Source: Nodosilinea sp. P-1105 (GTDB taxonomy: Bacteria > Cyanobacteriota > Cyanobacteriia > Phormidesmidales > Phormidesmidaceae). Taken from it: a stretch of 59,542 nucleotides of DNA. The stretch is taken from contig NZ_SMDQ01000032.1 in the NCBI RefSeq assembly GCF_012911975.1, positions 1 to 59,542 on the forward strand. The letters run 5' to 3'. The notes beneath the pieces were generated by a model. The model made no database searches, was not told where the DNA came from, and saw only the letters and a program-made list of their open reading frames with translations. Below, one piece after another: positions 1 to 59,542 of the stretch. Position numbers and translations under genes: made by a program. Within the stretch, counting starts at the first letter, position 1; the number at the start of each line of letters is the position of its first letter.

Positions 1-147
1 CCTTGCCCGTCAGTCACTAAAAGCACAAACCCTCAGTCCCTTTCACTTAGAGGGTTTCCCGGCTTAAATCACACCCCCGGGAATGATGATGGTGCCTTGC
101 AATTTCATGCCATACCCACCTTTGTAGCTAAACCTTAAATCCCTGCC

Positions 148-282
148 CTACCGCCAAGCGTGCCACTCACAGGTGCGCCGCGCCAGCCGTACGGTCTCAT
201 CCACGTCGCTGCGGGCCAACAGGTAGCCGCGAATGCGATCGCTGGCTTTACCCACCCCACCCAAGGCTGTTTCCCTACCGGG
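148..282 (-). pseudogene. Unidentified C-terminal gene remnant
   Basis: The minus strand has 44 open codons between a TGA at 283-285 and a TAG at 148-150, with protein-like composition (a GYLLARSDVDE stretch, then an Arg-rich end finishing CEWHAWR) and no start codon that would give a full protein. It looks like the tail of a decayed gene. I do not recognise the family. The rest of 1-302 shows no other coding signal. Low confidence, because a chance open stretch of this length is possible. Confidence 0.25.
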
Positions 283-302
283 TCACTTCCAGTCGTGCTC
301 TA

Positions 303-665
303 TTATTGATTGGGAGATTTAGGAGGGAATTTACATTTCACCGAGATTTCCATGCTGCCCTCAGCACTGCCCTCGGTAAAAATGACACCGGTCTTACCGC
401 CTAACTTGATACCAAATTTCAGATTGAGTTCTTCGACCTCAGCCCCGCCCAAACGTTGAAAGGCACCAATAGCAAAATTGGCATAGGCCGTGATGTTTGA
501 CTGAATTTCCTCCATTTTAAGCAAAACCTCGTCGGTTACTCCTTTTTCTCCAGGCCGGGTGCCTGAGCGGGATGGTTCTGCAATTGGAGGTGTGGGAGGG
601 GCTTCTACATAGATTTCGGTGATAGTACCGTTGTCTTCGACTAGAAGTCGAGTGAGCTCCGACAT
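303..665 (-). CDS. Trypco1 / CU044_2847-like small protein
   Basis: A 120-residue protein. The N-terminal half has a short beta-rich segment (LTRLLVEDNGTITEIYVE), then a Pro-rich linker, a helix (about 45-70) and a C-terminal beta section with GVIFTEGSAEGSM. This layout matches the trypsin-co-occurring domain 1 (Trypco1, CU044_2847-like) seen beside proteases and NTPases in bacterial conflict systems (family knowledge). The start is ATG at 665 with GAGG seven bases upstream. It is divergent from the caspase-STAND gene at 801 across 135 bp, so the two probably share a control region. A role as recognition or adaptor partner of that protein is inference; no catalytic motif is visible. Confidence 0.6.
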   Translation of the reverse strand: MSELTRLLVEDNGTITEIYVEAPPTPPIAEPSRSGTRPGEKGVTDEVLLKMEEIQSNITAYANFAIGAFQRLGGAEVEELNLKFGIKLGGKTGVIFTEGSAEGSMEISVKCKFPPKSPNQ

Positions 666-800
666 CGATTTACCTCGTTGAGTTCTAAATTTGAAGCAAA
701 TCTAACTGATTTTAGAATAATCTGTCCGGAAGTGGCACCTGGCGGCTTGTTTGGGTATGGTAGGTGAAACCCCAGTTCCACAACTCAAGGTTTAGCGGCT

Positions 801-3800
801 ATGCCTCGATACGCTTTAGTCATCGGTATCCAGAAGTACAGTGGATCGGGCTTTCAGGATTTAGAAAAATCAACTCAGGATGCCGAGGCGGTAGCCCAGG
901 TTCTAGAGAAGTATGGTAATTGGGAAGTCACGCGCTTGCCACAGAGGTGGAATGCGGAAAAGCAGAATTGGAACGGGGGGCAAGGGTGCTATGAGGTTGC
1001 CCCTGATGTTGCGCTTACGGGGGCAGAGCTAGGGGCAGAGATTAGTCAGTTTTTTGAGCATGCCGGACGGAACGAAGCGCTCATCTACTTTAGCGGCCAT
1101 GGGTACGAATTTACAGACAGCTTGGCCGAGATAACTGGTTACCTAGTGGCTTCTGACTGCACAGCAACGACCGTTAGCGAACGGGGGCTTTCTCTAGAAA
1201 GCTTAAACAAGTTGGTTATAAGGGCGGCTTGTAGCAGTGTCGTGGTGTTGTTGGACTGCTGCCACGCGGGTAGGCTTCTAGAACGGAGCCTAATTACTCG
1301 GTCGCTCACTGCATTTCAGCAGGGAGATCGCAACTATTTTTTAGCAGCGGCCTGCCGGGGGCATGAGAAAGCCTACGAGGGGCCAGAGTTTAGTTTGTTT
1401 ACCAAGGTACTGCTGGATGGATTGGCCAGTCCAGGACGCGATGGCCGAGTACTGGCATCACATGTAAATACAGCGATAGATGAGGGCTTGTCTGGTTCTG
1501 GGCAAGAACCAGTAGTTTTGAGTTCAGGCGGAGCGATTACTCTGGCAACTTACGGAGCCAGGGCAGAAGCTCTAACACAAGAAGAAGATGCGCTGCAAAC
1601 TATCCTTAAGCAGCTCGGCGATGAGAAAAAGTACGATGTCCTGGATGCAGCTTTTTTTGAGGCAGTGGCTGCCCGAGTTGCAAGCAACCAGGCCCGTGCT
1701 CAGATGTTGCGTCTACCAGGGGCAAACTGGTCGATGCTGTTTCAGGGAAACTATGTGGAGCGCGACCAACAAGGGGTGGCCCTGCAACAGACTCAGCGGC
1801 TAGCTCAACAGCCAGGAATTTCGTTGATGCTAATTCGGGGGGAACCGGGGGCTGGCAAAACGGCTCTATTGCGGTGGTTGGCTCACGAACTCGTCGGCCA
1901 GGGAAAACGAGTGCTACACAAACAGGGGACGGATCAGGCGGGCTGGTTAGAAGAATTACTGACTGTTTCCGAAGCAACTGGGGGCGAACATTTTTATGTG
2001 ATCACCGATGATGTCTTCCGGGATGAAACCATTTTGGAGGAGTTGGAGCAAACAGAACTATTTTTTCCGCTGACGATTATTGCTACAACTCGCCCCAATG
2101 AAGATCGTCACACCGAACTTGATGGCACAGGCTATGAGACGATTTGCCTCGATTTGAATAAGCCCAGTCAGGCCGAGAAAGAGCGAATTCTGGCCTTGCC
2201 GGAAGTCCAAAGTCATCTTGTAGGTAAGTCCAACGCAGAACGAGAAGTACTGTTGGACTCACCAATTATGCTGGTGTTGATGTTGCAGCTCTCGGAGGGG
2301 AAACCCTTTGACGCCATATTGCGGGATATTGTCAAAAGTTTACCGAGTAGCGATGATCGCCCTATTTATCAAGCCTATGGGATACTGTGTAGTTTCTTTC
2401 AGTACAACGTGATTGTACCGTTTGAGGTTTTGCGCCTTTGCTTACCCGCTGGCAATTGGTCTGAACAGTTGATTCTGACAGAGTTAGAAGGTCTGGTAGA
2501 AACAACAACCTATGCTGGTTATGAGGGGCTGTTTCCAATTCATGAACTAATTGCCAAGACTGTGATGGACTTGGATTATAGACCTGGGTCAGCTAATCAA
2601 CCCTATGCCTGGTCCCAACCGCCTTTGCTGGAGCAAAATCTGCATAAGATTGTTCCTGGTTTAGATGCGAGCGAGGAAATGCAGGAACGCTGGCTTCGTC
2701 ATAGCATAAGGCTGCTTACACTCAACGGTTCTGTAGACCTGGTCGGATCTATATTGAAATACTACACACAAGAAATAGAAGCGGTTCAGCAGCAGGGAAA
2801 TACTATATCCAGCTGGGTAAATTGGCATAAGGTTTACACCTTACTGAATCGGAGAGATGATCAAAACCGCTGTCTTGATGCTTTATTGGGTACGCAACCG
2901 CAAACTTCGTGGGAGTGTTCACATTGGCTATCGCGAATCTCTAAGTCTGGAACAGAGCAACAAAGGCAGGATGCGATCGAAACCACTCAAACCTGGCTCC
3001 AACAGCATCCAGATGATAGTTCTGTCCGCACTCACTTTTTAGCCTTTTTGAGTCAATGGGGAACAGATAAACAGAGACGGGATGCAATCGACACTACCCA
3101 ACCCTGGCTCCAACAGCATCCAGATGACAGTTCTGTTCGCACTAAATTTTTAGGCTTTTTGGGTCAATGGGGAACAGATAAGCAAAGGCAGGATGCGATC
3201 GACAACACCCAAATCTGGCTCCAACAGCATCCAGAAGATACTAATGTCCGCACTCAATTCTTGGCCTTTTTGAGTCAATGGGGAACAGATAAACAGAGAC
3301 GGGATGCGATCGACACCACTCAAACCTGGCTCCAACAGCATCCAGATGATAGTTCTGTTCGCACTCACTTTTTAGCCTTTTTGAGTCAATGGGGAACAGA
3401 TAAACAAAGGCAGGATGCGATCGACAACACCCAAAATTGGCTCCAACACCATATAGAAGATAATTTTGTTCGCAGACAGTTTTTGACCTTTTTGGAGCGA
3501 TGGGGAACAGAGCAACAGATGCGGGATGCGATCGACACCACTCAAACCTGGCTCCAACAGCATCCAGAAGATAGTTCTGTTCGTACTCAATTCTTAGCGT
3601 TCATCGGAAAGCAAGGAGATGATATTAAAAATATAGAAGATTTGATTATCGAGCAGTGGCATTGGCTCAGGGATCAAAGACTAGCCCCACAAAGTTCCTG
3701 GGAAGCTTTTTTGCCTGTTCTCTATCACCATGCTTCTCCTGACCTCTATCAACCAGCTACAGATCTAGTGCTCCAGCAACATCTTGGAAATAAATCGATC

Positions 3801-4529
3801 CAAAACCTTATCTTTGGCTATTTTCGTGACTATCTTGACCAAGTCACCTGCTATGCCTTAGCTACCAATGTGACTAAATCTAACTTACCCCCTGATAAAT
3901 GGCAAAATTACATCCATGCAGCTAACTTTTTCAGAGATCAGGGTGAGTTCGAAAAGGCTGAGAAAATATACCGTAAAACATTTGGGGCCGCTAGAGCACA
4001 GGTATCTCAAATTCCACAATTGTCGAAAACAATTGACTTTATCAATCTGAGCTATGCAGAACTGCTGCTGCTCACTGAGTCGCCTAGTCCTGATGCAGCG
4101 ATCAAAAAAATTAATTGGGTTCTTAAGAAAAACTCAAAGCACGGTTATGCTCATCTCTTAATGACTCAAGCATTTCAAATTAAAGGAGAATCTTGTTATG
4201 GATGGGCGATAGCTCATTTCGAGCAAGCTATAAAGTTTGATAATCGGCTGAATGGCTTTATGTACTGTCAGCTTGGCCAATTCTATCGTTATACCCTTAG
4301 TGATATCCCCGCAGCTCGTAACTGCTATGAGAATTCGATAGGTCAGCAGGTCAACTTACCTGCTTGTGTCGAACTGGCTGAGTTGGAGATTGAGAATGGC
4401 AATTTAGAGCGGGCTAAATCGCTGCTGGAACAGGGCCTAGCACTGCCACTGCTGAAACGTACTGAGCAAGAAATGCGAGACAAGCTAAGTGGACGTATTG
4501 CTTTACTAAGGCAGCAAACCGGTTTGTAA
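801..4529 (+). CDS. Caspase-like peptidase / STAND-type NTPase / repeat protein
   Basis: A 1242-residue multidomain protein. Residues 1-250 are a caspase-fold (peptidase C14) domain: His100 sits in YFSGHGYEF and the presumed nucleophile Cys154 in LLDCCHAG. Residues 310-620 are a P-loop NTPase with Walker A GEPGAGKT (347-354) and Walker B-like FYVITDD (398-404), as in STAND conflict proteins. From 717 come six tandem 37-residue repeats (pattern GTDKQRRDAIDTTQTWLQQHP), then about 330 residues of TPR-like helices. Such proteins are thought to sense a signal through the repeats and release a suicide protease (family knowledge); target and trigger here are unknown. It is divergent from the Trypco1-like gene. 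There is no membrane segment. It is distinct from genuine metacaspases because of the fused NTPase. Confidence 0.85.
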   Translation: MPRYALVIGIQKYSGSGFQDLEKSTQDAEAVAQVLEKYGNWEVTRLPQRWNAEKQNWNGGQGCYEVAPDVALTGAELGAEISQFFEHAGRNEALIYFSGHGYEFTDSLAEITGYLVASDCTATTVSERGLSLESLNKLVIRAACSSVVVLLDCCHAGRLLERSLITRSLTAFQQGDRNYFLAAACRGHEKAYEGPEFSLFTKVLLDGLASPGRDGRVLASHVNTAIDEGLSGSGQEPVVLSSGGAITLATYGARAEALTQEEDALQTILKQLGDEKKYDVLDAAFFEAVAARVASNQARAQMLRLPGANWSMLFQGNYVERDQQGVALQQTQRLAQQPGISLMLIRGEPGAGKTALLRWLAHELVGQGKRVLHKQGTDQAGWLEELLTVSEATGGEHFYVITDDVFRDETILEELEQTELFFPLTIIATTRPNEDRHTELDGTGYETICLDLNKPSQAEKERILALPEVQSHLVGKSNAEREVLLDSPIMLVLMLQLSEGKPFDAILRDIVKSLPSSDDRPIYQAYGILCSFFQYNVIVPFEVLRLCLPAGNWSEQLILTELEGLVETTTYAGYEGLFPIHELIAKTVMDLDYRPGSANQPYAWSQPPLLEQNLHKIVPGLDASEEMQERWLRHSIRLLTLNGSVDLVGSILKYYTQEIEAVQQQGNTISSWVNWHKVYTLLNRRDDQNRCLDALLGTQPQTSWECSHWLSRISKSGTEQQRQDAIETTQTWLQQHPDDSSVRTHFLAFLSQWGTDKQRRDAIDTTQPWLQQHPDDSSVRTKFLGFLGQWGTDKQRQDAIDNTQIWLQQHPEDTNVRTQFLAFLSQWGTDKQRRDAIDTTQTWLQQHPDDSSVRTHFLAFLSQWGTDKQRQDAIDNTQNWLQHHIEDNFVRRQFLTFLERWGTEQQMRDAIDTTQTWLQQHPEDSSVRTQFLAFIGKQGDDIKNIEDLIIEQWHWLRDQRLAPQSSWEAFLPVLYHHASPDLYQPATDLVLQQHLGNKSIQNLIFGYFRDYLDQVTCYALATNVTKSNLPPDKWQNYIHAANFFRDQGEFEKAEKIYRKTFGAARAQVSQIPQLSKTIDFINLSYAELLLLTESPSPDAAIKKINWVLKKNSKHGYAHLLMTQAFQIKGESCYGWAIAHFEQAIKFDNRLNGFMYCQLGQFYRYTLSDIPAARNCYENSIGQQVNLPACVELAELEIENGNLERAKSLLEQGLALPLLKRTEQEMRDKLSGRIALLRQQTGL
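2949..3614 (+). repeat. Six in-frame tandem 111-bp repeats
   Basis: Units begin at 2949, 3060, 3171, 3282, 3393 and 3504 and each encodes 37 residues. Units 1 and 4 differ by only one base over their last ~75 bases, so copies were recently duplicated or converted. Unit 5 is the most diverged. Confidence 0.9.
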
Positions 4530-4865
4530 TCGGTAGTAAACTCGCGGGTTTTGGTGATGGACAGGGTTGGTCTGGGTGGATTGGGCGGCCAGGGCCTGGA
4601 ACCGTTGCCAGAGGCGTTGGATCTGGGTTTCGCGACCAAAGTAGCGATCGCCATCCTATTCCGTAAACGCCGCCAGTCCCTGGTAAGGGTTGGGGCCAAG
4701 TTTAGCCGAGGTGTCAGCAGCAGATCCCTGGCGCAGTGGCGGGGTCTGGTGAATCACATAGATGGTGTTGCCATCGCCAGAGACGATCGCACTGCCCACC
4801 GCACTCTCCTGAATCTGAATGCTGCGATCAGCTCCCTCAGTATTCTGATGACCGCCTGCTGACAT
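4530..4865 (-). pseudogene. nSTAND-type NTPase N-terminal remnant
   Basis: The minus strand opens with ATG at 4865 and encodes QIQESAVGSAIVSGDGNTIYV, then GPNPYQGLAAFTE, the usual lead-in to a novel STAND NTPase (nSTAND1) module. An in-frame TAG at about 4655 interrupts it. Directly after the stop, in the same frame, DGDRYFGRETQIQRLWQRF continues the family motif. The frame then runs into the 3' end of the caspase-like gene, so the P-loop and everything beyond are missing. This is a nonsense-mutated, truncated relic in an island rich in STAND genes. Alternatively the 69-codon piece might be expressed as a small protein, which is less likely. Confidence 0.6.
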
Positions 4866-5002
4866 TTCTGACTCTCCTCAATCAATTGGCAAATAATCTC
4901 TAGCTATGCTTTTGACGCAACTTTTTTATCAACTTTGAGGATGCCCGAAAATTAGTCTGCTGGAGTTTAGTAATTGGGGACGTATTGGAAACAACCCGCA
5001 TA

Positions 5003-5266
5003 TCAGGAGAGAAGCTCCCTCAAAGTGGCTGCATCATTCTCCATATCAATGGCGCGGTAAGGTGGTTCAGCGTTTTTTTGCTTGAGAAAGTCATAGGTAT
5101 CCCATCGGGAGGCGAAACCCAAAAGTTGTCCAACTTCCCCAGCGCCAATATTACCTTTGCAATAGGCTTCAACAGCCAGCAACTCTAGAGAGCGGCGAGT
5201 AAGGGTTTCAGGGCTATCTGCAAGTTGGCTAGCAATGCTGTCAGGAATATCAAGGGTGATTTTCAT
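5003..5266 (-). CDS. UPF0175 family protein (antitoxin-like)
   Basis: An 87-residue protein. It begins with a beta strand (MKITLDIPDSIASQL), followed by helices typical of UPF0175: RRSLELLAVEAYCKGNIGAGEVGQLLG and SRWDTYDFLKQ. UPF0175 proteins are small putative DNA-binding antitoxins, often paired with a PIN-like DUF3368 toxin (family knowledge). No such toxin gene lies on either side, so this may be a solitary antitoxin left in a decayed region. The start is ATG at 5266. Confidence 0.75.
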   Translation of the reverse strand: MKITLDIPDSIASQLADSPETLTRRSLELLAVEAYCKGNIGAGEVGQLLGFASRWDTYDFLKQKNAEPPYRAIDMENDAATLRELLS

Positions 5267-5510
5267 GGATCCAAGTAATGGGTATATAGCCTCAAAGTTA
5301 GCTCACTGAACCAGGTGCCTACAACACCAACTCTACCAAACGTCTTACTCCTGGTCTTTGGTCACACCAACAATCGTCATTAGCCGTGGTGACAGGTCAG
5401 GTGGCCTAGTCACAGCTAAGCTGATGTCTCAAGATTTTGGTGTGGGGTAGCTGCGGAAGCGCTGCGATCGCAGTAGGTTTGACCAGCTCGCCCCCATCTG
5501 GCTGCTGCTG

Positions 5511-5695
5511 TCAGTGTTGCGCAGTGTGTGGCCAGAGCCCCCGACGGCGAATCCAGAGTAGGGCTTGGGAGACCAGAGCCAGGACGGGCAGTTCAATCAG
5601 GGGGCCAATGATCAAAGGGGGCGAGGGCCAACCCCACCGCCACTGACAGGAGGATCAAAACTGGCTGTAACCGCTCAAACCGGGTCGTCTGCACA
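5511..5695 (-). pseudogene. Collapsed SBF/arsenite-efflux-type transporter remnant
   Basis: Read on the minus strand, 5695-5620 encodes a first-helix-like piece (TTRFERLQPVLILLSVAVG). After a frame change, 5615-5511 encodes LIIGPLIELPVLALVSQALLW ending at TGA. These resemble the first and last parts of a sodium-bile-acid/arsenic-resistance type transporter, with the middle (roughly 250 residues) deleted and the frame broken. The family assignment is from motif memory only and moderate at best. Confidence 0.4.
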
Positions 5696-5730
5696 GGGAA
5701 AAGGTTGCCGTTGGGCCAAAACCGCATTCT

Positions 5731-5801
5731 AAACCAAATTCAGCTCAAGCCCTGGAGTTCGCCTGGGGGAAAACTCCAGAGACTGAACTGGACATGGTTT
5801 A
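5731..5801. repeat. Palindromic dispersed repeat, copy 1
   Basis: A ~70-bp element with nested inverted arms: CTGGAGTT at 5752-5759 and AACTCCAG at 5772-5779, flanked by AACCAAATTCAG and CTGGACATGGTTTA. Related copies are at 6718-6787, 32234-32306 and 57524-57593. Confidence 0.7.
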
Positions 5802-5887
5802 GCTGGCCTATAGGGCTGACAGCACTGCCCCCAAGATCGCCCCTGTGACCGGGTTCACCCACCACAATGTGATTACCCAACATGACC
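5750..5887. repeat. Direct repeat, left copy (duplicated gene 3' end)
   Basis: About 138 bp matching 6737-6873 with only three substitutions and two single-base indels. It includes half of the palindromic element plus the last ~90 bases of the exported-protein gene that ends at 6794; the indels break the reading frame here. The two copies bracket the mntA-hepT module. The rest of the gap (5267-5510, and 5888-6011 just before mntA) shows no further gene. Confidence 0.85.
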
Positions 5888-6011
5888 AATGAGCCCTAGG
5901 TCTGGAACCATTGCCACCGCCCTATAGTTGGCTCAGTCAATGTCAAAACTGGTATAACTCAATCAGCAGTGCAGCCTTGCACCTCATCTTTATCCCAAAA
6001 CCTATCCTGGT

Positions 6012-6314
6012 ATGGATAATAGCGAAATCAACCTAGCCCAAGTTTTGCAGCGGCTACACCACCACCAGCCCGATCTACAAACGCGCTATGACGTGACTCG
6101 TATTGGGATTTTTGGCTCCGTTGCCCGTGGCGAGGCTACTCCTAGCAGCGATATCGATATCGTGGTTCACATGAAACCCGACCTGCTCCAGCGCGTGCGA
6201 CTCAAGGCTGAATTAGAAGCCCTATTAGGTCGATCCGTGGATGTGATCCGCTATCGCCCCACTATGAATCCCTACCTCAAAGCCCGAATTGATCAAGAGG
6301 CCCGGTATGTATAA
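6012..6314 (+). CDS. mntA: MntA-type nucleotidyltransferase antitoxin
   Basis: A 100-residue minimal nucleotidyltransferase. The signature GSVARG (35-40) is followed by the metal-binding pair Asp47/Asp49 in SSDIDIV. In the HEPN/MNT class, MntA neutralises the HepT RNase by AMPylating a tyrosine next to its active site (family knowledge). Its stop overlaps the hepT start by 8 bases (ATGTATAA), so the two are translationally coupled. The module sits between two long direct repeats, consistent with gain by recombination or transfer. Confidence 0.88.
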   Translation: MDNSEINLAQVLQRLHHHQPDLQTRYDVTRIGIFGSVARGEATPSSDIDIVVHMKPDLLQRVRLKAELEALLGRSVDVIRYRPTMNPYLKARIDQEARYV

Positions 6315-6681
6315 CCGTTCACTTTTGCTGGAGCTGTTGCTTGAAATCGACGAGGCCATTCGTAGAATTGAACGACGATTTGCCGGAATTCAGTCGCCTG
6401 ATGACTTTACCTGCAACGATGACGGACTAGACAGATTGGATGGCATTAGCATGATGCTGATTGCCATTAGCGAGAACATTCGCCGCATCGAGGAAGCGAC
6501 CGATAGTAAGCTTGAAGATGAAGAACTCAGTATTGATTGGGAAAGCATCAAGGGCATCCGCAATATTCTGGCTCATGATTACTTCAACATCGATCCTGAC
6601 GAGATTTATGTCATTTGCAGCCATGATCTAGGTCATCTAAAACAGGCGATAGCTCAACTTCGAAACAACATTTTTAGCTAG
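6307..6681 (+). CDS. hepT: HepT-type HEPN ribonuclease toxin
   Basis: An all-helical 124-residue HEPN protein. The catalytic RX4HXY motif is intact: Arg85, His90 and Tyr92 in RNILAHDYF. Tyr92 is the residue expected to be AMPylated by MntA, and the Arg/His pair forms the RNase site of the dimer (family knowledge). I use ATG 6307, overlapping the mntA stop by 8 bases; an upstream in-frame ATG at 6289 would add six residues. All motif residues are present, so the toxin is probably functional. Confidence 0.88.
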   Translation: MYNRSLLLELLLEIDEAIRRIERRFAGIQSPDDFTCNDDGLDRLDGISMMLIAISENIRRIEEATDSKLEDEELSIDWESIKGIRNILAHDYFNIDPDEIYVICSHDLGHLKQAIAQLRNNIFS

Positions 6682-6736
6682 TGGTCTGTATTGATTCATG
6701 AAGGGAGGAGAAAGTTTCAACCAACGCCAAGTCCAT

Positions 6737-6873
6737 CCCTGGAGTTCGCCTGGGGAAAACTCCAGAGACTGAACTGGACATGGTTTAGCTGGCCTATAGG
6801 GCTGACAGCACCGCCCCCAAGATCGCCCCTGTGACCGGGTTCACCACCACAATGTGGTTACCCAGCATGACCA
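6737..6873. repeat. Direct repeat, right copy
   Basis: This is the intact counterpart of 5750-5887. It covers the 3' end of the exported-protein gene (coding for NHIVVVNPVTGAILGAVLSAL) and the palindromic element (copy 2 of that family, 6718-6787). Confidence 0.85.
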
Positions 6874-7417
6874 GGGCCGTATTTCTCGGCTGGCGAATCA
6901 ACGCGGACACCCGTTGGGGTACCCGCAACCGTCTGACCAACCCTGTGGGCATCCAGCGGCGGCGGCCCACCTGCCGTTCGATCACAGGGAGAACATCGAT
7001 GTGAGATAACACCTCTGGGGGCAGCTCTGCCACCAGGTTTTCACGGGTTGGGGCTTCCGCTGTGGAAAGTATAGCCGCGATCGCCGCCAGTTTTTCCTCA
7101 GAAAGCTGCGCCAAAATGTCTGGGGTGACGGGCGCGATCGCCAGGGTCTGGGGCTCGACTGGCTCAGACTCCAATCCAGGAGCCAGCTCCACCACAGCTT
7201 CCTGGTTCAGTACCTCCAGCCGGTCCTGGCTGGGGGCTATCTCCTCCATCTGCCCATACTCAGTCTCTGGGGTTTCAGGGAGCAGTTGATCGACTAGCAC
7301 TAAATCCAGCCCGGCTTCACTGTCTGCCGGACTGGGGTAAGCCTGGGCTACCGTCCACAGGCTACTGGCCGCTACCAAACCTAAACTGACGCCTATCGTG
7401 TGTCGCCAAAGGATCAT
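6794..7417 (-). CDS. Exported protein of unknown function
   Basis: A 207-residue protein with a clear signal peptide (hydrophobic core IGVSLGLVAASSLW, likely cleavage after AQA near residue 26). It continues with an acidic Pro/Glu-rich middle (30-105), a basic segment (RRRWMPTGLVRRLRV, about 150) and a hydrophobic C-terminus. No family is recognised. The helix-and-Gly-rich end might contact the membrane. The last ~90 bases are duplicated at 5750-5887. The 190 bp upstream to the permease gene at 7608 shows no further gene. Confidence 0.6.
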   Translation of the reverse strand: MILWRHTIGVSLGLVAASSLWTVAQAYPSPADSEAGLDLVLVDQLLPETPETEYGQMEEIAPSQDRLEVLNQEAVVELAPGLESEPVEPQTLAIAPVTPDILAQLSEEKLAAIAAILSTAEAPTRENLVAELPPEVLSHIDVLPVIERQVGRRRWMPTGLVRRLRVPQRVSALIRQPRNTALVMLGNHIVVVNPVTGAILGAVLSAL

Positions 7418-7607
7418 GAACGTTCTCCAAAAAATAATGGGGATTACCCGATCGGCCCTGGTATCGGTTTCTGGCTCTCAGCGGTTGAGGGAGAACGCGC
7501 AGCGATTTCTCCTAAAGGAAAGGCTAGAGCCAAGCCGTAGTCACTATCACAGCAGGTTTATCCAGCCGGTGAATGGGGTAGAGGTTCAGTTTGTTAACTG
7601 GCTGATC

Positions 7608-8660
7608 TTATTGGTCTGCTCGCTCAGGTCTGGGGGCGGTGCGGACGATATCGGCTATCTTTTTAACAAAGCTAGCGGTCGGGACGGCCAGTAGCAGCCC
7701 CAGGAACCCCGCAAATTTGGCCCCAACCAGCAAGGCGATGACCACCACCGCCGGATTCAAACCCGTGATGCCGCCAATCAACCGGGGGGCAATAAAATTG
7801 TCATTAATTTGGCCCAGGACGGCAGCCACCAGCAGCACCTTCAGCCCTAGCCCTAGACTTTGAAAGGTCAACAGGGTACTCACCCCCAGGATCGCCACCG
7901 TGCCGCCAAAGGGAATAATGCTGGCCAGGCCAATGCCGAGGCCAAACAAGAGGCCAAAGGGCACCTTCAGCAACACAAAGGCGATCGATTGGGCGGTGGC
8001 CAAAATCAGGGCCAGGGTGGCCTGGCCGGAAAAATAGCCTCGAAAGCTGGGGCGTAGGGCGCTACGAATATGGTTTTGCCAGGGCTCAGAAAACCAGCTC
8101 AGCAGCCCCCTCCACAGGGGTTCCCCATTAATCACCAGTAAAATAGCCAGGATCGCTGTAATCAGTAGATTGAGGGTCTTGTCCAGGGTGCTGAGGGTGA
8201 CATTAATCACTTGGCTGGTGCCAGTTTGCAGGGCGCTAGACAGTTGGTTGGCAGCCTCTACTGTCAGCTGGTCGAGGTCGACGGGCAGGTTTTGAAACAT
8301 GGCCCGCTCTTCCAGACGCAGGAGCTGGGTCTTCGCCAGATCGATCCAACGGGGTAGGCGCTCGGCAAAGTCGTTCAGTTGCTGCCACACCAGCGGTCCC
8401 AAGAAGATTACTAGCACGGTGGTCAGGGTAATGGTGGTCAGCAGTACAGCCGCGATCGCTACGCCTCGCTTAGCCCCCTGCTTTTCCAGCAAACCAATGG
8501 GATAGTCCAGCAAAAAGGCCACCAGGCTGGCGGTAATCACGATACTGGTGATTGGCTGCAGCAGCATGCCCAGCTTGTACAGCAGCCAACTATTCAGACA
8601 TACCAGGGGAAAGGCTAACCCCACGATCGCCCATTTGGGTAGCTTAGACATGGAAACCAT
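7608..8660 (-). CDS. AI-2E family transporter (UPF0118/PerM-like)
   Basis: A 350-residue integral membrane protein with about seven to eight helices: two at the N-terminus, one near residues 55-75, a soluble middle (80-150) and a hydrophobic C-terminal bundle. The family-typical segment FGGTVAILGVSTLLT and the ending GLNPAVVVIALLVGAKFAGFLGLLLAVPTAS fit PF01594. Members are described as autoinducer or Na+/H+ transporters, and the substrate cannot be read from sequence. It starts 10 bp after the phosphohexomutase stop on the same strand, so the two are probably co-transcribed. An internal ATG at 8651 is an alternative start. Confidence 0.88.
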   Translation of the reverse strand: MVSMSKLPKWAIVGLAFPLVCLNSWLLYKLGMLLQPITSIVITASLVAFLLDYPIGLLEKQGAKRGVAIAAVLLTTITLTTVLVIFLGPLVWQQLNDFAERLPRWIDLAKTQLLRLEERAMFQNLPVDLDQLTVEAANQLSSALQTGTSQVINVTLSTLDKTLNLLITAILAILLVINGEPLWRGLLSWFSEPWQNHIRSALRPSFRGYFSGQATLALILATAQSIAFVLLKVPFGLLFGLGIGLASIIPFGGTVAILGVSTLLTFQSLGLGLKVLLVAAVLGQINDNFIAPRLIGGITGLNPAVVVIALLVGAKFAGFLGLLLAVPTASFVKKIADIVRTAPRPERADQ

Positions 8661-8670
8661 AGGCCTTGGG

Positions 8671-10224
8671 TTATTCTGCTAATGCCGACAAATCCAGCTC
8701 GGTCAGGGGGGCAAAAAAGTCGTGCAGGCGCTGGGCGATCGCCGCCACCCCACCGCTGACGTTCGATTCAATGTTCAGGGGCAACACCGGATCGTGCAGG
8801 GAAAGCCGCAGCAAAAACCAGCCCTGCTCCTGGGCCGACTCGCAGGCTACCCGCACCCCTTCGTAATTGTTGGGGACCAGGCTCCAGTCGGGCTGCTGCT
8901 GAACAAAGCGATGCAACTGGTCAATCACCTCGGTCCCATAGGGCTTAAAGTCAGGGGTTTGAATCTTCAGGCGAAACTCTCGGCTTTCCTGCGGTTCCTG
9001 CAGGTGGGCAATCAGATCCGTCAAGCGCTGACCGGCCAGGTGGGTTTTGGCCAATTCCACCAGCAACTGGCTGACCAAATAGGCCCCATCATCCAGAAAG
9101 TAGTTCTCCTTCATGGCCCCATGGCCCGAGGTTTCAATCGCCAGCCAGCAGGGTTGACCGCTGGCATTCAGCCGCTGGGCTTCGTTGATCACAGTCTTGT
9201 AGCCCCGCTTGAACCGGTGGTGAATGCCCCCCAACTCGGTTTCGATAAACTGGGTCAAGCCGTCGGAGGTGATGGAGTCGGTGACGATGGTGGAACCCGG
9301 ATGGGCCCGCAATACAATGGCCGCGATCAGGGCGATCAGCCGGTTGCGGTTGAGTTCGCGGCCCTCATGGTCAACGGCGGCCCCACGATCAACATCGGTG
9401 TCAAAAATGATGCCAAAATCAGCCCCCTGGGCTATCACCGCCTGGCAAATTGAGGCCATGGCCGCCTCGTTTTCCGGGTTGGGCATATGGTTGGGGAAGG
9501 TGCCATCGGGCTCTAGAAACTGGCTACCGCTGGTGTTAGCCCCCAGGAGTTCTAGCACCTGGCTGGCATAAAAGCCACCGGCCCCATTGCCGGCATCCAC
9601 CACAATGTGCAGTCCCCGCAGGGGTTGTTCAAAGTGGTCGGGGTGGTTCACCGCCTGGCGGATCTGCTGCACCAGGCGGTCAGCATAGGCGGCAATCAGG
9701 TCCCGCTGCTCCACAGAACCGGGGCGGGGAGTTGGGGTAAAGTGGCCCGGCTCGGCCAGGTGCAGAATGGCGCTGATGTCGGCTTTGCCCAGCCCTCCCT
9801 GGGGGGTAAAAAACTTGAGGCCATTGCGGTTGAAGGGCAGGTGGCTGGCAGTCAGCATAATTGCGCCATCGCAGGCAAAGTCAGGTAGCACCGTGCTGAT
9901 GAACATGGCGGGGGTAGACGCCATGCCCACGTCCAGCACCCGACTGCCCAGGGCGGTCATCCCCGCGATCGCGGCCTGCATCAGGGTAGGCCCTGACAGG
10001 CGACTGTCGCGGCCGATGGCGACAGTCAGATCCGTCGCTGGCTTATCCAGGCTAGTGGCCAGCCAGGTGACAAAGGCCTGGCCCAGGGTGGTCACCACCT
10101 CGGGGGTCAGGTTTACCGCCTCGCCGGGTACCCCCTCCAGGGCAACGCCGCGAATGTCAGAACCATTTTGTAAGGCAGCCCAGTTGACTGGGGTGGTGAA
10201 TAGGGGCATGGGCGATCGCTCCAA
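8671..10224 (-). CDS. Phosphomannomutase/phosphoglucomutase family enzyme
   Basis: A 517-residue alpha-D-phosphohexomutase. The phosphoserine loop is TASHLP with Ser127 (usual form TASHNP), the metal loop is DTDVDR (275-280), and the sugar-binding loop reads ETSGHGAMKENYF. It should interconvert hexose-1- and hexose-6-phosphates for nucleotide-sugar synthesis; whether it prefers glucose, mannose or glucosamine cannot be told here. The Leu-for-Asn change in the serine loop is a mild departure from the consensus. An in-frame ATG at 10209 could also be the start. It precedes the AI-2E-type transporter by 10 bp. Confidence 0.85.
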   Translation of the reverse strand: MERSPMPLFTTPVNWAALQNGSDIRGVALEGVPGEAVNLTPEVVTTLGQAFVTWLATSLDKPATDLTVAIGRDSRLSGPTLMQAAIAGMTALGSRVLDVGMASTPAMFISTVLPDFACDGAIMLTASHLPFNRNGLKFFTPQGGLGKADISAILHLAEPGHFTPTPRPGSVEQRDLIAAYADRLVQQIRQAVNHPDHFEQPLRGLHIVVDAGNGAGGFYASQVLELLGANTSGSQFLEPDGTFPNHMPNPENEAAMASICQAVIAQGADFGIIFDTDVDRGAAVDHEGRELNRNRLIALIAAIVLRAHPGSTIVTDSITSDGLTQFIETELGGIHHRFKRGYKTVINEAQRLNASGQPCWLAIETSGHGAMKENYFLDDGAYLVSQLLVELAKTHLAGQRLTDLIAHLQEPQESREFRLKIQTPDFKPYGTEVIDQLHRFVQQQPDWSLVPNNYEGVRVACESAQEQGWFLLRLSLHDPVLPLNIESNVSGGVAAIAQRLHDFFAPLTELDLSALAE

Positions 10225-10491
10225 GGGGGCAACCCTTTCACCATAGGGGCAGTGTCAGGATTTTGGCGATTTCTTCAGCTTTTTTGCACAGGAGAGCGAG
10301 CGGGTGTTAGGTGGCGGGTGTGGGGTATAGGTGGCTGAGGTAGGCCGCAGTGTACTAAGGGACTCGCAAGGTAATAAAGCCCCAAGGTTATTCCCCTGCG
10401 GGCGGGAATCCATTGCGGGGTAAGAGATCTGCGAGTTAATGGTGTACCAGGTAGCCCAAAATAGGAGCAGGAGAGTCGAAGCTTTCAAAGT

Positions 10492-10515
10492 CCCTCTCCC
10501 AAGCTTGGGAGAGGG
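10492..10515. repeat. Perfect 24-bp palindrome (CCCTCTCCC family)
   Basis: CCCTCTCCCAAG meets its exact complement CTTGGGAGAGGG. A related copy with a 5-base loop is at 33024-33046. It could act as a terminator or processing hairpin for either flank. The rest of the 10225-10603 gap contains no convincing gene; the 77-codon frame there has no family features. Confidence 0.7.
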
Positions 10516-10603
10516 ATTTAGGGAGAGGGCGAAGCTGTAGGGCAGTGCCCACCGGTCTTAGGGATGCCTGCTCTAATGGATATTTGGTATTGAGTACCCA
10601 TCC

Positions 10604-11887
10604 CTAAGCGAGTTCAGCCGCCAGTGGCCCCACAACCGCCTCTGGCCCCAGCAGGGAAATGCAGGGGCTGTGGAAAAATTCCTGGGCCACAGCTTCCACA
10701 TCCACCAGGGTGACCGCCGTCACCATCTCCTGAAACTGTTCGTCAAAATCGACCCCTAGCCCCAGCACTTCGTACCAGCCCAGCATTTGGGCAATTTGGG
10801 CATTGGTTTGCTTACCCAGGGCATACTGACCCAGAAGCTTGTTTTTCGCAGCCTGCAACTCCTCTTCCGACAGCACCGTGTCCCGCAGCCGCTCGACTTC
10901 AAAACGTAGCCCCTCCAGGGCGATCGCGGCATTGGTGGGGGCCGTGCCCATATAGGTAACAAACTGGGACATCCCTAACCGGGTCGGATAAAAGGCGGAT
11001 ACATCATAGGCTAGCCCCCGCTTTTCCCGCAGTTCTACAAACAGGCGACTGGAAAGGCCATTACCCAGGTAGGTATTCAGCAACTTCAGGGTGGCGTAGG
11101 CTGGATGCTTGACTGGGGCGGCGGTATAGCCCACCATCACCACCGCTTGATTGGTGTCCTGGGTGGTGACGGTGCAGGTGCCGCTGGGGGTCACCGGCGG
11201 AAACACCGGGGTGGCGGGTAACGAGGCCGGGGCAACCCAATCCCCCAGGTTTTTTTCGACCTGGGCGATCGCGTCCTCAGGGGTGATCCGGCCGACAATG
11301 GTAATCACCAGATTATCGGGTCGAAAATGGCGCTGGTGGAAGGCCCGTAATGTGTCCTGGTCGAAGGCGGTGACGCTGGCTTCGGTGCCAATGCCCGGCA
11401 AGGCGTAGGGATGATCGCCGTACATGGCCTGGCGCAGTTGGTTAAACGCCACCGTAAACGGCTGCTCTTGCATTGAGCGGATCTGTTGCAGGGTGAGCCG
11501 CTTTTCCAGGTCAATTTCAGCCTCAGGAAAGCTGGGCTGGCGCAGCAGGTCAGCCGCCAGGGCAAAGATGTCAGCAAAGTCGCTGGATACCGTTTTCAGG
11601 CTAATGATGCTGTAGTCGGCAGCGGCATCGGTACCTAGACTGGCTCCGACCGATTCCACCGTCTCCGCAATGTCCATGGAGGACTGGGCTTCGGTCCCCT
11701 TAGTCAGCAGCCCCATTAAAAAGCTGGCTATTCCAGCATCTTTGGCGGTTTCAAAGGCGCTACCCGCCCGGATAAACAGTCGAGCTGAGACAATATCGGC
11801 GACTGGATTTTCTAAAACTAAAACCGTCAGGCCATTGGGAAGGACGGTGCGATGCAAACGCGGGGCTTGGAGAAGGGAAGCAGTCAC
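10604..11887 (-). CDS. M16 family peptidase, non-catalytic subunit
   Basis: A 427-residue M16 protein. The position of the zinc motif HxxEH reads ASFLMGLL, so it cannot bind zinc. The C-terminal half keeps the substrate-gripping LREKRGLAYDVSAFY (R/Y pair). It is the usual partner of a catalytic M16B subunit, together forming a heterodimeric clam-shell peptidase like mitochondrial MPP (family knowledge). The catalytic gene lies 89 bp upstream on the same strand, supporting one operon and one complex. Confidence 0.88.
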   Translation of the reverse strand: MTASLLQAPRLHRTVLPNGLTVLVLENPVADIVSARLFIRAGSAFETAKDAGIASFLMGLLTKGTEAQSSMDIAETVESVGASLGTDAAADYSIISLKTVSSDFADIFALAADLLRQPSFPEAEIDLEKRLTLQQIRSMQEQPFTVAFNQLRQAMYGDHPYALPGIGTEASVTAFDQDTLRAFHQRHFRPDNLVITIVGRITPEDAIAQVEKNLGDWVAPASLPATPVFPPVTPSGTCTVTTQDTNQAVVMVGYTAAPVKHPAYATLKLLNTYLGNGLSSRLFVELREKRGLAYDVSAFYPTRLGMSQFVTYMGTAPTNAAIALEGLRFEVERLRDTVLSEEELQAAKNKLLGQYALGKQTNAQIAQMLGWYEVLGLGVDFDEQFQEMVTAVTLVDVEAVAQEFFHSPCISLLGPEAVVGPLAAELA

Positions 11888-11976
11888 TGGCTAATCGGTT
11901 TCAGGATAAAAGGTCAGCAAAGCGATAGATGGGCAGGTAAACAGTTCCACTATAGTCTGCCCAGGACGGTTAAATC

Positions 11977-13233
11977 CTATGCAGGCCGCAAGATAGTAGA
12001 GACATAGCGCAGAGGCGTCAGATACTGGGCTGCTAGCTGACGCAGGTGGGCCTCCTCATAGCCCTGGATAATCGGTACATAGGTGAGGCAGCGATCGGGG
12101 GCGGCCACGGTACCGTAGTAGCCGTAGAGCCCAGCAATTTGTCCGGGGGCTTCGGTAGAAAAAGCGTAGTCGTTACACAACAACCGCTTGGCCCGGACCA
12201 GCTCAGGCTCAGGGATGGGGGTTGCGGTGAGTTCGCTGATTCGATCGCAGATAATCGCCTCTACCCGATCAATGTGGTCCGCCTCTAACCAGGCCTGGAT
12301 GGTGAATAAGCTGCAATCTTGCTGCAACGAAAACCCGGCGGCGATGTCCTGAACCAGCTGTCGATCCTCCCGCAGTTCCCGCACCAGGCGAGAGCTGCGC
12401 CCCTCGGCCAGTAATGCCGCCAGCAGATCTAGGCCATAGGCAGCCTCCAGTTGCTTAATTCCCGGCCCCACCCAGGCCATACATAGCCGCGACTGCTCTA
12501 GGCGGGGCAAGGACAGCACTTCCCGGTGGACTCCCTGGGCTAGGGGTAACGGCGCGATCGTCGCTGCCGGACAGGGGGGGGCGGCGGGAAAGGTGCGAAA
12601 GGCATGCTTAACCATCTCGACGGTTTGGTCTAAAGGAATGCCGCCAGTAATCACCACCGTCATGTTGTGGGGCTGATAGTGGGCCTGGTGAAAGCAGCGC
12701 ATCTCTTCCGGCGATCGCTGCTGTAGAATCTCGGTCGTACCCAACACCGACCGACCGTAGGGATGGTTTTGGTACACCAGCTCTGACATGGCCTGAAACC
12801 CCAACCAGTCAGGGTCATCCTGGGCCTGGCGGATTTCTTCTAAGACCACCTGCCGCTCCCGCCCAAACTCATCAGCTGGAATGGCCGCGTGCAGCAGCAG
12901 GTCGGCCAGGTAAGGCAGGGTCTGGGGCAGCGTATCAGCGGCAATGGTCATATAAAAGTGGGCGTAGTCGTGGCTGGTGGCGGCGTTGGTCATCCCCCCC
13001 TGGGTTTCAATCGCATAGTCAAACACCCCTGGGGGGAGATGATCGGTACCCTTGAAGATCATGTGCTCCAGAAAGTGGGCCATCCCCGCCCATTCTGCCG
13101 GTTCGGCCCTAGCCCCAGCCCGGACCCACACATCGGCGACGACCACTGGGGTAGCACTCATTTCTTGATGGATTAGGGTTAACCCATTGTCCAAACGAAT
13201 GACACTGGCCGGAAAATTAACCGTAGTAGTCAA
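11977..13233 (-). CDS. M16 family zinc peptidase, catalytic subunit
   Basis: A 418-residue M16B peptidase with the inverted zinc motif intact: His53, Glu56, His57 in AHFLEHMIF. A distal Glu is available in VLEEIRQ about 75 residues on. It degrades or processes unfolded peptides within a closed chamber (family knowledge). There is no signal peptide, so a cytoplasmic location is likely. It precedes the non-catalytic partner in the operon. Confidence 0.92.
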   Translation of the reverse strand: MTTTVNFPASVIRLDNGLTLIHQEMSATPVVVADVWVRAGARAEPAEWAGMAHFLEHMIFKGTDHLPPGVFDYAIETQGGMTNAATSHDYAHFYMTIAADTLPQTLPYLADLLLHAAIPADEFGRERQVVLEEIRQAQDDPDWLGFQAMSELVYQNHPYGRSVLGTTEILQQRSPEEMRCFHQAHYQPHNMTVVITGGIPLDQTVEMVKHAFRTFPAAPPCPAATIAPLPLAQGVHREVLSLPRLEQSRLCMAWVGPGIKQLEAAYGLDLLAALLAEGRSSRLVRELREDRQLVQDIAAGFSLQQDCSLFTIQAWLEADHIDRVEAIICDRISELTATPIPEPELVRAKRLLCNDYAFSTEAPGQIAGLYGYYGTVAAPDRCLTYVPIIQGYEEAHLRQLAAQYLTPLRYVSTILRPA

Positions 13234-13341
13234 CGGCTCAAACCCAGTTAACGAACATCAACAACAGCCTTAGCAGCAGCCTTAACCATCCCAAGGGCAA
13301 TGTTGAGGCGAGCTCACCCTATTCAACCGGGATACCCATCG

Positions 13342-13369
13342 AAATAGCGTGTTACAAATAGCGTGTTAC
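13342..13369. repeat. Two direct copies of AATAGCGTGTTAC
   Basis: The 13-mer occurs at 13342-13354 and 13357-13369 (15-bp period), about 110-140 bp upstream of the M16 operon start. It could be a tandem operator, but the spacing to the gene is long. Function unknown. Confidence 0.35.
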
Positions 13370-13589
13370 TTAGACAGCTAATCATCTAAACCATAGTAAC
13401 GCTATTGGTGGTCAAGCGGCAGGGGAGCGCGGTTAAAAAGCTGATGACAGGGTACCTAGTACTGGAAGGCAGAAGTCAGAAGGATGTAGAGCGCAGCCCG
13501 TGCGAAGCAGGCAGAAAGGGAACCCTAAGCCCATCAAGGCTTTCCAAAGGAACCAGTGATAGGTTTATTTCCGCCCTAGAGTACTAGTG

Positions 13590-13820
13590 GATACATTACG
13601 AACCAAAAACATTTCCCCCATCCGTCAGGACAGGGGAAAGCTTAAAGTTCCACCGCAGCGCCGTCTTACCTCAGTCTTCGACCTGGAGAAACCAGGTGGG
13701 TACCGTGGCGTCAGGCTTTAAGTTTCCGAGTACAAGCCCGGTCTACTGCCACCGACGCAGCTCAGTTCCCGTTAAGACAAAACATAGATCGTAAAACATT
13801 GTTGGTAGTCACCAACGCCG
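13590..13820. ncRNA. Candidate structured non-coding RNA
   Basis: This part of the 780-bp non-coding gap (13234-14017) folds into collinear nested helices. GGAAAGCTTAAAG (13635-13647) pairs with CTTTAAGTTTCC (13716-13727) over 12 bp with one bulge. Inside lie CGCC/GGCG (13659/13707), ACC/GGT (13668/13699) and the hairpin ACCTGG-AGAAA-CCAGGT (13681-13697). A separate hairpin GTTGGT-AGTC-ACCAAC follows (13801-13816). There is no credible coding frame. The rod shape and size would suit a 6S-like RNA or a long leader, but I recognise no family and cannot decide the strand. Confidence 0.3.
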
Positions 13821-14017
13821 TAGTGGAACTGACCCTATGATAACCACCCCGCCCCACTAAACCGCAAGGGGGTTGCCCCAAGATTCTGACCCCCGTTCTG
13901 CTATGGCGACTGTGATCTAATATGACAGGACATTTAGGCGATCTCTAGGAAAGACGTTCCCAACGTTATCCTTCGACCAGCGCTAGGGTAGGATGGGTCC
14001 TGTCCACCACTGGGAGA

Positions 14018-14983
14018 TTGTTTTCCAGAGATCGCCTTAGTGTCGCTCCAATGTTCTCTTTGGTTAGGTCCTCTATGGTTTCTGACGATGCTGCCCTCCC
14101 AATGGTGACCGACCTCCCAAATCATGGTCTGCCCCCAGATCCTCCTGCTCACTCCCCGCCAGTGGAGCCTGCTGCCGAGAATGTTGAGGCCCCTGAGTCA
14201 GCGGATCAGCCGCCCCTGGCCGACCCGCGGCAGCAGGTGCAACTCACCAGCGTAGCCGGGGTGGTGCAGTTGGTGTTGCCCCCAGAAGCTGACCCTGAAA
14301 CGGGCCTGATCACCTGGCCCGAGCAGCTCAAACAGCTCAAACTGCGGCTGGAAACTGGAGAGCGCTTCTGGCAGGACGACACGCCTGTGCATCTGATGGC
14401 GCAGGAACGGCTGCTGGATGCGCGTCAATTGCAAGCCCTGGACGAGGCACTCTCGGCCGCCAAACTGCGGTTGAAGCGGGTGTTTACCAGCCGTCGTCCT
14501 ACGGCCCTGGCCGCTGTAACCGCTGGCTATTCGGTTGATCAACAAACGGTGGTTCAGTCCTTAGTGCAGTCCCCTGCTGATCCGGGCAAAGCCCTGGCCG
14601 AACCCCTCTACCTGCAAACCACGGTGCGATCGGGGGTGGAGGTGCGTCACCCCGGTACCCTGGTGATTATGGGAGATGCCAACCCCGGCAGTTCCCTGGT
14701 GGCAGAAGGGGACATTTTAGTCTGGGGACGGCTGCGGGGCACAGCCCATGCAGGGGCGGCTGGGAACCGCGATCGCCGGATTATGGCCCTGCACATGCAG
14801 CCCACCCAACTGCGCATCGCTGATTTAGTGGCCCGCCCCCCAGACGCCGTCCCCGAACCCTACCGACCCGAGGTGGCCTATGTGGGCGAAGGGATGATCC
14901 GGATTGCCCGGGCCCAGGATGTGGCTCAGCAAACCCTGAATCAAACCCTCAGTCGAGGGGCTCAACCCCTGGAAACGTTCTAG
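14018..14983 (+). CDS. minC: Septum site-determining protein MinC
   Basis: A 321-residue MinC. The C-terminal beta-helix domain is clear (about 205-300): TTVRSGVEVRHPGTLVIMGDANPG, then DILVWGRLRGTAHAGA. It inhibits FtsZ assembly away from mid-cell and is recruited to the membrane by MinD. The N-terminal ~60 residues are an unconserved Pro/Asp-rich extension; a start nearer residue 24 (MVSDDAALPMV) or later is possible. It is the first gene of minC-minD-minE. Confidence 0.9.
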   Translation: MFSRDRLSVAPMFSLVRSSMVSDDAALPMVTDLPNHGLPPDPPAHSPPVEPAAENVEAPESADQPPLADPRQQVQLTSVAGVVQLVLPPEADPETGLITWPEQLKQLKLRLETGERFWQDDTPVHLMAQERLLDARQLQALDEALSAAKLRLKRVFTSRRPTALAAVTAGYSVDQQTVVQSLVQSPADPGKALAEPLYLQTTVRSGVEVRHPGTLVIMGDANPGSSLVAEGDILVWGRLRGTAHAGAAGNRDRRIMALHMQPTQLRIADLVARPPDAVPEPYRPEVAYVGEGMIRIARAQDVAQQTLNQTLSRGAQPLETF

Positions 14984-15145
14984 CTTCAAGCGGTTGAGCC
15001 AGCGGCTGTACCCGCCCCCATCGGCATTACCTGAGAAAATCTGGCCGAGATCATCAGGACAGCGATCTAGGATGCGCCTTGTCGGGGTAAGTTATTTGGG
15101 TTAAGTCATTAAATTTATTTAGACGTTGGGAAGTTGGGTTTGTCC

Positions 15146-15943
15146 ATGACTCGCATTATCGTAATGACCTCTGGCAAGGGCGGCGTAGGGAAAACCACCT
15201 GTACCGCTAACCTGGGCATGGCTCTGGCCCAACGCAACAAAAAGGTTGCGGTGATCGATGCCGACTTTGGTCTACGCAACCTGGATTTGCTGCTGGGCTT
15301 AGAAAACCGCATCGTCTACACCGCCCTAGATGTGCTAGCGGGAGACTGCACCGTAGAAAAGGCCCTGGTTAAAGACAAGCGCCAGCCCAACCTAGCCATG
15401 CTAGCGGCAGCCCAAAACCGCAATAAAGAAGCGATTACCCCAGAGCAAATGAAAACCCTGGTGGCTGGGTTAGTAGGGCAGTACGACTTTGTGTTAATCG
15501 ACTGCCCAGCCGGGATTGAGTTGGGCTTTCAAAATGCGATCGCCCCAGCCAATGAAGCGATCGTAGTCACCACCCCTGAAATCTCAGCCGTGCGGGATGC
15601 CGACCGAGTGGTGGGCCTGCTAGAGGCGAACGAAGTTAAGTACCCAAAGCTGCTGATTAACCGGCTCAAACCCAGAATGGTCCAAGATGACCAGATGATG
15701 TCGGTGCGCGATGTGCTCGATATTCTGGCCGTGCCCTTGCTGGGGGTGATCCCGGACGACGAGCGGGTGATTGTTTCGGCTAACCGGGGAGAGCCCTTGG
15801 TGCTCGATCAACAACTCTCCTTAGCCGGTACCGCCTTTACCAATGTGGCCCGCCGCCTGGTGGGAGAAGAAGTTCCCCTGCTTGACCTCACAGCCTCCCA
15901 CAATGACCTGTTCAGCCGCCTCCGCCGCTTTTTTCGGAACTAA
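15146..15943 (+). CDS. minD: Septum site-determining ATPase MinD
   Basis: A 265-residue ParA/MinD ATPase. The deviant Walker A GKGGVGKT is at 10-17 with the signature Lys11. The C-terminus LFSRLRRFFRN is the amphipathic helix that binds membrane in the ATP state. It recruits MinC and is released by MinE. I take ATG 15146; the longer frame from TTG 15134 adds four poor residues. It lies 162 bp after minC; the intervening sequence has no gene. Confidence 0.96.
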   Translation: MTRIIVMTSGKGGVGKTTCTANLGMALAQRNKKVAVIDADFGLRNLDLLLGLENRIVYTALDVLAGDCTVEKALVKDKRQPNLAMLAAAQNRNKEAITPEQMKTLVAGLVGQYDFVLIDCPAGIELGFQNAIAPANEAIVVTTPEISAVRDADRVVGLLEANEVKYPKLLINRLKPRMVQDDQMMSVRDVLDILAVPLLGVIPDDERVIVSANRGEPLVLDQQLSLAGTAFTNVARRLVGEEVPLLDLTASHNDLFSRLRRFFRN

Positions 15944-15978
15944 CCCCACCCACGCTACGAATCCAAAATCCAAAACTC

Positions 15979-16044
15979 CCCCATCTCCCCACCTTCCCCC
16001 TCTCCCCCACCTCCCCCATCTCCCCCACCTCCCCCTCTCCCCCT
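15979..16044. repeat. Polypyrimidine tract (CTCCCCCACCTCCCCCATCT)
   Basis: A ~65-bp C/T-only short tandem repeat preceded by AATCCAAAATCCAAAA, inside the minD-minE gap. The same low-complexity family recurs (as complement) at 28304-28370 and 59287-59330. Confidence 0.8.
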
Positions 16045-16067
16045 AACCCTCCGCCCTTCTTGTGCCG

Positions 16068-16568
16068 ATGCTAAGTGAACTTCTAGATAAACTGTTCAAC
16101 CGCAACCGTGCCCTCACCAGTCGGGCAGAAGTCAAGCAGCGGTTGCAACTGGTGTTGGCCCACGATCGCGCCGACTTGACCCCTGACCTGGTGGAAAAAA
16201 TGCGCCAGGAAATCTTGGAGGTGGTCTCCCGTTATGTGGAGCTGGACCAGGAGCATCTGGAATTTACCCTGGAAAATGATCAGCGGGTCACCGCTTTAAT
16301 TGCCAATTTACCTATTCGGCGCATCCGCCCCGACCATCCAGAGGTGAGCCCAGAACCCGCTCCCGTCACCCCAGAGGTGAGCCCAGAACCGGCTCCCGCC
16401 ACCGCTGCGCCCCCCCCGACGCCACCAGACTCGACGGCTGTCGTGTCTCTGCCAGATGCCCCTGAGGCATCCGCCTCTGACACCAAACCCCCACCGGCTG
16501 ACGCTCCAGCCCCGACAGACACCCCTGCTCCTGATGCTGACCCTCCCGCCACCGATGACCAACCCTGA
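16068..16568 (+). CDS. minE: Cell division topological specificity factor MinE
   Basis: A 166-residue protein. Residues 1-85 are ordinary MinE: a membrane-targeting start ([10 protein letters not shown]), the anti-MinCD helix region, and the dimer domain with [21 protein letters not shown]. MinE stimulates MinD ATPase and drives pole-to-pole oscillation. The remaining ~75 residues are a low-complexity Pro/Ala/Asp tail containing the repeat PEVSPEPAP twice, which most MinE proteins lack. ATG 16068 is used; GTG 16062 would add two residues. The next gene starts inside the last 14 bases. Confidence 0.92.
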
Positions 16569-16950
16569 AGCCTTACCAGATTTGGCCCCCTGCGTTGATG
16601 CCCTGGCCCTGGGCAGCATTCAGCGTCATGTGTTTTTGTGTACCGACCAAACCAAACCCAAGTGCTGCGATAAAGTCGCTAGTCTAGCCGCCTGGGACTA
16701 CTTAAAAAATCGCCTCAAAGAATTGCAGCTGGACCGGCCCACCACCGATCGCCCTGTCTCAATCTTTCGCACCAAAGCCAACTGCCTGCGGGTCTGTATG
16801 CGCGGGCCGATTTTGCTGGTTTACCCCGAAGGCGTGTGGTACCACAGCGCCACCCCGGCGGTGATTGAACGCATTATCCAAGAGCACCTGATTGGCGGCC
16901 AAATTGTCCAGGAGTTTGCCTTCTTTCAGCACCCCTTGCCGCCTGCCTGA
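16555..16950 (+). CDS. Thioredoxin-like [2Fe-2S] ferredoxin domain protein
   Basis: A 131-residue protein with the thioredoxin-like ferredoxin pattern: [14 protein letters not shown] (first Cys pair), then [10 protein letters not shown] (CxxxC), followed by [21 protein letters not shown]. Such proteins hold one [2Fe-2S] cluster and carry electrons to unknown partners. The start ATG 16555 overlaps the minE end by 14 bases in another frame, so translation is probably coupled to minE. The longer frame from 16456 only reads the antisense-like Pro tail of minE. Confidence 0.85.
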
Positions 16951-17008
16951 CAAGGTTCTTGAGGATCTGTCCTGGAGTACCCCGCCTGCGGCATAAGTCG
17001 GCCAACCA

Positions 17009-17090
17009 TTCCTGACACCTGACACCTGGCAACTAGAACCTGACACCCTCAGCAACGAGGTCATTTTTTGCCAGGCAGTACTGGCTGGGT
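17009..17090 (+). repeat. Dispersed repeat CCTGACACC...GCCAGGCAGTAC
   Basis: Carries CCTGACACCTGACACCT, then ACACCCTCAGCAACGAGGTCATTTTTTGCCAGGCAGTAC. Related copies are at 27711-27760 (reverse) and 30981-31045. No gene lies in 16951-17128. Confidence 0.65.
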
Positions 17091-17128
17091 CAATATGATG
17101 TAAAGGCAGACTAACTAGCTCCTCTCCC

Positions 17129-17728
17129 ATGGCTAAACTCTGGCCCTACGCCACCCCTGGCATCCCCGACCACCTGTTCGAGCAGCTCCCCGGTATCCCC
17201 CTCAGTAGCCGGGAAGTGCGGCTGCTGCTGTTGGGCTACCTGCGGTTGCGACCTAAGGATGTGCTGTGGGACATTGGCGCTGGTACGGGCACCCTGGCGA
17301 TCGAGGCCGCCTTGATGTGCCCTGAGGGGAAAGTGGTGGCGGTGGAGCGGGATGGGGACGTGGCGGAGTTGATTCGGCGCAACTGCGATCGCTTTGCCGC
17401 CAGTAATGTCACTGTCATCCAGGGCAGTGCCCCCGATTGTCTGGGGGAACTGCCTTATCACCCCGACTGCATTTTTGTGGAGGGGGGCCGCAACGTTAAG
17501 GCGATGCTGCAGGCCGTGTGGGATTATCTGCCCTCCCTGGGCCGCTTGGTGGTGACGGCGGGTAATCTGGAAACCCTCTACGGCGTTTCAGAAACCTTTG
17601 CCCAACTCCAGGTACGCAATATCGAAGCGGCTCAGCCTGCGGTCAATCGGCTGGAGGTCAAAGGCAGCAACCAAGTCTTCACAGCCGTAGACCCAATCTT
17701 CATCCTTAGCGGCGAAAAATTTGAGTAA
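17129..17728 (+). CDS. cbiT: CbiT-like cobalt-precorrin C15-methyltransferase (decarboxylating)
   Basis: A 199-residue class I SAM methyltransferase. The SAM-binding motif DIGAGTGTLAIEAA is at about 48-61, preceded by LSSREVRLLLLGYLRL, typical of CbiT. It methylates C15 and decarboxylates the acetate arm of cobalt-precorrin during corrin ring synthesis; in many bacteria it is one half of CobL/CbiET. No other cobalamin gene is next to it. Well matched over its length. Confidence 0.88.
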   Translation: MAKLWPYATPGIPDHLFEQLPGIPLSSREVRLLLLGYLRLRPKDVLWDIGAGTGTLAIEAALMCPEGKVVAVERDGDVAELIRRNCDRFAASNVTVIQGSAPDCLGELPYHPDCIFVEGGRNVKAMLQAVWDYLPSLGRLVVTAGNLETLYGVSETFAQLQVRNIEAAQPAVNRLEVKGSNQVFTAVDPIFILSGEKFE

Positions 17729-17819
17729 GGTGGAACCGGTTTTCTTGTAACGCCACTGATGACGGGCTGACAGGGGCCCCGGCGCCCGGTCTCCGGTGCA
17801 CGATCTACGGCTCGCCGTG

Positions 17820-17911
17820 AACCGCCAACCGCCAACCGTAAACCGTGAACTGCCAACCGTAAACCGTGAACCGTGAACCGTGAACCGTGAACCGTGAACC
17901 GTGAACCGTAA
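17820..17911. repeat. Heptanucleotide tandem repeat (GTGAACC)n
   Basis: ACCGTGAACCGTGAACC tandem units with TAAACC and CCAACC variants, between cbiT and the NADH dehydrogenase gene; a classic cyanobacterial short tandem repeat. Shorter arrays of the same word occur at 27657-27680 and 28385-28460. Confidence 0.85.
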
Positions 17912-18013
17912 TTCACATCTCCAGTCCTGATTTTTTTGACTGAGCGCTAGGGCACAGTCTTGTTTAAGGCTTTGTCTTATAACCAAACTACAGCCGTTGC
18001 ATTTCTTTATCTT

Positions 18014-19378
18014 ATGCAAACGCCCATGCAAACAATAGAACAACCTTCTCTGGCGACGGCCCCAGTTGCTGCCAAGGCCGGTCCTCACCAAGTGGTGATT
18101 GTAGGGGGTGGCTTCGGTGGCCTCTATGCGGCCCAACAATTGGGTCAGGCCCAGAATGTCGAGGTCACCCTGATCGACAAGCGCAACTTCCACTTGTTTC
18201 AGCCCCTGCTATACCAGGTGGCCACCGGGGGGCTTTCCCCCGGCGACATTGCCTCCCCGCTGCGGGGGGTCTTGAGCCAACAGAAAAATACCAAAGTGTT
18301 GATGGGGGAGGTCACCGATGTGGACCCCGACAGCCAGAGCGTCACCCTGAACGATGGCCGCACCCTGCCCTATGACAGCCTGATTGTGGCCACGGGCATG
18401 AGTCACTTTTACTTTGGCCGCGATGACTGGGCCACCATTGCCCCAGGGCTGAAGACCGTAGAGGATGCTTTGGAAATGCGGCGGCGCATTTTTGACGCCT
18501 TTGAAGCTGCCGAAAATACTGACGACCCTGAACTGCGCCAGGCCCTGCTGACCTTTGTGATTGTCGGCGGCGGCCCCACCGGAGTCGAGCTGGCTGGCTC
18601 CTTGGCCGAACTGGCCTACCACACCCTGAAGCCCGATTTTCGCGATATCGATACCACCGCCACCCGGGTGATTTTGGTGGAAGGCATGGACCGAGTGCTG
18701 CCCCCCTTTCCCCCCGAACTCTCGGCCCGAGCCCAGCAAGACCTGGAAAAGATGGGGGTGCAGGTGCTGACCAAGACCCTGGTCACCGATATTCAGGGCA
18801 ATCAGGTTACCCTCAAAGAGGGGGATGGGGTAACGACCCTGCAGGCGGCAACGGTACTGTGGGCCGCTGGGGTGCGAGATCCAGGCATGGGAGGCATTTT
18901 GGCCGATCGCACCGGGGTAGAGCGCGATCGCTCGGGTCGGGTGATGGTTGCCCCAGATTTGAGCCTACCGAGTCATCCCAATATTTTTGTGATTGGTGAC
19001 CTAGCCCATTTTGCCCACCAAGGGGAGCGTCCCTTGCCCGGTGTTGCCCCCGTAGCGGTGCAGGAAGGCAAGTATGTGGCCAAGCTGATTCAAAAGCGCC
19101 TGGGCCAAGGTTCTGAAATCCCTGGGGACGAGGTCCCCTTTCTCTATAAAGACGGCGGCACCCTGGCGGTAATTGGGCGGCATTCGGCGGTGGTTAGCCT
19201 GCCCTGGACCAAGCTCACTGGCTTCCCGGCCTGGTTTGTGTGGCTGTTTGTGCATATTTTCTTTTTGATTGAGTTTGACAATAAGCTGATGGTCATGGTG
19301 CAGTGGGCCTCTAATTACCTCACCCGCAAGCAGGGAGCCCGGCTGATTACCGAACAAAAGTTGACCACTGGATCGTGA
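18014..19378 (+). CDS. Type II NAD(P)H dehydrogenase (NDH-2)
   Basis: A 454-residue two-dinucleotide-fold flavoprotein. The FAD site is VVIVGGGFGGL near the N-terminus, the NAD(P)H site FVIVGGGPTGVELAG, and a third FAD contact NIFVIGDLAH. The C-terminus (WFVWLFVHIFFLIEF) is the membrane-association segment seen in Ndb-type enzymes. It passes electrons from NAD(P)H to quinone without pumping protons. ATG 18014 is used; the open frame extends to a TTG at 17960 without a supported start. A 103-codon gene follows 9 bp later. Confidence 0.93.
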   Translation: MQTPMQTIEQPSLATAPVAAKAGPHQVVIVGGGFGGLYAAQQLGQAQNVEVTLIDKRNFHLFQPLLYQVATGGLSPGDIASPLRGVLSQQKNTKVLMGEVTDVDPDSQSVTLNDGRTLPYDSLIVATGMSHFYFGRDDWATIAPGLKTVEDALEMRRRIFDAFEAAENTDDPELRQALLTFVIVGGGPTGVELAGSLAELAYHTLKPDFRDIDTTATRVILVEGMDRVLPPFPPELSARAQQDLEKMGVQVLTKTLVTDIQGNQVTLKEGDGVTTLQAATVLWAAGVRDPGMGGILADRTGVERDRSGRVMVAPDLSLPSHPNIFVIGDLAHFAHQGERPLPGVAPVAVQEGKYVAKLIQKRLGQGSEIPGDEVPFLYKDGGTLAVIGRHSAVVSLPWTKLTGFPAWFVWLFVHIFFLIEFDNKLMVMVQWASNYLTRKQGARLITEQKLTTGS

Positions 19379-19387
19379 CGTTTGTCT

Positions 19388-19693
19388 ATGACTGACTTAT
19401 CCTCCACCCTGCCCGAGTATGAAAGCCACCTGCTCGCTGCCCTGGCCTACTTTCTCGGGCGTGACCCAGAGGCCCAGGCTCGGGCCTGTCTGTGCATGTA
19501 CCTGCGCCAGGCCGAACCCCGGATCATGGCCCAGGTGCGGTTTTATGCCCATCGACTCTCCGCCCAGACCGGCCGTTCCATCGACGAGTATGAACTGCTG
19601 GACCTGATTATGCGATCGCCGGATCAAGTCACCGCCGCCTTCCCTCACCTGGGCGCTGTCCACCAGCCCGAGGATCTGGATGTGTTTAGCTGA
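19388..19693 (+). CDS. Small conserved-looking protein, unknown function
   Basis: A 101-residue, mainly helical protein (YESHLLAALAYFLGRDPEAQARA, then a DEYELLDLIMRSPDQV segment). It has two cysteines (CLCMYLRQ) and no signal peptide. It starts 9 bp after the NADH dehydrogenase gene, so is probably co-transcribed with it. No function can be read. Codon use and GC match the neighbours, and I am fairly confident it is a real gene. Confidence 0.7.
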   Translation: MTDLSSTLPEYESHLLAALAYFLGRDPEAQARACLCMYLRQAEPRIMAQVRFYAHRLSAQTGRSIDEYELLDLIMRSPDQVTAAFPHLGAVHQPEDLDVFS

Positions 19694-19730
19694 TGCGATA
19701 GAAGACAGGATCGTCTGGGTAAATTTCCTG

Positions 19731-19839
19731 CCAGGGCGGACACACGGGTCCGCCCCTACGTGATTCGTACTCGCGGCGCTTCTCCCGAGGCATGATTCCC
19801 CGCCAGGGCGGACACACGGGTCCGCCCCTACGTGATTCG
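19731..19839. repeat. Two copies of a GGGCGGACACACGGGTCCGCCC palindrome unit
   Basis: The near-palindromic unit CAGGGCGGACACACGGGTCCGCCCCTACGTGATTCG appears at about 19732-19767 and 19803-19838. Related single copies are near 59363-59395 and, as the cagac/gtctg variant, at 22590-22680. An AATCCAAAATCCAAAATCC tract follows at 19868-19900. It fills the gap to the carboxypeptidase gene. Confidence 0.8.
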
Positions 19840-19958
19840 CCCCACCCCCGACCGTCTAACCCACGCTACAAATCCAAAATCCAAAATCCAAAATCCAAAA
19901 TCTCCTCCCCCCATCACTTTTCGCTAAACTTACTTCCGAGCCCACCCATCGGCCACCC

Positions 19959-21323
19959 GTGGAGGATATGCTTGTGCGCTTAGCCCGATTACCCCTACTG
20001 GTCATGCCCCTAGGGCTGTTCTCCATGCTGCTGGGAGTCGATAGCCCTAAGCCAATACGGCCCTCCGGCCTGGCCACAGCCCCTCTTCAGGCCAACTGGC
20101 AATCCCCATGGATGGCTGGACTGGCGAACGATCCAGCGATCGAGGCAGTTTTGGCCCAGTATTTAGCCGGGTTGCAGCGGCAGGGGTGGTCTATCCCTGA
20201 TCAAGGGGTTTGGATTCAGGTGGGTAACAGCGCCATTGCCCAGCACCAGGGCAATGTGCCCATGTCCGCCGCTTCCCTGACCAAGCTGGCCACCACCCTG
20301 GCCGCCCTTCACACCTGGCCCATGGACCACCGTTTCGACACCCTGGTCGGCATTGACGGCACCCTAGAGAATGGCGTGCTGGATGGTGACCTGGTGGTGC
20401 AGGGCAGCGGCGACCCCCTGTTTGTGTGGGAGGAGGGAATTGTGCTGGCTAATCGTTTGCAATCGCTTGGTATCCAGCGGGTGACGGGGGATTTGCGGGT
20501 GACAGGCCCCTTTACTATGAATTTTCAGGCAGACCCCAACGACTCGGTCACTGCCCTGAAGCAGGCGATGTCCACGGCCACCTGGCCAACTTCAGCCCGG
20601 CAGGCCCACGGGAACCTGCCCCCAGGTACCCCCCAGCCGACGATCCAAATTGATGGGACGGTGCGCCGGGTACCGGTGGGGGCAACCCCCGACCCGGAGT
20701 GGGTGGTGCGCCACCAGTCGCTGCCCCTGGTGGGGATTTTGAAAGCTATGAATATCTACAGCAATAATGTCATGTCGGACATGGTGGCCGACCTGGTAGG
20801 CGGCCCCAGGGTGGTGATTGACACGGCGGCCACAGCGGCAGACCTGCCCCCAGGGGAGATCAATGTGATTAATGGGTCGGGGTTAGGCACCGCTAACCAA
20901 ATGTCGGCCCGGGTGGCGGTGGCGTTGACGGTGGCGTTGCAACAGACCCTAGCGCCCCATGGCTTTTCGGTGGCAGACGTGCTGCCAGTGGCAGGGGAAG
21001 ATGTGGGTACCCTAATCGATCGCCGGATTCCGCCAACCGCAGCTGTTAAAACAGGCACCCTGGCCGAGGTCAGTGCCCTGTCGGGAATGGTACCCACCGC
21101 CGAAAAGGGTCCAGTGTGGTTTGCCATCATCAACCGTGGCTGGGATTTAAGTGGCCTGCGAGTACAGCAAGACCATCTGCTGCAGGCGATCCAGGCCCAT
21201 TGGGGGGTGGCCGATGCCCCCCCAGAGATGCGCACTAAGGTGCGGATGCAGCAGGGGGATTTTCGCTACGGTGACCCCGATCGCAACATTGTGCTTGCCC
21301 CAGACCTGGAGCAAGGTGGATGA
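19959..21323 (+). CDS. D-alanyl-D-alanine carboxypeptidase (S13/DacB family)
   Basis: A 454-residue penicillin-binding protein. All three active-site motifs are seen: SLTK (Ser106-Lys109), YSNN (SxN) and KTG in KTGTLAEVSALSG. An N-terminal hydrophobic stretch (LLVMPLGLFSMLLG) exports it. It trims or cleaves peptidoglycan peptides in the periplasm. The start is uncertain: GTG 19959 gives the longest frame, ATG 19968 is next, and GTG 19974 is best spaced from GGAGG at 19961-19965. Confidence 0.9.
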   Translation: MEDMLVRLARLPLLVMPLGLFSMLLGVDSPKPIRPSGLATAPLQANWQSPWMAGLANDPAIEAVLAQYLAGLQRQGWSIPDQGVWIQVGNSAIAQHQGNVPMSAASLTKLATTLAALHTWPMDHRFDTLVGIDGTLENGVLDGDLVVQGSGDPLFVWEEGIVLANRLQSLGIQRVTGDLRVTGPFTMNFQADPNDSVTALKQAMSTATWPTSARQAHGNLPPGTPQPTIQIDGTVRRVPVGATPDPEWVVRHQSLPLVGILKAMNIYSNNVMSDMVADLVGGPRVVIDTAATAADLPPGEINVINGSGLGTANQMSARVAVALTVALQQTLAPHGFSVADVLPVAGEDVGTLIDRRIPPTAAVKTGTLAEVSALSGMVPTAEKGPVWFAIINRGWDLSGLRVQQDHLLQAIQAHWGVADAPPEMRTKVRMQQGDFRYGDPDRNIVLAPDLEQGG

Positions 21324-21344
21324 GCCATTAGCGGCCTACCTAGT

Positions 21345-21488
21345 GTTCAGTCAAAAAAATAATGACGAGAGATGTTACTTGGGGTTCACGGTTCACAGTA
21401 AGCGGTTTGAGGCAAGCCGTGTACCGTTTACCTTAAGCCGTGCACCGCAGCCGGTTGACCCGTCACTTTTAACTTGACAGACCACTAG
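21345..21488 (+). repeat. Dispersed ~115-140-bp repeat, copy A
   Basis: Runs from AATGACGAGAGATG through GGTTCACGGTTCAC and GCACCGCAGCC to CTTGACAGACCACTA. A clear second copy lies at 39322-39433 (AATGACGGGAGATATGG ... CTTGACAGACCATTA). Non-coding in both places. Confidence 0.7.
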
Positions 21489-21500
21489 AACGCCGGTTTA

Positions 21501-21565
21501 GATCCCAGGGTTCTGTCCCTGGATGCCCAAAAAACGTGGCCAATCAGCCCAAGAACCCTGGGATC
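21501..21565. terminator. Inverted repeat between convergent genes
   Basis: GATCCCAGGGTTCT (21501-21514) is perfectly complementary to AGAACCCTGGGATC (21552-21565), a 14-bp stem with a 37-base loop. It lies between the carboxypeptidase gene and the convergent binding-protein gene, where a bidirectional terminator would be expected. There is no T-run, so termination is inferred. Confidence 0.45.
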
Positions 21566-21627
21566 TTGACATACTGTACCGATGCTCTAGCTGCCACCCG
21601 CGATGCAACGCTATTCAAGATGCAATG

Positions 21628-22473
21628 CTATTCAAACAGATCTCCCAGTTGACGGCAGGTTTGCTCAATGCTGGCGATGCTGCCGGGGTTAACCAGGCCA
21701 AAGTAGTCAAAGCTGTGCACCTGTTCTTGCTGGGTGGCTTTGAGTTGGCTCCAGAACGGTTCTCCCTGAAGCTGCTCCAGCAAGTTTTCCCCGGCATCGA
21801 CCACCAGCAAAGCTTCAGGGTCGGCGCTGAGCACTTTTTCTTCAGGCAGGGTGATGTAGCCTTCGAAGGGACTGTCGCCCTGGAGATCGGCGGCGACGTT
21901 CTCAATATTGAACTGGGTGAGAAAGTCCCCGGCCCAGCTATTGCGGTTGGGGGTCAGCAGGGGTTGGCGGCTGACCAGAACTAGGGTTGTCGGGCTATGA
22001 TCTGGGGCTTGGGCCAGGCAGGTGTCGTAGCGTTCCAATAACGGTTGGGGGTCAGTGTCCACCGTGGCTGCTAGATCTGTCGTTAGGGTGCGCAGGTCAG
22101 CCCAACTGCTGACTTCAGTGGTGAGGGTGGCGGTACCCAGCTCTTCGAGCCGTTGCAGGGTGCGATCGTGAAAACCAGCAGCGCCAATTACCAGGGTAGG
22201 TTCCAGGGCAACAATCTGCTCCAGATCGGGTTCAGTGCGCCCTTCGCTGACAGTAGGCAGATCTGCGAACCGGGCATCCTGCCGCAGTAGCTCATTACCC
22301 GGAATGCCTACCAGGGCGTCGCCATCCAGGGTATACACCAGGTCGGCACTGAGGGAGGTGAGGGCGACAATGCGGGGCTCCTCGGTCGGATTGGGGGCCG
22401 CGAGGGGAGACTCCTGGCCGCTGCAGGCAGTGAGGGGGAGGAGTAGGAAGGGGAGGAAGAGGGAGAGTTTCAT
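21628..22473 (-). CDS. Iron-complex/haem/B12-type ABC substrate-binding lipoprotein
   Basis: A 281-residue lipoprotein with lipobox LPLTAC (Cys17). The mature part is a BtuF/FhuD-like periplasmic-binding protein: RIVALTSLSADLVYTLDGDALVGI at the start, DLEQIVALEPTLVIG, and a C-terminal FDYFGLVNPGS. It captures an iron chelate, haem or cobalamin in the periplasm for the permease/ATPase encoded upstream. It is the last gene of the minus-strand iron cluster, 220 bp after the receptor gene. Confidence 0.88.
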   Translation of the reverse strand: MKLSLFLPFLLLPLTACSGQESPLAAPNPTEEPRIVALTSLSADLVYTLDGDALVGIPGNELLRQDARFADLPTVSEGRTEPDLEQIVALEPTLVIGAAGFHDRTLQRLEELGTATLTTEVSSWADLRTLTTDLAATVDTDPQPLLERYDTCLAQAPDHSPTTLVLVSRQPLLTPNRNSWAGDFLTQFNIENVAADLQGDSPFEGYITLPEEKVLSADPEALLVVDAGENLLEQLQGEPFWSQLKATQQEQVHSFDYFGLVNPGSIASIEQTCRQLGDLFE

Positions 22474-22480
22474 GGGTAGG

Positions 22481-22560
22481 GGGTGGATGGGTGGATGGGG
22501 GGATGGGTGGATGGGTGGATGGGTGGATGGGTGGATGGGTGGATGGGGGGATGGGAAGGT
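22481..22560. repeat. GGGTGGAT minisatellite
   Basis: About nine tandem GGATGGGT units with GGGG variants just upstream of the binding-protein gene. It is followed by two copies of TGTCTGCCCTGGCAGGGAATTGGGAGATGGGA (22608-22675). The same octamer recurs, as complement, at 28510-28540. Confidence 0.85.
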
Positions 22561-22693
22561 GAAGAGATGAGGTAGGTGGGGAGGTAGGGGCAGACCTATG
22601 TGTCTGCCCTGGCAGGGAATTGGGAGATGGGATGTGTCTGCCCTGGCAGGGAATTGGGAGATGGGATGTGTCTGCCCTCTCGCGAAGAACCAG

Positions 22694-25210
22694 TTAAAAG
22701 TCGTAACTCACCCCTAGGCGCACATTAATACCCGGTTGAGAGAACCGGTCAATATCTGGGGCCGTAGCCGGTACAGCACGCACATCGTTATAGATGAAAT
22801 AACGGCTGTTAAGTAGGTTATAGATGCCCAGGTTAATCCCCAGATTTGGCCGCACGTTATAAGCCCCGATTAAATCCACCACCGCATAGGCTGGAGGGAC
22901 AAAGGTGGTGGTGCCCTCAGGAACACGAGCTGTGCCCACAACAGTACCAATCAGTTCAGCTCGCCAGAGGTTCTCAGGCGCTCGGTAGCGTAATCCCATC
23001 ACCCCCTGAAACGGATCAACACTGCGTAAGGGCTCATTGGCAGAGAGGTCATCTCCCTGGGCAAACCCTAGGGCAGCCGTTAAGCTAAAGCCGTCAGGAT
23101 CAGGGCTAAAGCGATATTCCCCGGCTAGCTCAAACCCATAGATACGAGCATTGGTGATATTTTGCGACTGGAACAGATTGACGACTGGCGTGCCCACAAA
23201 GGGAGGCGTTAGCAACTCTGTACCAGCGGGCTGCAGGGTTTCAATGAAGTTGTTGTAAGTGTTGTAGAAGCCAGTAACCCGCAGATCGAACTGGTCAAAC
23301 CGACCTCGCCAGCCAATCTCGTAGCTATTACTGGTTTCTGGTTCTAGATCAGGGTTGGAAATGGTTCGATATTTAAAGAAGGGACTGGTGGTATTGGTGA
23401 AGCCACTGCTAATTTCGCTGTACAGGGGAGCGCGGAACCCTCGGGCATACTGACCATAGACCGACATCTCTGGCGTAATGTTGTAAAGCACTGCCAGTCG
23501 AGGGGATAGGGAAGAGGAACTGAAATCTGCCCCTTCGGCTCCTGCTCGACCAAAAATTTCGTCCTCGCGCAGGGATAGGTCGTAGTAATCGAAGCGTAGT
23601 CCGGCAATGATTTCAAGATTTCCGAAGCGGATTTCGTCTTGCAGATAAGCTCCGATACGCAGGGTATCACCATCAGGGAAATCTTTGACTGGAAAAGTGT
23701 TAGGACCAATCACGTTAGTAGACGTGCCGGTCGTGAGATTCGTTTGTAAACCATCCCGCAGCCGGGAATTAAACGTATTAGACAGATCGAGCCCATAGGT
23801 GAGCTGGTGGGAGAGCGAACCGGTCATAAAGTCGCTGCGCAGTTGCACTTCACCGCCTAGGATCTCGCTGTCAAAACTATTGTTGTCTCGTCGCAGGAAG
23901 GGAGTACCCGCTTGAAGAATATTGCGGGTGATCGCTTCACTAACGCGGCTGTCCTGGTAATAGACTTGAGCCCGGGCAAATTGTAGCCAGGAGTCATTTT
24001 GGGGGTCGTCATACTCATAGCTGAGCCCAACTCGCCAGCGATTGGTGCTGATGTCCTCAACTTCATCGACTACACCGCCCACAAAGGACGTGCTTGAGTC
24101 GGGGATGGCGGTATTGCGGTTGATGCGAGAGTTACGATCGAGGCTTTCCCCCAACAGGCTAATGGAACTGACATCGTTAAGCCAGTAAACCAGATTGCCA
24201 AAGAACGTAGTACCATCGCGGGTTTGCGGATTAATAAATTCTGAGGCCGCCCGTACCTGGGTTTCGCGGGCATCCTGGCGACTGACAACAAAGACACCCT
24301 CTAGATCTTCAAAGCGACCCGCTAGGCGGACAGCCGTGTTAAACCCGCCGTCTTCACTGGTGTAGTTAGGGCGTAGCTGGGCGGCAAAGGTCTGGCCAGG
24401 GGCTAACAAATCGTCAGGTCGTAGGGAGCGAAAGCTGACTACGCCGCCTAGGGCATCGCTGCCATAGAGGGTAGAGGCAGGGCCACGCAGCACTTCTACG
24501 GCTTGCAGGGTGTTGAAGTCGACATAGTCACCCCGTCCTAGGTTGAACTGACCAAACTGAAATCGTTCCGGCAGGCGAATGCCGTCAAGTTGGAACAGAA
24601 TGCGGTTACCTTCTATACCGCGAATGTTGACATCCTGGAGGCCAAAACGCAGATTGTTGCGAGTAGAGACACCGGGCTCGTAGCGCAGCAGGTCTCGCAA
24701 GTCTTGCACTTGATTAAATTCAAGATCCTCTAGCTCAAAGACGGTGACCGTAGCGGGCAGGTCATCCACTTCGCGGGGGGTGCGGGTACCGGTAACGGTG
24801 ATCCGCAGGGTGCCGCTGGGGGCAAATTCCACCTCAGGCAGATCGTCCGTGGTTTGGGCCAGGGTGGCGGGTGCCAGATATCGGGTTTCAGGGACGGGCC
24901 GCAGGGAGGCACTTGTGGTCTCCGGGGTGTCGAGGTCAGCAAGCAGGGGAGGGGCCGTGGGCTGAACATCGATGTGGTCAGGCATCTCCTCTATGGCGGC
25001 AGCCTGTTCACCGGTAGCCAGCGGGGATTCGGGGTCAATTTGATGATAATGATCGTCATCAGATAGCTGAGACACTTCACCTGAATCTCGCCTTTCATCA
25101 GGATAAAAAGGCTCTATGGCATTTGCGATCGCTACTCCCCCAGACAATACTGGCAATAGTGGAGCAGCACAGACAAGAAAAATTCTCAATAAAAATTGCC
25201 TAAACATCAT
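22694..25210 (-). CDS. TonB-dependent outer-membrane receptor, haem-receptor type
   Basis: An 838-residue outer-membrane receptor. The signal peptide has the core FLVCAAPLLPVLSGG; a ~100-residue acidic/Pro-rich linker precedes the TonB-box/plug region (LRITVTGTRTPREVDDLP). The plug has VNIRGIEGNRILFQLDGIRL and RGPASTLYGSDALGGVV, followed by a 22-strand-type barrel ending in aromatic YDF. ARGFRAPLYSEI and SNPDLEPETS match the FRAP and NPNL boxes of haem/haemoglobin receptors (family knowledge), so haem is the leading substrate guess. Start at ATG 25210 (a second ATG follows), with GGAG just upstream; the open frame extends to TTG 25222. Confidence 0.92.
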   Translation of the reverse strand: MMFRQFLLRIFLVCAAPLLPVLSGGVAIANAIEPFYPDERRDSGEVSQLSDDDHYHQIDPESPLATGEQAAAIEEMPDHIDVQPTAPPLLADLDTPETTSASLRPVPETRYLAPATLAQTTDDLPEVEFAPSGTLRITVTGTRTPREVDDLPATVTVFELEDLEFNQVQDLRDLLRYEPGVSTRNNLRFGLQDVNIRGIEGNRILFQLDGIRLPERFQFGQFNLGRGDYVDFNTLQAVEVLRGPASTLYGSDALGGVVSFRSLRPDDLLAPGQTFAAQLRPNYTSEDGGFNTAVRLAGRFEDLEGVFVVSRQDARETQVRAASEFINPQTRDGTTFFGNLVYWLNDVSSISLLGESLDRNSRINRNTAIPDSSTSFVGGVVDEVEDISTNRWRVGLSYEYDDPQNDSWLQFARAQVYYQDSRVSEAITRNILQAGTPFLRRDNNSFDSEILGGEVQLRSDFMTGSLSHQLTYGLDLSNTFNSRLRDGLQTNLTTGTSTNVIGPNTFPVKDFPDGDTLRIGAYLQDEIRFGNLEIIAGLRFDYYDLSLREDEIFGRAGAEGADFSSSSLSPRLAVLYNITPEMSVYGQYARGFRAPLYSEISSGFTNTTSPFFKYRTISNPDLEPETSNSYEIGWRGRFDQFDLRVTGFYNTYNNFIETLQPAGTELLTPPFVGTPVVNLFQSQNITNARIYGFELAGEYRFSPDPDGFSLTAALGFAQGDDLSANEPLRSVDPFQGVMGLRYRAPENLWRAELIGTVVGTARVPEGTTTFVPPAYAVVDLIGAYNVRPNLGINLGIYNLLNSRYFIYNDVRAVPATAPDIDRFSQPGINVRLGVSYDF

Positions 25211-25264
25211 CACACTCCTCAATCAGGAATCAAAAGGTTATGGGTGAAACAGGAAACTTAAGGG

Positions 25265-26062
25265 TTAGGGGACGGCCAGGGGGATATCACTGGCGGCCAC
25301 GGGAAACACCTGCTGGCCAAAGGGAGTCGCAAAAATCTCCACTTCTACCTGAAAGACCTGGCGCAGGTTATCAGGGGTGAGCACCTGGTGGGGTGGGCCG
25401 ATAGCCCACAGGCAGCCCTGGTGTAGCATCGCCATGCGATCGCAGTACCGGGCCGCCAGATTAATATCGTGCAGCACGGTAATAATCGAGAGCGATCGCT
25501 CCCGGTTTAGCCGCTTCAGCAGTTCCAGCAGTTGCAACTGGTAGTGAATGTCCAGAAACGTCGTCGGTTCATCCAGTAGCAACACCTGGGGGTCCTGGGC
25601 CAGGGCCAGGGCCAAAAAGGCCCGCTGACGCTCACCCCCGGAAAGCTCAGTGACTGGGCGATCGCGGTAATGGTCAATTTCGGTCCAGGCCAGAGCTTGG
25701 GCCACCTGGTGCTGTCCCGCTGCATCCAAATCCCACTGCCACCAGGGTTGGTGGGGCGATCGCCCCAGGCTCACCAACTGATGCACCGTCAACCCCTCGG
25801 GCAGGGTTTGCTGCTGGGGCAGCAGGGCCAGTCGTTGGGCGACGGCGGTGGGGGATAGCTGGTGAATATCTTGACCCGAGAGAATGACCTGCCCCCCCTG
25901 GGGCTTCAGCACTCGGCTGAGTAGTCGCAGCAGGGTCGACTTACCCGAACCATTGGCCCCCACCAAGCACAGCCATTCCCCTGGTTCCACCGCCAGGTTG
26001 ACACCCTGCACAATCAGCTGCTGGCCATAGCCACCGGATAAATTGCGAGATTCTAAGGGCAT
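25265..26062 (-). CDS. Iron/haem-type ABC transporter ATP-binding protein
   Basis: A 265-residue ABC ATPase of the FecE/FhuC/HmuV group. Walker A GANGSGKST is at 35-43, the signature LSGGERQR, and Walker B LLLDEPTTFLD; the H-loop follows in TVLHDINLA. It powers the permease encoded immediately upstream. ATG 26062 has GGAGG eight bases before it and begins one base after the permease TGA; the longer frame from GTG 26086 is rejected for that reason. Confidence 0.93.
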   Translation of the reverse strand: MPLESRNLSGGYGQQLIVQGVNLAVEPGEWLCLVGANGSGKSTLLRLLSRVLKPQGGQVILSGQDIHQLSPTAVAQRLALLPQQQTLPEGLTVHQLVSLGRSPHQPWWQWDLDAAGQHQVAQALAWTEIDHYRDRPVTELSGGERQRAFLALALAQDPQVLLLDEPTTFLDIHYQLQLLELLKRLNRERSLSIITVLHDINLAARYCDRMAMLHQGCLWAIGPPHQVLTPDNLRQVFQVEVEIFATPFGQQVFPVAASDIPLAVP

Positions 26063-26063
26063 C

Positions 26064-27110
26064 TCAGTGTCCTCCTGCAACTCCACGACGGCGAGACAAT
26101 AGCCAGATGAAGACAGGTGCCCCTAAAAAGGCGGTCACCACCCCCACCGGCAGTTCCACCGGGCCAGAGCGGGCCGCCAGGTCAGCGGCGGATAGGACCA
26201 GGGCACCCCCCAGGGCCGAAAACGGCAGCACCAGGCGGTAATCAGTACCCACCAGCAACCGCACCCCATGGGGTACCATTAGCCCCACAAACCCCACCAG
26301 TCCAGCAATACTGACGGACCCGGCGGCCAGAAACGTGGCGACCGCACCGATTAGCAGGCGCGATCGCGCCAGGGAGGTCCCCAGCCCCACGGCCAGGTCA
26401 TCCCCCAAGTTCAATAGATTTACCTGGCGGGCCAGCAGGCAGCCTGCCGCGATCGCCACCACCAACCCCGGTCCCACCAGTCGCACCTCGGTCCAGCCGC
26501 GACCATTGAAGCTACCGATCAGCCAGTTTAGAGCCGCTTGAATCCGGCCATCTCGCGACATCAGCAGGAGTAGGGACTGAATCGCCCCAAACAATGAGCT
26601 AAAGGCCACCCCACTGAGGATCAGCCGCTCAATGGACAGCCCGCCGCGCCCATAGGCCAGCAAATAGACGAGAGCTGTGGTGGCGATCGCCCCCAGCCAG
26701 GCCCCCAGCGGCACCCACACCTGCCAGATCCCCAGGGTGATCACCACGACCACCACCAGGCCAGCCCCTGAAGATATACCCAGCAAAAAGGGGCTGGCCA
26801 AGCCGTTACGCAGCATGCCCTGCAGCAGTGCCCCCGAAACCCCCAGGGATGCCCCTACCAACAACGTTGCCAGCAACCGGGGCAATCGCAAGTCCCACAG
26901 CACCACCTGGTGAGTCGGATTACCCTGGCGCAGTAGTGCCGCCCAAAGCTCTGGTCCTGTCATTGCCACCGATCCCTGGGTCAGCGACAACCCTACCACC
27001 AGCACCAAGCCCAACACCAAGACTCCCAGGGCCAGCGGCAACCGGTACGGTCGCTGGGTTGGCCGTACCCGTTGTACTGGCGGTCGTGTCAGCGTCTTCA
27101 TTGAGAGCAT
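26064..27110 (-). CDS. FecCD-family iron-chelate/haem permease
   Basis: About 348 residues with roughly ten membrane helices. Hallmarks are LRLPRLLATLLVGASLGVSG, then GMLRNGLASPFLLGISSGAG, and GLVGFVGLMVPHGVRLLVG (the ATPase-coupling loop). It forms the homodimeric importer channel. The start is unclear: I give ATG 27110 (MLSMKTL); ATG 27101 is equally plausible, and the frame is open to 27176. It is tightly coupled to the ATPase gene downstream. Confidence 0.92.
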   Translation of the reverse strand: MLSMKTLTRPPVQRVRPTQRPYRLPLALGVLVLGLVLVVGLSLTQGSVAMTGPELWAALLRQGNPTHQVVLWDLRLPRLLATLLVGASLGVSGALLQGMLRNGLASPFLLGISSGAGLVVVVVITLGIWQVWVPLGAWLGAIATTALVYLLAYGRGGLSIERLILSGVAFSSLFGAIQSLLLLMSRDGRIQAALNWLIGSFNGRGWTEVRLVGPGLVVAIAAGCLLARQVNLLNLGDDLAVGLGTSLARSRLLIGAVATFLAAGSVSIAGLVGFVGLMVPHGVRLLVGTDYRLVLPFSALGGALVLSAADLAARSGPVELPVGVVTAFLGAPVFIWLLSRRRGVAGGH

Positions 27111-27203
27111 TCCATCTAAAAAAACATCCTGATCATTGACGCCGAACTCAGCCCCATGGACGGGTCTCACCAGCACCCTGGATAACGCTTTAGCTGGAGC
27201 ACG

Positions 27204-27638
27204 CTAACTAAAGTCTCGCAGCATTTTTTTGATTTCCAGGTTGTGCAACTCCTCCTGGCCAATCTTGGTGCGGGTGTATTCCTCCAAGTAAATGGAGGCA
27301 TCCTCCACCAGGCCTAGCAGTTGCTTATACATCTCCAGCGCCTTTTGCTCATGGTTGAGGCTTTCTTTCAACAAATCTGTCACCGCGTGGCGATGGGTCT
27401 CTTCAATGGGGGCAATGCGTTGGCTGGGGTGGCCTTCCAGCCCCGTAATGATTTCCCCCGCTTCTTGGGCATGCAGCAGAGATTCACTCGCCTGGGCCTT
27501 GAAAAAGTCCACAATGGGAATGCGATTGGGTCCGGTCACCATTAACGAGTAGTGGGTATAGCGCACCACCCCCGCCAGTTCAAATTCCATAATCTGGTTC
27601 AACAGTTCGGTGGTGGCTTGGATGTTTAGATCTTTCAT
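27204..27638 (-). CDS. Ferritin-like / bacterioferritin-family protein
   Basis: A 144-residue four-helix bundle protein. The di-iron ligand pattern is present: Glu in MEFELAG, ExxH in ESLLHAQEAGE, Glu in NHEQKALEMY and ExxH in EELHNLEI. It should oxidise and store iron, which fits its place inside the iron-uptake cluster, 93 bp before the permease. Start at ATG 27638; the frame runs further up to 27674, but that part reads through the GGTTCACG repeat. Confidence 0.85.
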   Translation of the reverse strand: MKDLNIQATTELLNQIMEFELAGVVRYTHYSLMVTGPNRIPIVDFFKAQASESLLHAQEAGEIITGLEGHPSQRIAPIEETHRHAVTDLLKESLNHEQKALEMYKQLLGLVEDASIYLEEYTRTKIGQEELHNLEIKKMLRDFS

Positions 27639-27710
27639 AGGTATCGGGTTTGGGGTAAACGGTTCACGGTTCACGGTATCAGGTTTGGGGTGTCGGCCAT
27701 GGGACTAGTA

Positions 27711-27760
27711 CTGCCTGGCAGAAATATGACCACCGTTGCTGAGGGTGTCAGGTATCGGCA
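27711..27760 (-). repeat. Dispersed repeat (reverse copy of the 17009 family)
   Basis: GTACTGCCTGGCAGAAATATGACCACC through GCTGAGGGTGTCAGGTATC, the complement of the element at 17009-17090. The gap 27639-27883 also holds GGTTCACGGTTCACGGT and CGTCCGCCGTCCGCCGTCCGCC microrepeats and no gene. Confidence 0.65.
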
Positions 27761-27883
27761 TCCCCTCCTGGGAGGGGCAGGGGTGGGTTACACAGGTGTC
27801 AGAAACGGTGGGCCAACTAATGCCTCAGAGTACTAGGTCGTCCGCCGTCCGCCGTCCGCCACTCCCCGTTTGCTGTCCACCGC

Positions 27884-28303
27884 TCACCGCCCATTGTCCA
27901 CCGGCTGCCGTGTGGCAATCCCCAATGTCGCCCCTTCAATTTCACGCAGCTCATCCATCACCGCTACCACCCGGCCATGACTCACCGCTTCATCGGCGTT
28001 GATTACCACCACCGACTCCTGGGTGTCCGCCATCAGGTCGCGCACGCCCGCCTGCAGATTTTCCAGGGCGATCGCATTTTGATTTAGCGCAATCTCCCCG
28101 GCTTCATCTATCGAGACCGCAATCCGGGTGCGTTCTTGCAGTTCGGCACTGGCCGCCTGGGGCAGGTTCACTGGCAACGACTCTGAGCGGGTCAGAAACA
28201 GGCTGGAAATAATGAAGAAGGTCAAAATCGCGAAGATCACATCGATCATTGGCACGATGTTGAGTTCAAAGTCGTCTTCGGGTTCTTCGGGGAGGTAGGG
28301 CAT
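27884..28303 (-). CDS. exbD: ExbD/TolR family proton-channel accessory protein
   Basis: A 139-residue protein with a short cytoplasmic start, one membrane helix carrying the functional Asp (NIVPMIDVIFAILTFFII), and a periplasmic domain ending in VVVINADEAVSHGRVVAVMDEL. With ExbB it converts proton flow into work on TonB. ATG 28303 (MPYLPEEPEDDF) is chosen; the upstream open frame only reads low-complexity repeat. Together with exbB and tonB it energises the receptor at 22694. Confidence 0.92.
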   Translation of the reverse strand: MPYLPEEPEDDFELNIVPMIDVIFAILTFFIISSLFLTRSESLPVNLPQAASAELQERTRIAVSIDEAGEIALNQNAIALENLQAGVRDLMADTQESVVVINADEAVSHGRVVAVMDELREIEGATLGIATRQPVDNGR

Positions 28304-28570
28304 GGGAGGGGGAGTGGGGGAGGTGGGGGAGGTGGGGGAGGTGGGGAGTGGGAGAGTGGGAGAGTGGGAGAGTGGATGGGTTTTGGGTATACGGTTTACG
28401 GTGGGCGGTTTACGGTTCATGGCTGGCGGTGGGCGGTGGGCGGTTTACGGTGGGTGGTTTTGCCTAACACCTAACACCCGCTACCACCCCATCACCCCAT
28501 CACCCCATCACCCCATCACCCATCCACCCATCCACCCATCCACCCATCACCCCATCACCCCATCACCCCA
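28304..28570. repeat. Low-complexity block between exbB and exbD
   Basis: About 70 bp of GGTGGGGGAGGTGGGG, then GGTTTACGGTGGGCGG units, then ATCACCCC and CCACCCAT arrays (28485-28580). It contains no gene and splits two genes that are normally adjacent. The last array abuts or enters the exbB 3' end. Confidence 0.85.
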
Positions 28571-29206
28571 TCACCCCACCATCACCCGACTCTGCCGTCC
28601 ATAGTGGGTTTCATACAAAATCTCCAACTGGCCGCCGTACTCTTGAATCAGGGCGATTTGGCGTTTGTAGAGGCCGCGAAACAGGTTGGCAAAAATCAGG
28701 GTACCGATGGCGACAACCAGGCCAGCGGCGGTAGAGACCAGGGCTTCACTGATGCCGCCGGTGACGGTGTCGGCGTTGGCGGCGATGTCGCCGAGTTGAA
28801 GGGCGGCAAAGGAGCGAATCAGGCCGAGGATGGTGCCCAGCAGCCCCAGCAGAGGGGCGACGCTGATGATGGTGGCGAACACAGTGTTGAAGCGGCGCAG
28901 TTGGGGTAATTCTGCCTGCATGGCGCTGGCCAGGGCCAGGTGAAACTGGCTGGGGCTGGCGCCTTCAATTTCCAGGGCTTCTAAGAAAATGCGCACCATG
29001 GGTAAGTTCACGTTCTGCCGTAGCTTGGGATACACGTCCATGGGCGCTTGGCGGTAGGTGCGCAAGATACCTTGCATCACTGGGCGTTGGCGGCGGTTGA
29101 TGCGGAACCAAAATAGGGATCGTTCGATGATCAGGGCGATCGCCAGGATGGAAAACCCCAGCAGCGGCCACATGACAATGCCCCCGGCCGCAAAAATGGT
29201 ACCCAT
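28571..29206 (-). CDS. exbB: ExbB/TolQ (MotA family) proton channel protein
   Basis: A 211-residue protein with the usual three helices: IVMWPLLGFSILAIALIIERSLF at the N-terminus, and FATIISVAPLLGLLGTILGLI and VSTAAGLVVAIGTLIFAN in the second half, with the cytoplasmic domain between. It forms the pentameric proton channel that drives TonB. Divergent from tonB across 305 bp. Confidence 0.93.
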   Translation of the reverse strand: MGTIFAAGGIVMWPLLGFSILAIALIIERSLFWFRINRRQRPVMQGILRTYRQAPMDVYPKLRQNVNLPMVRIFLEALEIEGASPSQFHLALASAMQAELPQLRRFNTVFATIISVAPLLGLLGTILGLIRSFAALQLGDIAANADTVTGGISEALVSTAAGLVVAIGTLIFANLFRGLYKRQIALIQEYGGQLEILYETHYGRQSRVMVG

Positions 29207-29330
29207 AGCCTAAAGTTTATTGAAAATTACTGTCAAAAACATTCACCCTGATTTGTCGGCTGTTGTCAAGGGGTAAGGGGCATGGATGGGGGCAACCAAC
29301 CCATGGTTCTGGTGTTATGCCCCAGGGGGG

Positions 29331-29354
29331 TAGGCGATCGCGATCGCCTATAAT
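29331..29354 (+). promoter_or_regulatory. HIP1 double palindrome followed by TATAAT
   Basis: TAGGCGATCGCGATCGCCTA (29331-29350) is a perfect 20-bp palindrome of two overlapping HIP1 sites. It shares its last two bases with a consensus -10 hexamer TATAAT (29349-29354), in the tonB/exbB divergent gap, oriented toward tonB. There is no matching -35. The promoter role is inferred. Confidence 0.3.
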
Positions 29355-29511
29355 TCCGGGCAGGCCAGAACTTAATCCCAAAATATCGAGCTTTTGCTGT
29401 CCGTTGCCTGATCCTCTGACAGGCCTAAGTGGATAGTTGGGCTTAATGAAAAAAACTGTTAATTGTGTAATATGGATAGAGCAGATTTCTACCATCCCTG
29501 GGCGATCGCGC

Positions 29512-30912
29512 ATGAGCCTTTCTGATATTTGTGGTCAACAGCATCAGCAAGAGCAGCAAAAGCTGCGCAAGATTTTGCTGTGGGGTCTGCTGGGGTCTGT
29601 GGGTGTACATGCTATCGGCTTCAGCCTCAGTCAGTTTAGCTTCTGGCAGGCGGCCACCGAGGAGCTGTCGCCAATTGAATTGATTGTTACCGAAGCCATT
29701 CCTGACGATCCGGAGACGCTGGTCGAGCCTGAGCAGCCCACCGAACTTAGCACCGAGACCAATGATCCAGCTCCCCCTGCGGCCAGTGCCCCGCCGCGCC
29801 CCGCTGCCGTAGTGGCTCCTCCCACGCTGGCCCCACCTCCGGTAGAATCGGTGACCCCAGACAGCCCTGAACCAGACACCCAGGCTGAGTCAGACCTGGA
29901 GGAAGCAGTCGCTGCAGAAGACGTGGACGAGGAGAGCCCTGAGGGGGCAGAGCAGGAAGCCCCTGAAGTGGTCGAAGAAGCACCAGAGGCGGTGGATCTA
30001 GATGCGATCGCCGCTGAACTTGACGCCCCCCAGGTGGAATCCCAGACCGAACGTTTGCGCGATTTGCTGCAACGCTTGCGTGAAGCGCAGGCGCAAGGAA
30101 ATTCTAACGGGGCTGAAACGGACCCCGGTCCATCAACCACTGCTGGCAGGGGCAATGTCCCCGAAGCCCCAGCGGGCAACGATACTGGGGTGGCTGCTGC
30201 CCCCTCAAACACCAGCGGTAGTGGTCAGGGGCAGGGCAATCGTACGGTGGCTTGTCAAAATTGTGTGCGCCCCAGCTATCCCCAGAGTGCTCTGAACGCC
30301 GGGGCCGAGGGCCAGCCAATGGTCAACGTCGACATTAACCCCGATGGCAGCGTGCGCAATGTCACCCTAACCCGCTCCAGTGGTAATGCCGCCATTGACC
30401 AGGCGGCGATCCAGGCGGCTAGACAGTCTCGCTTTCAGCCCATTGCTGGTGGGGCCACCAGCGTGCCAATTGAGTACGACCTCACCATCGAGGGATCTCG
30501 TCGCAACCGCGACGCTCGCCGCCGGGGGGAGCGCCAGTCTGTGGAAGTGCCGACCCCACCCCCTGCCGCCGACACCCCAGAACCACCACCAGCAGCAGCG
30601 ACCCCTGCGCCGGAGCCCTCGGCAGAGGAAGCTGACACCCCCCCTACGGCAGAGACGCCAGCGCCCCCAGCCCCAGCATCTACTGCACCAGAGCCAGCTG
30701 CATCAGAGCCATCCCCGCCGCCAGCATCCACCCCGGAGCCCAACCAGGGCGGTGCTTCCCCAGAACGGACAACCCCCGCGCCGGAACCAGCAACTCCCGC
30801 TGCCCCACTGCCAGTCGCGCCACCGCCCGTTACCCCACCACCAGCCACACCGCCGCCAGCCACCCCACCATCCCCGGTGGAACCACCACCAGCTAGCGAC
30901 GAAGCAAACTAA
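29512..30912 (+). CDS. tonB: TonB family energy transducer with long C-terminal tail
   Basis: A 466-residue protein. One N-terminal helix (KILLWGLLGSVGVHAIGFSL) is followed by an acidic/Pro-rich spacer (55-210). The TonB C-terminal domain is at about 250-330 (PSYPQSALNAGAEGQPMVNVDI; AIQAARQSRFQPI). Two cysteines (VACQNCVRP) precede it. Unusually, ~135 residues of Pro/Ala/Glu repeat follow the domain, which normally ends the protein. It transmits energy from ExbBD to TonB-dependent receptors. ATG 29512 is used; ATG 29446 is an alternative. Confidence 0.88.
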   Translation: MSLSDICGQQHQQEQQKLRKILLWGLLGSVGVHAIGFSLSQFSFWQAATEELSPIELIVTEAIPDDPETLVEPEQPTELSTETNDPAPPAASAPPRPAAVVAPPTLAPPPVESVTPDSPEPDTQAESDLEEAVAAEDVDEESPEGAEQEAPEVVEEAPEAVDLDAIAAELDAPQVESQTERLRDLLQRLREAQAQGNSNGAETDPGPSTTAGRGNVPEAPAGNDTGVAAAPSNTSGSGQGQGNRTVACQNCVRPSYPQSALNAGAEGQPMVNVDINPDGSVRNVTLTRSSGNAAIDQAAIQAARQSRFQPIAGGATSVPIEYDLTIEGSRRNRDARRRGERQSVEVPTPPPAADTPEPPPAAATPAPEPSAEEADTPPTAETPAPPAPASTAPEPAASEPSPPPASTPEPNQGGASPERTTPAPEPATPAAPLPVAPPPVTPPPATPPPATPPSPVEPPPASDEAN

Positions 30913-30980
30913 CCCTAACGACTTTCAGTGATTTCGAAGACATGCAGAGCATCATGGCTTTTATGGCACAAGTCGACCAA

Positions 30981-31045
30981 TCATTCCTGACACCTGATAC
31001 CTGACACTCTCAGCAAAGGCGGTCATATTTCTGCCAACCGCTACG
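30981..31045 (+). repeat. Dispersed repeat, third copy of the 17009 family
   Basis: ATTCCTGACACCTGATACCTGACACTCTCAGCAAAGGCGGTCATATTTCTGCCAACC. It lies in the gap between tonB and the YeeE/YedE gene, which otherwise holds only the presumed promoter of the latter. Confidence 0.65.
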
Positions 31046-31106
31046 AGTATGATCGCGACGGGGCTTATATTGCTATATTGTTAAGTAGTTGATTAAAGGG
31101 ACTGCT

Positions 31107-31523
31107 ATGCAAGTGGAATGGTGGTATGGCCTGCTGGGTGGTGGGTTAATTGGTCTCAGCGCCACGCTGCTGCTGGCTTGTAATGGCCGAATTGCTGGCA
31201 TCAGCGGCATGGTGAATGGGGCAATCACATTTACGGCGGCTGAGATTTGGCGTTGGTTGTTTTTGATTGGCCTGCTGGGGGGTGGATTGCTCTATGAGTA
31301 TGGTTTAGCGCCCCAGCCCACCCCGACCTATGGATTTACCCCGTTGACCATGATTGTGGCTGGCTTTTTAGTGGGTTTTGGCACCCGCATGGGTAACGGT
31401 TGTACCAGTGGCCATGGGGTCTGTGGCCTGGGGCGACTGTCGGGGCGATCGCTGGCAGCGGTTATCAGCTTTATGGTGGCCGGTTTTGTCACGGTGTTTA
31501 TCACCCGGCATCTGCTGGCTTAA
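31107..31523 (+). CDS. YeeE/YedE family sulfur-compound transporter, first half
   Basis: A 138-residue membrane protein with about four helices. The family signature GNGCTSGHGVCGLGRLSGRS contains the conserved cysteines thought to bind thiosulfate or a sulfur atom (family knowledge). It is one half of a split (PmpA-like) transporter; the second half is at 31773. ATG 31107 has AAGGGA upstream; the frame is open from TTG 31089. Confidence 0.9.
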   Translation: MQVEWWYGLLGGGLIGLSATLLLACNGRIAGISGMVNGAITFTAAEIWRWLFLIGLLGGGLLYEYGLAPQPTPTYGFTPLTMIVAGFLVGFGTRMGNGCTSGHGVCGLGRLSGRSLAAVISFMVAGFVTVFITRHLLA

Positions 31524-31558
31524 GTGACTTCTGGAAAACGTTCTCCCCAGCCACGCCC

Positions 31559-31582
31559 CCCAGGGAGTTCACTCCCTGGCTA
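31559..31582. terminator. Hairpin between the split transporter halves
   Basis: CCAGGGAG-TTCA-CTCCCTGG, a perfect 8-bp stem with a 4-base loop, 36 bp after the first transporter gene. There is no T-run, so it may trim or attenuate mRNA rather than end it. The rest of 31524-31772 has no gene. Confidence 0.45.
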
Positions 31583-31772
31583 ACCGTAGACGTCTGCGGT
31601 CGCAGACCAGAGAACTCGGCTCCCAATCCTTTTCAGAGGATTTCTGCTTTGAGCCTTGAACGTCTAGTCCTTGGCTTAGCGGCCTTAACGCAGGGATGCC
31701 CTTATTCAGAAGTCTCCTGCCAGTCACTGACTTAATGAACCAATACTTTGCACTACTCAAGGCATACAGACA

Positions 31773-32231
31773 ATGAAAACTCAGCAACATATAGTTGCCC
31801 TGGTGGCTGGTTTAATCTTTGGCTTGGGGCTGGGCTATTCCCAAATGATTGACCCCGAGCGGGTGATCGGGTTCCTTGATTTGGCGGGGGCCTGGGACCC
31901 CACCCTGGCCTTTGTGATGGGTGGGGCTGTGGCAGTAACTGTCGTCACCTTCCGGTGGGTTCTCAAACGACCCCACCCCCTGTTTAACGGCAAGTTCTAC
32001 CTGCCCACCCGCCAGGATATCGATCAGCCGCTGATTTTGGGGGCCGTCTTGTTTGGCATTGGCTGGGGGATTGGGGGATACTGCCCTGGTCCAGCGATCA
32101 CCTCTCTGGTCCTGGGCCAATGGAATCCGGCGCTGTTTGTGGTGGCGATGATTGTCGGTTCCCTCACCGCCCGCTGGTGGACCGCCCGCCAAAACCGCCC
32201 CAGCCCTGCCGCCCCAGACCCCAGGGGGTAA
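31773..32231 (+). CDS. DUF6691/YeeE-YedE family transporter, second half
   Basis: A 152-residue membrane protein with about four helices. It has the PmpB-like pattern: GLGLGYSQMIDPERVIGFLD near the start, then GIGWGIGGYCPGPAI with the conserved Cys. Together with the gene at 31107 it rebuilds a full YeeE-type importer, probably for thiosulfate or a related sulfur species. No sulfur-oxidation or BigR-type regulator gene is nearby. Confidence 0.88.
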   Translation: MKTQQHIVALVAGLIFGLGLGYSQMIDPERVIGFLDLAGAWDPTLAFVMGGAVAVTVVTFRWVLKRPHPLFNGKFYLPTRQDIDQPLILGAVLFGIGWGIGGYCPGPAITSLVLGQWNPALFVVAMIVGSLTARWWTARQNRPSPAAPDPRG

Positions 32232-32233
32232 TA

Positions 32234-32306
32234 AACCAAATCCAAGTCCAGACCTGGAGTTCTGCCTGCAGGAAAACTCCAGTTCCCGAGCTGGACTTGG
32301 TATAAA
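32234..32306. repeat. Palindromic dispersed repeat, copy 3
   Basis: The clearest copy: CCAAGTCCAG (32242-32251) pairs with CTGGACTTGG (32291-32300), and inside it CTGGAGTT (32254-32261) pairs with AACTCCAG (32275-32282), around CCTGCAGG. It sits just after the transporter stop and may serve as its terminator. Confidence 0.8.
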
Positions 32307-32434
32307 CCGTAAACCAGGTGCAGCGTCAAGCCAAAAATTCGCTACCCTAGACGGTCGTATAGTCTGATTTGGCCGTTGTCAGGTGATCTACTGATGATCA
32401 GCTCGCTATGGCCACTTGGGGAGTGGTGTGACCT

Positions 32435-32986
32435 ATGGTTAGTCTGCACAAAATTGTTTTGGGACTGGTCCTGAGCGGCATCAGTCTGGAGTTAGGACTG
32501 GGTCGTTTACCGACTCTAGCTAAGCCAGGTTCGGGGATAGAGCCTGGGATCGCGGCTGACATCGTTCAGACCAAGCAAAATGCCGCCCAAACCTATACTC
32601 AAGCTATGCTGGCTGGCTATAACGCGGCCGAAAGAAGGGATTACCACACGGCCTTGATTAACTTTCGGCGAGCGTTAGCGGTTCGGCCTGGCGATCGCTA
32701 TGCCACCGCCGCAATTCGTAATATGGAAACTTACATTGCCCAACAGCGGGCGGAAGCGGCAAAACAAGCAGAAATTGCCCGCCTGCAGGAAACCCTGGCA
32801 GCAGCGGTGGGAGCCAATGATTGGGCCTGTGCCGCCGCGACGGTGGATCGTTTAGTCACCCTGGTACCGCCCGATTCTACAGACCGGGCTCGGCTGATCG
32901 CCTATCGGGGTGAGGTGGGGGGCTTTATTCAGTCTCGGGATAATTTGGACCAGTGGTCGACCATTTGCCCTGGGGGGCAGGTTTAA
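32435..32986 (+). CDS. Exported TPR-like protein, unknown function
   Basis: A 183-residue protein. The N-terminus is a signal peptide or anchor (IVLGLVLSGISLELGLG). One TPR-like unit is visible (YNAAERRDYHTALINFRRALAVRP), then an Ala/Gln-rich coiled-coil-like helix (QQRAEAAKQAEIARLQETLAAA) and a further helical pair. Probably a periplasmic scaffold, but nothing identifies the partner. The final part has two cysteines (DWACAAA and ICPGG). Confidence 0.65.
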   Translation: MVSLHKIVLGLVLSGISLELGLGRLPTLAKPGSGIEPGIAADIVQTKQNAAQTYTQAMLAGYNAAERRDYHTALINFRRALAVRPGDRYATAAIRNMETYIAQQRAEAAKQAEIARLQETLAAAVGANDWACAAATVDRLVTLVPPDSTDRARLIAYRGEVGGFIQSRDNLDQWSTICPGGQV

Positions 32987-33007
32987 ACTGGTGCATCCCA
33001 CTTTTGC

Positions 33008-33055
33008 AGCCCTCTCCCTAAATCCCTCTCCCAGAGCGGGAGAGGGACTTTGAAT
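33008..33055. repeat. CCCTCTCCC/GGGAGAGGG hairpin repeat
   Basis: CCCTCTCCC (33024-33032) and GGGAGAGGG (33038-33046) around AGAGC, preceded by CCCTCTCCCTAAATC. Same family as 10492-10515. It lies between convergent genes and may terminate both. Confidence 0.65.
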
Positions 33056-33138
33056 CCGGCCCCCCTTCTCCCATTTCAACAAGGAAACAACCCTGATACA
33101 CAACCCCTCAGGAGGGGCAGGGTAGGGTCGGCGAGGGC

Positions 33139-34608
33139 TTAATTTTCAAACAGCTTCAGTTGCAGCTCTGGCTTCACCCGCATCACCACCAGGGTCATGT
33201 CGTCGTCATTACTGCGATCGCCGCCAATGAATCGATCAAGCAGATCAAAGACATAGTTCAAAATTTCATCAGCGGTCGTGCAGTTACGACAGGCCCATTG
33301 CAGCGCCCGCTCCAGGTTTTCTTCTTCAAACCGTTCCCCTCGGGCATTGGCTGCTTCGGTAAAGCCATCGGTGTAAAACACCACCGTATCTCCGGGTTGC
33401 AGCTCAATTTCAGCTTCGTAGTACTGGGTACTCATATCTAGCCCCAGCAACATGCCGACCGTATCCAGGCGAGTAATGGTGTTGGTGGCCGCCTGCCACA
33501 AAAAGGGCGGGTTATGGGCCGCATTGCCGTAGGCCAAAATCCGCGTTTTGGGATTGTATTCGGCATAGAACAGAGTGACAAACCGGTTGGAATTCTCCAA
33601 ATCCCCATGCATCACAAAGTTCAAGTGCTGCAAAATCTGGGCCGGAGAATGGCCATTCAGTACCTCTGCCCGCAGTAGCCCCCGCATCATGGTCATGATT
33701 AGCCCGGCGGGTACCCCCTTGCCCATCACGTCGCCAATGGCAAAACTCCAAGGATCGGCGGCAGAGCGAGGAGCACTGGGATGACGCAGTTGCTCAAAGG
33801 TGGTCGGGATAAAGTCGTAATAGTCGCCCCCGACTCGGTGGGCCGTCTTACATTTGGCGGCCAGATCCATCCCTTCAATCACGGGACACTCCCGAGGCAG
33901 CAGTTGCAGCTGAATTTCAGCCCCAATTTCTAGCTCTCGGTCCAACCGCTCTTTTTTGCGTAGAGCTACCGTCAGCTCATTATTTTCGATCGCCACCGAA
34001 GTTTGATCCGCCACCAGCCGCACCAGCTTCTGGCGGGTCTCGGTCCAGGCATAGTCCGGGTCTCGGCTAAATACATAGAGCCGACCCCGCTCTACATTTT
34101 GCACGATGATCGCCGTGCCAAACAGTTGAAAGTCTTCCCCTAGGTAGCGATTCACCTGGCGATCGAGGGACAACATGGCATTGCGAGCCATGGCCATGGC
34201 ACTACTTTCAGGGGCAGGCTGAAAGCTGGCGGTCACCTGGCGAGTTGCTGCTTCCAGGGCCGATCGCACATCCTGACACTGGTCTTCGCTCTGGCAGTGG
34301 AGCCGTTCTAAGCGCACCTGGCCATCGGCCCGAAACAGAACCAGTGCTCCGCCACTGGCATCGGTAACCCGACTGGCAATCATCGGAATCAGCTCTAAAA
34401 ACTGATTCAGGTTGTTGAGGCTGCGGAGGGCAAACCCCAAAGAACTTAATAAGTCCTGAATTTTATATTGTTCTCGCTGCAGGCGAGCCACTAATTCCTT
34501 AAGCGCAAAAACCGGTGGCGTATCGGGTAGACCGCCAGCGCTAGCGCTTTCAAAGGAGGGGGATGGCCCTGATGGCATCGGCACAGCTGTCATGGGAGAC
34601 CTAGACAA
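33139..34608 (-). CDS. GAF domain / SpoIIE-type PP2C serine phosphatase
   Basis: A 489-residue protein. Residues ~50-215 are a GAF-like sensor after a short helix. Residues ~235-485 are a SpoIIE/RsbU phosphatase with all metal-site signatures: VGGDYYDFIP, FAIGDVMGKGVPAG, VVFYTDGFTEA and SNDDDMTLVVM. It removes phosphate from anti-sigma-factor antagonists or other STAS-type proteins in stress signalling (family knowledge). No STAS or anti-sigma gene is adjacent, so the target is unknown. The GAF shows no chromophore cysteine motif. Confidence 0.9.
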   Translation of the reverse strand: MSRSPMTAVPMPSGPSPSFESASAGGLPDTPPVFALKELVARLQREQYKIQDLLSSLGFALRSLNNLNQFLELIPMIASRVTDASGGALVLFRADGQVRLERLHCQSEDQCQDVRSALEAATRQVTASFQPAPESSAMAMARNAMLSLDRQVNRYLGEDFQLFGTAIIVQNVERGRLYVFSRDPDYAWTETRQKLVRLVADQTSVAIENNELTVALRKKERLDRELEIGAEIQLQLLPRECPVIEGMDLAAKCKTAHRVGGDYYDFIPTTFEQLRHPSAPRSAADPWSFAIGDVMGKGVPAGLIMTMMRGLLRAEVLNGHSPAQILQHLNFVMHGDLENSNRFVTLFYAEYNPKTRILAYGNAAHNPPFLWQAATNTITRLDTVGMLLGLDMSTQYYEAEIELQPGDTVVFYTDGFTEAANARGERFEEENLERALQWACRNCTTADEILNYVFDLLDRFIGGDRSNDDDMTLVVMRVKPELQLKLFEN

Positions 34609-35021
34609 GACGAATACGTAAATGGAACGACAAACGGGCTAATTATGGACCCTAATTGCAAATTTGGAGCAAAAATTCTAAAAATTCTCCCTTAGGTATC
34701 CCTTCACTCCCATAAAACCATGATCTAAGAGCTGATTGAGACATTTGGCCTAAGCCCCAAATTTGCGCCTTAATCTTAGGCCACTACCCCAAAGCTTGGG
34801 GCCATTCTAGCGGATGAATTGAGAATTGGCTGGACGAAAGGCGAACTTATTTCCCTCCTTCGGCAGACGTTGGCCACGGGCCGTCTTCCTTAGGCTGGGC
34901 AAGGGATCAGCCTGATTGAATGACCATGAGCGATGGCAGAGCCGTCTGAGTCATTTATCTGGGTCATGTCACGGGCTGCACCTGATTTCGAGAAAACGAG
35001 CCACTTGGAGAATGAAAATCT
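34609..35021. other. Intergenic region without clear feature
   Basis: AT-rich upstream part (34620-34800), presumably the phosphatase promoter region. I see no RNA gene, mobile element or credible frame; the 82-codon minus frame at 34890-35138 overlaps the better candidate at 35022. Confidence 0.5.
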
Positions 35022-35228
35022 ATGTTTGTCAAAGACCGCCAAAGTCAAAGCCTGATAAAAGTGATCGATACCGATACGTTGTTTAACCCAACCCACGCTA
35101 CGGTGCAGGGAAGACCACAGCAGGGGGAAGAAGAGCAACCGGCCCAGTCCTTTGATAAAGCTAAGCTGATATTTCCCTCAGGAGAGCCCCTGCCCCAATG
35201 CTGGATTGATCCTGACTATCAGATGTAG
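35022..35228 (+). CDS. Small protein, conserved-looking, unknown function
   Basis: A 68-residue protein starting FVKDRQSQSLIKVIDTDTLFNP. It has a hydrophilic middle with GEEEQPAQSFDKA and ends FPSGEPLPQCWIDPDY. The composition is protein-like and resembles a small cyanobacterial family I remember without a name. GGAG lies 11 bases before ATG. It ends 83 bp before murT. Moderate confidence that it is expressed. Confidence 0.55.
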   Translation: MFVKDRQSQSLIKVIDTDTLFNPTHATVQGRPQQGEEEQPAQSFDKAKLIFPSGEPLPQCWIDPDYQM

Positions 35229-35311
35229 CGGCCTTCTGCCTTCTGCCTTTCTAGGCTAGACTCTGGTACGCTTTGCGGAAGATCCTGCACGTTTGGGGGG
35301 AGTCGTCTACC

Positions 35312-36631
35312 ATGAATCAACTCTTGCTGATTCCCATTGTTGCTTTCGCCAAGTTGTTAACCTGGGTGCTCAAGGTATCGGGCCGTGGCTCTGGCACCGC
35401 CCTGCCCGGCTATCTGGTGGGTAAGTACTTCCCCTTTGCCTTGGGTGCACTGGTCAGCCAGATCCCGATCATTGTGGCGATTACTGGAACTAATGGCAAA
35501 ACCACCACCCAAACCATGCTCAGCGCTACCCTGAGCCAGGTGCCAGGGGTAAAGATCTTGCGGAATAAGGCCGGGGCCAACCTCAGCCAGGGAATTTTGT
35601 CTGAACTGCTGAAGCAGAGCAATGTCTGGGGGAGGCTCGACGTGACCCACGCCATTTTAGAGGTGGAGGAAGCCACCTTGCCCCGGATTGCGGCCCTCTT
35701 GCAGCCCCAGATTATTGCGGTCACCAACCTCTATCGAGACCAGTTGGATGCCTACGGTGAAATCGATCGCACCGAAAAGCTGATTCGCGACGGCATTGCC
35801 CAATGTCCCCAGGCGGTGGTGGTGGTGAATGGTGACGACCCCCGTACAGCCCGGCTCACCCATGGCTTGGGAAATCCCACTTACTTCATGTCCTTGGCGG
35901 CCGACTACGCCAAGTTCTTACCCTACGAAGGTGCCCTGCACCAACGGCAGCAGCAGGAGCAAGGGCTGGAGGCGAGCCATATTCGCATCAACCCCGATCT
36001 GACCACTGACTTTGCCATCCACGGCACCCTGGCTGAAGCGATCGTGGAACTACCCCAGGTAAGAACCGCATCCCCAGGTTTTTTTCATGTCTATAACGCC
36101 CTGATGGCGATCGCCATTGCCAAGCTGCTGGGGGTGGCCGATGACACGGCTCTGGCTGGGCTGCAAACCTTTAAGCCGGCCTTTGGTCGAGGCGAAATTC
36201 TGACCAAACAGGTGGGGGCTAAACAGGTCCACTACCGGCTGTTGCTGGTGAAGAATCCGGCCAGCTTTAGCCTCAGCCTGGAATTACTGAAGGCCATCCC
36301 CACCCTGAAGCTGATATTGGCCATTAACGACAACACCGCCGATGGTAAGGATGTCTCTTGGTTATGGGATAGCGAGTTAGAACGGCTGAACCAGGCCCAG
36401 ATCGACTGGATCCTCTGCACCGGCATTCGGGCTAAAGACATGGCAGTGCGGCTGAAGTATGCCCTGGATACCCCGCCAGCAGAGCCGATTCTCACCCTGG
36501 AGTCCATTCGGGAGGCGATCGCCCAATCTTTTGATACCGCTGCGGCTGGGGAGACAGTTTTTGTCATGCCCACTTACACCGCCATGCTAGAGTTTCGCAA
36601 GCTGATGGGCAAGACCCTGGATATTGTTTAA
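35312..36631 (+). CDS. murT: MurT-like Mur ligase (lipid II isoglutaminyl synthase subunit)
   Basis: A 439-residue Mur-ligase-fold protein with P-loop ITGTNGKTTT, metal/carbamate region LEVEEATLPRIA, and the MurT-typical VTNLYRDQLDAYGEIDRT and C-terminal DUF1727 (INDNTADGKDVSWLWD). With GatD it amidates the alpha-carboxyl of D-Glu in lipid II. The four-cysteine zinc ribbon present in Staphylococcus and Streptococcus MurT is absent; the stretch between THGLGNPT and ASHIRINPD has none. ATG 35312 is used. gatD follows. Confidence 0.9.
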   Translation: MNQLLLIPIVAFAKLLTWVLKVSGRGSGTALPGYLVGKYFPFALGALVSQIPIIVAITGTNGKTTTQTMLSATLSQVPGVKILRNKAGANLSQGILSELLKQSNVWGRLDVTHAILEVEEATLPRIAALLQPQIIAVTNLYRDQLDAYGEIDRTEKLIRDGIAQCPQAVVVVNGDDPRTARLTHGLGNPTYFMSLAADYAKFLPYEGALHQRQQQEQGLEASHIRINPDLTTDFAIHGTLAEAIVELPQVRTASPGFFHVYNALMAIAIAKLLGVADDTALAGLQTFKPAFGRGEILTKQVGAKQVHYRLLLVKNPASFSLSLELLKAIPTLKLILAINDNTADGKDVSWLWDSELERLNQAQIDWILCTGIRAKDMAVRLKYALDTPPAEPILTLESIREAIAQSFDTAAAGETVFVMPTYTAMLEFRKLMGKTLDIV

Positions 36632-36727
36632 GCCATCCTGGGAAACACCCCCTGCTGGGCACATAGGAATCAACCCTATCCGCCAGCCCAACCCCCCACG
36701 CAGCACAGGATTCCCTTTCATCCTTCT

Positions 36728-36768
36728 GCCTGCTTCGCACGGGCATAGCCCTACATCCTTCATCCTTC
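36728..36768 (+). repeat. Dispersed repeat CTGCCTGCTTCGCACGGGCATAG
   Basis: CTGCCTGCTTCGCACGGGCATAGCCCTACATCC within the murT-gatD gap. Related copies are near 13486-13525 (complement) and 39474-39510. Confidence 0.6.
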
Positions 36769-36782
36769 ATCCTTTCCCTACC

Positions 36783-37580
36783 ATGCCCTACGCCCTTACC
36801 CTGACCCACCTGTACCCCGACCACCTGAATCTCTATGGGGATACGGGTAATTTAATTGTGCTCAAACGCCGCTGCCAGTGGATGGGCATTGACTGTATGG
36901 TGCAGCCGCTGACCATGGGCGATCGCCCCACCCCCGGCCACACCGACCTCTATTTTATGGGGGGTGGCCAGGACAACGACCAGGTGGCGGTGGTGGACGA
37001 CTTTCACCAGCTCAAAGCCGACACCATCCAAGCCGATACCGAGGCCGGAGTGGTCTTTTTGGGGGTATGCGGCGGCTATCAACTGATGGGCCACACCTTT
37101 CTGATGGGCAATGGCGAAGAGACCCCAGGTCTTGGCATTATTAATGTCAGAACTAAGGCCCCTGGCACCGAGGTCAAGCAACGCTGTATTGGCAATTTGA
37201 TCGGCGAACTCAGTGCCGACATTTACACCGAGATCACCGCCATGTATGCCAGCCCCAAACCCGTGCCGCGCACCATCGTCGGCTTTGAAAACCACTCTGG
37301 GCAAACCTACCTGGGCCAGGGGGTTGCCCCCCTGGCCAAAACCAGAGTTGGCTTTGGCAACAATGCCACCGCCGAGGATGAAGGAGCCCGCTACCGCAAT
37401 GTGTTTGGCAGCTACATGCATGGGTCACTGCTGCCCAAAAATCCCCATTTTGCTGACTACTTAATCTGGCTGGCCCTGCGGCGTAAATATCAGGACGATA
37501 CCCTGAGGTTGCCTGCCCTGGGCGATCGCGAAGAACTGGAAGCCCACCACTATGCTGTACAGCGCTACGGCAGAGGCTAG
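36783..37580 (+). CDS. gatD: GatD-like glutamine amidotransferase
   Basis: A 265-residue class I-type (CobB/CobQ-like) amidotransferase. The nucleophile elbow is FLGVCGGYQLMG, and a C-terminal SYMHGSLLPKNP supplies the His. It releases ammonia from glutamine for MurT. It starts with ATG 36783; the longer frame reads through a repeat. The signal peptidase gene starts two bases after its stop. Confidence 0.92.
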   Translation: MPYALTLTHLYPDHLNLYGDTGNLIVLKRRCQWMGIDCMVQPLTMGDRPTPGHTDLYFMGGGQDNDQVAVVDDFHQLKADTIQADTEAGVVFLGVCGGYQLMGHTFLMGNGEETPGLGIINVRTKAPGTEVKQRCIGNLIGELSADIYTEITAMYASPKPVPRTIVGFENHSGQTYLGQGVAPLAKTRVGFGNNATAEDEGARYRNVFGSYMHGSLLPKNPHFADYLIWLALRRKYQDDTLRLPALGDREELEAHHYAVQRYGRG

Positions 37581-37582
37581 GC

Positions 37583-38671
37583 ATGGGGCGCAACAGCAGC
37601 TACGGCGAGCCCAGGCGGGGGACGGGGCAAAAGCCAGAAAAGAGTCCCTGGTTGGCGGTGAATTGGTCCATGGTCCTACCAGGGGTAGGGCAGATGTACG
37701 ACGGGGCGATCGCCCTGGGTTGGTTTCTGCTGCTCAGCCATCTGGGGTTGATCGGGTTTATCGCCTGGTCTATTTTCGCCCCCCAGGGCAACACCCTGCG
37801 GGGGCTGCTCACCCTGCTGCCCCTGGGAGGGCTCTACCTCGCTACCCTGTGGGACAGCCATCGAGAAGCGAAACGGGGCCTCACCCTGGAGGAATTCAGC
37901 CCCCTCAGCTACCGGTCTACCGATCCCTGGTACCCGGTATTTCTCTCGCAAATTTTGCCGGGGTTGGGGCATCTATTTTTGCAAAAGGCGCTGCTGGGGG
38001 GCGGGCTACTGCTGCTGGGCATCGGTACCGCCTACGCCGCTAATTTTCATCCAGCCCTGTTGCCCCTGCCGCCTGTGATTTGGGCTGTGGCCTGTGGTTT
38101 AGCCTATGGTGCCACCCCCGGCAAACGCACCCAGTGGCCCATGCTCAAGGCCCTGCTGCTGGCCCTGGTGGTCACTCGTCTGCTAATCACCGCCACCCCC
38201 GCCCTGATCTACCAGGTAGTGGAGCAAACGGTGATTCCCAGTGAATCTATGTTGCCGACCCTGGAGGTGGGCGATCGCCTGTTTGTGCGGCGGCGTTCCC
38301 CGGCTTACCAGCCTGCGGCCGGGGAACTGGTGGTGTTTTACCCGCCCCCTGCGGCCCTGGCCCGGCTGGCCACAGCTAGCCCCAGCGATTTATGGATTAA
38401 GCGGGTGGTGGCGATCCCAGGGCAACAGGTGGAGGTGCGCGACGGGCAAGTTTGGATCAATGGCGCTCCACTGTTTGAGTCCTACATTGCCCAGCCCCCC
38501 AACTATCAATGGGGACCCGCAACGGTTCCCCCTGGGGAATGTTTTGTATTGGGGGACAACCGCAACGCCAGCAATGATTCCCATGTTTGGGGATTTTTGC
38601 CCCAGGCTAACCTGCTGGGGAATGCCTACAAGATTTTCTGGCCTCCCCACCGGGTGCAGCCCCTGCCGTAG
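37583..38671 (+). CDS. lepB: Signal peptidase I with N-terminal membrane extension
   Basis: A 362-residue protein. The C-terminal ~150 residues are type I signal peptidase: Ser222 in IPSESMLPT, Lys273 in WIKRVVAIPG, and GDNRNASNDSHVWG. Before it lie ~210 residues with about five hydrophobic segments and two TM2-like motifs (LPGVGQMYDG at 32-41; LPGLGHLFLQ at 125-134). The fusion is larger than ordinary LepB (1-2 helices). It should cleave exported proteins at the outer side of the plasma or thylakoid membrane. ATG 37583 is two bases after gatD, so the genes are coupled. Confidence 0.92.
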   Translation: MGRNSSYGEPRRGTGQKPEKSPWLAVNWSMVLPGVGQMYDGAIALGWFLLLSHLGLIGFIAWSIFAPQGNTLRGLLTLLPLGGLYLATLWDSHREAKRGLTLEEFSPLSYRSTDPWYPVFLSQILPGLGHLFLQKALLGGGLLLLGIGTAYAANFHPALLPLPPVIWAVACGLAYGATPGKRTQWPMLKALLLALVVTRLLITATPALIYQVVEQTVIPSESMLPTLEVGDRLFVRRRSPAYQPAAGELVVFYPPPAALARLATASPSDLWIKRVVAIPGQQVEVRDGQVWINGAPLFESYIAQPPNYQWGPATVPPGECFVLGDNRNASNDSHVWGFLPQANLLGNAYKIFWPPHRVQPLP

Positions 38672-38677
38672 GTAGGA

Positions 38678-38790
38678 AGAGAGGGCGGAGGGCGGAGGGC
38701 GGAAGGCAGAAGGATGAAGGCAGAAGGATGAAGGATGAAGGGCGGAGGGTGGAATCCAGGAGGCAGGAGGCAGGAGGCAGGAGGCAGATC
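38678..38790. repeat. Purine-rich short tandem repeats (GGCGGAG, GAAGGAT, AGGCAGG)
   Basis: Successive arrays of GGCGGAG, AGAAGGATGAAGGC and GGAGGCA units directly after the signal peptidase gene. Non-coding. Confidence 0.85.
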
Positions 38791-39096
38791 TTGCTTGTGT
38801 GCTGATCCCTGGCGCTTGGATTCGATTATAGGCATAGCTTCCCACCTGCAGGAATACGCCTCTGTTGCAGGATACTGGGGAAAATACAGATTACTTAATC
38901 AGCCGTTATCAATAGTTATCGGTAATTTTTCTGGAATTACGGTTAAATCGAAGCATTAAGCACAGGCCAGGGAACAATAGCCCTGTAACCTAGTGAAGGG
39001 AGAGTCTCAGCTGGTCCTGGTCATATCCTTGTCTTAGGATTGTCCGATAAGGTGACGGTGGGGATTCCCCAAGACCATCTGGTGCTTGTTAGTCCT

Positions 39097-39282
39097 ATGA
39101 AAAAAATACGTCATTGCCTGCCCTGCCATCTGATTATTCGCAATGTGGCCTTGCTGCTGGGGGTAATCGCTGGGTTCCTGATCGCCGCCGCTGAGGTACA
39201 GGAAGCCGCCCAGGAACCCCGTCCGGAAGATGTGGCGATGCGTCGGCTGGTGGTATTGCAAATCATGATGAATAATGACTGA
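39097..39282 (+). CDS. Possible small membrane protein
   Basis: 61 codons: a basic start with two cysteines (MKKIRHCLPCHLI), one likely membrane helix (ALLLGVIAGFLIAAAE) and a charged tail. A strong hairpin follows the stop at once. There is no recognisable family and no strong ribosome-binding site, and opposing minus-strand frames exist, so this is only a candidate. Confidence 0.35.
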   Translation: MKKIRHCLPCHLIIRNVALLLGVIAGFLIAAAEVQEAAQEPRPEDVAMRRLVVLQIMMNND

Positions 39283-39284
39283 CC

Positions 39285-39317
39285 AGACTTCGGAGGTTTT
39301 AGAAACCTCCGAAGTCT
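39285..39317. terminator. Perfect 15-bp hairpin
   Basis: AGACTTCGGAGGTTT-TAG-AAACCTCCGAAGTCT, a 15-bp stem with a 3-base loop and few flanking T residues. Terminator-like and usable from either strand. The ~115-bp dispersed repeat (copy B) begins right after it. Confidence 0.7.
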
Positions 39318-39321
39318 CAGT

Positions 39322-39433
39322 TTAATGACGGGAGATATGGCTTGGGATTCACGGTACACGGTTTAAGGCGAGCCGTAGACATTGCACCGCAGACCCTGCT
39401 GAACCGTCGCGTCTGGCTTGACAGACCATTAAA
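39322..39433 (+). repeat. Dispersed ~115-bp repeat, copy B
   Basis: Matches 21345-21488 from AATGACGGGAGATATGG to CTTGACAGACCATTA, including the GTACACGG and GCACCGCAG blocks. Confidence 0.7.
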
Positions 39434-39532
39434 TACTCTGAGGCAGAAATGACCCACCTACTTCTGCCCTCTGCCTGCTCCGTACGGGCAAAGTCCTACA
39501 TCCTTCTGCCTTTATCCTTCTGCCTTCCTACA

Positions 39533-39820
39533 CTAGCTCCAGTCTTCTCGGCCTCGGCCCAGGCCCCGATAGACCTCCCCCTGATGGTGAATGGTCCGGG
39601 TTTTCTCAAACAGCTCCGCTTCACTCAACTGCCAGCGGTTCAGGGCCTTTTTCAGGTCAGCTTGAATATCCCTGGCCCCTGGGAACCCGTCGTAGCGGAT
39701 CATTAGTCGGGCCAGTTCCACCAGATTGTAATCCGTGGCTTCCCCCGCCAGCAGTTGATTGACCACCTGGCGATCGCTTTTGTACTGAGGATGTTGTTGA
39801 TCTTGGGAGGTATCTGTCAT
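39533..39820 (-). CDS. DUF3288 family protein
   Basis: A 95-residue hydrophilic helical protein. The N-terminus QQHPQYKSDRQVVNQLLAG and the following NLVELARLMIRYDGFPGARDIQ fit DUF3288, a small family of cyanobacteria with no known function. It starts seven bases after the mnmA stop on the same strand, so is likely co-transcribed with it. Confidence 0.85.
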   Translation of the reverse strand: MTDTSQDQQHPQYKSDRQVVNQLLAGEATDYNLVELARLMIRYDGFPGARDIQADLKKALNRWQLSEAELFEKTRTIHHQGEVYRGLGRGREDWS

Positions 39821-39827
39821 CGGTCAC

Positions 39828-40946
39828 CTAATCTACGGCGGCGGTCGCCAACTGGTCGACTTGACCTGGGGCTGGCTCAGACGCGGCAGCTTCAATCAGC
39901 CCGCCCCCCAGCACCCGGTCATGGTCGTACCATACGGCGGCCTGGCCTGGGGTCACCCCAAACTGAGGCTCGTCGAACACCAGCTTCACCCGTCCAGCCT
40001 GTTGGCCCGGTTCCAGGGGCACCAGGGTAGCCGCGACCGCTGGGCTGCGGTAGCGAATTTGCACCGATACCCGGATGGGCTCTTGGGGAGCATCTATAGA
40101 GACCCAGTTCACCCGCTGCACGGTGCAGTCAGGCCAGTGGGCATCGCTGCGATCGGCAACGATTACTTGGTTGCGACCCACATCAAACCCCACCACGTAG
40201 AGGGGGTTAGGGGCGGCAATGCCCAGCCCTTTGCGTTGGCCGATAGTGTAGTGGTGAATGCCGGTGTGCTGCCCCAAAATCCGCCCGTCGGTATCGACAA
40301 TGTCGCCAGGTTTGGAGGCCAGGTATTTGTCCAGGAAGGTTTGCATCGAGCCGTGGTGCTCAATCAAACAGAGATCCTGACTTTCGGGCTTGTCGGCGGT
40401 GTGCAAGCCTAACTCGGCGGCAATCCGTCGGGTTTCGGTTTTGGTTTGGTGGCCCAAGGGAAAGTGGCAGGCGGCCAGTAACTCCTGGGTCAGGTCATAG
40501 AGAAAGTAGGACTGGTCTTTGCTGAGGTCAACGGCCCGACGCAGTTCATAGCGCCCCGTGTCAGCGTTTTGGGTAATGCGGGCGTAGTGGCCGGTGGCGA
40601 TGCGATCGCAGCCCAGTTCTTCTTTAGCATATTGCAGCATAGGGCCAAACTTGACCGCCCGGTTGCACTGGGAACAGGGCAGCGGGGTAACACCACTGCC
40701 ATAGCCTTCTACCAGGTAATCGACAATTTCCCGCTGGAACACCTCGCGGCTGTCGACGATGTGGTGGGGAATGCCCAGCTCATCGCACAGCTGCGCCGCA
40801 TCTACCATGCCTTCAGAGCAGCACTGGCCTTTGCCCTGCATGAGCCATAGGGTGAGGCCCACAACGTCGTATCCCTGACGATGCAGGCTGGCCGCTGCCA
40901 CTGAACTATCTACGCCTCCTGAGAGACCGACGACTATTCTTTCCAT
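39828..40946 (-). CDS. mnmA: tRNA-specific 2-thiouridylase MnmA
   Basis: A 372-residue enzyme. The PP-loop ATP site is SGGVDSS (9-15), the first catalytic cysteine is in [11 protein letters not shown], the second in SQDLCLIE, and the motif [12 protein letters not shown] marks the family. It puts sulfur on U34 of Glu, Gln and Lys tRNAs. ATG 40946 is used; the frame is open to 41009 without support. It is followed by the DUF3288 gene. Confidence 0.95.
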
Positions 40947-41163
40947 GGGAATCTTTGAAAACCAGCTTGATCCTAGTGTTTTATTGTAGCGTAGGCCCTT
41001 AAGCCCCATCCCAGTCCAGCCGTGGAGTCAGCCATTCTCGTGCTGAGAATGGCTCGACTGGCAGCTTCTATGTTGACAATTGTTGCGCTTACGGAATCTC
41101 AGCAAGTCGGCATGAAGTCTACAACATTGCCCCCCATGCCGTTGGTCAATCGGCTGCTATACC

Positions 41164-44100
41164 ATGGCCCCCAGCGTTTCAGCCCCCGATGCTCATTGCT
41201 GGCATTTAGCCCAGGCGGGTGATGCCGATGCGATCGCCCGTTTGATCAATCACTCGCTGCGGGGCCAGGCGGTGCGGGCCACCGCTACGGTGGAAGGCCG
41301 ATGCCTAGATATCACCCTGCGTTCCCCCTATGGCCTGCATCCAGACAAGGTATTCGCTTGGCTGCAAGCGGGGCTCTCAAAGCTAAGTCTACCTGGGGTG
41401 CAGCGCCTCAGCGTCACGGCCTGGACCGGGGAAGTTGTCGCCCCCACCTGGCAGCGAACGGTGGATTTGCCAACAGAGCCAGGGGTGGGGCATCAGACCC
41501 GAGTGGACCTTACCCCCAGCCCAGATGCCACCAGCGTCACCATCCAGGCCCGCGACATTATCGGACAGGTGGTGGTGGGCAACAACAATACGGTGATTGG
41601 CCCTGGCGGTAACTTAGTGGTGTATCCCCTGTCCCCTAATCAACGCCCTAGGGTGAGACCGGTCGCTGTGGGCGATCGCTTCTGTCCGCCGCCATTTCCC
41701 CACCTGCTGGACCGGGTTGAGGAGACCCAACAGATCGCCACGGCCTGCCAGCGGGGCCAGACTGTGGACTGCTTTAGTGCCCCGGGGTTTGGCAAAACTG
41801 CTTTGTTGCGGGCCACAGCCCATCGCCCAGAGATCACTGCCCAGTGCCCGGAGGGGGTGATCTATCTGCGGGCTGGTCGCCATACCGCTGCCGATTTGGC
41901 CCAAGCTTTGTTTGAGGCCTTTTACACCGCCGATGTTCCTTTTAAGCCCACAGACATTCAGATTCGTCGGGCTCTCAAGGGCAAAAAAGCCCTCGTTTTG
42001 ATTGATGACCTGGCGATCGAACGGGAGGAGGTGCAGGGGTTACTACTGAGCTTTCCCGATCTCACTTTCCTCTTAGCCAGCCAGCGCCGATCCCTCTGGG
42101 GGGAAGAGGCAGCGGCGATTCCCCTGCCAGGATTACCCTTGAGGGATGCGATCGCCTTGATCGACCATACCCTGGGTAACCGGCTCCAGGGATCAGAGCT
42201 CCAGGCCGCCGAAGCTCTCTGCCGCCATCTGCAAGGCCATCCCCTGCGGATTTTGCAAGCGGTCAGCCAAGCCCAACACCAGCGGTTGGGGATGGTCACC
42301 CTGGCCCAACAGGTGATGGCGGCCCCCAGCCCCGAACAAGCTATTCTAGCGACCCTGAACCAACTGCCTAACTCTGACCAACGGGCGATCGCGGTGTTAG
42401 CCCTACTGGGCGGTACCCCCCTCGATATTGGGGCGCTGGCCCATGTTACCGGCAACCCGACTGTGGCTACCTTGATAGAAACCTTGCAGGCCTGGCACTG
42501 GGTGCTGGGGGATGGTCTGGGGTACCGGCTGGCCGAAAATTTGGTTCAGCCTTTGCAGCCGCTGTTTCCCCTGGGGGATTGGCTGCCCCGTCTGGCCACC
42601 GGGCTGACCACCTGGATGCAGCAGCACTCTCCGGCATTGATTGCCGATCATGGCGATGCCATTGTGCAGGTGATGGAGTTGGCGGCCCAGGCTGGACAGT
42701 GGACCGAGGTGCTGCGGTTGGGTCAGGCCCTGGATGGGGCCTTAATTGTGGAGGCCCAATGGGGGCTGTGGGAGCAGGCCCTGCAGGTGAGCTTGCAGGC
42801 GGCTCGGGCAGTGGGCGATCAGGCGGCAGAGGCCTGGGTGCTGCATCAGCGGGGCTCCCGCTGCCTCAGCCTGGGGGATACGATTGGGGCCTATCCTGAC
42901 CTGCTCCAGGCGCTTGCGATCAGGGAAGCCTTGCAAGACACGGCCGCCGCTACCCTCACCCGCCATAACCTCAGCCTGTTTTCTCACCTGCTGAACCAGG
43001 ATGCTGACCCGCCCCTGGAATTGCTGCCGCCAACAGTGACGACGCCCGATCTTCAGCACCGCTGGCCCCTAGGCCGCTGGCTGGCGATCGCGGCCCCCCT
43101 GCTGCTGGCTGTGGTCACCACCTGGCTGGTGTGGCCTCGCCCTAACCCCCCTGGCGATCCCGTACCGGAGGAGCCTTCTGGGGATCCTCTCAGGCCAGAA
43201 GAGGACCAGCCCCTAACCCCCGACATGCGGGTGGATCGGGCGACCATCAACTTTGAGCCCCAGGAAATTGGCACCACCAGTGCCCCTCAAACCCTGACCA
43301 TCACCAACCCAGGGGAGGCCCCCCTGCCCCTTAATCCTCAGGCGTGGCTCACGGGCCGCCACCCAGAAGACTTTGTGATCACCCAGGTTTGCACCAGCGG
43401 CGATGGGGCCTTACCCGCAACCCTAGCGATCGCCCCGGGAGAGACCTGTACGGTGCAACTGGTTTTTCAGCCCCAGCAGGCGGGCGATCGCACCGCTACT
43501 CTCACCCTGTCCAGTGATGCCCTCGACCAGTCGCTGCAGATTCCCCTGGCCGGTACTGGCACCACCATCCCTAGGCTGTCGATCAGCCCATCCACCCTCA
43601 CCTTTGAGTCCCAGGTGGCTGGTTCCCAAAGTGACGCCCAGACCCTGACTGTCACCAACCACGGCACTGGAGCCCTCACCCTTGACGCGGTCACCCTGAC
43701 CGCAGACCAGGCTGCAGCCTTTCGCCTCGACCCCCAAACCTGCGCCGAGCAAACCCTAGAGCCCCAGGCCAGTTGTACGATTCAGGTGGCCTTTAGCCCC
43801 GGGCGAACCAGCCCCAGCCAAACCGTCCAGGCCCAGCTGCAGGTGCAAAGCAATGCCCCTGACGCCCCTCACACCATCCCCCTGACCGGCGAGGTTGTGG
43901 CTAACGACCCGGACCCCCTGCCCGAGGCCCGCTTGCAGGTTAGCCCAACCCAATTGGCCTTTGGGGCTCAGCCCGTCAATGGTGATGGCCAGTCTGCCCC
44001 CCTGGTGCTCGCCAACCCCGGCAGAGCCCCCCTGCAAGTGGAGGCATTGCGGATCGGTGGGCCCCAGGCCAGTGATTTTTCCCTCCAGCGCCGTTGCTCG

Positions 44101-44586
44101 GTGGTCGAACCTGGAGGGGAATGCCAGTTATCGGTGCAATTTCGGCCTACGGCCCCAGGCGATCGCCAGGCGACCCTCACCCTCACCAGCAACGCCGTCA
44201 ATACCCCAACTGTGACCATTGGGCTCCAGGGGCGAGGGGTGGTCCCTGAGGTTACGGTCAGTCCCAGCACCATCAACTTTGGCTATCAAACCCAAACGGT
44301 TGAATCCATCGTGATCACCAGTCGGGGGGAAGCTCCCCTGCGGATTGAGGGCATTAGCCTGGCAGGCAACAATCCTGACTATTTTGAAATTACCGCTAAC
44401 CGCTGTGCTGGTCTCACCCTAGCGACGGCGGGCAGCACCTGTACCATTGACCTGCGATACCACGGCGATAGCCGCTCACCCAATCCAACTCAAGCTGATT
44501 CGTTACCTAACGCGCAGCTGCTGATTCGCAGCAATGCCACCACCACCCCTGACACCGTGGCCCTCTCAGGGCAGCGGTTGATTTAG
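41164..44586 (+). CDS. STAND NTPase with membrane helix and four ASH/HYDIN-like domains
   Basis: A 1140-residue protein. 1-85: a small alpha/beta domain seen in various cyanobacterial signalling proteins (family impression). About 120-150: a beta segment, IIGQVVVGNNNTVIG. 195-530: a STAND ATPase with APGFGKT (206-212; the first Gly of the P-loop is Ala) and Walker B VLIDD (ends 282). 530-630: TPR-like helices. About 638-658: one membrane helix (LAIAAPLLLAVVTTWLVW) followed by Pro/Glu-rich linker. 688-1140: four Ig-like ASH/choice-of-anchor-D domains starting about 690, 803, 922 and 1029, each with a Cys pair. The NTPase should face the cytoplasm and the ASH tail the periplasm. Function unknown. 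Confidence 0.8.
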   Translation: MAPSVSAPDAHCWHLAQAGDADAIARLINHSLRGQAVRATATVEGRCLDITLRSPYGLHPDKVFAWLQAGLSKLSLPGVQRLSVTAWTGEVVAPTWQRTVDLPTEPGVGHQTRVDLTPSPDATSVTIQARDIIGQVVVGNNNTVIGPGGNLVVYPLSPNQRPRVRPVAVGDRFCPPPFPHLLDRVEETQQIATACQRGQTVDCFSAPGFGKTALLRATAHRPEITAQCPEGVIYLRAGRHTAADLAQALFEAFYTADVPFKPTDIQIRRALKGKKALVLIDDLAIEREEVQGLLLSFPDLTFLLASQRRSLWGEEAAAIPLPGLPLRDAIALIDHTLGNRLQGSELQAAEALCRHLQGHPLRILQAVSQAQHQRLGMVTLAQQVMAAPSPEQAILATLNQLPNSDQRAIAVLALLGGTPLDIGALAHVTGNPTVATLIETLQAWHWVLGDGLGYRLAENLVQPLQPLFPLGDWLPRLATGLTTWMQQHSPALIADHGDAIVQVMELAAQAGQWTEVLRLGQALDGALIVEAQWGLWEQALQVSLQAARAVGDQAAEAWVLHQRGSRCLSLGDTIGAYPDLLQALAIREALQDTAAATLTRHNLSLFSHLLNQDADPPLELLPPTVTTPDLQHRWPLGRWLAIAAPLLLAVVTTWLVWPRPNPPGDPVPEEPSGDPLRPEEDQPLTPDMRVDRATINFEPQEIGTTSAPQTLTITNPGEAPLPLNPQAWLTGRHPEDFVITQVCTSGDGALPATLAIAPGETCTVQLVFQPQQAGDRTATLTLSSDALDQSLQIPLAGTGTTIPRLSISPSTLTFESQVAGSQSDAQTLTVTNHGTGALTLDAVTLTADQAAAFRLDPQTCAEQTLEPQASCTIQVAFSPGRTSPSQTVQAQLQVQSNAPDAPHTIPLTGEVVANDPDPLPEARLQVSPTQLAFGAQPVNGDGQSAPLVLANPGRAPLQVEALRIGGPQASDFSLQRRCSVVEPGGECQLSVQFRPTAPGDRQATLTLTSNAVNTPTVTIGLQGRGVVPEVTVSPSTINFGYQTQTVESIVITSRGEAPLRIEGISLAGNNPDYFEITANRCAGLTLATAGSTCTIDLRYHGDSRSPNPTQADSLPNAQLLIRSNATTTPDTVALSGQRLI

Positions 44587-45158
44587 CTGATAGCCGCTGC
44601 CGGTTGTACCCCCTGCTTTGGTGGCTGATCGCTGTGGGGTATCACTGGAGGGCCGAAGACAAAAGACGGGCTCCAGGCGGGGTGGGCACAGTCGAATTCC
44701 CATCTGCCTGAATCTACAGTGGCCGTGGCGGGGGTGATACAGGCGGCGATCGCGGCGCCGGTCAGGTAGTGCAAAACATCGATGCATAGCCGTCCAGCCT
44801 CGGTGCGGGCAAACACCCCGTTATAAATTAAAATTTCTGCCCCCGGGGCCAGAACCGATTTCCACTGGCACAGGTCTCTGGCATAGGTGGGTAAACTATC
44901 GTATTGCAGAGACGCCGTGCCCAGGTTTAACCCGTCCGCCTGGCCCGGCATCACTAAATGCAGCCGGTGAACCGGATAGAAATTGATCAACATCTGGGTG
45001 ATCGTGACCACCCCATTACCGTGCTGAGGGAGCCGCAATATGCCCACCTGAGGCGTCATGGCTTGTAGTGAATCGCGATCACCAACGCGATCGCAGCCAA
45101 TTACCACCAGGTCTTTGCCCAGGCAAAGACCAGACTGCGCTGTCGGGGTAGGGCACAT
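44583..45158 (-). CDS. Stand-alone, degenerate DUF4347 domain protein
   Basis: A 191-residue protein. The pattern ITQMLINFYPVHRLHLVMPGQADGLNLG, then LPTYARDLCQWKSVLAPGAEILIYNGVFA, matches DUF4347, normally the N-terminal domain of giant cyanobacterial surface proteins. The usual HGxxG (reading MPGQADG) and GC (reading NG) positions are changed, so any caspase/CHAT-like catalysis is lost. It has no signal peptide and nothing is fused to it. It is convergent with the STAND-ASH gene, and their ends overlap by 4 bases. Confidence 0.75.
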   Translation of the reverse strand: MCPTPTAQSGLCLGKDLVVIGCDRVGDRDSLQAMTPQVGILRLPQHGNGVVTITQMLINFYPVHRLHLVMPGQADGLNLGTASLQYDSLPTYARDLCQWKSVLAPGAEILIYNGVFARTEAGRLCIDVLHYLTGAAIAACITPATATVDSGRWEFDCAHPAWSPSFVFGPPVIPHSDQPPKQGVQPAAAIS

Positions 45159-45356
45159 GGGGGGTCCTCAGAAATCGCAAAAGGCACTGAAGCCTAAGGC
45201 AGACACCTACCCTTGCAGTGTGGCCTAAGTTCGCCTGGGGCGAAAGATCAGCTCTGGATCAGATTTGGATCAGACTAGCCCCGGGTCACTGATCTTGACA
45301 GCAACTGGCCGCAGCCAGCAGTTTAGAGGCATCTACTCCAGCTCGATGGTAGTGCT

Positions 45357-46508
45357 ATGCCGTCCTTACCCCCAGCCTTTCACGTTACTGGCAGACTCTT
45401 CCGTTCCCCCCTATCTCAGCGGATTATTTTAGGCATATTCGTTAGCCTGGTGGCGATCGAAGGGATTGTGCTAGTCCCTTCAGTACAGCGTCGCCGCCGC
45501 GAGCTGTTGGCTCAAATCGAAGATGTCTCTACCGGCAAAGTGCGATGGATTGTCACTGCCTTTCCTACGGCATCGGGGGTTGAGTTGGCAGACCATCTGC
45601 AACAGCTAAAGGCTGATCCCATGTTGCAGGGCATTGTGGGTGGGGCGGTGTTCAATGCCCAGGGAGAGCCGGTGGCCCAGTTCGGTGAGCCGCCGACCCT
45701 TGCCCCTGGCGATCGCGATGCCGAGCGGCAACAACTGGTGACCACCACCGCTGGTCAACGCTACGATCTGGCCTGGACCACCACCGCCCTAGGGGAAGGG
45801 ATGATCCCCGATCTCACCGAAAACCACTGGTTGGTATTACGCCACAACGCTGACGCGATGCAGTGGGCCTTGATCGGCTACATCCTCAGGATTGCTGGCT
45901 TGGTGCTGCTGATTGCCGCCTTCATTACCCTGGTGATGATGGCCTTCTTGAGCCACCAACTGATTACCCCGATTCTCAATCTGCGGCGTGATTTGGCCAT
46001 GGCTGGGGAGACCCTAACCGCTGATGCAGCGACTGAGGCAGCCCCCCCCGAATTCGCCTCTCTGGCCTATCCACGGCAGGATGAACTGGGGGAGGTGATC
46101 GCCACCTTCAATCAGATGTATCACCAAATTAGTCAGGCCATCAGCGATCGCCAGCAAGCGGAAGCCCAACTGCGCCGCCATAACGCCGCCATGCAGCAAT
46201 ACATTGCCCAGGTAGATCAAATCACTGCTGCGGCTGCCGCTGTCGATCAAGGCACCTTTCAACCCGCCAGCTTAGACACCGTTGCCCAGCGCAGCGACCA
46301 CCTGGGACAATTGGCCCGCATGTTTCAACAGATGGCAGACCATGTGGTGCAGCGAGAACATCAGCTCAAGCAACAACTCAAACAGCTCACCATTGACATT
46401 GATCAGGCCAAGTTGCAACAGCAAGTAACGCAGATCACCCAAAGCGACTATTTTCAAGAAATCCAGGCCGAACTCGAAACCCTGCAAGTGGATGAGTTTT
46501 GGCAGTAA
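45357..46508 (+). CDS. HAMP-domain membrane sensor without output domain
   Basis: A 383-residue protein. Helix 1 (IILGIFVSLVAIEGIVLVPSV) and helix 2 (ILRIAGLVLLIAAFITLVMMAFL) flank a ~125-residue periplasmic sensor domain. A HAMP-like region follows (LITPILNLRRDL ... DELGEVIATFNQMYHQI), then ~120 residues of coiled coil, ending DEFWQ. No kinase, cyclase or methyl-accepting domain is present. It may act as a sensing subunit for a separate protein. The 200-bp upstream gap carries a TTGACA at about 45295 but no good -10. Confidence 0.8.
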   Translation: MPSLPPAFHVTGRLFRSPLSQRIILGIFVSLVAIEGIVLVPSVQRRRRELLAQIEDVSTGKVRWIVTAFPTASGVELADHLQQLKADPMLQGIVGGAVFNAQGEPVAQFGEPPTLAPGDRDAERQQLVTTTAGQRYDLAWTTTALGEGMIPDLTENHWLVLRHNADAMQWALIGYILRIAGLVLLIAAFITLVMMAFLSHQLITPILNLRRDLAMAGETLTADAATEAAPPEFASLAYPRQDELGEVIATFNQMYHQISQAISDRQQAEAQLRRHNAAMQQYIAQVDQITAAAAAVDQGTFQPASLDTVAQRSDHLGQLARMFQQMADHVVQREHQLKQQLKQLTIDIDQAKLQQQVTQITQSDYFQEIQAELETLQVDEFWQ

Positions 46509-46554
46509 TCTTTGGCCGTAATCTTATAGACTGCCTCCATCTATCGAGGCCGCC

Positions 46555-47019
46555 CTACCCCAGGTATCTTTCCACCAGATAGCGCTTGAATAGCACCCCA
46601 GAGCGGTGCGCCACCTCTGTGTCATAGCACCGAAAGCCAAATTTTTTAAATAACCCCAAACTCAACTCACTGGCCTCGGCATACAACCGGGGCAGGGCTT
46701 GCCGTTGGGCTTGGTCGAGAATTGTTTGCAGAAGTCGTGACCCAATCCCCTGATGTACCCGGTCATGGCGTACATAGACTGAGGCCACATGGCCATCGGC
46801 CCCCAGACCTGCAAACCCAACAATTCCAGAGTCATCCACCGCCAGGTAGGTGGTTACCGCCAAAATGAGCGGGTGAAACGACTCAGCATCAGCGGCCTCG
46901 GCCCAGACAGTCGTTTGGGCCGGGGTATAGTAATGGGGAGCATGGGTGAGGACTGTCTGGCGATACAGGGTCGCCAACTCTTGCAGATCAGCCGCTGTCG
47001 CCTGTCGTATCGTAGCCAT
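46555..47019 (-). CDS. GNAT family N-acetyltransferase
   Basis: A 154-residue GNAT enzyme: IRQATAADLQELATLYRQT at the start, acetyl-CoA loop VRHDRVHQGIGSRLL, and C-terminal LGLFKKFGFRCYDTE. It transfers acetyl to an amine; the substrate is unknown. The start ATG shares its A with the last base of the TAA stop of the WD40-STAND gene (TAATG), so the two are translated as a coupled pair. Confidence 0.88.
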   Translation of the reverse strand: MATIRQATAADLQELATLYRQTVLTHAPHYYTPAQTTVWAEAADAESFHPLILAVTTYLAVDDSGIVGFAGLGADGHVASVYVRHDRVHQGIGSRLLQTILDQAQRQALPRLYAEASELSLGLFKKFGFRCYDTEVAHRSGVLFKRYLVERYLG

Positions 47020-50000
47020 TAAACTACAGCTCCCAGCAGTTGTAGGGTGGTTAGGGTGGCCGAGGTTAAGCCAGTGACCCCTCGCAGGTTCATGCCTTCA
47101 TACAGGCGGTCAGCCACCAGAATTCGCAGACACTGGCCGGTTTCGACCTGCCAAAGCCGTACCGTTTGATCTTGAGAGCCACTGGCAATCACCTGGCCAT
47201 CGGGGCTAAAGGCCAGGGCAGACACCAGGTGGCGGTGCCCCTCAAAGACCCGCAGGCAGGTGCCAGTGGCCACCTCCCACAGGCGGATGGTGTAGTCGTG
47301 GGAGGCACTGGCCAGGTGGCGGCCATCGGGGCTAAAGGCCACTGCAAACACCCAGTTAGTATGACCCTCCAAACGCTTAAGGCACTGACCAGTGGCCACA
47401 TCCCATAGCCGTAGGGAGCGATCGGTACTGCTGCTGGCCAGGAGCTGCGCTCCACCAACAGGGCTAAAGGCCACAGACCAGACACGACTGCGATGCCCGG
47501 TCAGGGTCTGGATGGGTTGGCCGGTGGCCACAGACCAGAGGCGAATGGTTTGGTCGACGCCGCAGCTAGCCAGCAGTTGACCATCGGGGCTAAAGGCTAC
47601 CCCCAGCACTTTAGCGCTGTGTTGGCTGAGGGTGTGTAAGCACTGACCTGTGGTGCAGTGCCACAGTTTGACGGTCCAGTCAGCGCTGGCGGTGGCCAGT
47701 ACCGGTTGGTGGGGATGGTAAGCCAGGCCATTGATCCAATCTCCATGGCCTTGCAACACCTGAATGCAGCGCCCTGTGGCCACATCCCACAGGCGGGCGG
47801 TAGAGTCGGTGCTGCCGCTAGCTAGCTGCTGGCCATCGGGGCTAAAGGCGATGCCATAAATGAAATCCCCATGGCCGCTCAGGGTGTTTAGGCGCTGGCC
47901 AGTGTGCCAGTTCCACAGCACCACCGTTTTGTCGTTACTGCCGCTGGCCAGCAGTTGCCCCTGCCCCGCTGGGCCGGTAGCGTCACCTGGGCTAAAGGCC
48001 ACAGGCAGAGCCCAGTCAGTGTGCCCCTCCCAGGTTCTGAGGCAGTGGAGGGTATCGATATCCCATAACTTCACCGACTGATCAAGGCTGACCCCCACCA
48101 GGCGACGCCCGTCCGGATGCGGGGCCACCGAGCATACTTCATTGTGATGGCCCACCAGGGTTTTGAGACAGGTGTCGGTCTGCCAGTCCCAGACCTTAAT
48201 GGTGCGATCGCCGCCACCGCTGACTAGCCAGTGATCGATGGGGCTAAAGGCTACACAGTAAACACTGCTGCCATGATCTCGGTACGTAGCTAGGCAGTCC
48301 CAAGTGCGGCAGTCCCAGAGGTTGATGGTGCCATCGCCACTACCACTGGCCAGCAGATGCCCATCCCGGTTAAACGCCAGGGCATGCACCCAACCCTGGT
48401 GGCCCCCGAGGGTTCGCAGACAGGCCCCGGTCACCCCATCCCAGAGTTTGATCTGGTGATCGACCCCACCACTAGCCAGTAGGAGGTGGGAGGAGGCGAT
48501 CGCAGCGGGGGCAAAGGCCACGGACCGCACCCAGTCCCTATGGCCTACCAGGGTTTGCCAGCATTGCCCCGTGCCCACATCCCAGAGTTTGATGGTGTTG
48601 TCTCCGCCGCCACTGGCCAGGGTTTGGCCGTCGGGGCTAAAGGCGATCGCAAACACCTCGTGCCCATGGCCCGTCAAGGTCTTGACCCCGACCCCATCGG
48701 CGGCCTGCCAGAGGCGAATAGTTTGATCGGCGCCACAGCTGGCGATCAACTGACCATCGGGGCTAAAGGCCACCGCCCGTACCCAGTTGGCATGCCCCCG
48801 ACAAATCAGCTGCAACTGGCCGGTTTGGGTATCCCACACCCGCACCTGACAGTCCGTATCCCCGGTGGCAAGCCGCCGCCCATCGGGGCTAAAGGCCGCC
48901 GTCAGCACATTGCCCAGGGATTCTGTAAACACGCAATGGGTTAAATCGGCCCTGGCAAAGTTCACCCCATGCAGCTTCACATTCTGCAAATACGCCTGCC
49001 ATACTGTCAGGTCAGAAAAGTCGTAGCCGCTAATGTCCACCGCCAGCTGCAACAAGAGATTTAAGCTGTTGCCCCCGGCGTAGCCCATCGCCTGGGGAGT
49101 TCCCCCCCGCAGGGTAGATAGCAGCTGCTGTAGGGTGGTGGCAACGGTAGCAGCACTGCCCAGGTGGTTGATCAACTGATCGACAATGGGGCGCAGAATC
49201 AGGTTGACCTGGGTTTCCCGCACAAAGTCTTTGGCCTGGGCCTGGCATAGGGCATGGCTGATGAATAACCGGGGGGACTGGGTAACAATTTCCTGACTAA
49301 TGTGGTCAATCAGGCGGTGGGTGACATACTCCATGACCACCGGCTGCTGGGTGATGGCGGTGGATTTCCCCGCCTGGGTCGGGGGGGCAGCGGTCTCCAC
49401 CAGACAGCGCCGCCGCAGGGAATTTAACGATTCCCACAGGTCCGGGGGGGTGACCCGGGTTAGCAGAGCGGCCTGCACCTCTGCCACCGTGGCAGGCTCG
49501 CGATCAATGGCCAGCCAGTACATGACGGTTTTTTCTAGCTCAGTCAGGCGCTGAAAGTGTTGATCGAGCAAATCCCGAATGTCGTCAAATAAAAAACCGC
49601 CCGGTTCAGACACCGCCAAAAACTGGCTGATATCACCGCCAAAAAAGTCGTGGATGGAGGACGCCACAATCTTGAGGGCCAACGGGTTGCCCCCATAACG
49701 CTGAATCAGCCGCTGCCACTGGTCTGCCGTAGCCTGAAACTCGCCTTTGAGCGCGAATAACGCTTTGCCGTCTTGGTGCGGCAAGCCAGTTAACGGCAGC
49801 GATCGCACCGGCAAGGTCTCTCCCTCTAAGGCCGCTAGACCCTTTGGCTTCTCCCGGGAGGTCACTACCACACAACTCTGGTGGGCAGATTCCGCCAGAC
49901 AACGCAACACCTCCCCATAGGCCTCAAACCCAGCCCGATACCGCCCAGTGCGATCGCCCCCCTGCAAAATCGACTCAGCATTGTCTAAGACAATCAAGCA

Positions 50001-50762
50001 GCGATCGCGCCGCAAGTAGTGCAGCAACCGCGACAGCTGCCCTTCTAAGCGGAGGGGCAGATCCTGTTCCTGCTGGTTTGACAAGACTTGTATCAAATCC
50101 ACCAGAATGTCTGAGGGAGGTGGGGGGTTGCGGAGGGACCGCCAGATCACCGCTTGCCAGCAGGCCATGGGTGAAGGACTGGGGGTGGCAATCAGATCTT
50201 GAGCCAGGCGAATGGACAGGGCGGTTTTACCAATCCCCCCCATGCCCAAGACGGTAATAAAGCGGCAACGCTCCCCCGGACTGTCGGCCAAGATCCAGCG
50301 CTTTAAGGTGGCTAGCTCCTGTTGTCGCCCATAAAAGACCGTTGCGTCAGGGGCATTGCCCCAGTCAATCCGTAGGGGGGACAGGTTGTCGAGGGTAGCT
50401 GCCGAGGCGGTAGGGGCAAAATGCCATTTAGGTCGCTCTGGGTTAGGCTGCTCTGGGTTCCACCGAGGTTCAGCCCCCTGGGCTGCCAGGCTGTCTGCCT
50501 CAGCCACGGCTTGCCAATCTAACTTCAAGACCTCACAGTAGGCTTTAAATGCACTGGCATTAATCGCTACTTTTCCGGCCAGAAACCGCTTCCAAGTGCC
50601 TTCAGAAATTCCCGCTGCCAATACCCCTGCTGTGTCCCAGTCAGTTCCCAAGATGTGGCTAGCGGCTACCACCCAACGAAAATCATTCACTGGCCAGCCT
50701 TGTTCCAGTCTGGCGCGTTTAATTTGTTCCCGCCCTGATGTCGAAGCTTTGAGGGTAATCAC
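47019..50762 (-). CDS. STAND (NB-ARC) NTPase with 14 WD40 repeats
   Basis: A 1247-residue protein. 1-90: a helical HTH-like domain ([13 protein letters not shown] ... [12 protein letters not shown]), typical of cyanobacterial WD40-STAND proteins. 140-450: NB-ARC ATPase, Walker A GMGGIGKT (173-180) and kinase-2 LIVLD (Asp260). About 520-610: helical linker and pentapeptide-like ANxxxADL residues. 615-1235: 14 WD40 repeats, i.e. two seven-bladed propellers; repeats 4 and 8 carry insertions. The propellers are expected to sense a ligand and the ATPase to switch state (family knowledge). It is coupled to a GNAT gene by a TAATG overlap. Confidence 0.9.
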
Positions 50763-50799
50763 AAGCCATAGCCCCAGGCTGCAAAATCAGACCCAAAAG

Positions 50800-51276
50800 T
50801 TAGTGCAATATACTGTCAATATCCCGGTTATGTAAATATCCTACCAACATCGGGCTGATCCCTGTTATCAACGTCACAAACACCACAATGATCAGCTGTC
50901 CAGGACTGAGGCTAGCCAGCACATCTCCCAGGGCCAAACTATCGCTGGCACCTTCCCCAATAAACCAGGCATTACAAGTCAACGATGTCCATAAATCCAC
51001 CAGCAGGGCCGTCAGCCACACCAGGCGCAATCCCAACAGGGGTAGGCGGGCTGCCGTCAACCGCTGACGGCGTCGCCAGATGGCCTGGGTAGAAAAGTTA
51101 AAGGCCACCACAATCAGCGTGCCAATCACGGCTAGGCTAATGGCCACCAGGTTGAGGTTATCCAAAATCAGCAAAATACCCAGACCAGTAGTTACCAGGT
51201 CCCACAAAGCACTGAGTTGTAGCGCCCCTAGCACAACGAGCTTACGCAGACTGATCGATGGCTGAGACGGTTGCAT
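50800..51276 (-). CDS. Four-helix membrane protein, unknown function
   Basis: A 158-residue protein with about four membrane helices: LVVLGALQLSALWDLVTTGLGILLIL, VAISLAVIGTLIVVAFNF, LGLRLVWLTALLVDLWTSL and QLIIVVFVTLITGISPMLVGY. A basic loop (WRRRQRLTAAR) lies between helices 2 and 3. It lies 37 bp upstream of the WD40-STAND gene on the same strand, so might be co-transcribed and serve as its membrane partner (inference). No family recognised. Confidence 0.7.
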   Translation of the reverse strand: MQPSQPSISLRKLVVLGALQLSALWDLVTTGLGILLILDNLNLVAISLAVIGTLIVVAFNFSTQAIWRRRQRLTAARLPLLGLRLVWLTALLVDLWTSLTCNAWFIGEGASDSLALGDVLASLSPGQLIIVVFVTLITGISPMLVGYLHNRDIDSILH

Positions 51277-51695
51277 AGCTAAACCCAGGATAACGCTACC
51301 GTTAATAGCTCTACTCTAGTCTGGGTGGTTGAGGCCAGGGTAAAAACGATAGGTTTCTTCCAAGTTTTTTGCGGAGATTTAGACGTATGGCCGCCAGAGC
51401 TTTAGGCTTCCAGCACCCCATAGTCCCGCTGATGTCTACGACGGTAGAGGCGGGTACTGACGTGAGGATAGTGGCAACGATCAAAAACCAGTTTCATGGC
51501 CCAAGGACTTGCTGTGGCGGATTGCCTTAGGATTGAGAGGGCACACAAATACCGTTTCTAGCAGGGCTGCAATAGTCCTTTGAGATTGCCCTCCGGCCAT
51601 CGTGCTGGCCTTTAGTAAGAGGTGGAGTGGGTGAGGGTGGTTCATAGGCCTGTTGGGAGTCAACTTAGGGAATAGAAGGTTAGGTAAAACACAAC
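51277..51695. other. Intergenic region without clear feature
   Basis: No repeat family, hairpin or convincing gene. A 31-codon minus frame (MKLVFDRCHYPHVSTRLYRR) and a 60-codon frame exist but show no family features. Confidence 0.5.
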
Positions 51696-53453
51696 ATGAA
51701 GTCTACACTTACACAGCTAACGGCACAGTTTGACCAGGCCATTGTGGCCGCTTTTGGGCCAGAACTGACCGGTACCGACCCAATGCTGGAGCCCACCACC
51801 AACCCTAAGTTTGGCGACTACCAGGCCAATCTGGCCATGTCCCTGGCCAAGCCTTTGAAGAACAACCCGCGGGCGATCGCTAGCCAAATTGTCGAGCATC
51901 TCGACGTTAGTGCCCTCTGCGAACCACCGGAAATTGCTGGCCCAGGCTTTATCAACCTGCGGCTCAGAACCGACTACCTAGAGCAGCAGCTCCAGCAGAT
52001 GCAGGCTGACCCCCGGTTGGGGATCCCCCCTGTGGCCCAACCCCAGCGAGTCATTGTCGACTTTTCTAGCCCCAACATTGCCAAAGAAATGCACGTGGGC
52101 CACCTGCGCTCCACCATCATCGGCGATTCCATTGCCCGGGTGCAGGAGTTTATGGGCCACGACGTGTTGCGGCTAAACCATGTGGGGGACTGGGGCACCC
52201 AATTTGGCATGCTAATCACCCACTTGCAAGAGGCTTGTCCAGACGCTTTAGAGGCCGATTCCAGCGTCGACATTGGCGACCTAGTCGCCTTCTACAAGCA
52301 AGCAAAACAGCGGTTTGACACTGACGACGACTTCAAAACCCGCTCTCGGGAAGCAGTGGTGGCTTTGCAGGCGGGCGACGACACCGCCACCAAAGCCTGG
52401 AAGGTACTCTGTACCCAGTCTCGCCAAGAATTCCAAAAAATCTACGATCGCCTCGGTATCACCATCCAAGAGCGGGGCGAATCTTTCTACAACCCCCTGC
52501 TAGCTGATGTGGTCAAAGACCTAGACACCCAAGGCTTATTGGTAGAAGACCAGGGGGCCAAGGTGGTGTTTGTGGACGGGTTCACCAACAAAGCTGGCGA
52601 CCCTTTGCCCTTGATCATCCAAAAATCTGATGGCGGTTACAACTACGCCACCACCGACCTGGCCGCCATTCGCTATCGCACCCAGCAGGATGGTGCCCAG
52701 CGGGTGCTTTACGTGGTCGATGCCGGGCAAAGCAACCACTTTGCCCTGGTGTTTCAGGTGGCCGCCAAAGCAGGCTGGATCCCAGACGGGGTAGAGCTGA
52801 CCCATGTCCCTTTTGGAGTGGTGCAGGGGGAGGACGGCAAAAAATTCAAAACCCGCTCTGGGGAGACCGTACGGTTGAAAGACCTACTAGACGAAGCCGT
52901 TAGCCGAGCCCGAGCCGACCTAGAAAGGCGGATTGAGGCCGAGGGGCGGCAAGAGTCAGAGAGCTTCATTCAAACGGTGGCCGAAACCGTAGGGATTGAT
53001 GCGGTTAAGTATGCCGACTTGAGCCAGAACCGCACCAGCAACTACATCTTTAGCTTTGATAAAATGCTGGCCCTGCAGGGCAACACCGCCCCCTACATGC
53101 TCTACGCCTATGTGCGAGTGCAGGGCATCAGTCGTAAGGGAAACATCGACTTTGATCATCTCCCTGACGAGGCCAGGATTCACCTGGAAGAGGCCAGCGA
53201 GTTTGCCCTGGCCCGCCACCTTTTGCAGCTGGATGAAGTGCTAGACGAGGTGGCCCAAGACCTCTACCCCAACCGCCTCTGCCAGTACCTGTTTGAGCTC
53301 AGCCAAAAGTTTAACCAGTTCTACGATCGCTGCTCCGTGCTCCAGGCCCCAGAACCCCAGCGCACGTCCCGACTGCTGCTCTGCGACCTGACCGCCCAAA
53401 CTCTAAAGCTGGGCCTGTCGCTACTGGGAATTTCGGTGCTAGAACGCATGTAA
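51696..53453 (+). CDS. argS: Arginyl-tRNA synthetase
   Basis: A 585-residue class I synthetase. The N-terminal Arg-tRNA additional domain is followed by the HIGH-type motif [16 protein letters not shown] and, in place of KMSKS, the [10 protein letters not shown] loop usual for ArgRS. The C-terminal anticodon-binding helix bundle ends [17 protein letters not shown]. It charges tRNA-Arg. Full length and well conserved. Confidence 0.96.
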
Positions 53454-53631
53454 CTGAAGCAGGGGCGATCGCTATAGCCAAAGGCAGTAGAGCTTTACTC
53501 AAGCCACATAATGTTGAAGACATTGCGGCTTTATCAAGGGATTCCCGTTGCAGATGTCAGAGTCCAGGGAACTCTAAAGATGGGTGTTTTTCAGGTTTCA
53601 GGACTGAGTCCGGAGCGATTGTAGAGGGGTA

Positions 53632-56346
53632 ATGTTGCAGTCTATTCAAACGTTAGGGTTGGGGTTGCCAATGGCCGCTACCCTGGGGTTGGCCATTGGG
53701 GCGGGGGGGGCTGTGCTGTTGCCGATGGCGTGGCCCAGGCTCAGGGGACATCAGCGCTGCATGGAGCAGCACTTGCAGGCGACCACCCTGGCCCAGAGTG
53801 AGCAACGGTTCCGCACCCTAATTCGAGATCTGGGGGTGGGGGTACTGCTGCTCAACCCCCAGGCTGAAGTTGTGGTCGGCAACCAAGCGGCTCGACGATT
53901 TTTTCACCTGCCGGATACATCAGTAACCACTGAACCCATAGAGTTTGGTCCTCAACTGGGTTACTTTCAGCGGCAGGACGGCACCCTTTGTCCCCCGGAA
54001 GAGTTACCCGTACAACGGGCGATCGCCCAAAAAGCGCCCCTCAACGATGCGGTGATTGGCTTTGTGGATCACGCCACAGTGGCCGTACGCTGGCTGCTGG
54101 TTAATGTCGATCCCCAGTTGGACCAGGCTGGTGAGGTGGAGCGGATCCTATGCACCTTTAGCGACATCACCCTTCAAAAGCAGGCGGAAGCAGCGGTGCA
54201 AGCGGTCGCCAACCGAGAAACCGCCATTAGTCGCATTGTGCAGCGGATGCGTCAAACACTAGATTTGGAGACGATTTTTGCGGCTACGACCCAAGAGTTA
54301 CAACAGGCGGTAAGCTGCGATCGCGTTTGGATCTATCGTTTCAACCCCGACTGGAGTGGGGTGGTGGTGGCTGAAGACCTGGCCGACCCGACCGCTCCTT
54401 CTACCCTAGCAATGGCCGATGCCAATGGGGCTAGTGTGGCAATACCAGAGAACCCTCGGCTGATTGATCGCTCGGACTGTGGTGCCCGTAAGCTGCAACA
54501 GGATGGCTTCGACGATAGCTATCTAGTGTTCCAAGACACCTACCTACAAGAAACCCAGGCCGAAACCTATCGCCGCGATCGCACCTATCACTGCGTCACA
54601 GATATCTACGATGAAGGGTTTGACCGTTGCTACTTGCAATTTTTAGAACAGTGGCAGGTGCGGGCCTACGTAATTGTGCCAATTTTCGCCGGTAGCCAGT
54701 TGTGGGGGCTATTGGGCATCTATAGCCATCACCATCCCCGTCCCTGGACCCGTCACGAGGTGAAACTGGTTCTCCAGGTGGGCGTACATTTAGGCACGGC
54801 TGTCCAGCAGGCCAATTTACTCAACCAAACCCAGCAGCAGGCCCAGGCCCTGGAATTGGCCAAACAGGCTGCCGATGCCGCCAACCAAGCCAAGGGAGAC
54901 TTTCTGGCCAGCATGAGCCATGAATTGCGCACTCCCCTCAACGCCATTTTGGGATTCACCCAGATTCTGCACAGGGATCCGGCCTTGGCCGATAACCACC
55001 GCAACCTGGTGGGCATTGTCAATCGCAGTGGCAACCATTTATTGGGGCTGATTAACAATGTCCTATCTTTAGCTAAAATTGAGGCCAACAAAATCACCCT
55101 GGATGAAGGCCCCTTCGATTTATCCGAGCTATTGCAGTCCGTCGACGATTTATTGCGGCTCAAGGCCGAGTCTCGGGGCCTTGAGCTGAAGCTGGTAGGA
55201 GCCGCAGATCTGCCCCCAACCCTGTGGGCCGACCACGGTAAGCTGCGGCAAATTTTAATTAACTTAATCGGCAACGCCATCAAATTTACCCCCCAGGGCT
55301 CAATCACCGTACGGTGGGTCTTGGCTAACGACCACCCAGTTCGGCCCTTGCCATCCACCGATGGCGATGGCGATCGCCCCCCCAAAAACCACCGACTAAC
55401 CCTGAGCGTCGAAGATACCGGCGTTGGCATTGCTCCGGCAGAAATCCCCCATCTATTCCAACCGTTTGAGCAGACCCAATCGGGGCGTCGTGCCGCCGAA
55501 GGCAGTGGCTTAGGACTATCCCTCAGTCACACCTTCGCCCAGCTCATGGGAGGGGATATTGCTGTGACAAGCGTCCCCGAGCAGGGGTCCACATTTACCC
55601 TGACCCTACCGGTTGGCCTAACGACCGCTGCCCCCACCGTCAGGGAGGCGGAGATCAAAACCTACCGACTCCCCGCCCACCTGACCTATCGCATTTTGGT
55701 GGCTGACGACGTGGCCGAAAGTCGTCTGCTGCTGCGCCATTGGCTAGAGGAAGCCGGGTTTGAGGTGCGTGAAGCCAACGCTGGTCCAGCCGCCATTGAG
55801 GTATGGCAAGCTTGGGCTCCCCAACTGATTTGTCTGGATATGCAGATGCCAGAGCTGGATGGCTACGCTGTCGCCCGCCATATTCGCCAATCCACTCTAG
55901 GGGATGACCCGGTTATTTTAGCGGTCACGGCGAGTGTATTTGAAGCACAGCAGGGTGATTGCTTGGCCGCTGGGTGCAACGCTGTCCTGCCTAAACCCTT
56001 GACTCGAGAGCTGCTGCTGGCGTGCATTGGTGAGCACCTAGGGTTAGCCGATGCTAGGGCCACCTGGCCAGAATGGCCATCGTTCCCTGGGGTATCCCCT
56101 GGAACGGTGGGGCAGCTTCCGTCTCGGCTCACCCCAGCAGATATGGCAGTCTTGGATTCAGCCTGGCTGGCTCAAGTGCATCGGGCCGCCCAAGCCGTTG
56201 ACGATCGGCAGATTCGTCAATTGATGCGCCAACTGCCCCCAGTCCACCGACCCTTGGGTCAGCGGCTCACCCAACTTCTCGATGAGTTTCGCTTTGACAT
56301 CATCATTCAGTTAACGGCCCCATCCCCGGTTCAGCCCACCCCTTAA
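53632..56346 (+). CDS. Hybrid histidine kinase with PAS and cyanobacteriochrome-type GAF
   Basis: A 904-residue protein. A hydrophobic N-terminal helix (LGLPMAATLGLAIGAGGAVLL) is followed by PAS (~55-185) and GAF (~205-395). The GAF resembles bilin-binding cyanobacteriochromes: DRVWIYRFNPDWSG, DTYLQETQAETYRR, and Cys333 in GFDRCYLQFLEQWQ, the canonical chromophore position followed by Tyr; Cys283 and Cys321 are extra. Kinase: His430 in SHELRTPLN, N-box NLIGNAIKFTPQG, G-boxes DTGVGIAP and GSGLGLSLS. Receiver: Asp736 in LDMQMPELDG. The C-terminal ~110 residues are Hpt-like or linker. A light-sensing role is inferred. It is followed 65 bp later by the cyclase response regulator. Confidence 0.88.
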   Translation: MLQSIQTLGLGLPMAATLGLAIGAGGAVLLPMAWPRLRGHQRCMEQHLQATTLAQSEQRFRTLIRDLGVGVLLLNPQAEVVVGNQAARRFFHLPDTSVTTEPIEFGPQLGYFQRQDGTLCPPEELPVQRAIAQKAPLNDAVIGFVDHATVAVRWLLVNVDPQLDQAGEVERILCTFSDITLQKQAEAAVQAVANRETAISRIVQRMRQTLDLETIFAATTQELQQAVSCDRVWIYRFNPDWSGVVVAEDLADPTAPSTLAMADANGASVAIPENPRLIDRSDCGARKLQQDGFDDSYLVFQDTYLQETQAETYRRDRTYHCVTDIYDEGFDRCYLQFLEQWQVRAYVIVPIFAGSQLWGLLGIYSHHHPRPWTRHEVKLVLQVGVHLGTAVQQANLLNQTQQQAQALELAKQAADAANQAKGDFLASMSHELRTPLNAILGFTQILHRDPALADNHRNLVGIVNRSGNHLLGLINNVLSLAKIEANKITLDEGPFDLSELLQSVDDLLRLKAESRGLELKLVGAADLPPTLWADHGKLRQILINLIGNAIKFTPQGSITVRWVLANDHPVRPLPSTDGDGDRPPKNHRLTLSVEDTGVGIAPAEIPHLFQPFEQTQSGRRAAEGSGLGLSLSHTFAQLMGGDIAVTSVPEQGSTFTLTLPVGLTTAAPTVREAEIKTYRLPAHLTYRILVADDVAESRLLLRHWLEEAGFEVREANAGPAAIEVWQAWAPQLICLDMQMPELDGYAVARHIRQSTLGDDPVILAVTASVFEAQQGDCLAAGCNAVLPKPLTRELLLACIGEHLGLADARATWPEWPSFPGVSPGTVGQLPSRLTPADMAVLDSAWLAQVHRAAQAVDDRQIRQLMRQLPPVHRPLGQRLTQLLDEFRFDIIIQLTAPSPVQPTP

Positions 56347-56411
56347 CTTTCTAGCCCTCAGCCTTTTGGTGAATAGTCCCTGTGTTATATCCCACCCCAG
56401 CACTAACGCCT

Positions 56412-57563
56412 ATGACTGCTCATTCGCCACCACCCCAGGCGGTTGATATTTTGATCGTCGATGACATCCCCGATAATTTGCGGGTGTTATCCACGATTTT
56501 GGAGACCGAGGGCTACAGCTGTCGCAAGGCCATCAGTGGTGCCCTAGCAGTACAAGCCACCCTGCTGGCCCCCCCAGACTTAATTTTGCTGGATATCACC
56601 ATGCCCACCATGGATGGCTTTGAGGTGTGCCAAAAACTGAAAGCCAACCCCACCACCCAAGATATTCCGATAATTTTTCTCACAGCTCGGGATGCTGAAG
56701 CCGAAAAGAAGCGGGCGTTTTCCCTGGGGGCAGCAGATTATATTGTTAAACCTTTTCAAGCCTATGAAGTGCTACTGCGGGTGAAGCACCAACTGGCTTT
56801 GCGTTGTCAGCAGCAACAGTTAGCTCGACAAAACCAGCAGCTACAAGCCGAGATCAAAGAACGCCAGCAGATCGAAGCGGAACTGCGTCAACAGCGCTTG
56901 CGATCTGAGCAACTGCTGATGAATGTGCTGCCGTTTCAGATTGCCCAGCGGCTCAAAGAACAAGACGAAGCGATCGCCGATCAGTTTGATGCCGTCACCA
57001 TTTTGTTTGCTGACATTGTCGGCTTCAGTACCGTAGCGGCCCAGCTAGCCCCTGCGGAACTGGTGCAGCTGCTCAACCAAATCTTCTCTAAATTTGACGA
57101 GTTAGCGGCCCTCTACCGCTTGGAGAAAATTAAAACCATTGGCGACGCTTACATGGTAGCAGCAGGGGTGCCAGTACCTCGCCCTGACCATGCCAAGGCG
57201 ATCGCCCAAATGGCCCTGGATATGCAGGCCACCATCGGCGAATTCTGGCGTCCCGATGGCCAACCCTTCCAGCTGCGCATCGGTATTAATTCCGGCAGTT
57301 TGGTGGCTGGGGTGATTGGCATTCGCAAGTTCATCTACGACCTGTGGGGAGACACGGTCAATATCGCTAGCTTCATGGAAGCCACCGGTGAAGCTGGCAA
57401 AATTCAAGTATCAGAGGCAGCCTACCAGCATTTGCGGGATGACTTTCCGCTGATCTCCCGAGGCCAGGTGGTGCTCAAAACGGCTGATAGTCTTAACACC
57501 TACTGGTTACTGTCACAACCTATCCCAAGTCCAGCTCACAATCTGGAGTTTTCCCACAGGTAG
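56412..57563 (+). CDS. Response regulator fused to class III adenylate/guanylate cyclase
   Basis: A 383-residue protein. Receiver 15-135 with phosphoacceptor Asp61 (LLDITMPTMDG) and Lys in YIVKPF. A coiled-coil follows (LARQNQQLQAEIKERQQIEAEL), then the cyclase domain at 190-370. Metal Asp201 is in FADIVGFS; Lys241 (IKTIGDAYM) and Asp310 (YDLWG) are the adenine-selecting pair; Asn317 is present, but the transition-state Arg is Phe321 (NIASFME), which should lower activity. The last ~15 residues are encoded by a dispersed palindromic repeat. ATG 56412 is used; GTG 56382 is possible. Likely target of the upstream hybrid kinase. Confidence 0.9.
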   Translation: MTAHSPPPQAVDILIVDDIPDNLRVLSTILETEGYSCRKAISGALAVQATLLAPPDLILLDITMPTMDGFEVCQKLKANPTTQDIPIIFLTARDAEAEKKRAFSLGAADYIVKPFQAYEVLLRVKHQLALRCQQQQLARQNQQLQAEIKERQQIEAELRQQRLRSEQLLMNVLPFQIAQRLKEQDEAIADQFDAVTILFADIVGFSTVAAQLAPAELVQLLNQIFSKFDELAALYRLEKIKTIGDAYMVAAGVPVPRPDHAKAIAQMALDMQATIGEFWRPDGQPFQLRIGINSGSLVAGVIGIRKFIYDLWGDTVNIASFMEATGEAGKIQVSEAAYQHLRDDFPLISRGQVVLKTADSLNTYWLLSQPIPSPAHNLEFSHR

Positions 57564-57590
57564 ATCTTTAGGTCTGGACTTGAGTTTGGT

Positions 57591-57593
<3 letters not shown>
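57524..57593. repeat. Palindromic dispersed repeat, copy 4
   Basis: CCAAGTCCAG (57525-57534) and CTGGACTT (57574-57581) with inner CTGGAGTT (57543-57550). It overlaps the 3' end of the cyclase gene, supplies its stop, and reaches the stop codon of the convergent pyrG. Confidence 0.75.
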
Positions 57594-59429
<1,836 letters not shown>

Positions 59430-59542
59430 TTATAGGGCTTTGCCCTTCCCGAAGGGTATTGAAATCGTAGATACTGTGTTGGCCTTGGGGTGTCAAGGGG
59501 TCGCTGCCGCTGATTTAGGTGGCAGCAACTTAGACGGGTCGT

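Follow-up and report, generated by a model that had tools for sequence, protein, structure and literature searches.

Do the two genes at 53632 to 57563, a hybrid histidine kinase (HK) with a putative photosensory GAF domain and the response regulator (RR) that follows it, form a route from light to a cyclic nucleotide, as the initial annotation proposed for this part of the window (the whole stretch of 59,542 nucleotides analyzed here)? On re-check, the coordinates given there, the numbering of C283, C321, C333 and H430 and that of Asp61 (counted from the ATG) were correct. The features used below are:

53632..56346, + strand: HK gene, ATG start, 904 aa, with orthologues in 19 other same-genus genomes
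HK domains, by residue: PAS ~67-183, GAF ~205-398, HisKA 420-485, HATPase_c 534-661, REC 688-798, then a C-terminal tail
54244..54825, + strand: GAF domain (residues 205-398), insert-Cys cyanobacteriochrome type by sequence
54478..54480, + strand: Cys283, the second (insert) Cys, in CGAR, a CxxR motif within the insertion loop
54535..54546, + strand: DTYL (302-305) at the DXCF position, Asp and Tyr retained, no Cys
54628..54633, + strand: Cys333-Tyr334, predicted canonical bilin-attachment Cys
54919..54921, + strand: His430, predicted phospho-acceptor, in the H box SHELRTP
55837..55839, + strand: Asp736, predicted phospho-acceptor of the HK's own receiver
56382..57563, + strand: RR gene, encoding REC, a coiled-coil-like linker and a class III nucleotide cyclase domain
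56592..56594, + strand: RR receiver Asp61 (ATG numbering; 71 from the GTG)
57372..57374, + strand: RR Phe331 (321 from the ATG), at the position of the class III transition-state Arg

The RR is 393 aa long from the GTG at 56382 and 383 aa from the ATG at 56412, the start matched by its closest relative. The gap between the genes is 35 bp with the GTG start; the 65 bp reported earlier is right assuming the ATG. The HK has the order TM-PAS-GAF-HisKA-HATPase-REC, with a single N-terminal TM segment read from the sequence, and Pfam recognized its PAS, GAF (E 7.7e-19), HisKA, HATPase_c and REC domains. The catalytic motifs are present, with His430, Asp595 and Asp736 kept in 20/20 HKs of the group, in agreement with its earlier description as a hybrid kinase. 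A C-terminal Hpt domain is unsupported, with no Pfam match there and the candidate His850 present in 18 of 20 HKs and replaced by Arg in the other two. For the RR, Pfam matches to REC and Guanylate_cyc (E 4.7e-60) confirmed the proposed receiver-cyclase fusion. Its receiver is complete: the acidic pair DD, D61, Thr and Lys are intact in all 9 group sequences compared, and Asp61 is kept in 20/20 group RRs.

Both genes were found in 20 same-genus (Nodosilinea-group) genomes, and in every one of these the HK and RR genes lie side by side in the same orientation; the direct pairing remarked on earlier extends to the group. In the 19 genomes other than that of the window, the intergenic gap ranges from -4 to 117 bp, and argS was detected upstream of the pair in 15 and pyrG downstream in 17; neither gene was found around the pair in G038 (3.7-5.2 kb fetched each side) or G034 (2.7-4.2 kb fetched each side), where the pair itself is intact. 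The pairing exceeds chance. No promoter or terminator evidence for co-transcription was found, the promoter scan giving 3 promoter-like sites where shuffled sequence predicts 2.4, with no such site before the HK on its strand. The two genes are probably a light-signaling cassette of the Nodosilinea group, and the pathway is probably real, with bilin, phosphotransfer and cyclase steps that we infer from sequence.

Hybrid kinases can signal via their own REC or a separate Hpt, and the HK, which has an intact receiver of its own, might mainly serve that receiver or another regulator, with adjacency reflecting shared expression only. Related kinases outside the group bear on this reading. Among 60 of them, an output gene was detected beside 31, of the REC-GGDEF-EAL type in 21 of the 31; none was detected for the other 29, a count that includes contig edges and the effect of the 320-bp gap limit. 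Custom profiles and a 320-bp reach defined what the census could detect, which left it blind to genes of other kinds; L136, with its REC-GGDEF-EAL gene at a distance of 325 bp, was missed. Five proteins, each confirmed by Pfam, went into the GGDEF-EAL profile. The 29 kinases lend this reading some support, but the pair stays together in all 20 group genomes, including the two without argS or pyrG found nearby, and we consider another target for the HK quite improbable. Since the same sensor family elsewhere often adjoins GGDEF-EAL regulators, the cassette resembles a natural swap of second messenger, in a direction that is not rooted. Side by side, the photoreceptor kinase and cyclase genes are testable, and movable, as a unit.

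The nature of the sensor was addressed by PDB searches with the GAF domain, in which the top sequence and fold matches were cyanobacteriochromes, such as 6bhn (NpR6012g4), AnPixJg2 and Slr1393 GAF3. Cys333 is kept in 22/22 distinct group GAFs and in 69 of 75 other distinct GAFs, and the assignment of the domain to the cyanobacteriochrome type was borne out. In the available text of PMC5240096, the insert-Cys subfamily is defined by a second Cys occurring as CxxR/K in an insertion loop, and UG1, an insert-Cys protein, also has DTYL. Cys283 is invariant in 20/20 group HKs and present in 69/75 of the other distinct GAFs; at the fourth place of its CxxR motif, 21 of 22 distinct group GAFs have Arg, and 42 of the 75 others have either Lys or Arg. 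DTYL occupies the DXCF site in 20/20 group HKs. By these sequence marks (Cys333, Cys283 in the CxxR loop, and DTYL), the GAF is of the insert-Cys cyanobacteriochrome type, with Cys283, as second Cys, the likely color-tuning residue, and because of this signature we predict short-wavelength (near-UV/violet) sensing.

It had been suggested that both extra cysteines, Cys283 and Cys321, could shift the color response. The suggestion stands for Cys283, invariant in the group and within CxxR, and falls for Cys321, which is ruled out as a second bilin Cys; of the 22 distinct group GAFs, 17 have Arg at this position and only 5 have Cys (as do 33 of the 75 others). A second Cys of the DXCF type is likewise ruled out, because that site is DTYL. 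In the AM1_1186g2 type, according to the part of its description available, the second Cys is in helix alpha3. The predicted GAF fold had a mean pLDDT of 75.9 with a 97-row alignment and 61 with a 20-row alignment, and in the 97-row model pLDDT was below 50 across most of the insertion loop with C283. A profile search of the host genome gave one Fe_bilin_red match. GAF domains are versatile, and the canonical Cys is missing in 6 of the 75 relatives, so the domain might bind no bilin and sense something else; with Cys333, Cys283 and DTYL all invariant in the group and bilin proteins as the nearest solved relatives, this is very improbable. Likened by description (available text of PMC5240096), the window GAF shares a CxxR/K Cys in the insertion loop and the canonical Cys with Mbr3854g4/UG1, Mbl3738g2/UG2, NpF2164g3/VO1 and NpR1597g2/UB1, and DTYL at the DXCF site with Mbr3854g4/UG1. 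Unlike this comparison set, it is part of a kinase whose paired gene encodes a cyclase regulator.

The remaining part of the question is the output of the regulator. Both metal-binding Asps of the cyclase domain are retained, the adenine-selecting Lys249 and Asp320 (GTG numbering) align with those of mammalian adenylyl cyclases (ACs), and the transition-state Asn is kept as Asn327. A GGDEF or guanylyl identity is unsupported, as the Pfam family matched is that of class III cyclases and the Lys/Asp pair is of the adenylyl type. Decay of the RR as a pseudogene is ruled out by a cyclase-domain dN/dS of 0.035-0.079 (8 chosen pairs); the domain is under strong purifying selection. The transition-state Arg, however, is replaced by Phe331 in 22/22 distinct group sequences, and is Arg in 13/13 other K/D-type cyclases compared. 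A search of 388 class genomes with the exact Phe-motif pattern hit 20, which are those with the cassette; the Arg version of the pattern was found in 51 of 116 class genomes and in 20/20 cassette genomes. At the position read as IIC2 Lys1065, the group cyclase has Gly or Ala, though the residue varies in other cyclases too. The host genome has 17 cNMP_binding matches, 15 of them over the cut-off.

The role of the transition-state Arg in class III cyclases is treated in a structure paper and a computational survey, as far as their available portions go. A single Arg-to-Phe change need not abolish cyclase activity. Because the metal Asps, Lys/Asp and Asn are kept but Phe replaces the Arg, the RR is most likely an atypical cyclase; because this replacement runs through every group member compared, ordinary homodimeric cAMP synthesis is doubtful, and with it the plain cyclic-nucleotide output of the pathway as first proposed, of which the cyanobacteriochrome-type GAF, the hybrid kinase and its conserved pairing with a receiver-cyclase stand. 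By its sequence, the RR is more probably slow as an enzyme, or a half-site subunit that depends on another cyclase.

The model of the initial annotation, in which the cyanobacteriochrome kinase would switch, by phosphorylation, a homodimeric AC that works despite Phe331, is nevertheless possible, if doubtful. The retained metal, Lys/Asp and Asn residues, the strength of the family match and the purifying selection all agree with it, as does the Anabaena AphC-CyaC pair, described as a light-to-cAMP route in the available text of PMC4284465; the group-wide loss of an Arg kept by all the K/D-type relatives compared tells against it, as does Gly or Ala at the Lys1065 position (as read), variable though that is elsewhere. 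Alternatively, the domain could be a non-catalytic nucleotide-binding switch, a pseudo-cyclase, with the RR signaling through protein-protein contact. This reading would fit a domain that, under continuing purifying selection, has kept neither the catalytic Arg nor a basic residue at the Lys1065 position, but a pseudo-enzyme would not need the metal Asps, adenine Lys/Asp and Asn, all of which are retained, and we think it unlikely.

Our preferred scheme, to which we give roughly even chances, is a light cassette running from a bilin GAF switch through His430 and Asp61 to an atypical Phe-type cyclase; its bilin, color, phosphotransfer, dimer partner and product are predictions. A bilin attached to Cys333, and bonded reversibly to Cys283 as well, would make the GAF a short-wavelength switch with a near-UV/violet dark state and a blue, green or orange photoproduct. 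The GAF state would set His430 autophosphorylation, and the phosphoryl group would pass to Asp61 of the adjoining cyclase regulator, with the HK's own receiver (Asp736) as a possible sink or brake. Phosphorylation of the RR would rearrange the linker and the cyclase dimer, the RR being presumably an atypical cyclase that is slow alone, or a C1-like half-site making cAMP only with another cyclase subunit. According to the available text of PMC4284465, cAMP in cyanobacteria is known from physiology to be under light control, blue light and cAMP have already been linked in Synechocystis, and AphC-CyaC of Anabaena likewise has a photoreceptor kinase, which is said to phosphorylate an adenylate cyclase. 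AphC is a phytochrome-like kinase acting in far-red light, whereas the window has an insert-Cys-type GAF, adjacent genes and a cyclase with Phe for Arg. In the genomes searched, the group-wide Arg-to-Phe change occurs only in the light-coupled cyclase, and it raises the question of whether a class III cyclase works without its transition-state Arg or needs a partner.

A candidate partner is a cyclase paralogue of the L002 type, present in group genomes (on contig C16 in that of the window), with an intact active site and a degenerate receiver, in which Ala, Val, Tyr, Thr or Ser takes the place of the phospho-Asp in every one of the 22 same-genus genomes carrying the paralogue. The paralogue search matched 34 genomes, and 29 of these matches were examined; all 22 same-genus receivers are degenerate, and among the 7 from other genera the receiver is intact in L267-L269 and degenerate or mixed in L270-L273. 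This ruined-receiver paralogue is present in 19 of the 20 Phe-type genomes; the exception, where it was not found, is G027, which is 83% complete. It also occurs in G029, G036 (100% complete) and G041, which are without the Phe type, and this weakens reciprocal degeneration as a strict co-evolution signal; the G041 copy has one in-frame TAG. The Phe-type cyclase could be the light-input half of a split adenylyl cyclase, forming a heterodimer with the L002-type paralogue. With a single complete active site and a single phosphorylation input, such a heterodimer would let light switch cAMP. We regard this arrangement as improbable; if true, it would be a two-gene division of labor resembling mammalian C1/C2. 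In heterodimeric class III cyclases such as the mammalian membrane ACs, one subunit without catalytic residues is complemented by another (available text of PMC8815786); unlike these, the Phe-type subunit keeps Lys/Asp and Asn, and its partner is putative.

The input side of the cassette also varies within the group. Most HK orthologues carry an N-terminal MHYT gas-sensor domain, which is absent from the window HK; a search of its whole genome at E<=0.001 gave no match. G028, whose contig begins within the gene, was left unscored. In the tree, the window HK groups with its nearest relative on one branch, apart from the remaining group orthologues on the other. Because the window HK retains a stretch that aligns to the final helix of the MHYT region, loss of the domain in its lineage is favored over gain. 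MHYT is common to most group orthologues and the sensor CoxC, which, unlike the window kinase, is a one-component repressor, and the window kinase is without the MHYT part (available text of PMC11347149). Its presence and absence in otherwise matching kinases constitute a natural gas-sensor deletion experiment. A membrane gas-sensor domain combined with a cyanobacteriochrome-like GAF and a kinase is also found in the ethylene domain-GAF kinases SynEtr1/UirS and GeiEtr2 (available text of PMC6682694); by contrast, the group orthologues have MHYT rather than ETR1, the window HK has neither, and the neighbor is a cyclase regulator. The ETR1-PAS-GAF-HK-REC protein L125 of Baaleninema simplex PCC 7105, which matches GeiEtr2 of Geitlerinema PCC 7105 in strain and domain order, belongs to the same kinase family as the window HK.

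The feature lies on contig C122, which is the whole window, in a draft genome of 6.0 Mb in 195 contigs. It comprises two genes on the same strand:

53632-56346, + strand, hybrid kinase of 904 aa (Pfam: PAS, GAF, HisKA, HATPase_c, REC)
56382-57563 (GTG start) or 56412-57563 (ATG start), + strand, cyclase regulator (Pfam: REC, Guanylate_cyc)

The initial annotation had placed a receiver-cyclase gene 65 bp beyond the kinase, which is true for the ATG start; with the GTG start the spacing is 35 bp. In the nearest relative, genome G027, the regulator begins at the equivalent ATG, with a spacing of 64 bp. The residue numbers in that annotation agreed with the translated sequence.

The kinase GAF domain was used to search 26 same-genus genomes (the window genome and 25 others), and matches at E<=1e-25 were found in 22, with none at this threshold in G029, G037, G039 and G040. 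Orthologues, defined by GAF identity of 70% or more, were present in 20 of the 22; the matches in G036 and G041 were more distant (42-45% identity). The other 19 genomes with orthologues all have the regulator immediately after the kinase on its strand, with gaps of -4 to 117 bp. The pair was preceded by argS in 15 of these and followed by pyrG in 17, about 1.5 kb away in G022. Neither argS nor pyrG was found within the fetched stretch of G038 or G034, where the pair is still intact; thus, the two genes seem to be kept as a unit. Given a total of eight Guanylate_cyc matches in the window genome and an adjacency kept in 20 genomes, chance is not a serious explanation. The pairing noticed initially is real, and the kinase and cyclase regulator form a conserved cassette.

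Cyanobacteriochromes were the best solved relatives of the kinase GAF in a PDB search. Relative to 6bhn, it has 43 residues against 9 between a segment ending in VAEDLAD and one starting with SYLVFQDTYLQE, and Cys283, in the motif CGAR, falls inside this insertion loop. On sequence comparison, the window GAF shows each feature described for the insert-Cys subfamily (PMC5240096). Cys283, the canonical Cys333, Asp302 and Tyr304 are invariant in all 20 orthologues. Among 97 distinct GAFs, a sample collected by similarity and therefore biased, Cys283 and Cys333 were each conserved in 22/22 group and 69/75 other sequences. The position of Cys321, proposed initially along with Cys283 to shift the colour response, was Cys in only 5/22 and 33/75, respectively, and the fourth place of the CxxR motif was Arg in 21/22 group GAFs and Lys or Arg in 42/75 others. 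A structure model built with the 97 sequences matched cyanobacteriochrome folds (mean pLDDT 75.9, below 50 over most of the insertion loop). These motifs point to a dual-Cys photocycle with a near-UV or violet dark state. One ferredoxin-bilin reductase match was found in the window genome. The DXCF site reads DTYL (window 54535-54546); AnPixJg2 (3w2z) has DTHL there, whereas DTYL also occurs in 5zoh, the biliverdin-binding variant, which makes biliverdin a chromophore candidate worth considering. In five Laspinema, Phormidium and Oscillatoria records (L156, L161, L164, L165 and L169), family GAFs have neither the insert Cys nor the canonical Cys, the latter now Ser; around the DXCF site they read EDCYMQ or ADCYMQ, which puts a Cys at a different position.

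The kinases of 17 of the 19 other group genomes are 1090-1132 aa long, and an MHYT domain was present in all three of these scanned with Pfam. Of 15 named group loci, 13 matched a home-made MHYT profile derived from the long group kinases; the exceptions were the records of G027 and of G028, whose contig begins inside the kinase gene. The window kinase and that of G027 (909 aa) are without MHYT, and no MHYT match was found in the window genome at E<=0.001. An MHYT domain senses CO via copper, according to the available part of a 2024 study (PMC11347149). Outside the group, the GAF lay in a kinase at 60 of 64 fetched named loci, and home-made profiles classed the N-termini of these kinases as ETR1-like (18), REC (15), MHYT (14) or none detected (13).

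In a census limited to home-made profile matches within 320 bp, which missed at least L136, the genes next to these 60 kinases encoded REC-GGDEF-EAL (21), REC-HK (6), cyclase (2) or other (2) proteins; for 29 no next gene was detected or the contig ended. Pfam confirmed GGDEF-EAL in all five proteins behind that profile, and the cyclase neighbour at L151 and L124. Thus the sensor-kinase family is often found beside GGDEF-EAL regulators, and here beside a cyclase regulator. In a quick kinase tree, unrooted as regards the order of GGDEF-EAL and cyclase outputs, the 16 group rows formed one supported clade and the cyclase label took 3 changes. L151 (Microcoleaceae) holds a separate gas-plus-light kinase beside a cyclase: the kinase (157-4981) has an ethylene-receptor (ETR1) domain, three GAF stretches, an insert-Cys one among them, HK and REC, and a REC-cyclase that retains Arg at the usual site lies 28 bp further on.

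In alignments, the cyclase domain of the regulator keeps the metal-binding Asps, the adenine-selecting Lys and Asp, and the Asn. The position of the transition-state Arg is occupied by Phe331 (321 from the ATG). Phe was found here in 22/22 distinct group sequences, and Arg in 13/13 other K/D-type cyclases, two of them from the window genome; four further window-genome cyclases also have Arg, and the eighth, L008, lies outside the alignment. The position that, on our own reading of the alignments, we take to be equivalent to IIC2 Lys1065 is Gly in 21/22 group sequences and Ala in the window; it is variable (Arg, Lys, His, Leu) in other cyclases. When 388 class genomes, among them 25 of the 26 same-genus genomes, were searched with an exact degenerate pattern of the Phe motif, 20 had a hit, and these are the very genomes that carry the cassette. 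The Arg version was found in 51/116 class genomes and in 25/26 genus genomes, including all 20 with the cassette. Over 8 pairs, dN/dS of the cyclase domain was 0.035-0.079, which means strong purifying selection, so the domain is retained for something. In the available portion of one structural account (PMC7384201), the Arg is positioned to help stabilise the transition state and the Lys contacts the gamma phosphate. An ordinary homodimeric cyclase is doubtful here, and with Phe331 in place of Arg the cAMP output is uncertain. The group-wide Arg-to-Phe change is a surprising and readily testable feature of the cassette.

Possibly the Phe-type cyclase has a partner in a REC-like cyclase paralogue, L002 (403 aa in the window genome, contig C16), whose type shows the opposite pattern: the catalytic residues are intact and the receiver has lost its phospho-Asp. 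That site holds Ala, Val, Tyr, Thr or Ser in every one of the 22 same-genus genomes with the paralogue (L002, L245-L266; the G041 copy has one in-frame TAG). Of the 20 genomes with the Phe type, 19 carry this paralogue, and class III cyclases that depend on a partner, one subunit being without catalytic residues, are in print (PMC8815786, in the part available). However, the paralogue is also found without the Phe type in G029, G036 and G041, which argues against strict partnership, and receivers are degenerate or mixed in 4 of 7 examined copies from other genera as well. We regard partnership as a possibility rather than as the main reading.

Signalling through the cassette would begin with light-driven bilin isomerisation and a bond change at Cys283, as its motifs suggest. 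Kinase activity, predicted from intact motifs, could then lead to phosphoryl transfer to Asp61 of the neighbour, as the conserved pairing suggests, and to a change in the cyclase dimer, with cAMP as an uncertain output. Downstream receivers for cAMP are plausible: a search for cNMP-binding domains gave 17 matches in the window genome, 15 of them above the curated cut-off. Available portions of published accounts describe blue-light cAMP in Synechocystis and the AphC-to-CyaC route, in which light acts on cAMP via a photoreceptor kinase (PMC4284465), and the gas-plus-light kinases SynEtr1 and GeiEtr2 of Geitlerinema PCC 7105 (PMC6682694), the latter corresponding to locus L125 by strain and domains. 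Among the papers listed by a literature search that covered few subscription journals, none was seen to describe a kinase of the insert-Cys type with a cyclase regulator as its partner, and only one, a c-di-GMP review, has 'MHYT' and 'cyanobacteriochrome' together. The cassette is a new combination of known parts.

Other genes of the window include one for a 1242-aa protein (801-4529, + strand) with a caspase-like (Peptidase_C14) domain, STAND-type NTPase matches and TPR-like repeats, and one for a 1247-aa protein (47019-50762, - strand) in which 13 WD40 stretches follow an N-terminal part that looks P-loop-like from its sequence. A 1140-aa protein (41164-44586, + strand) has Ig-like repeats of the HYDIN/ASH type, families known best from eukaryotic cilia proteins. 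A TonB-dependent receptor (22694-25222, - strand) and a protein with a TonB C-terminal domain (29437-30912, + strand) are encoded in the same stretch.
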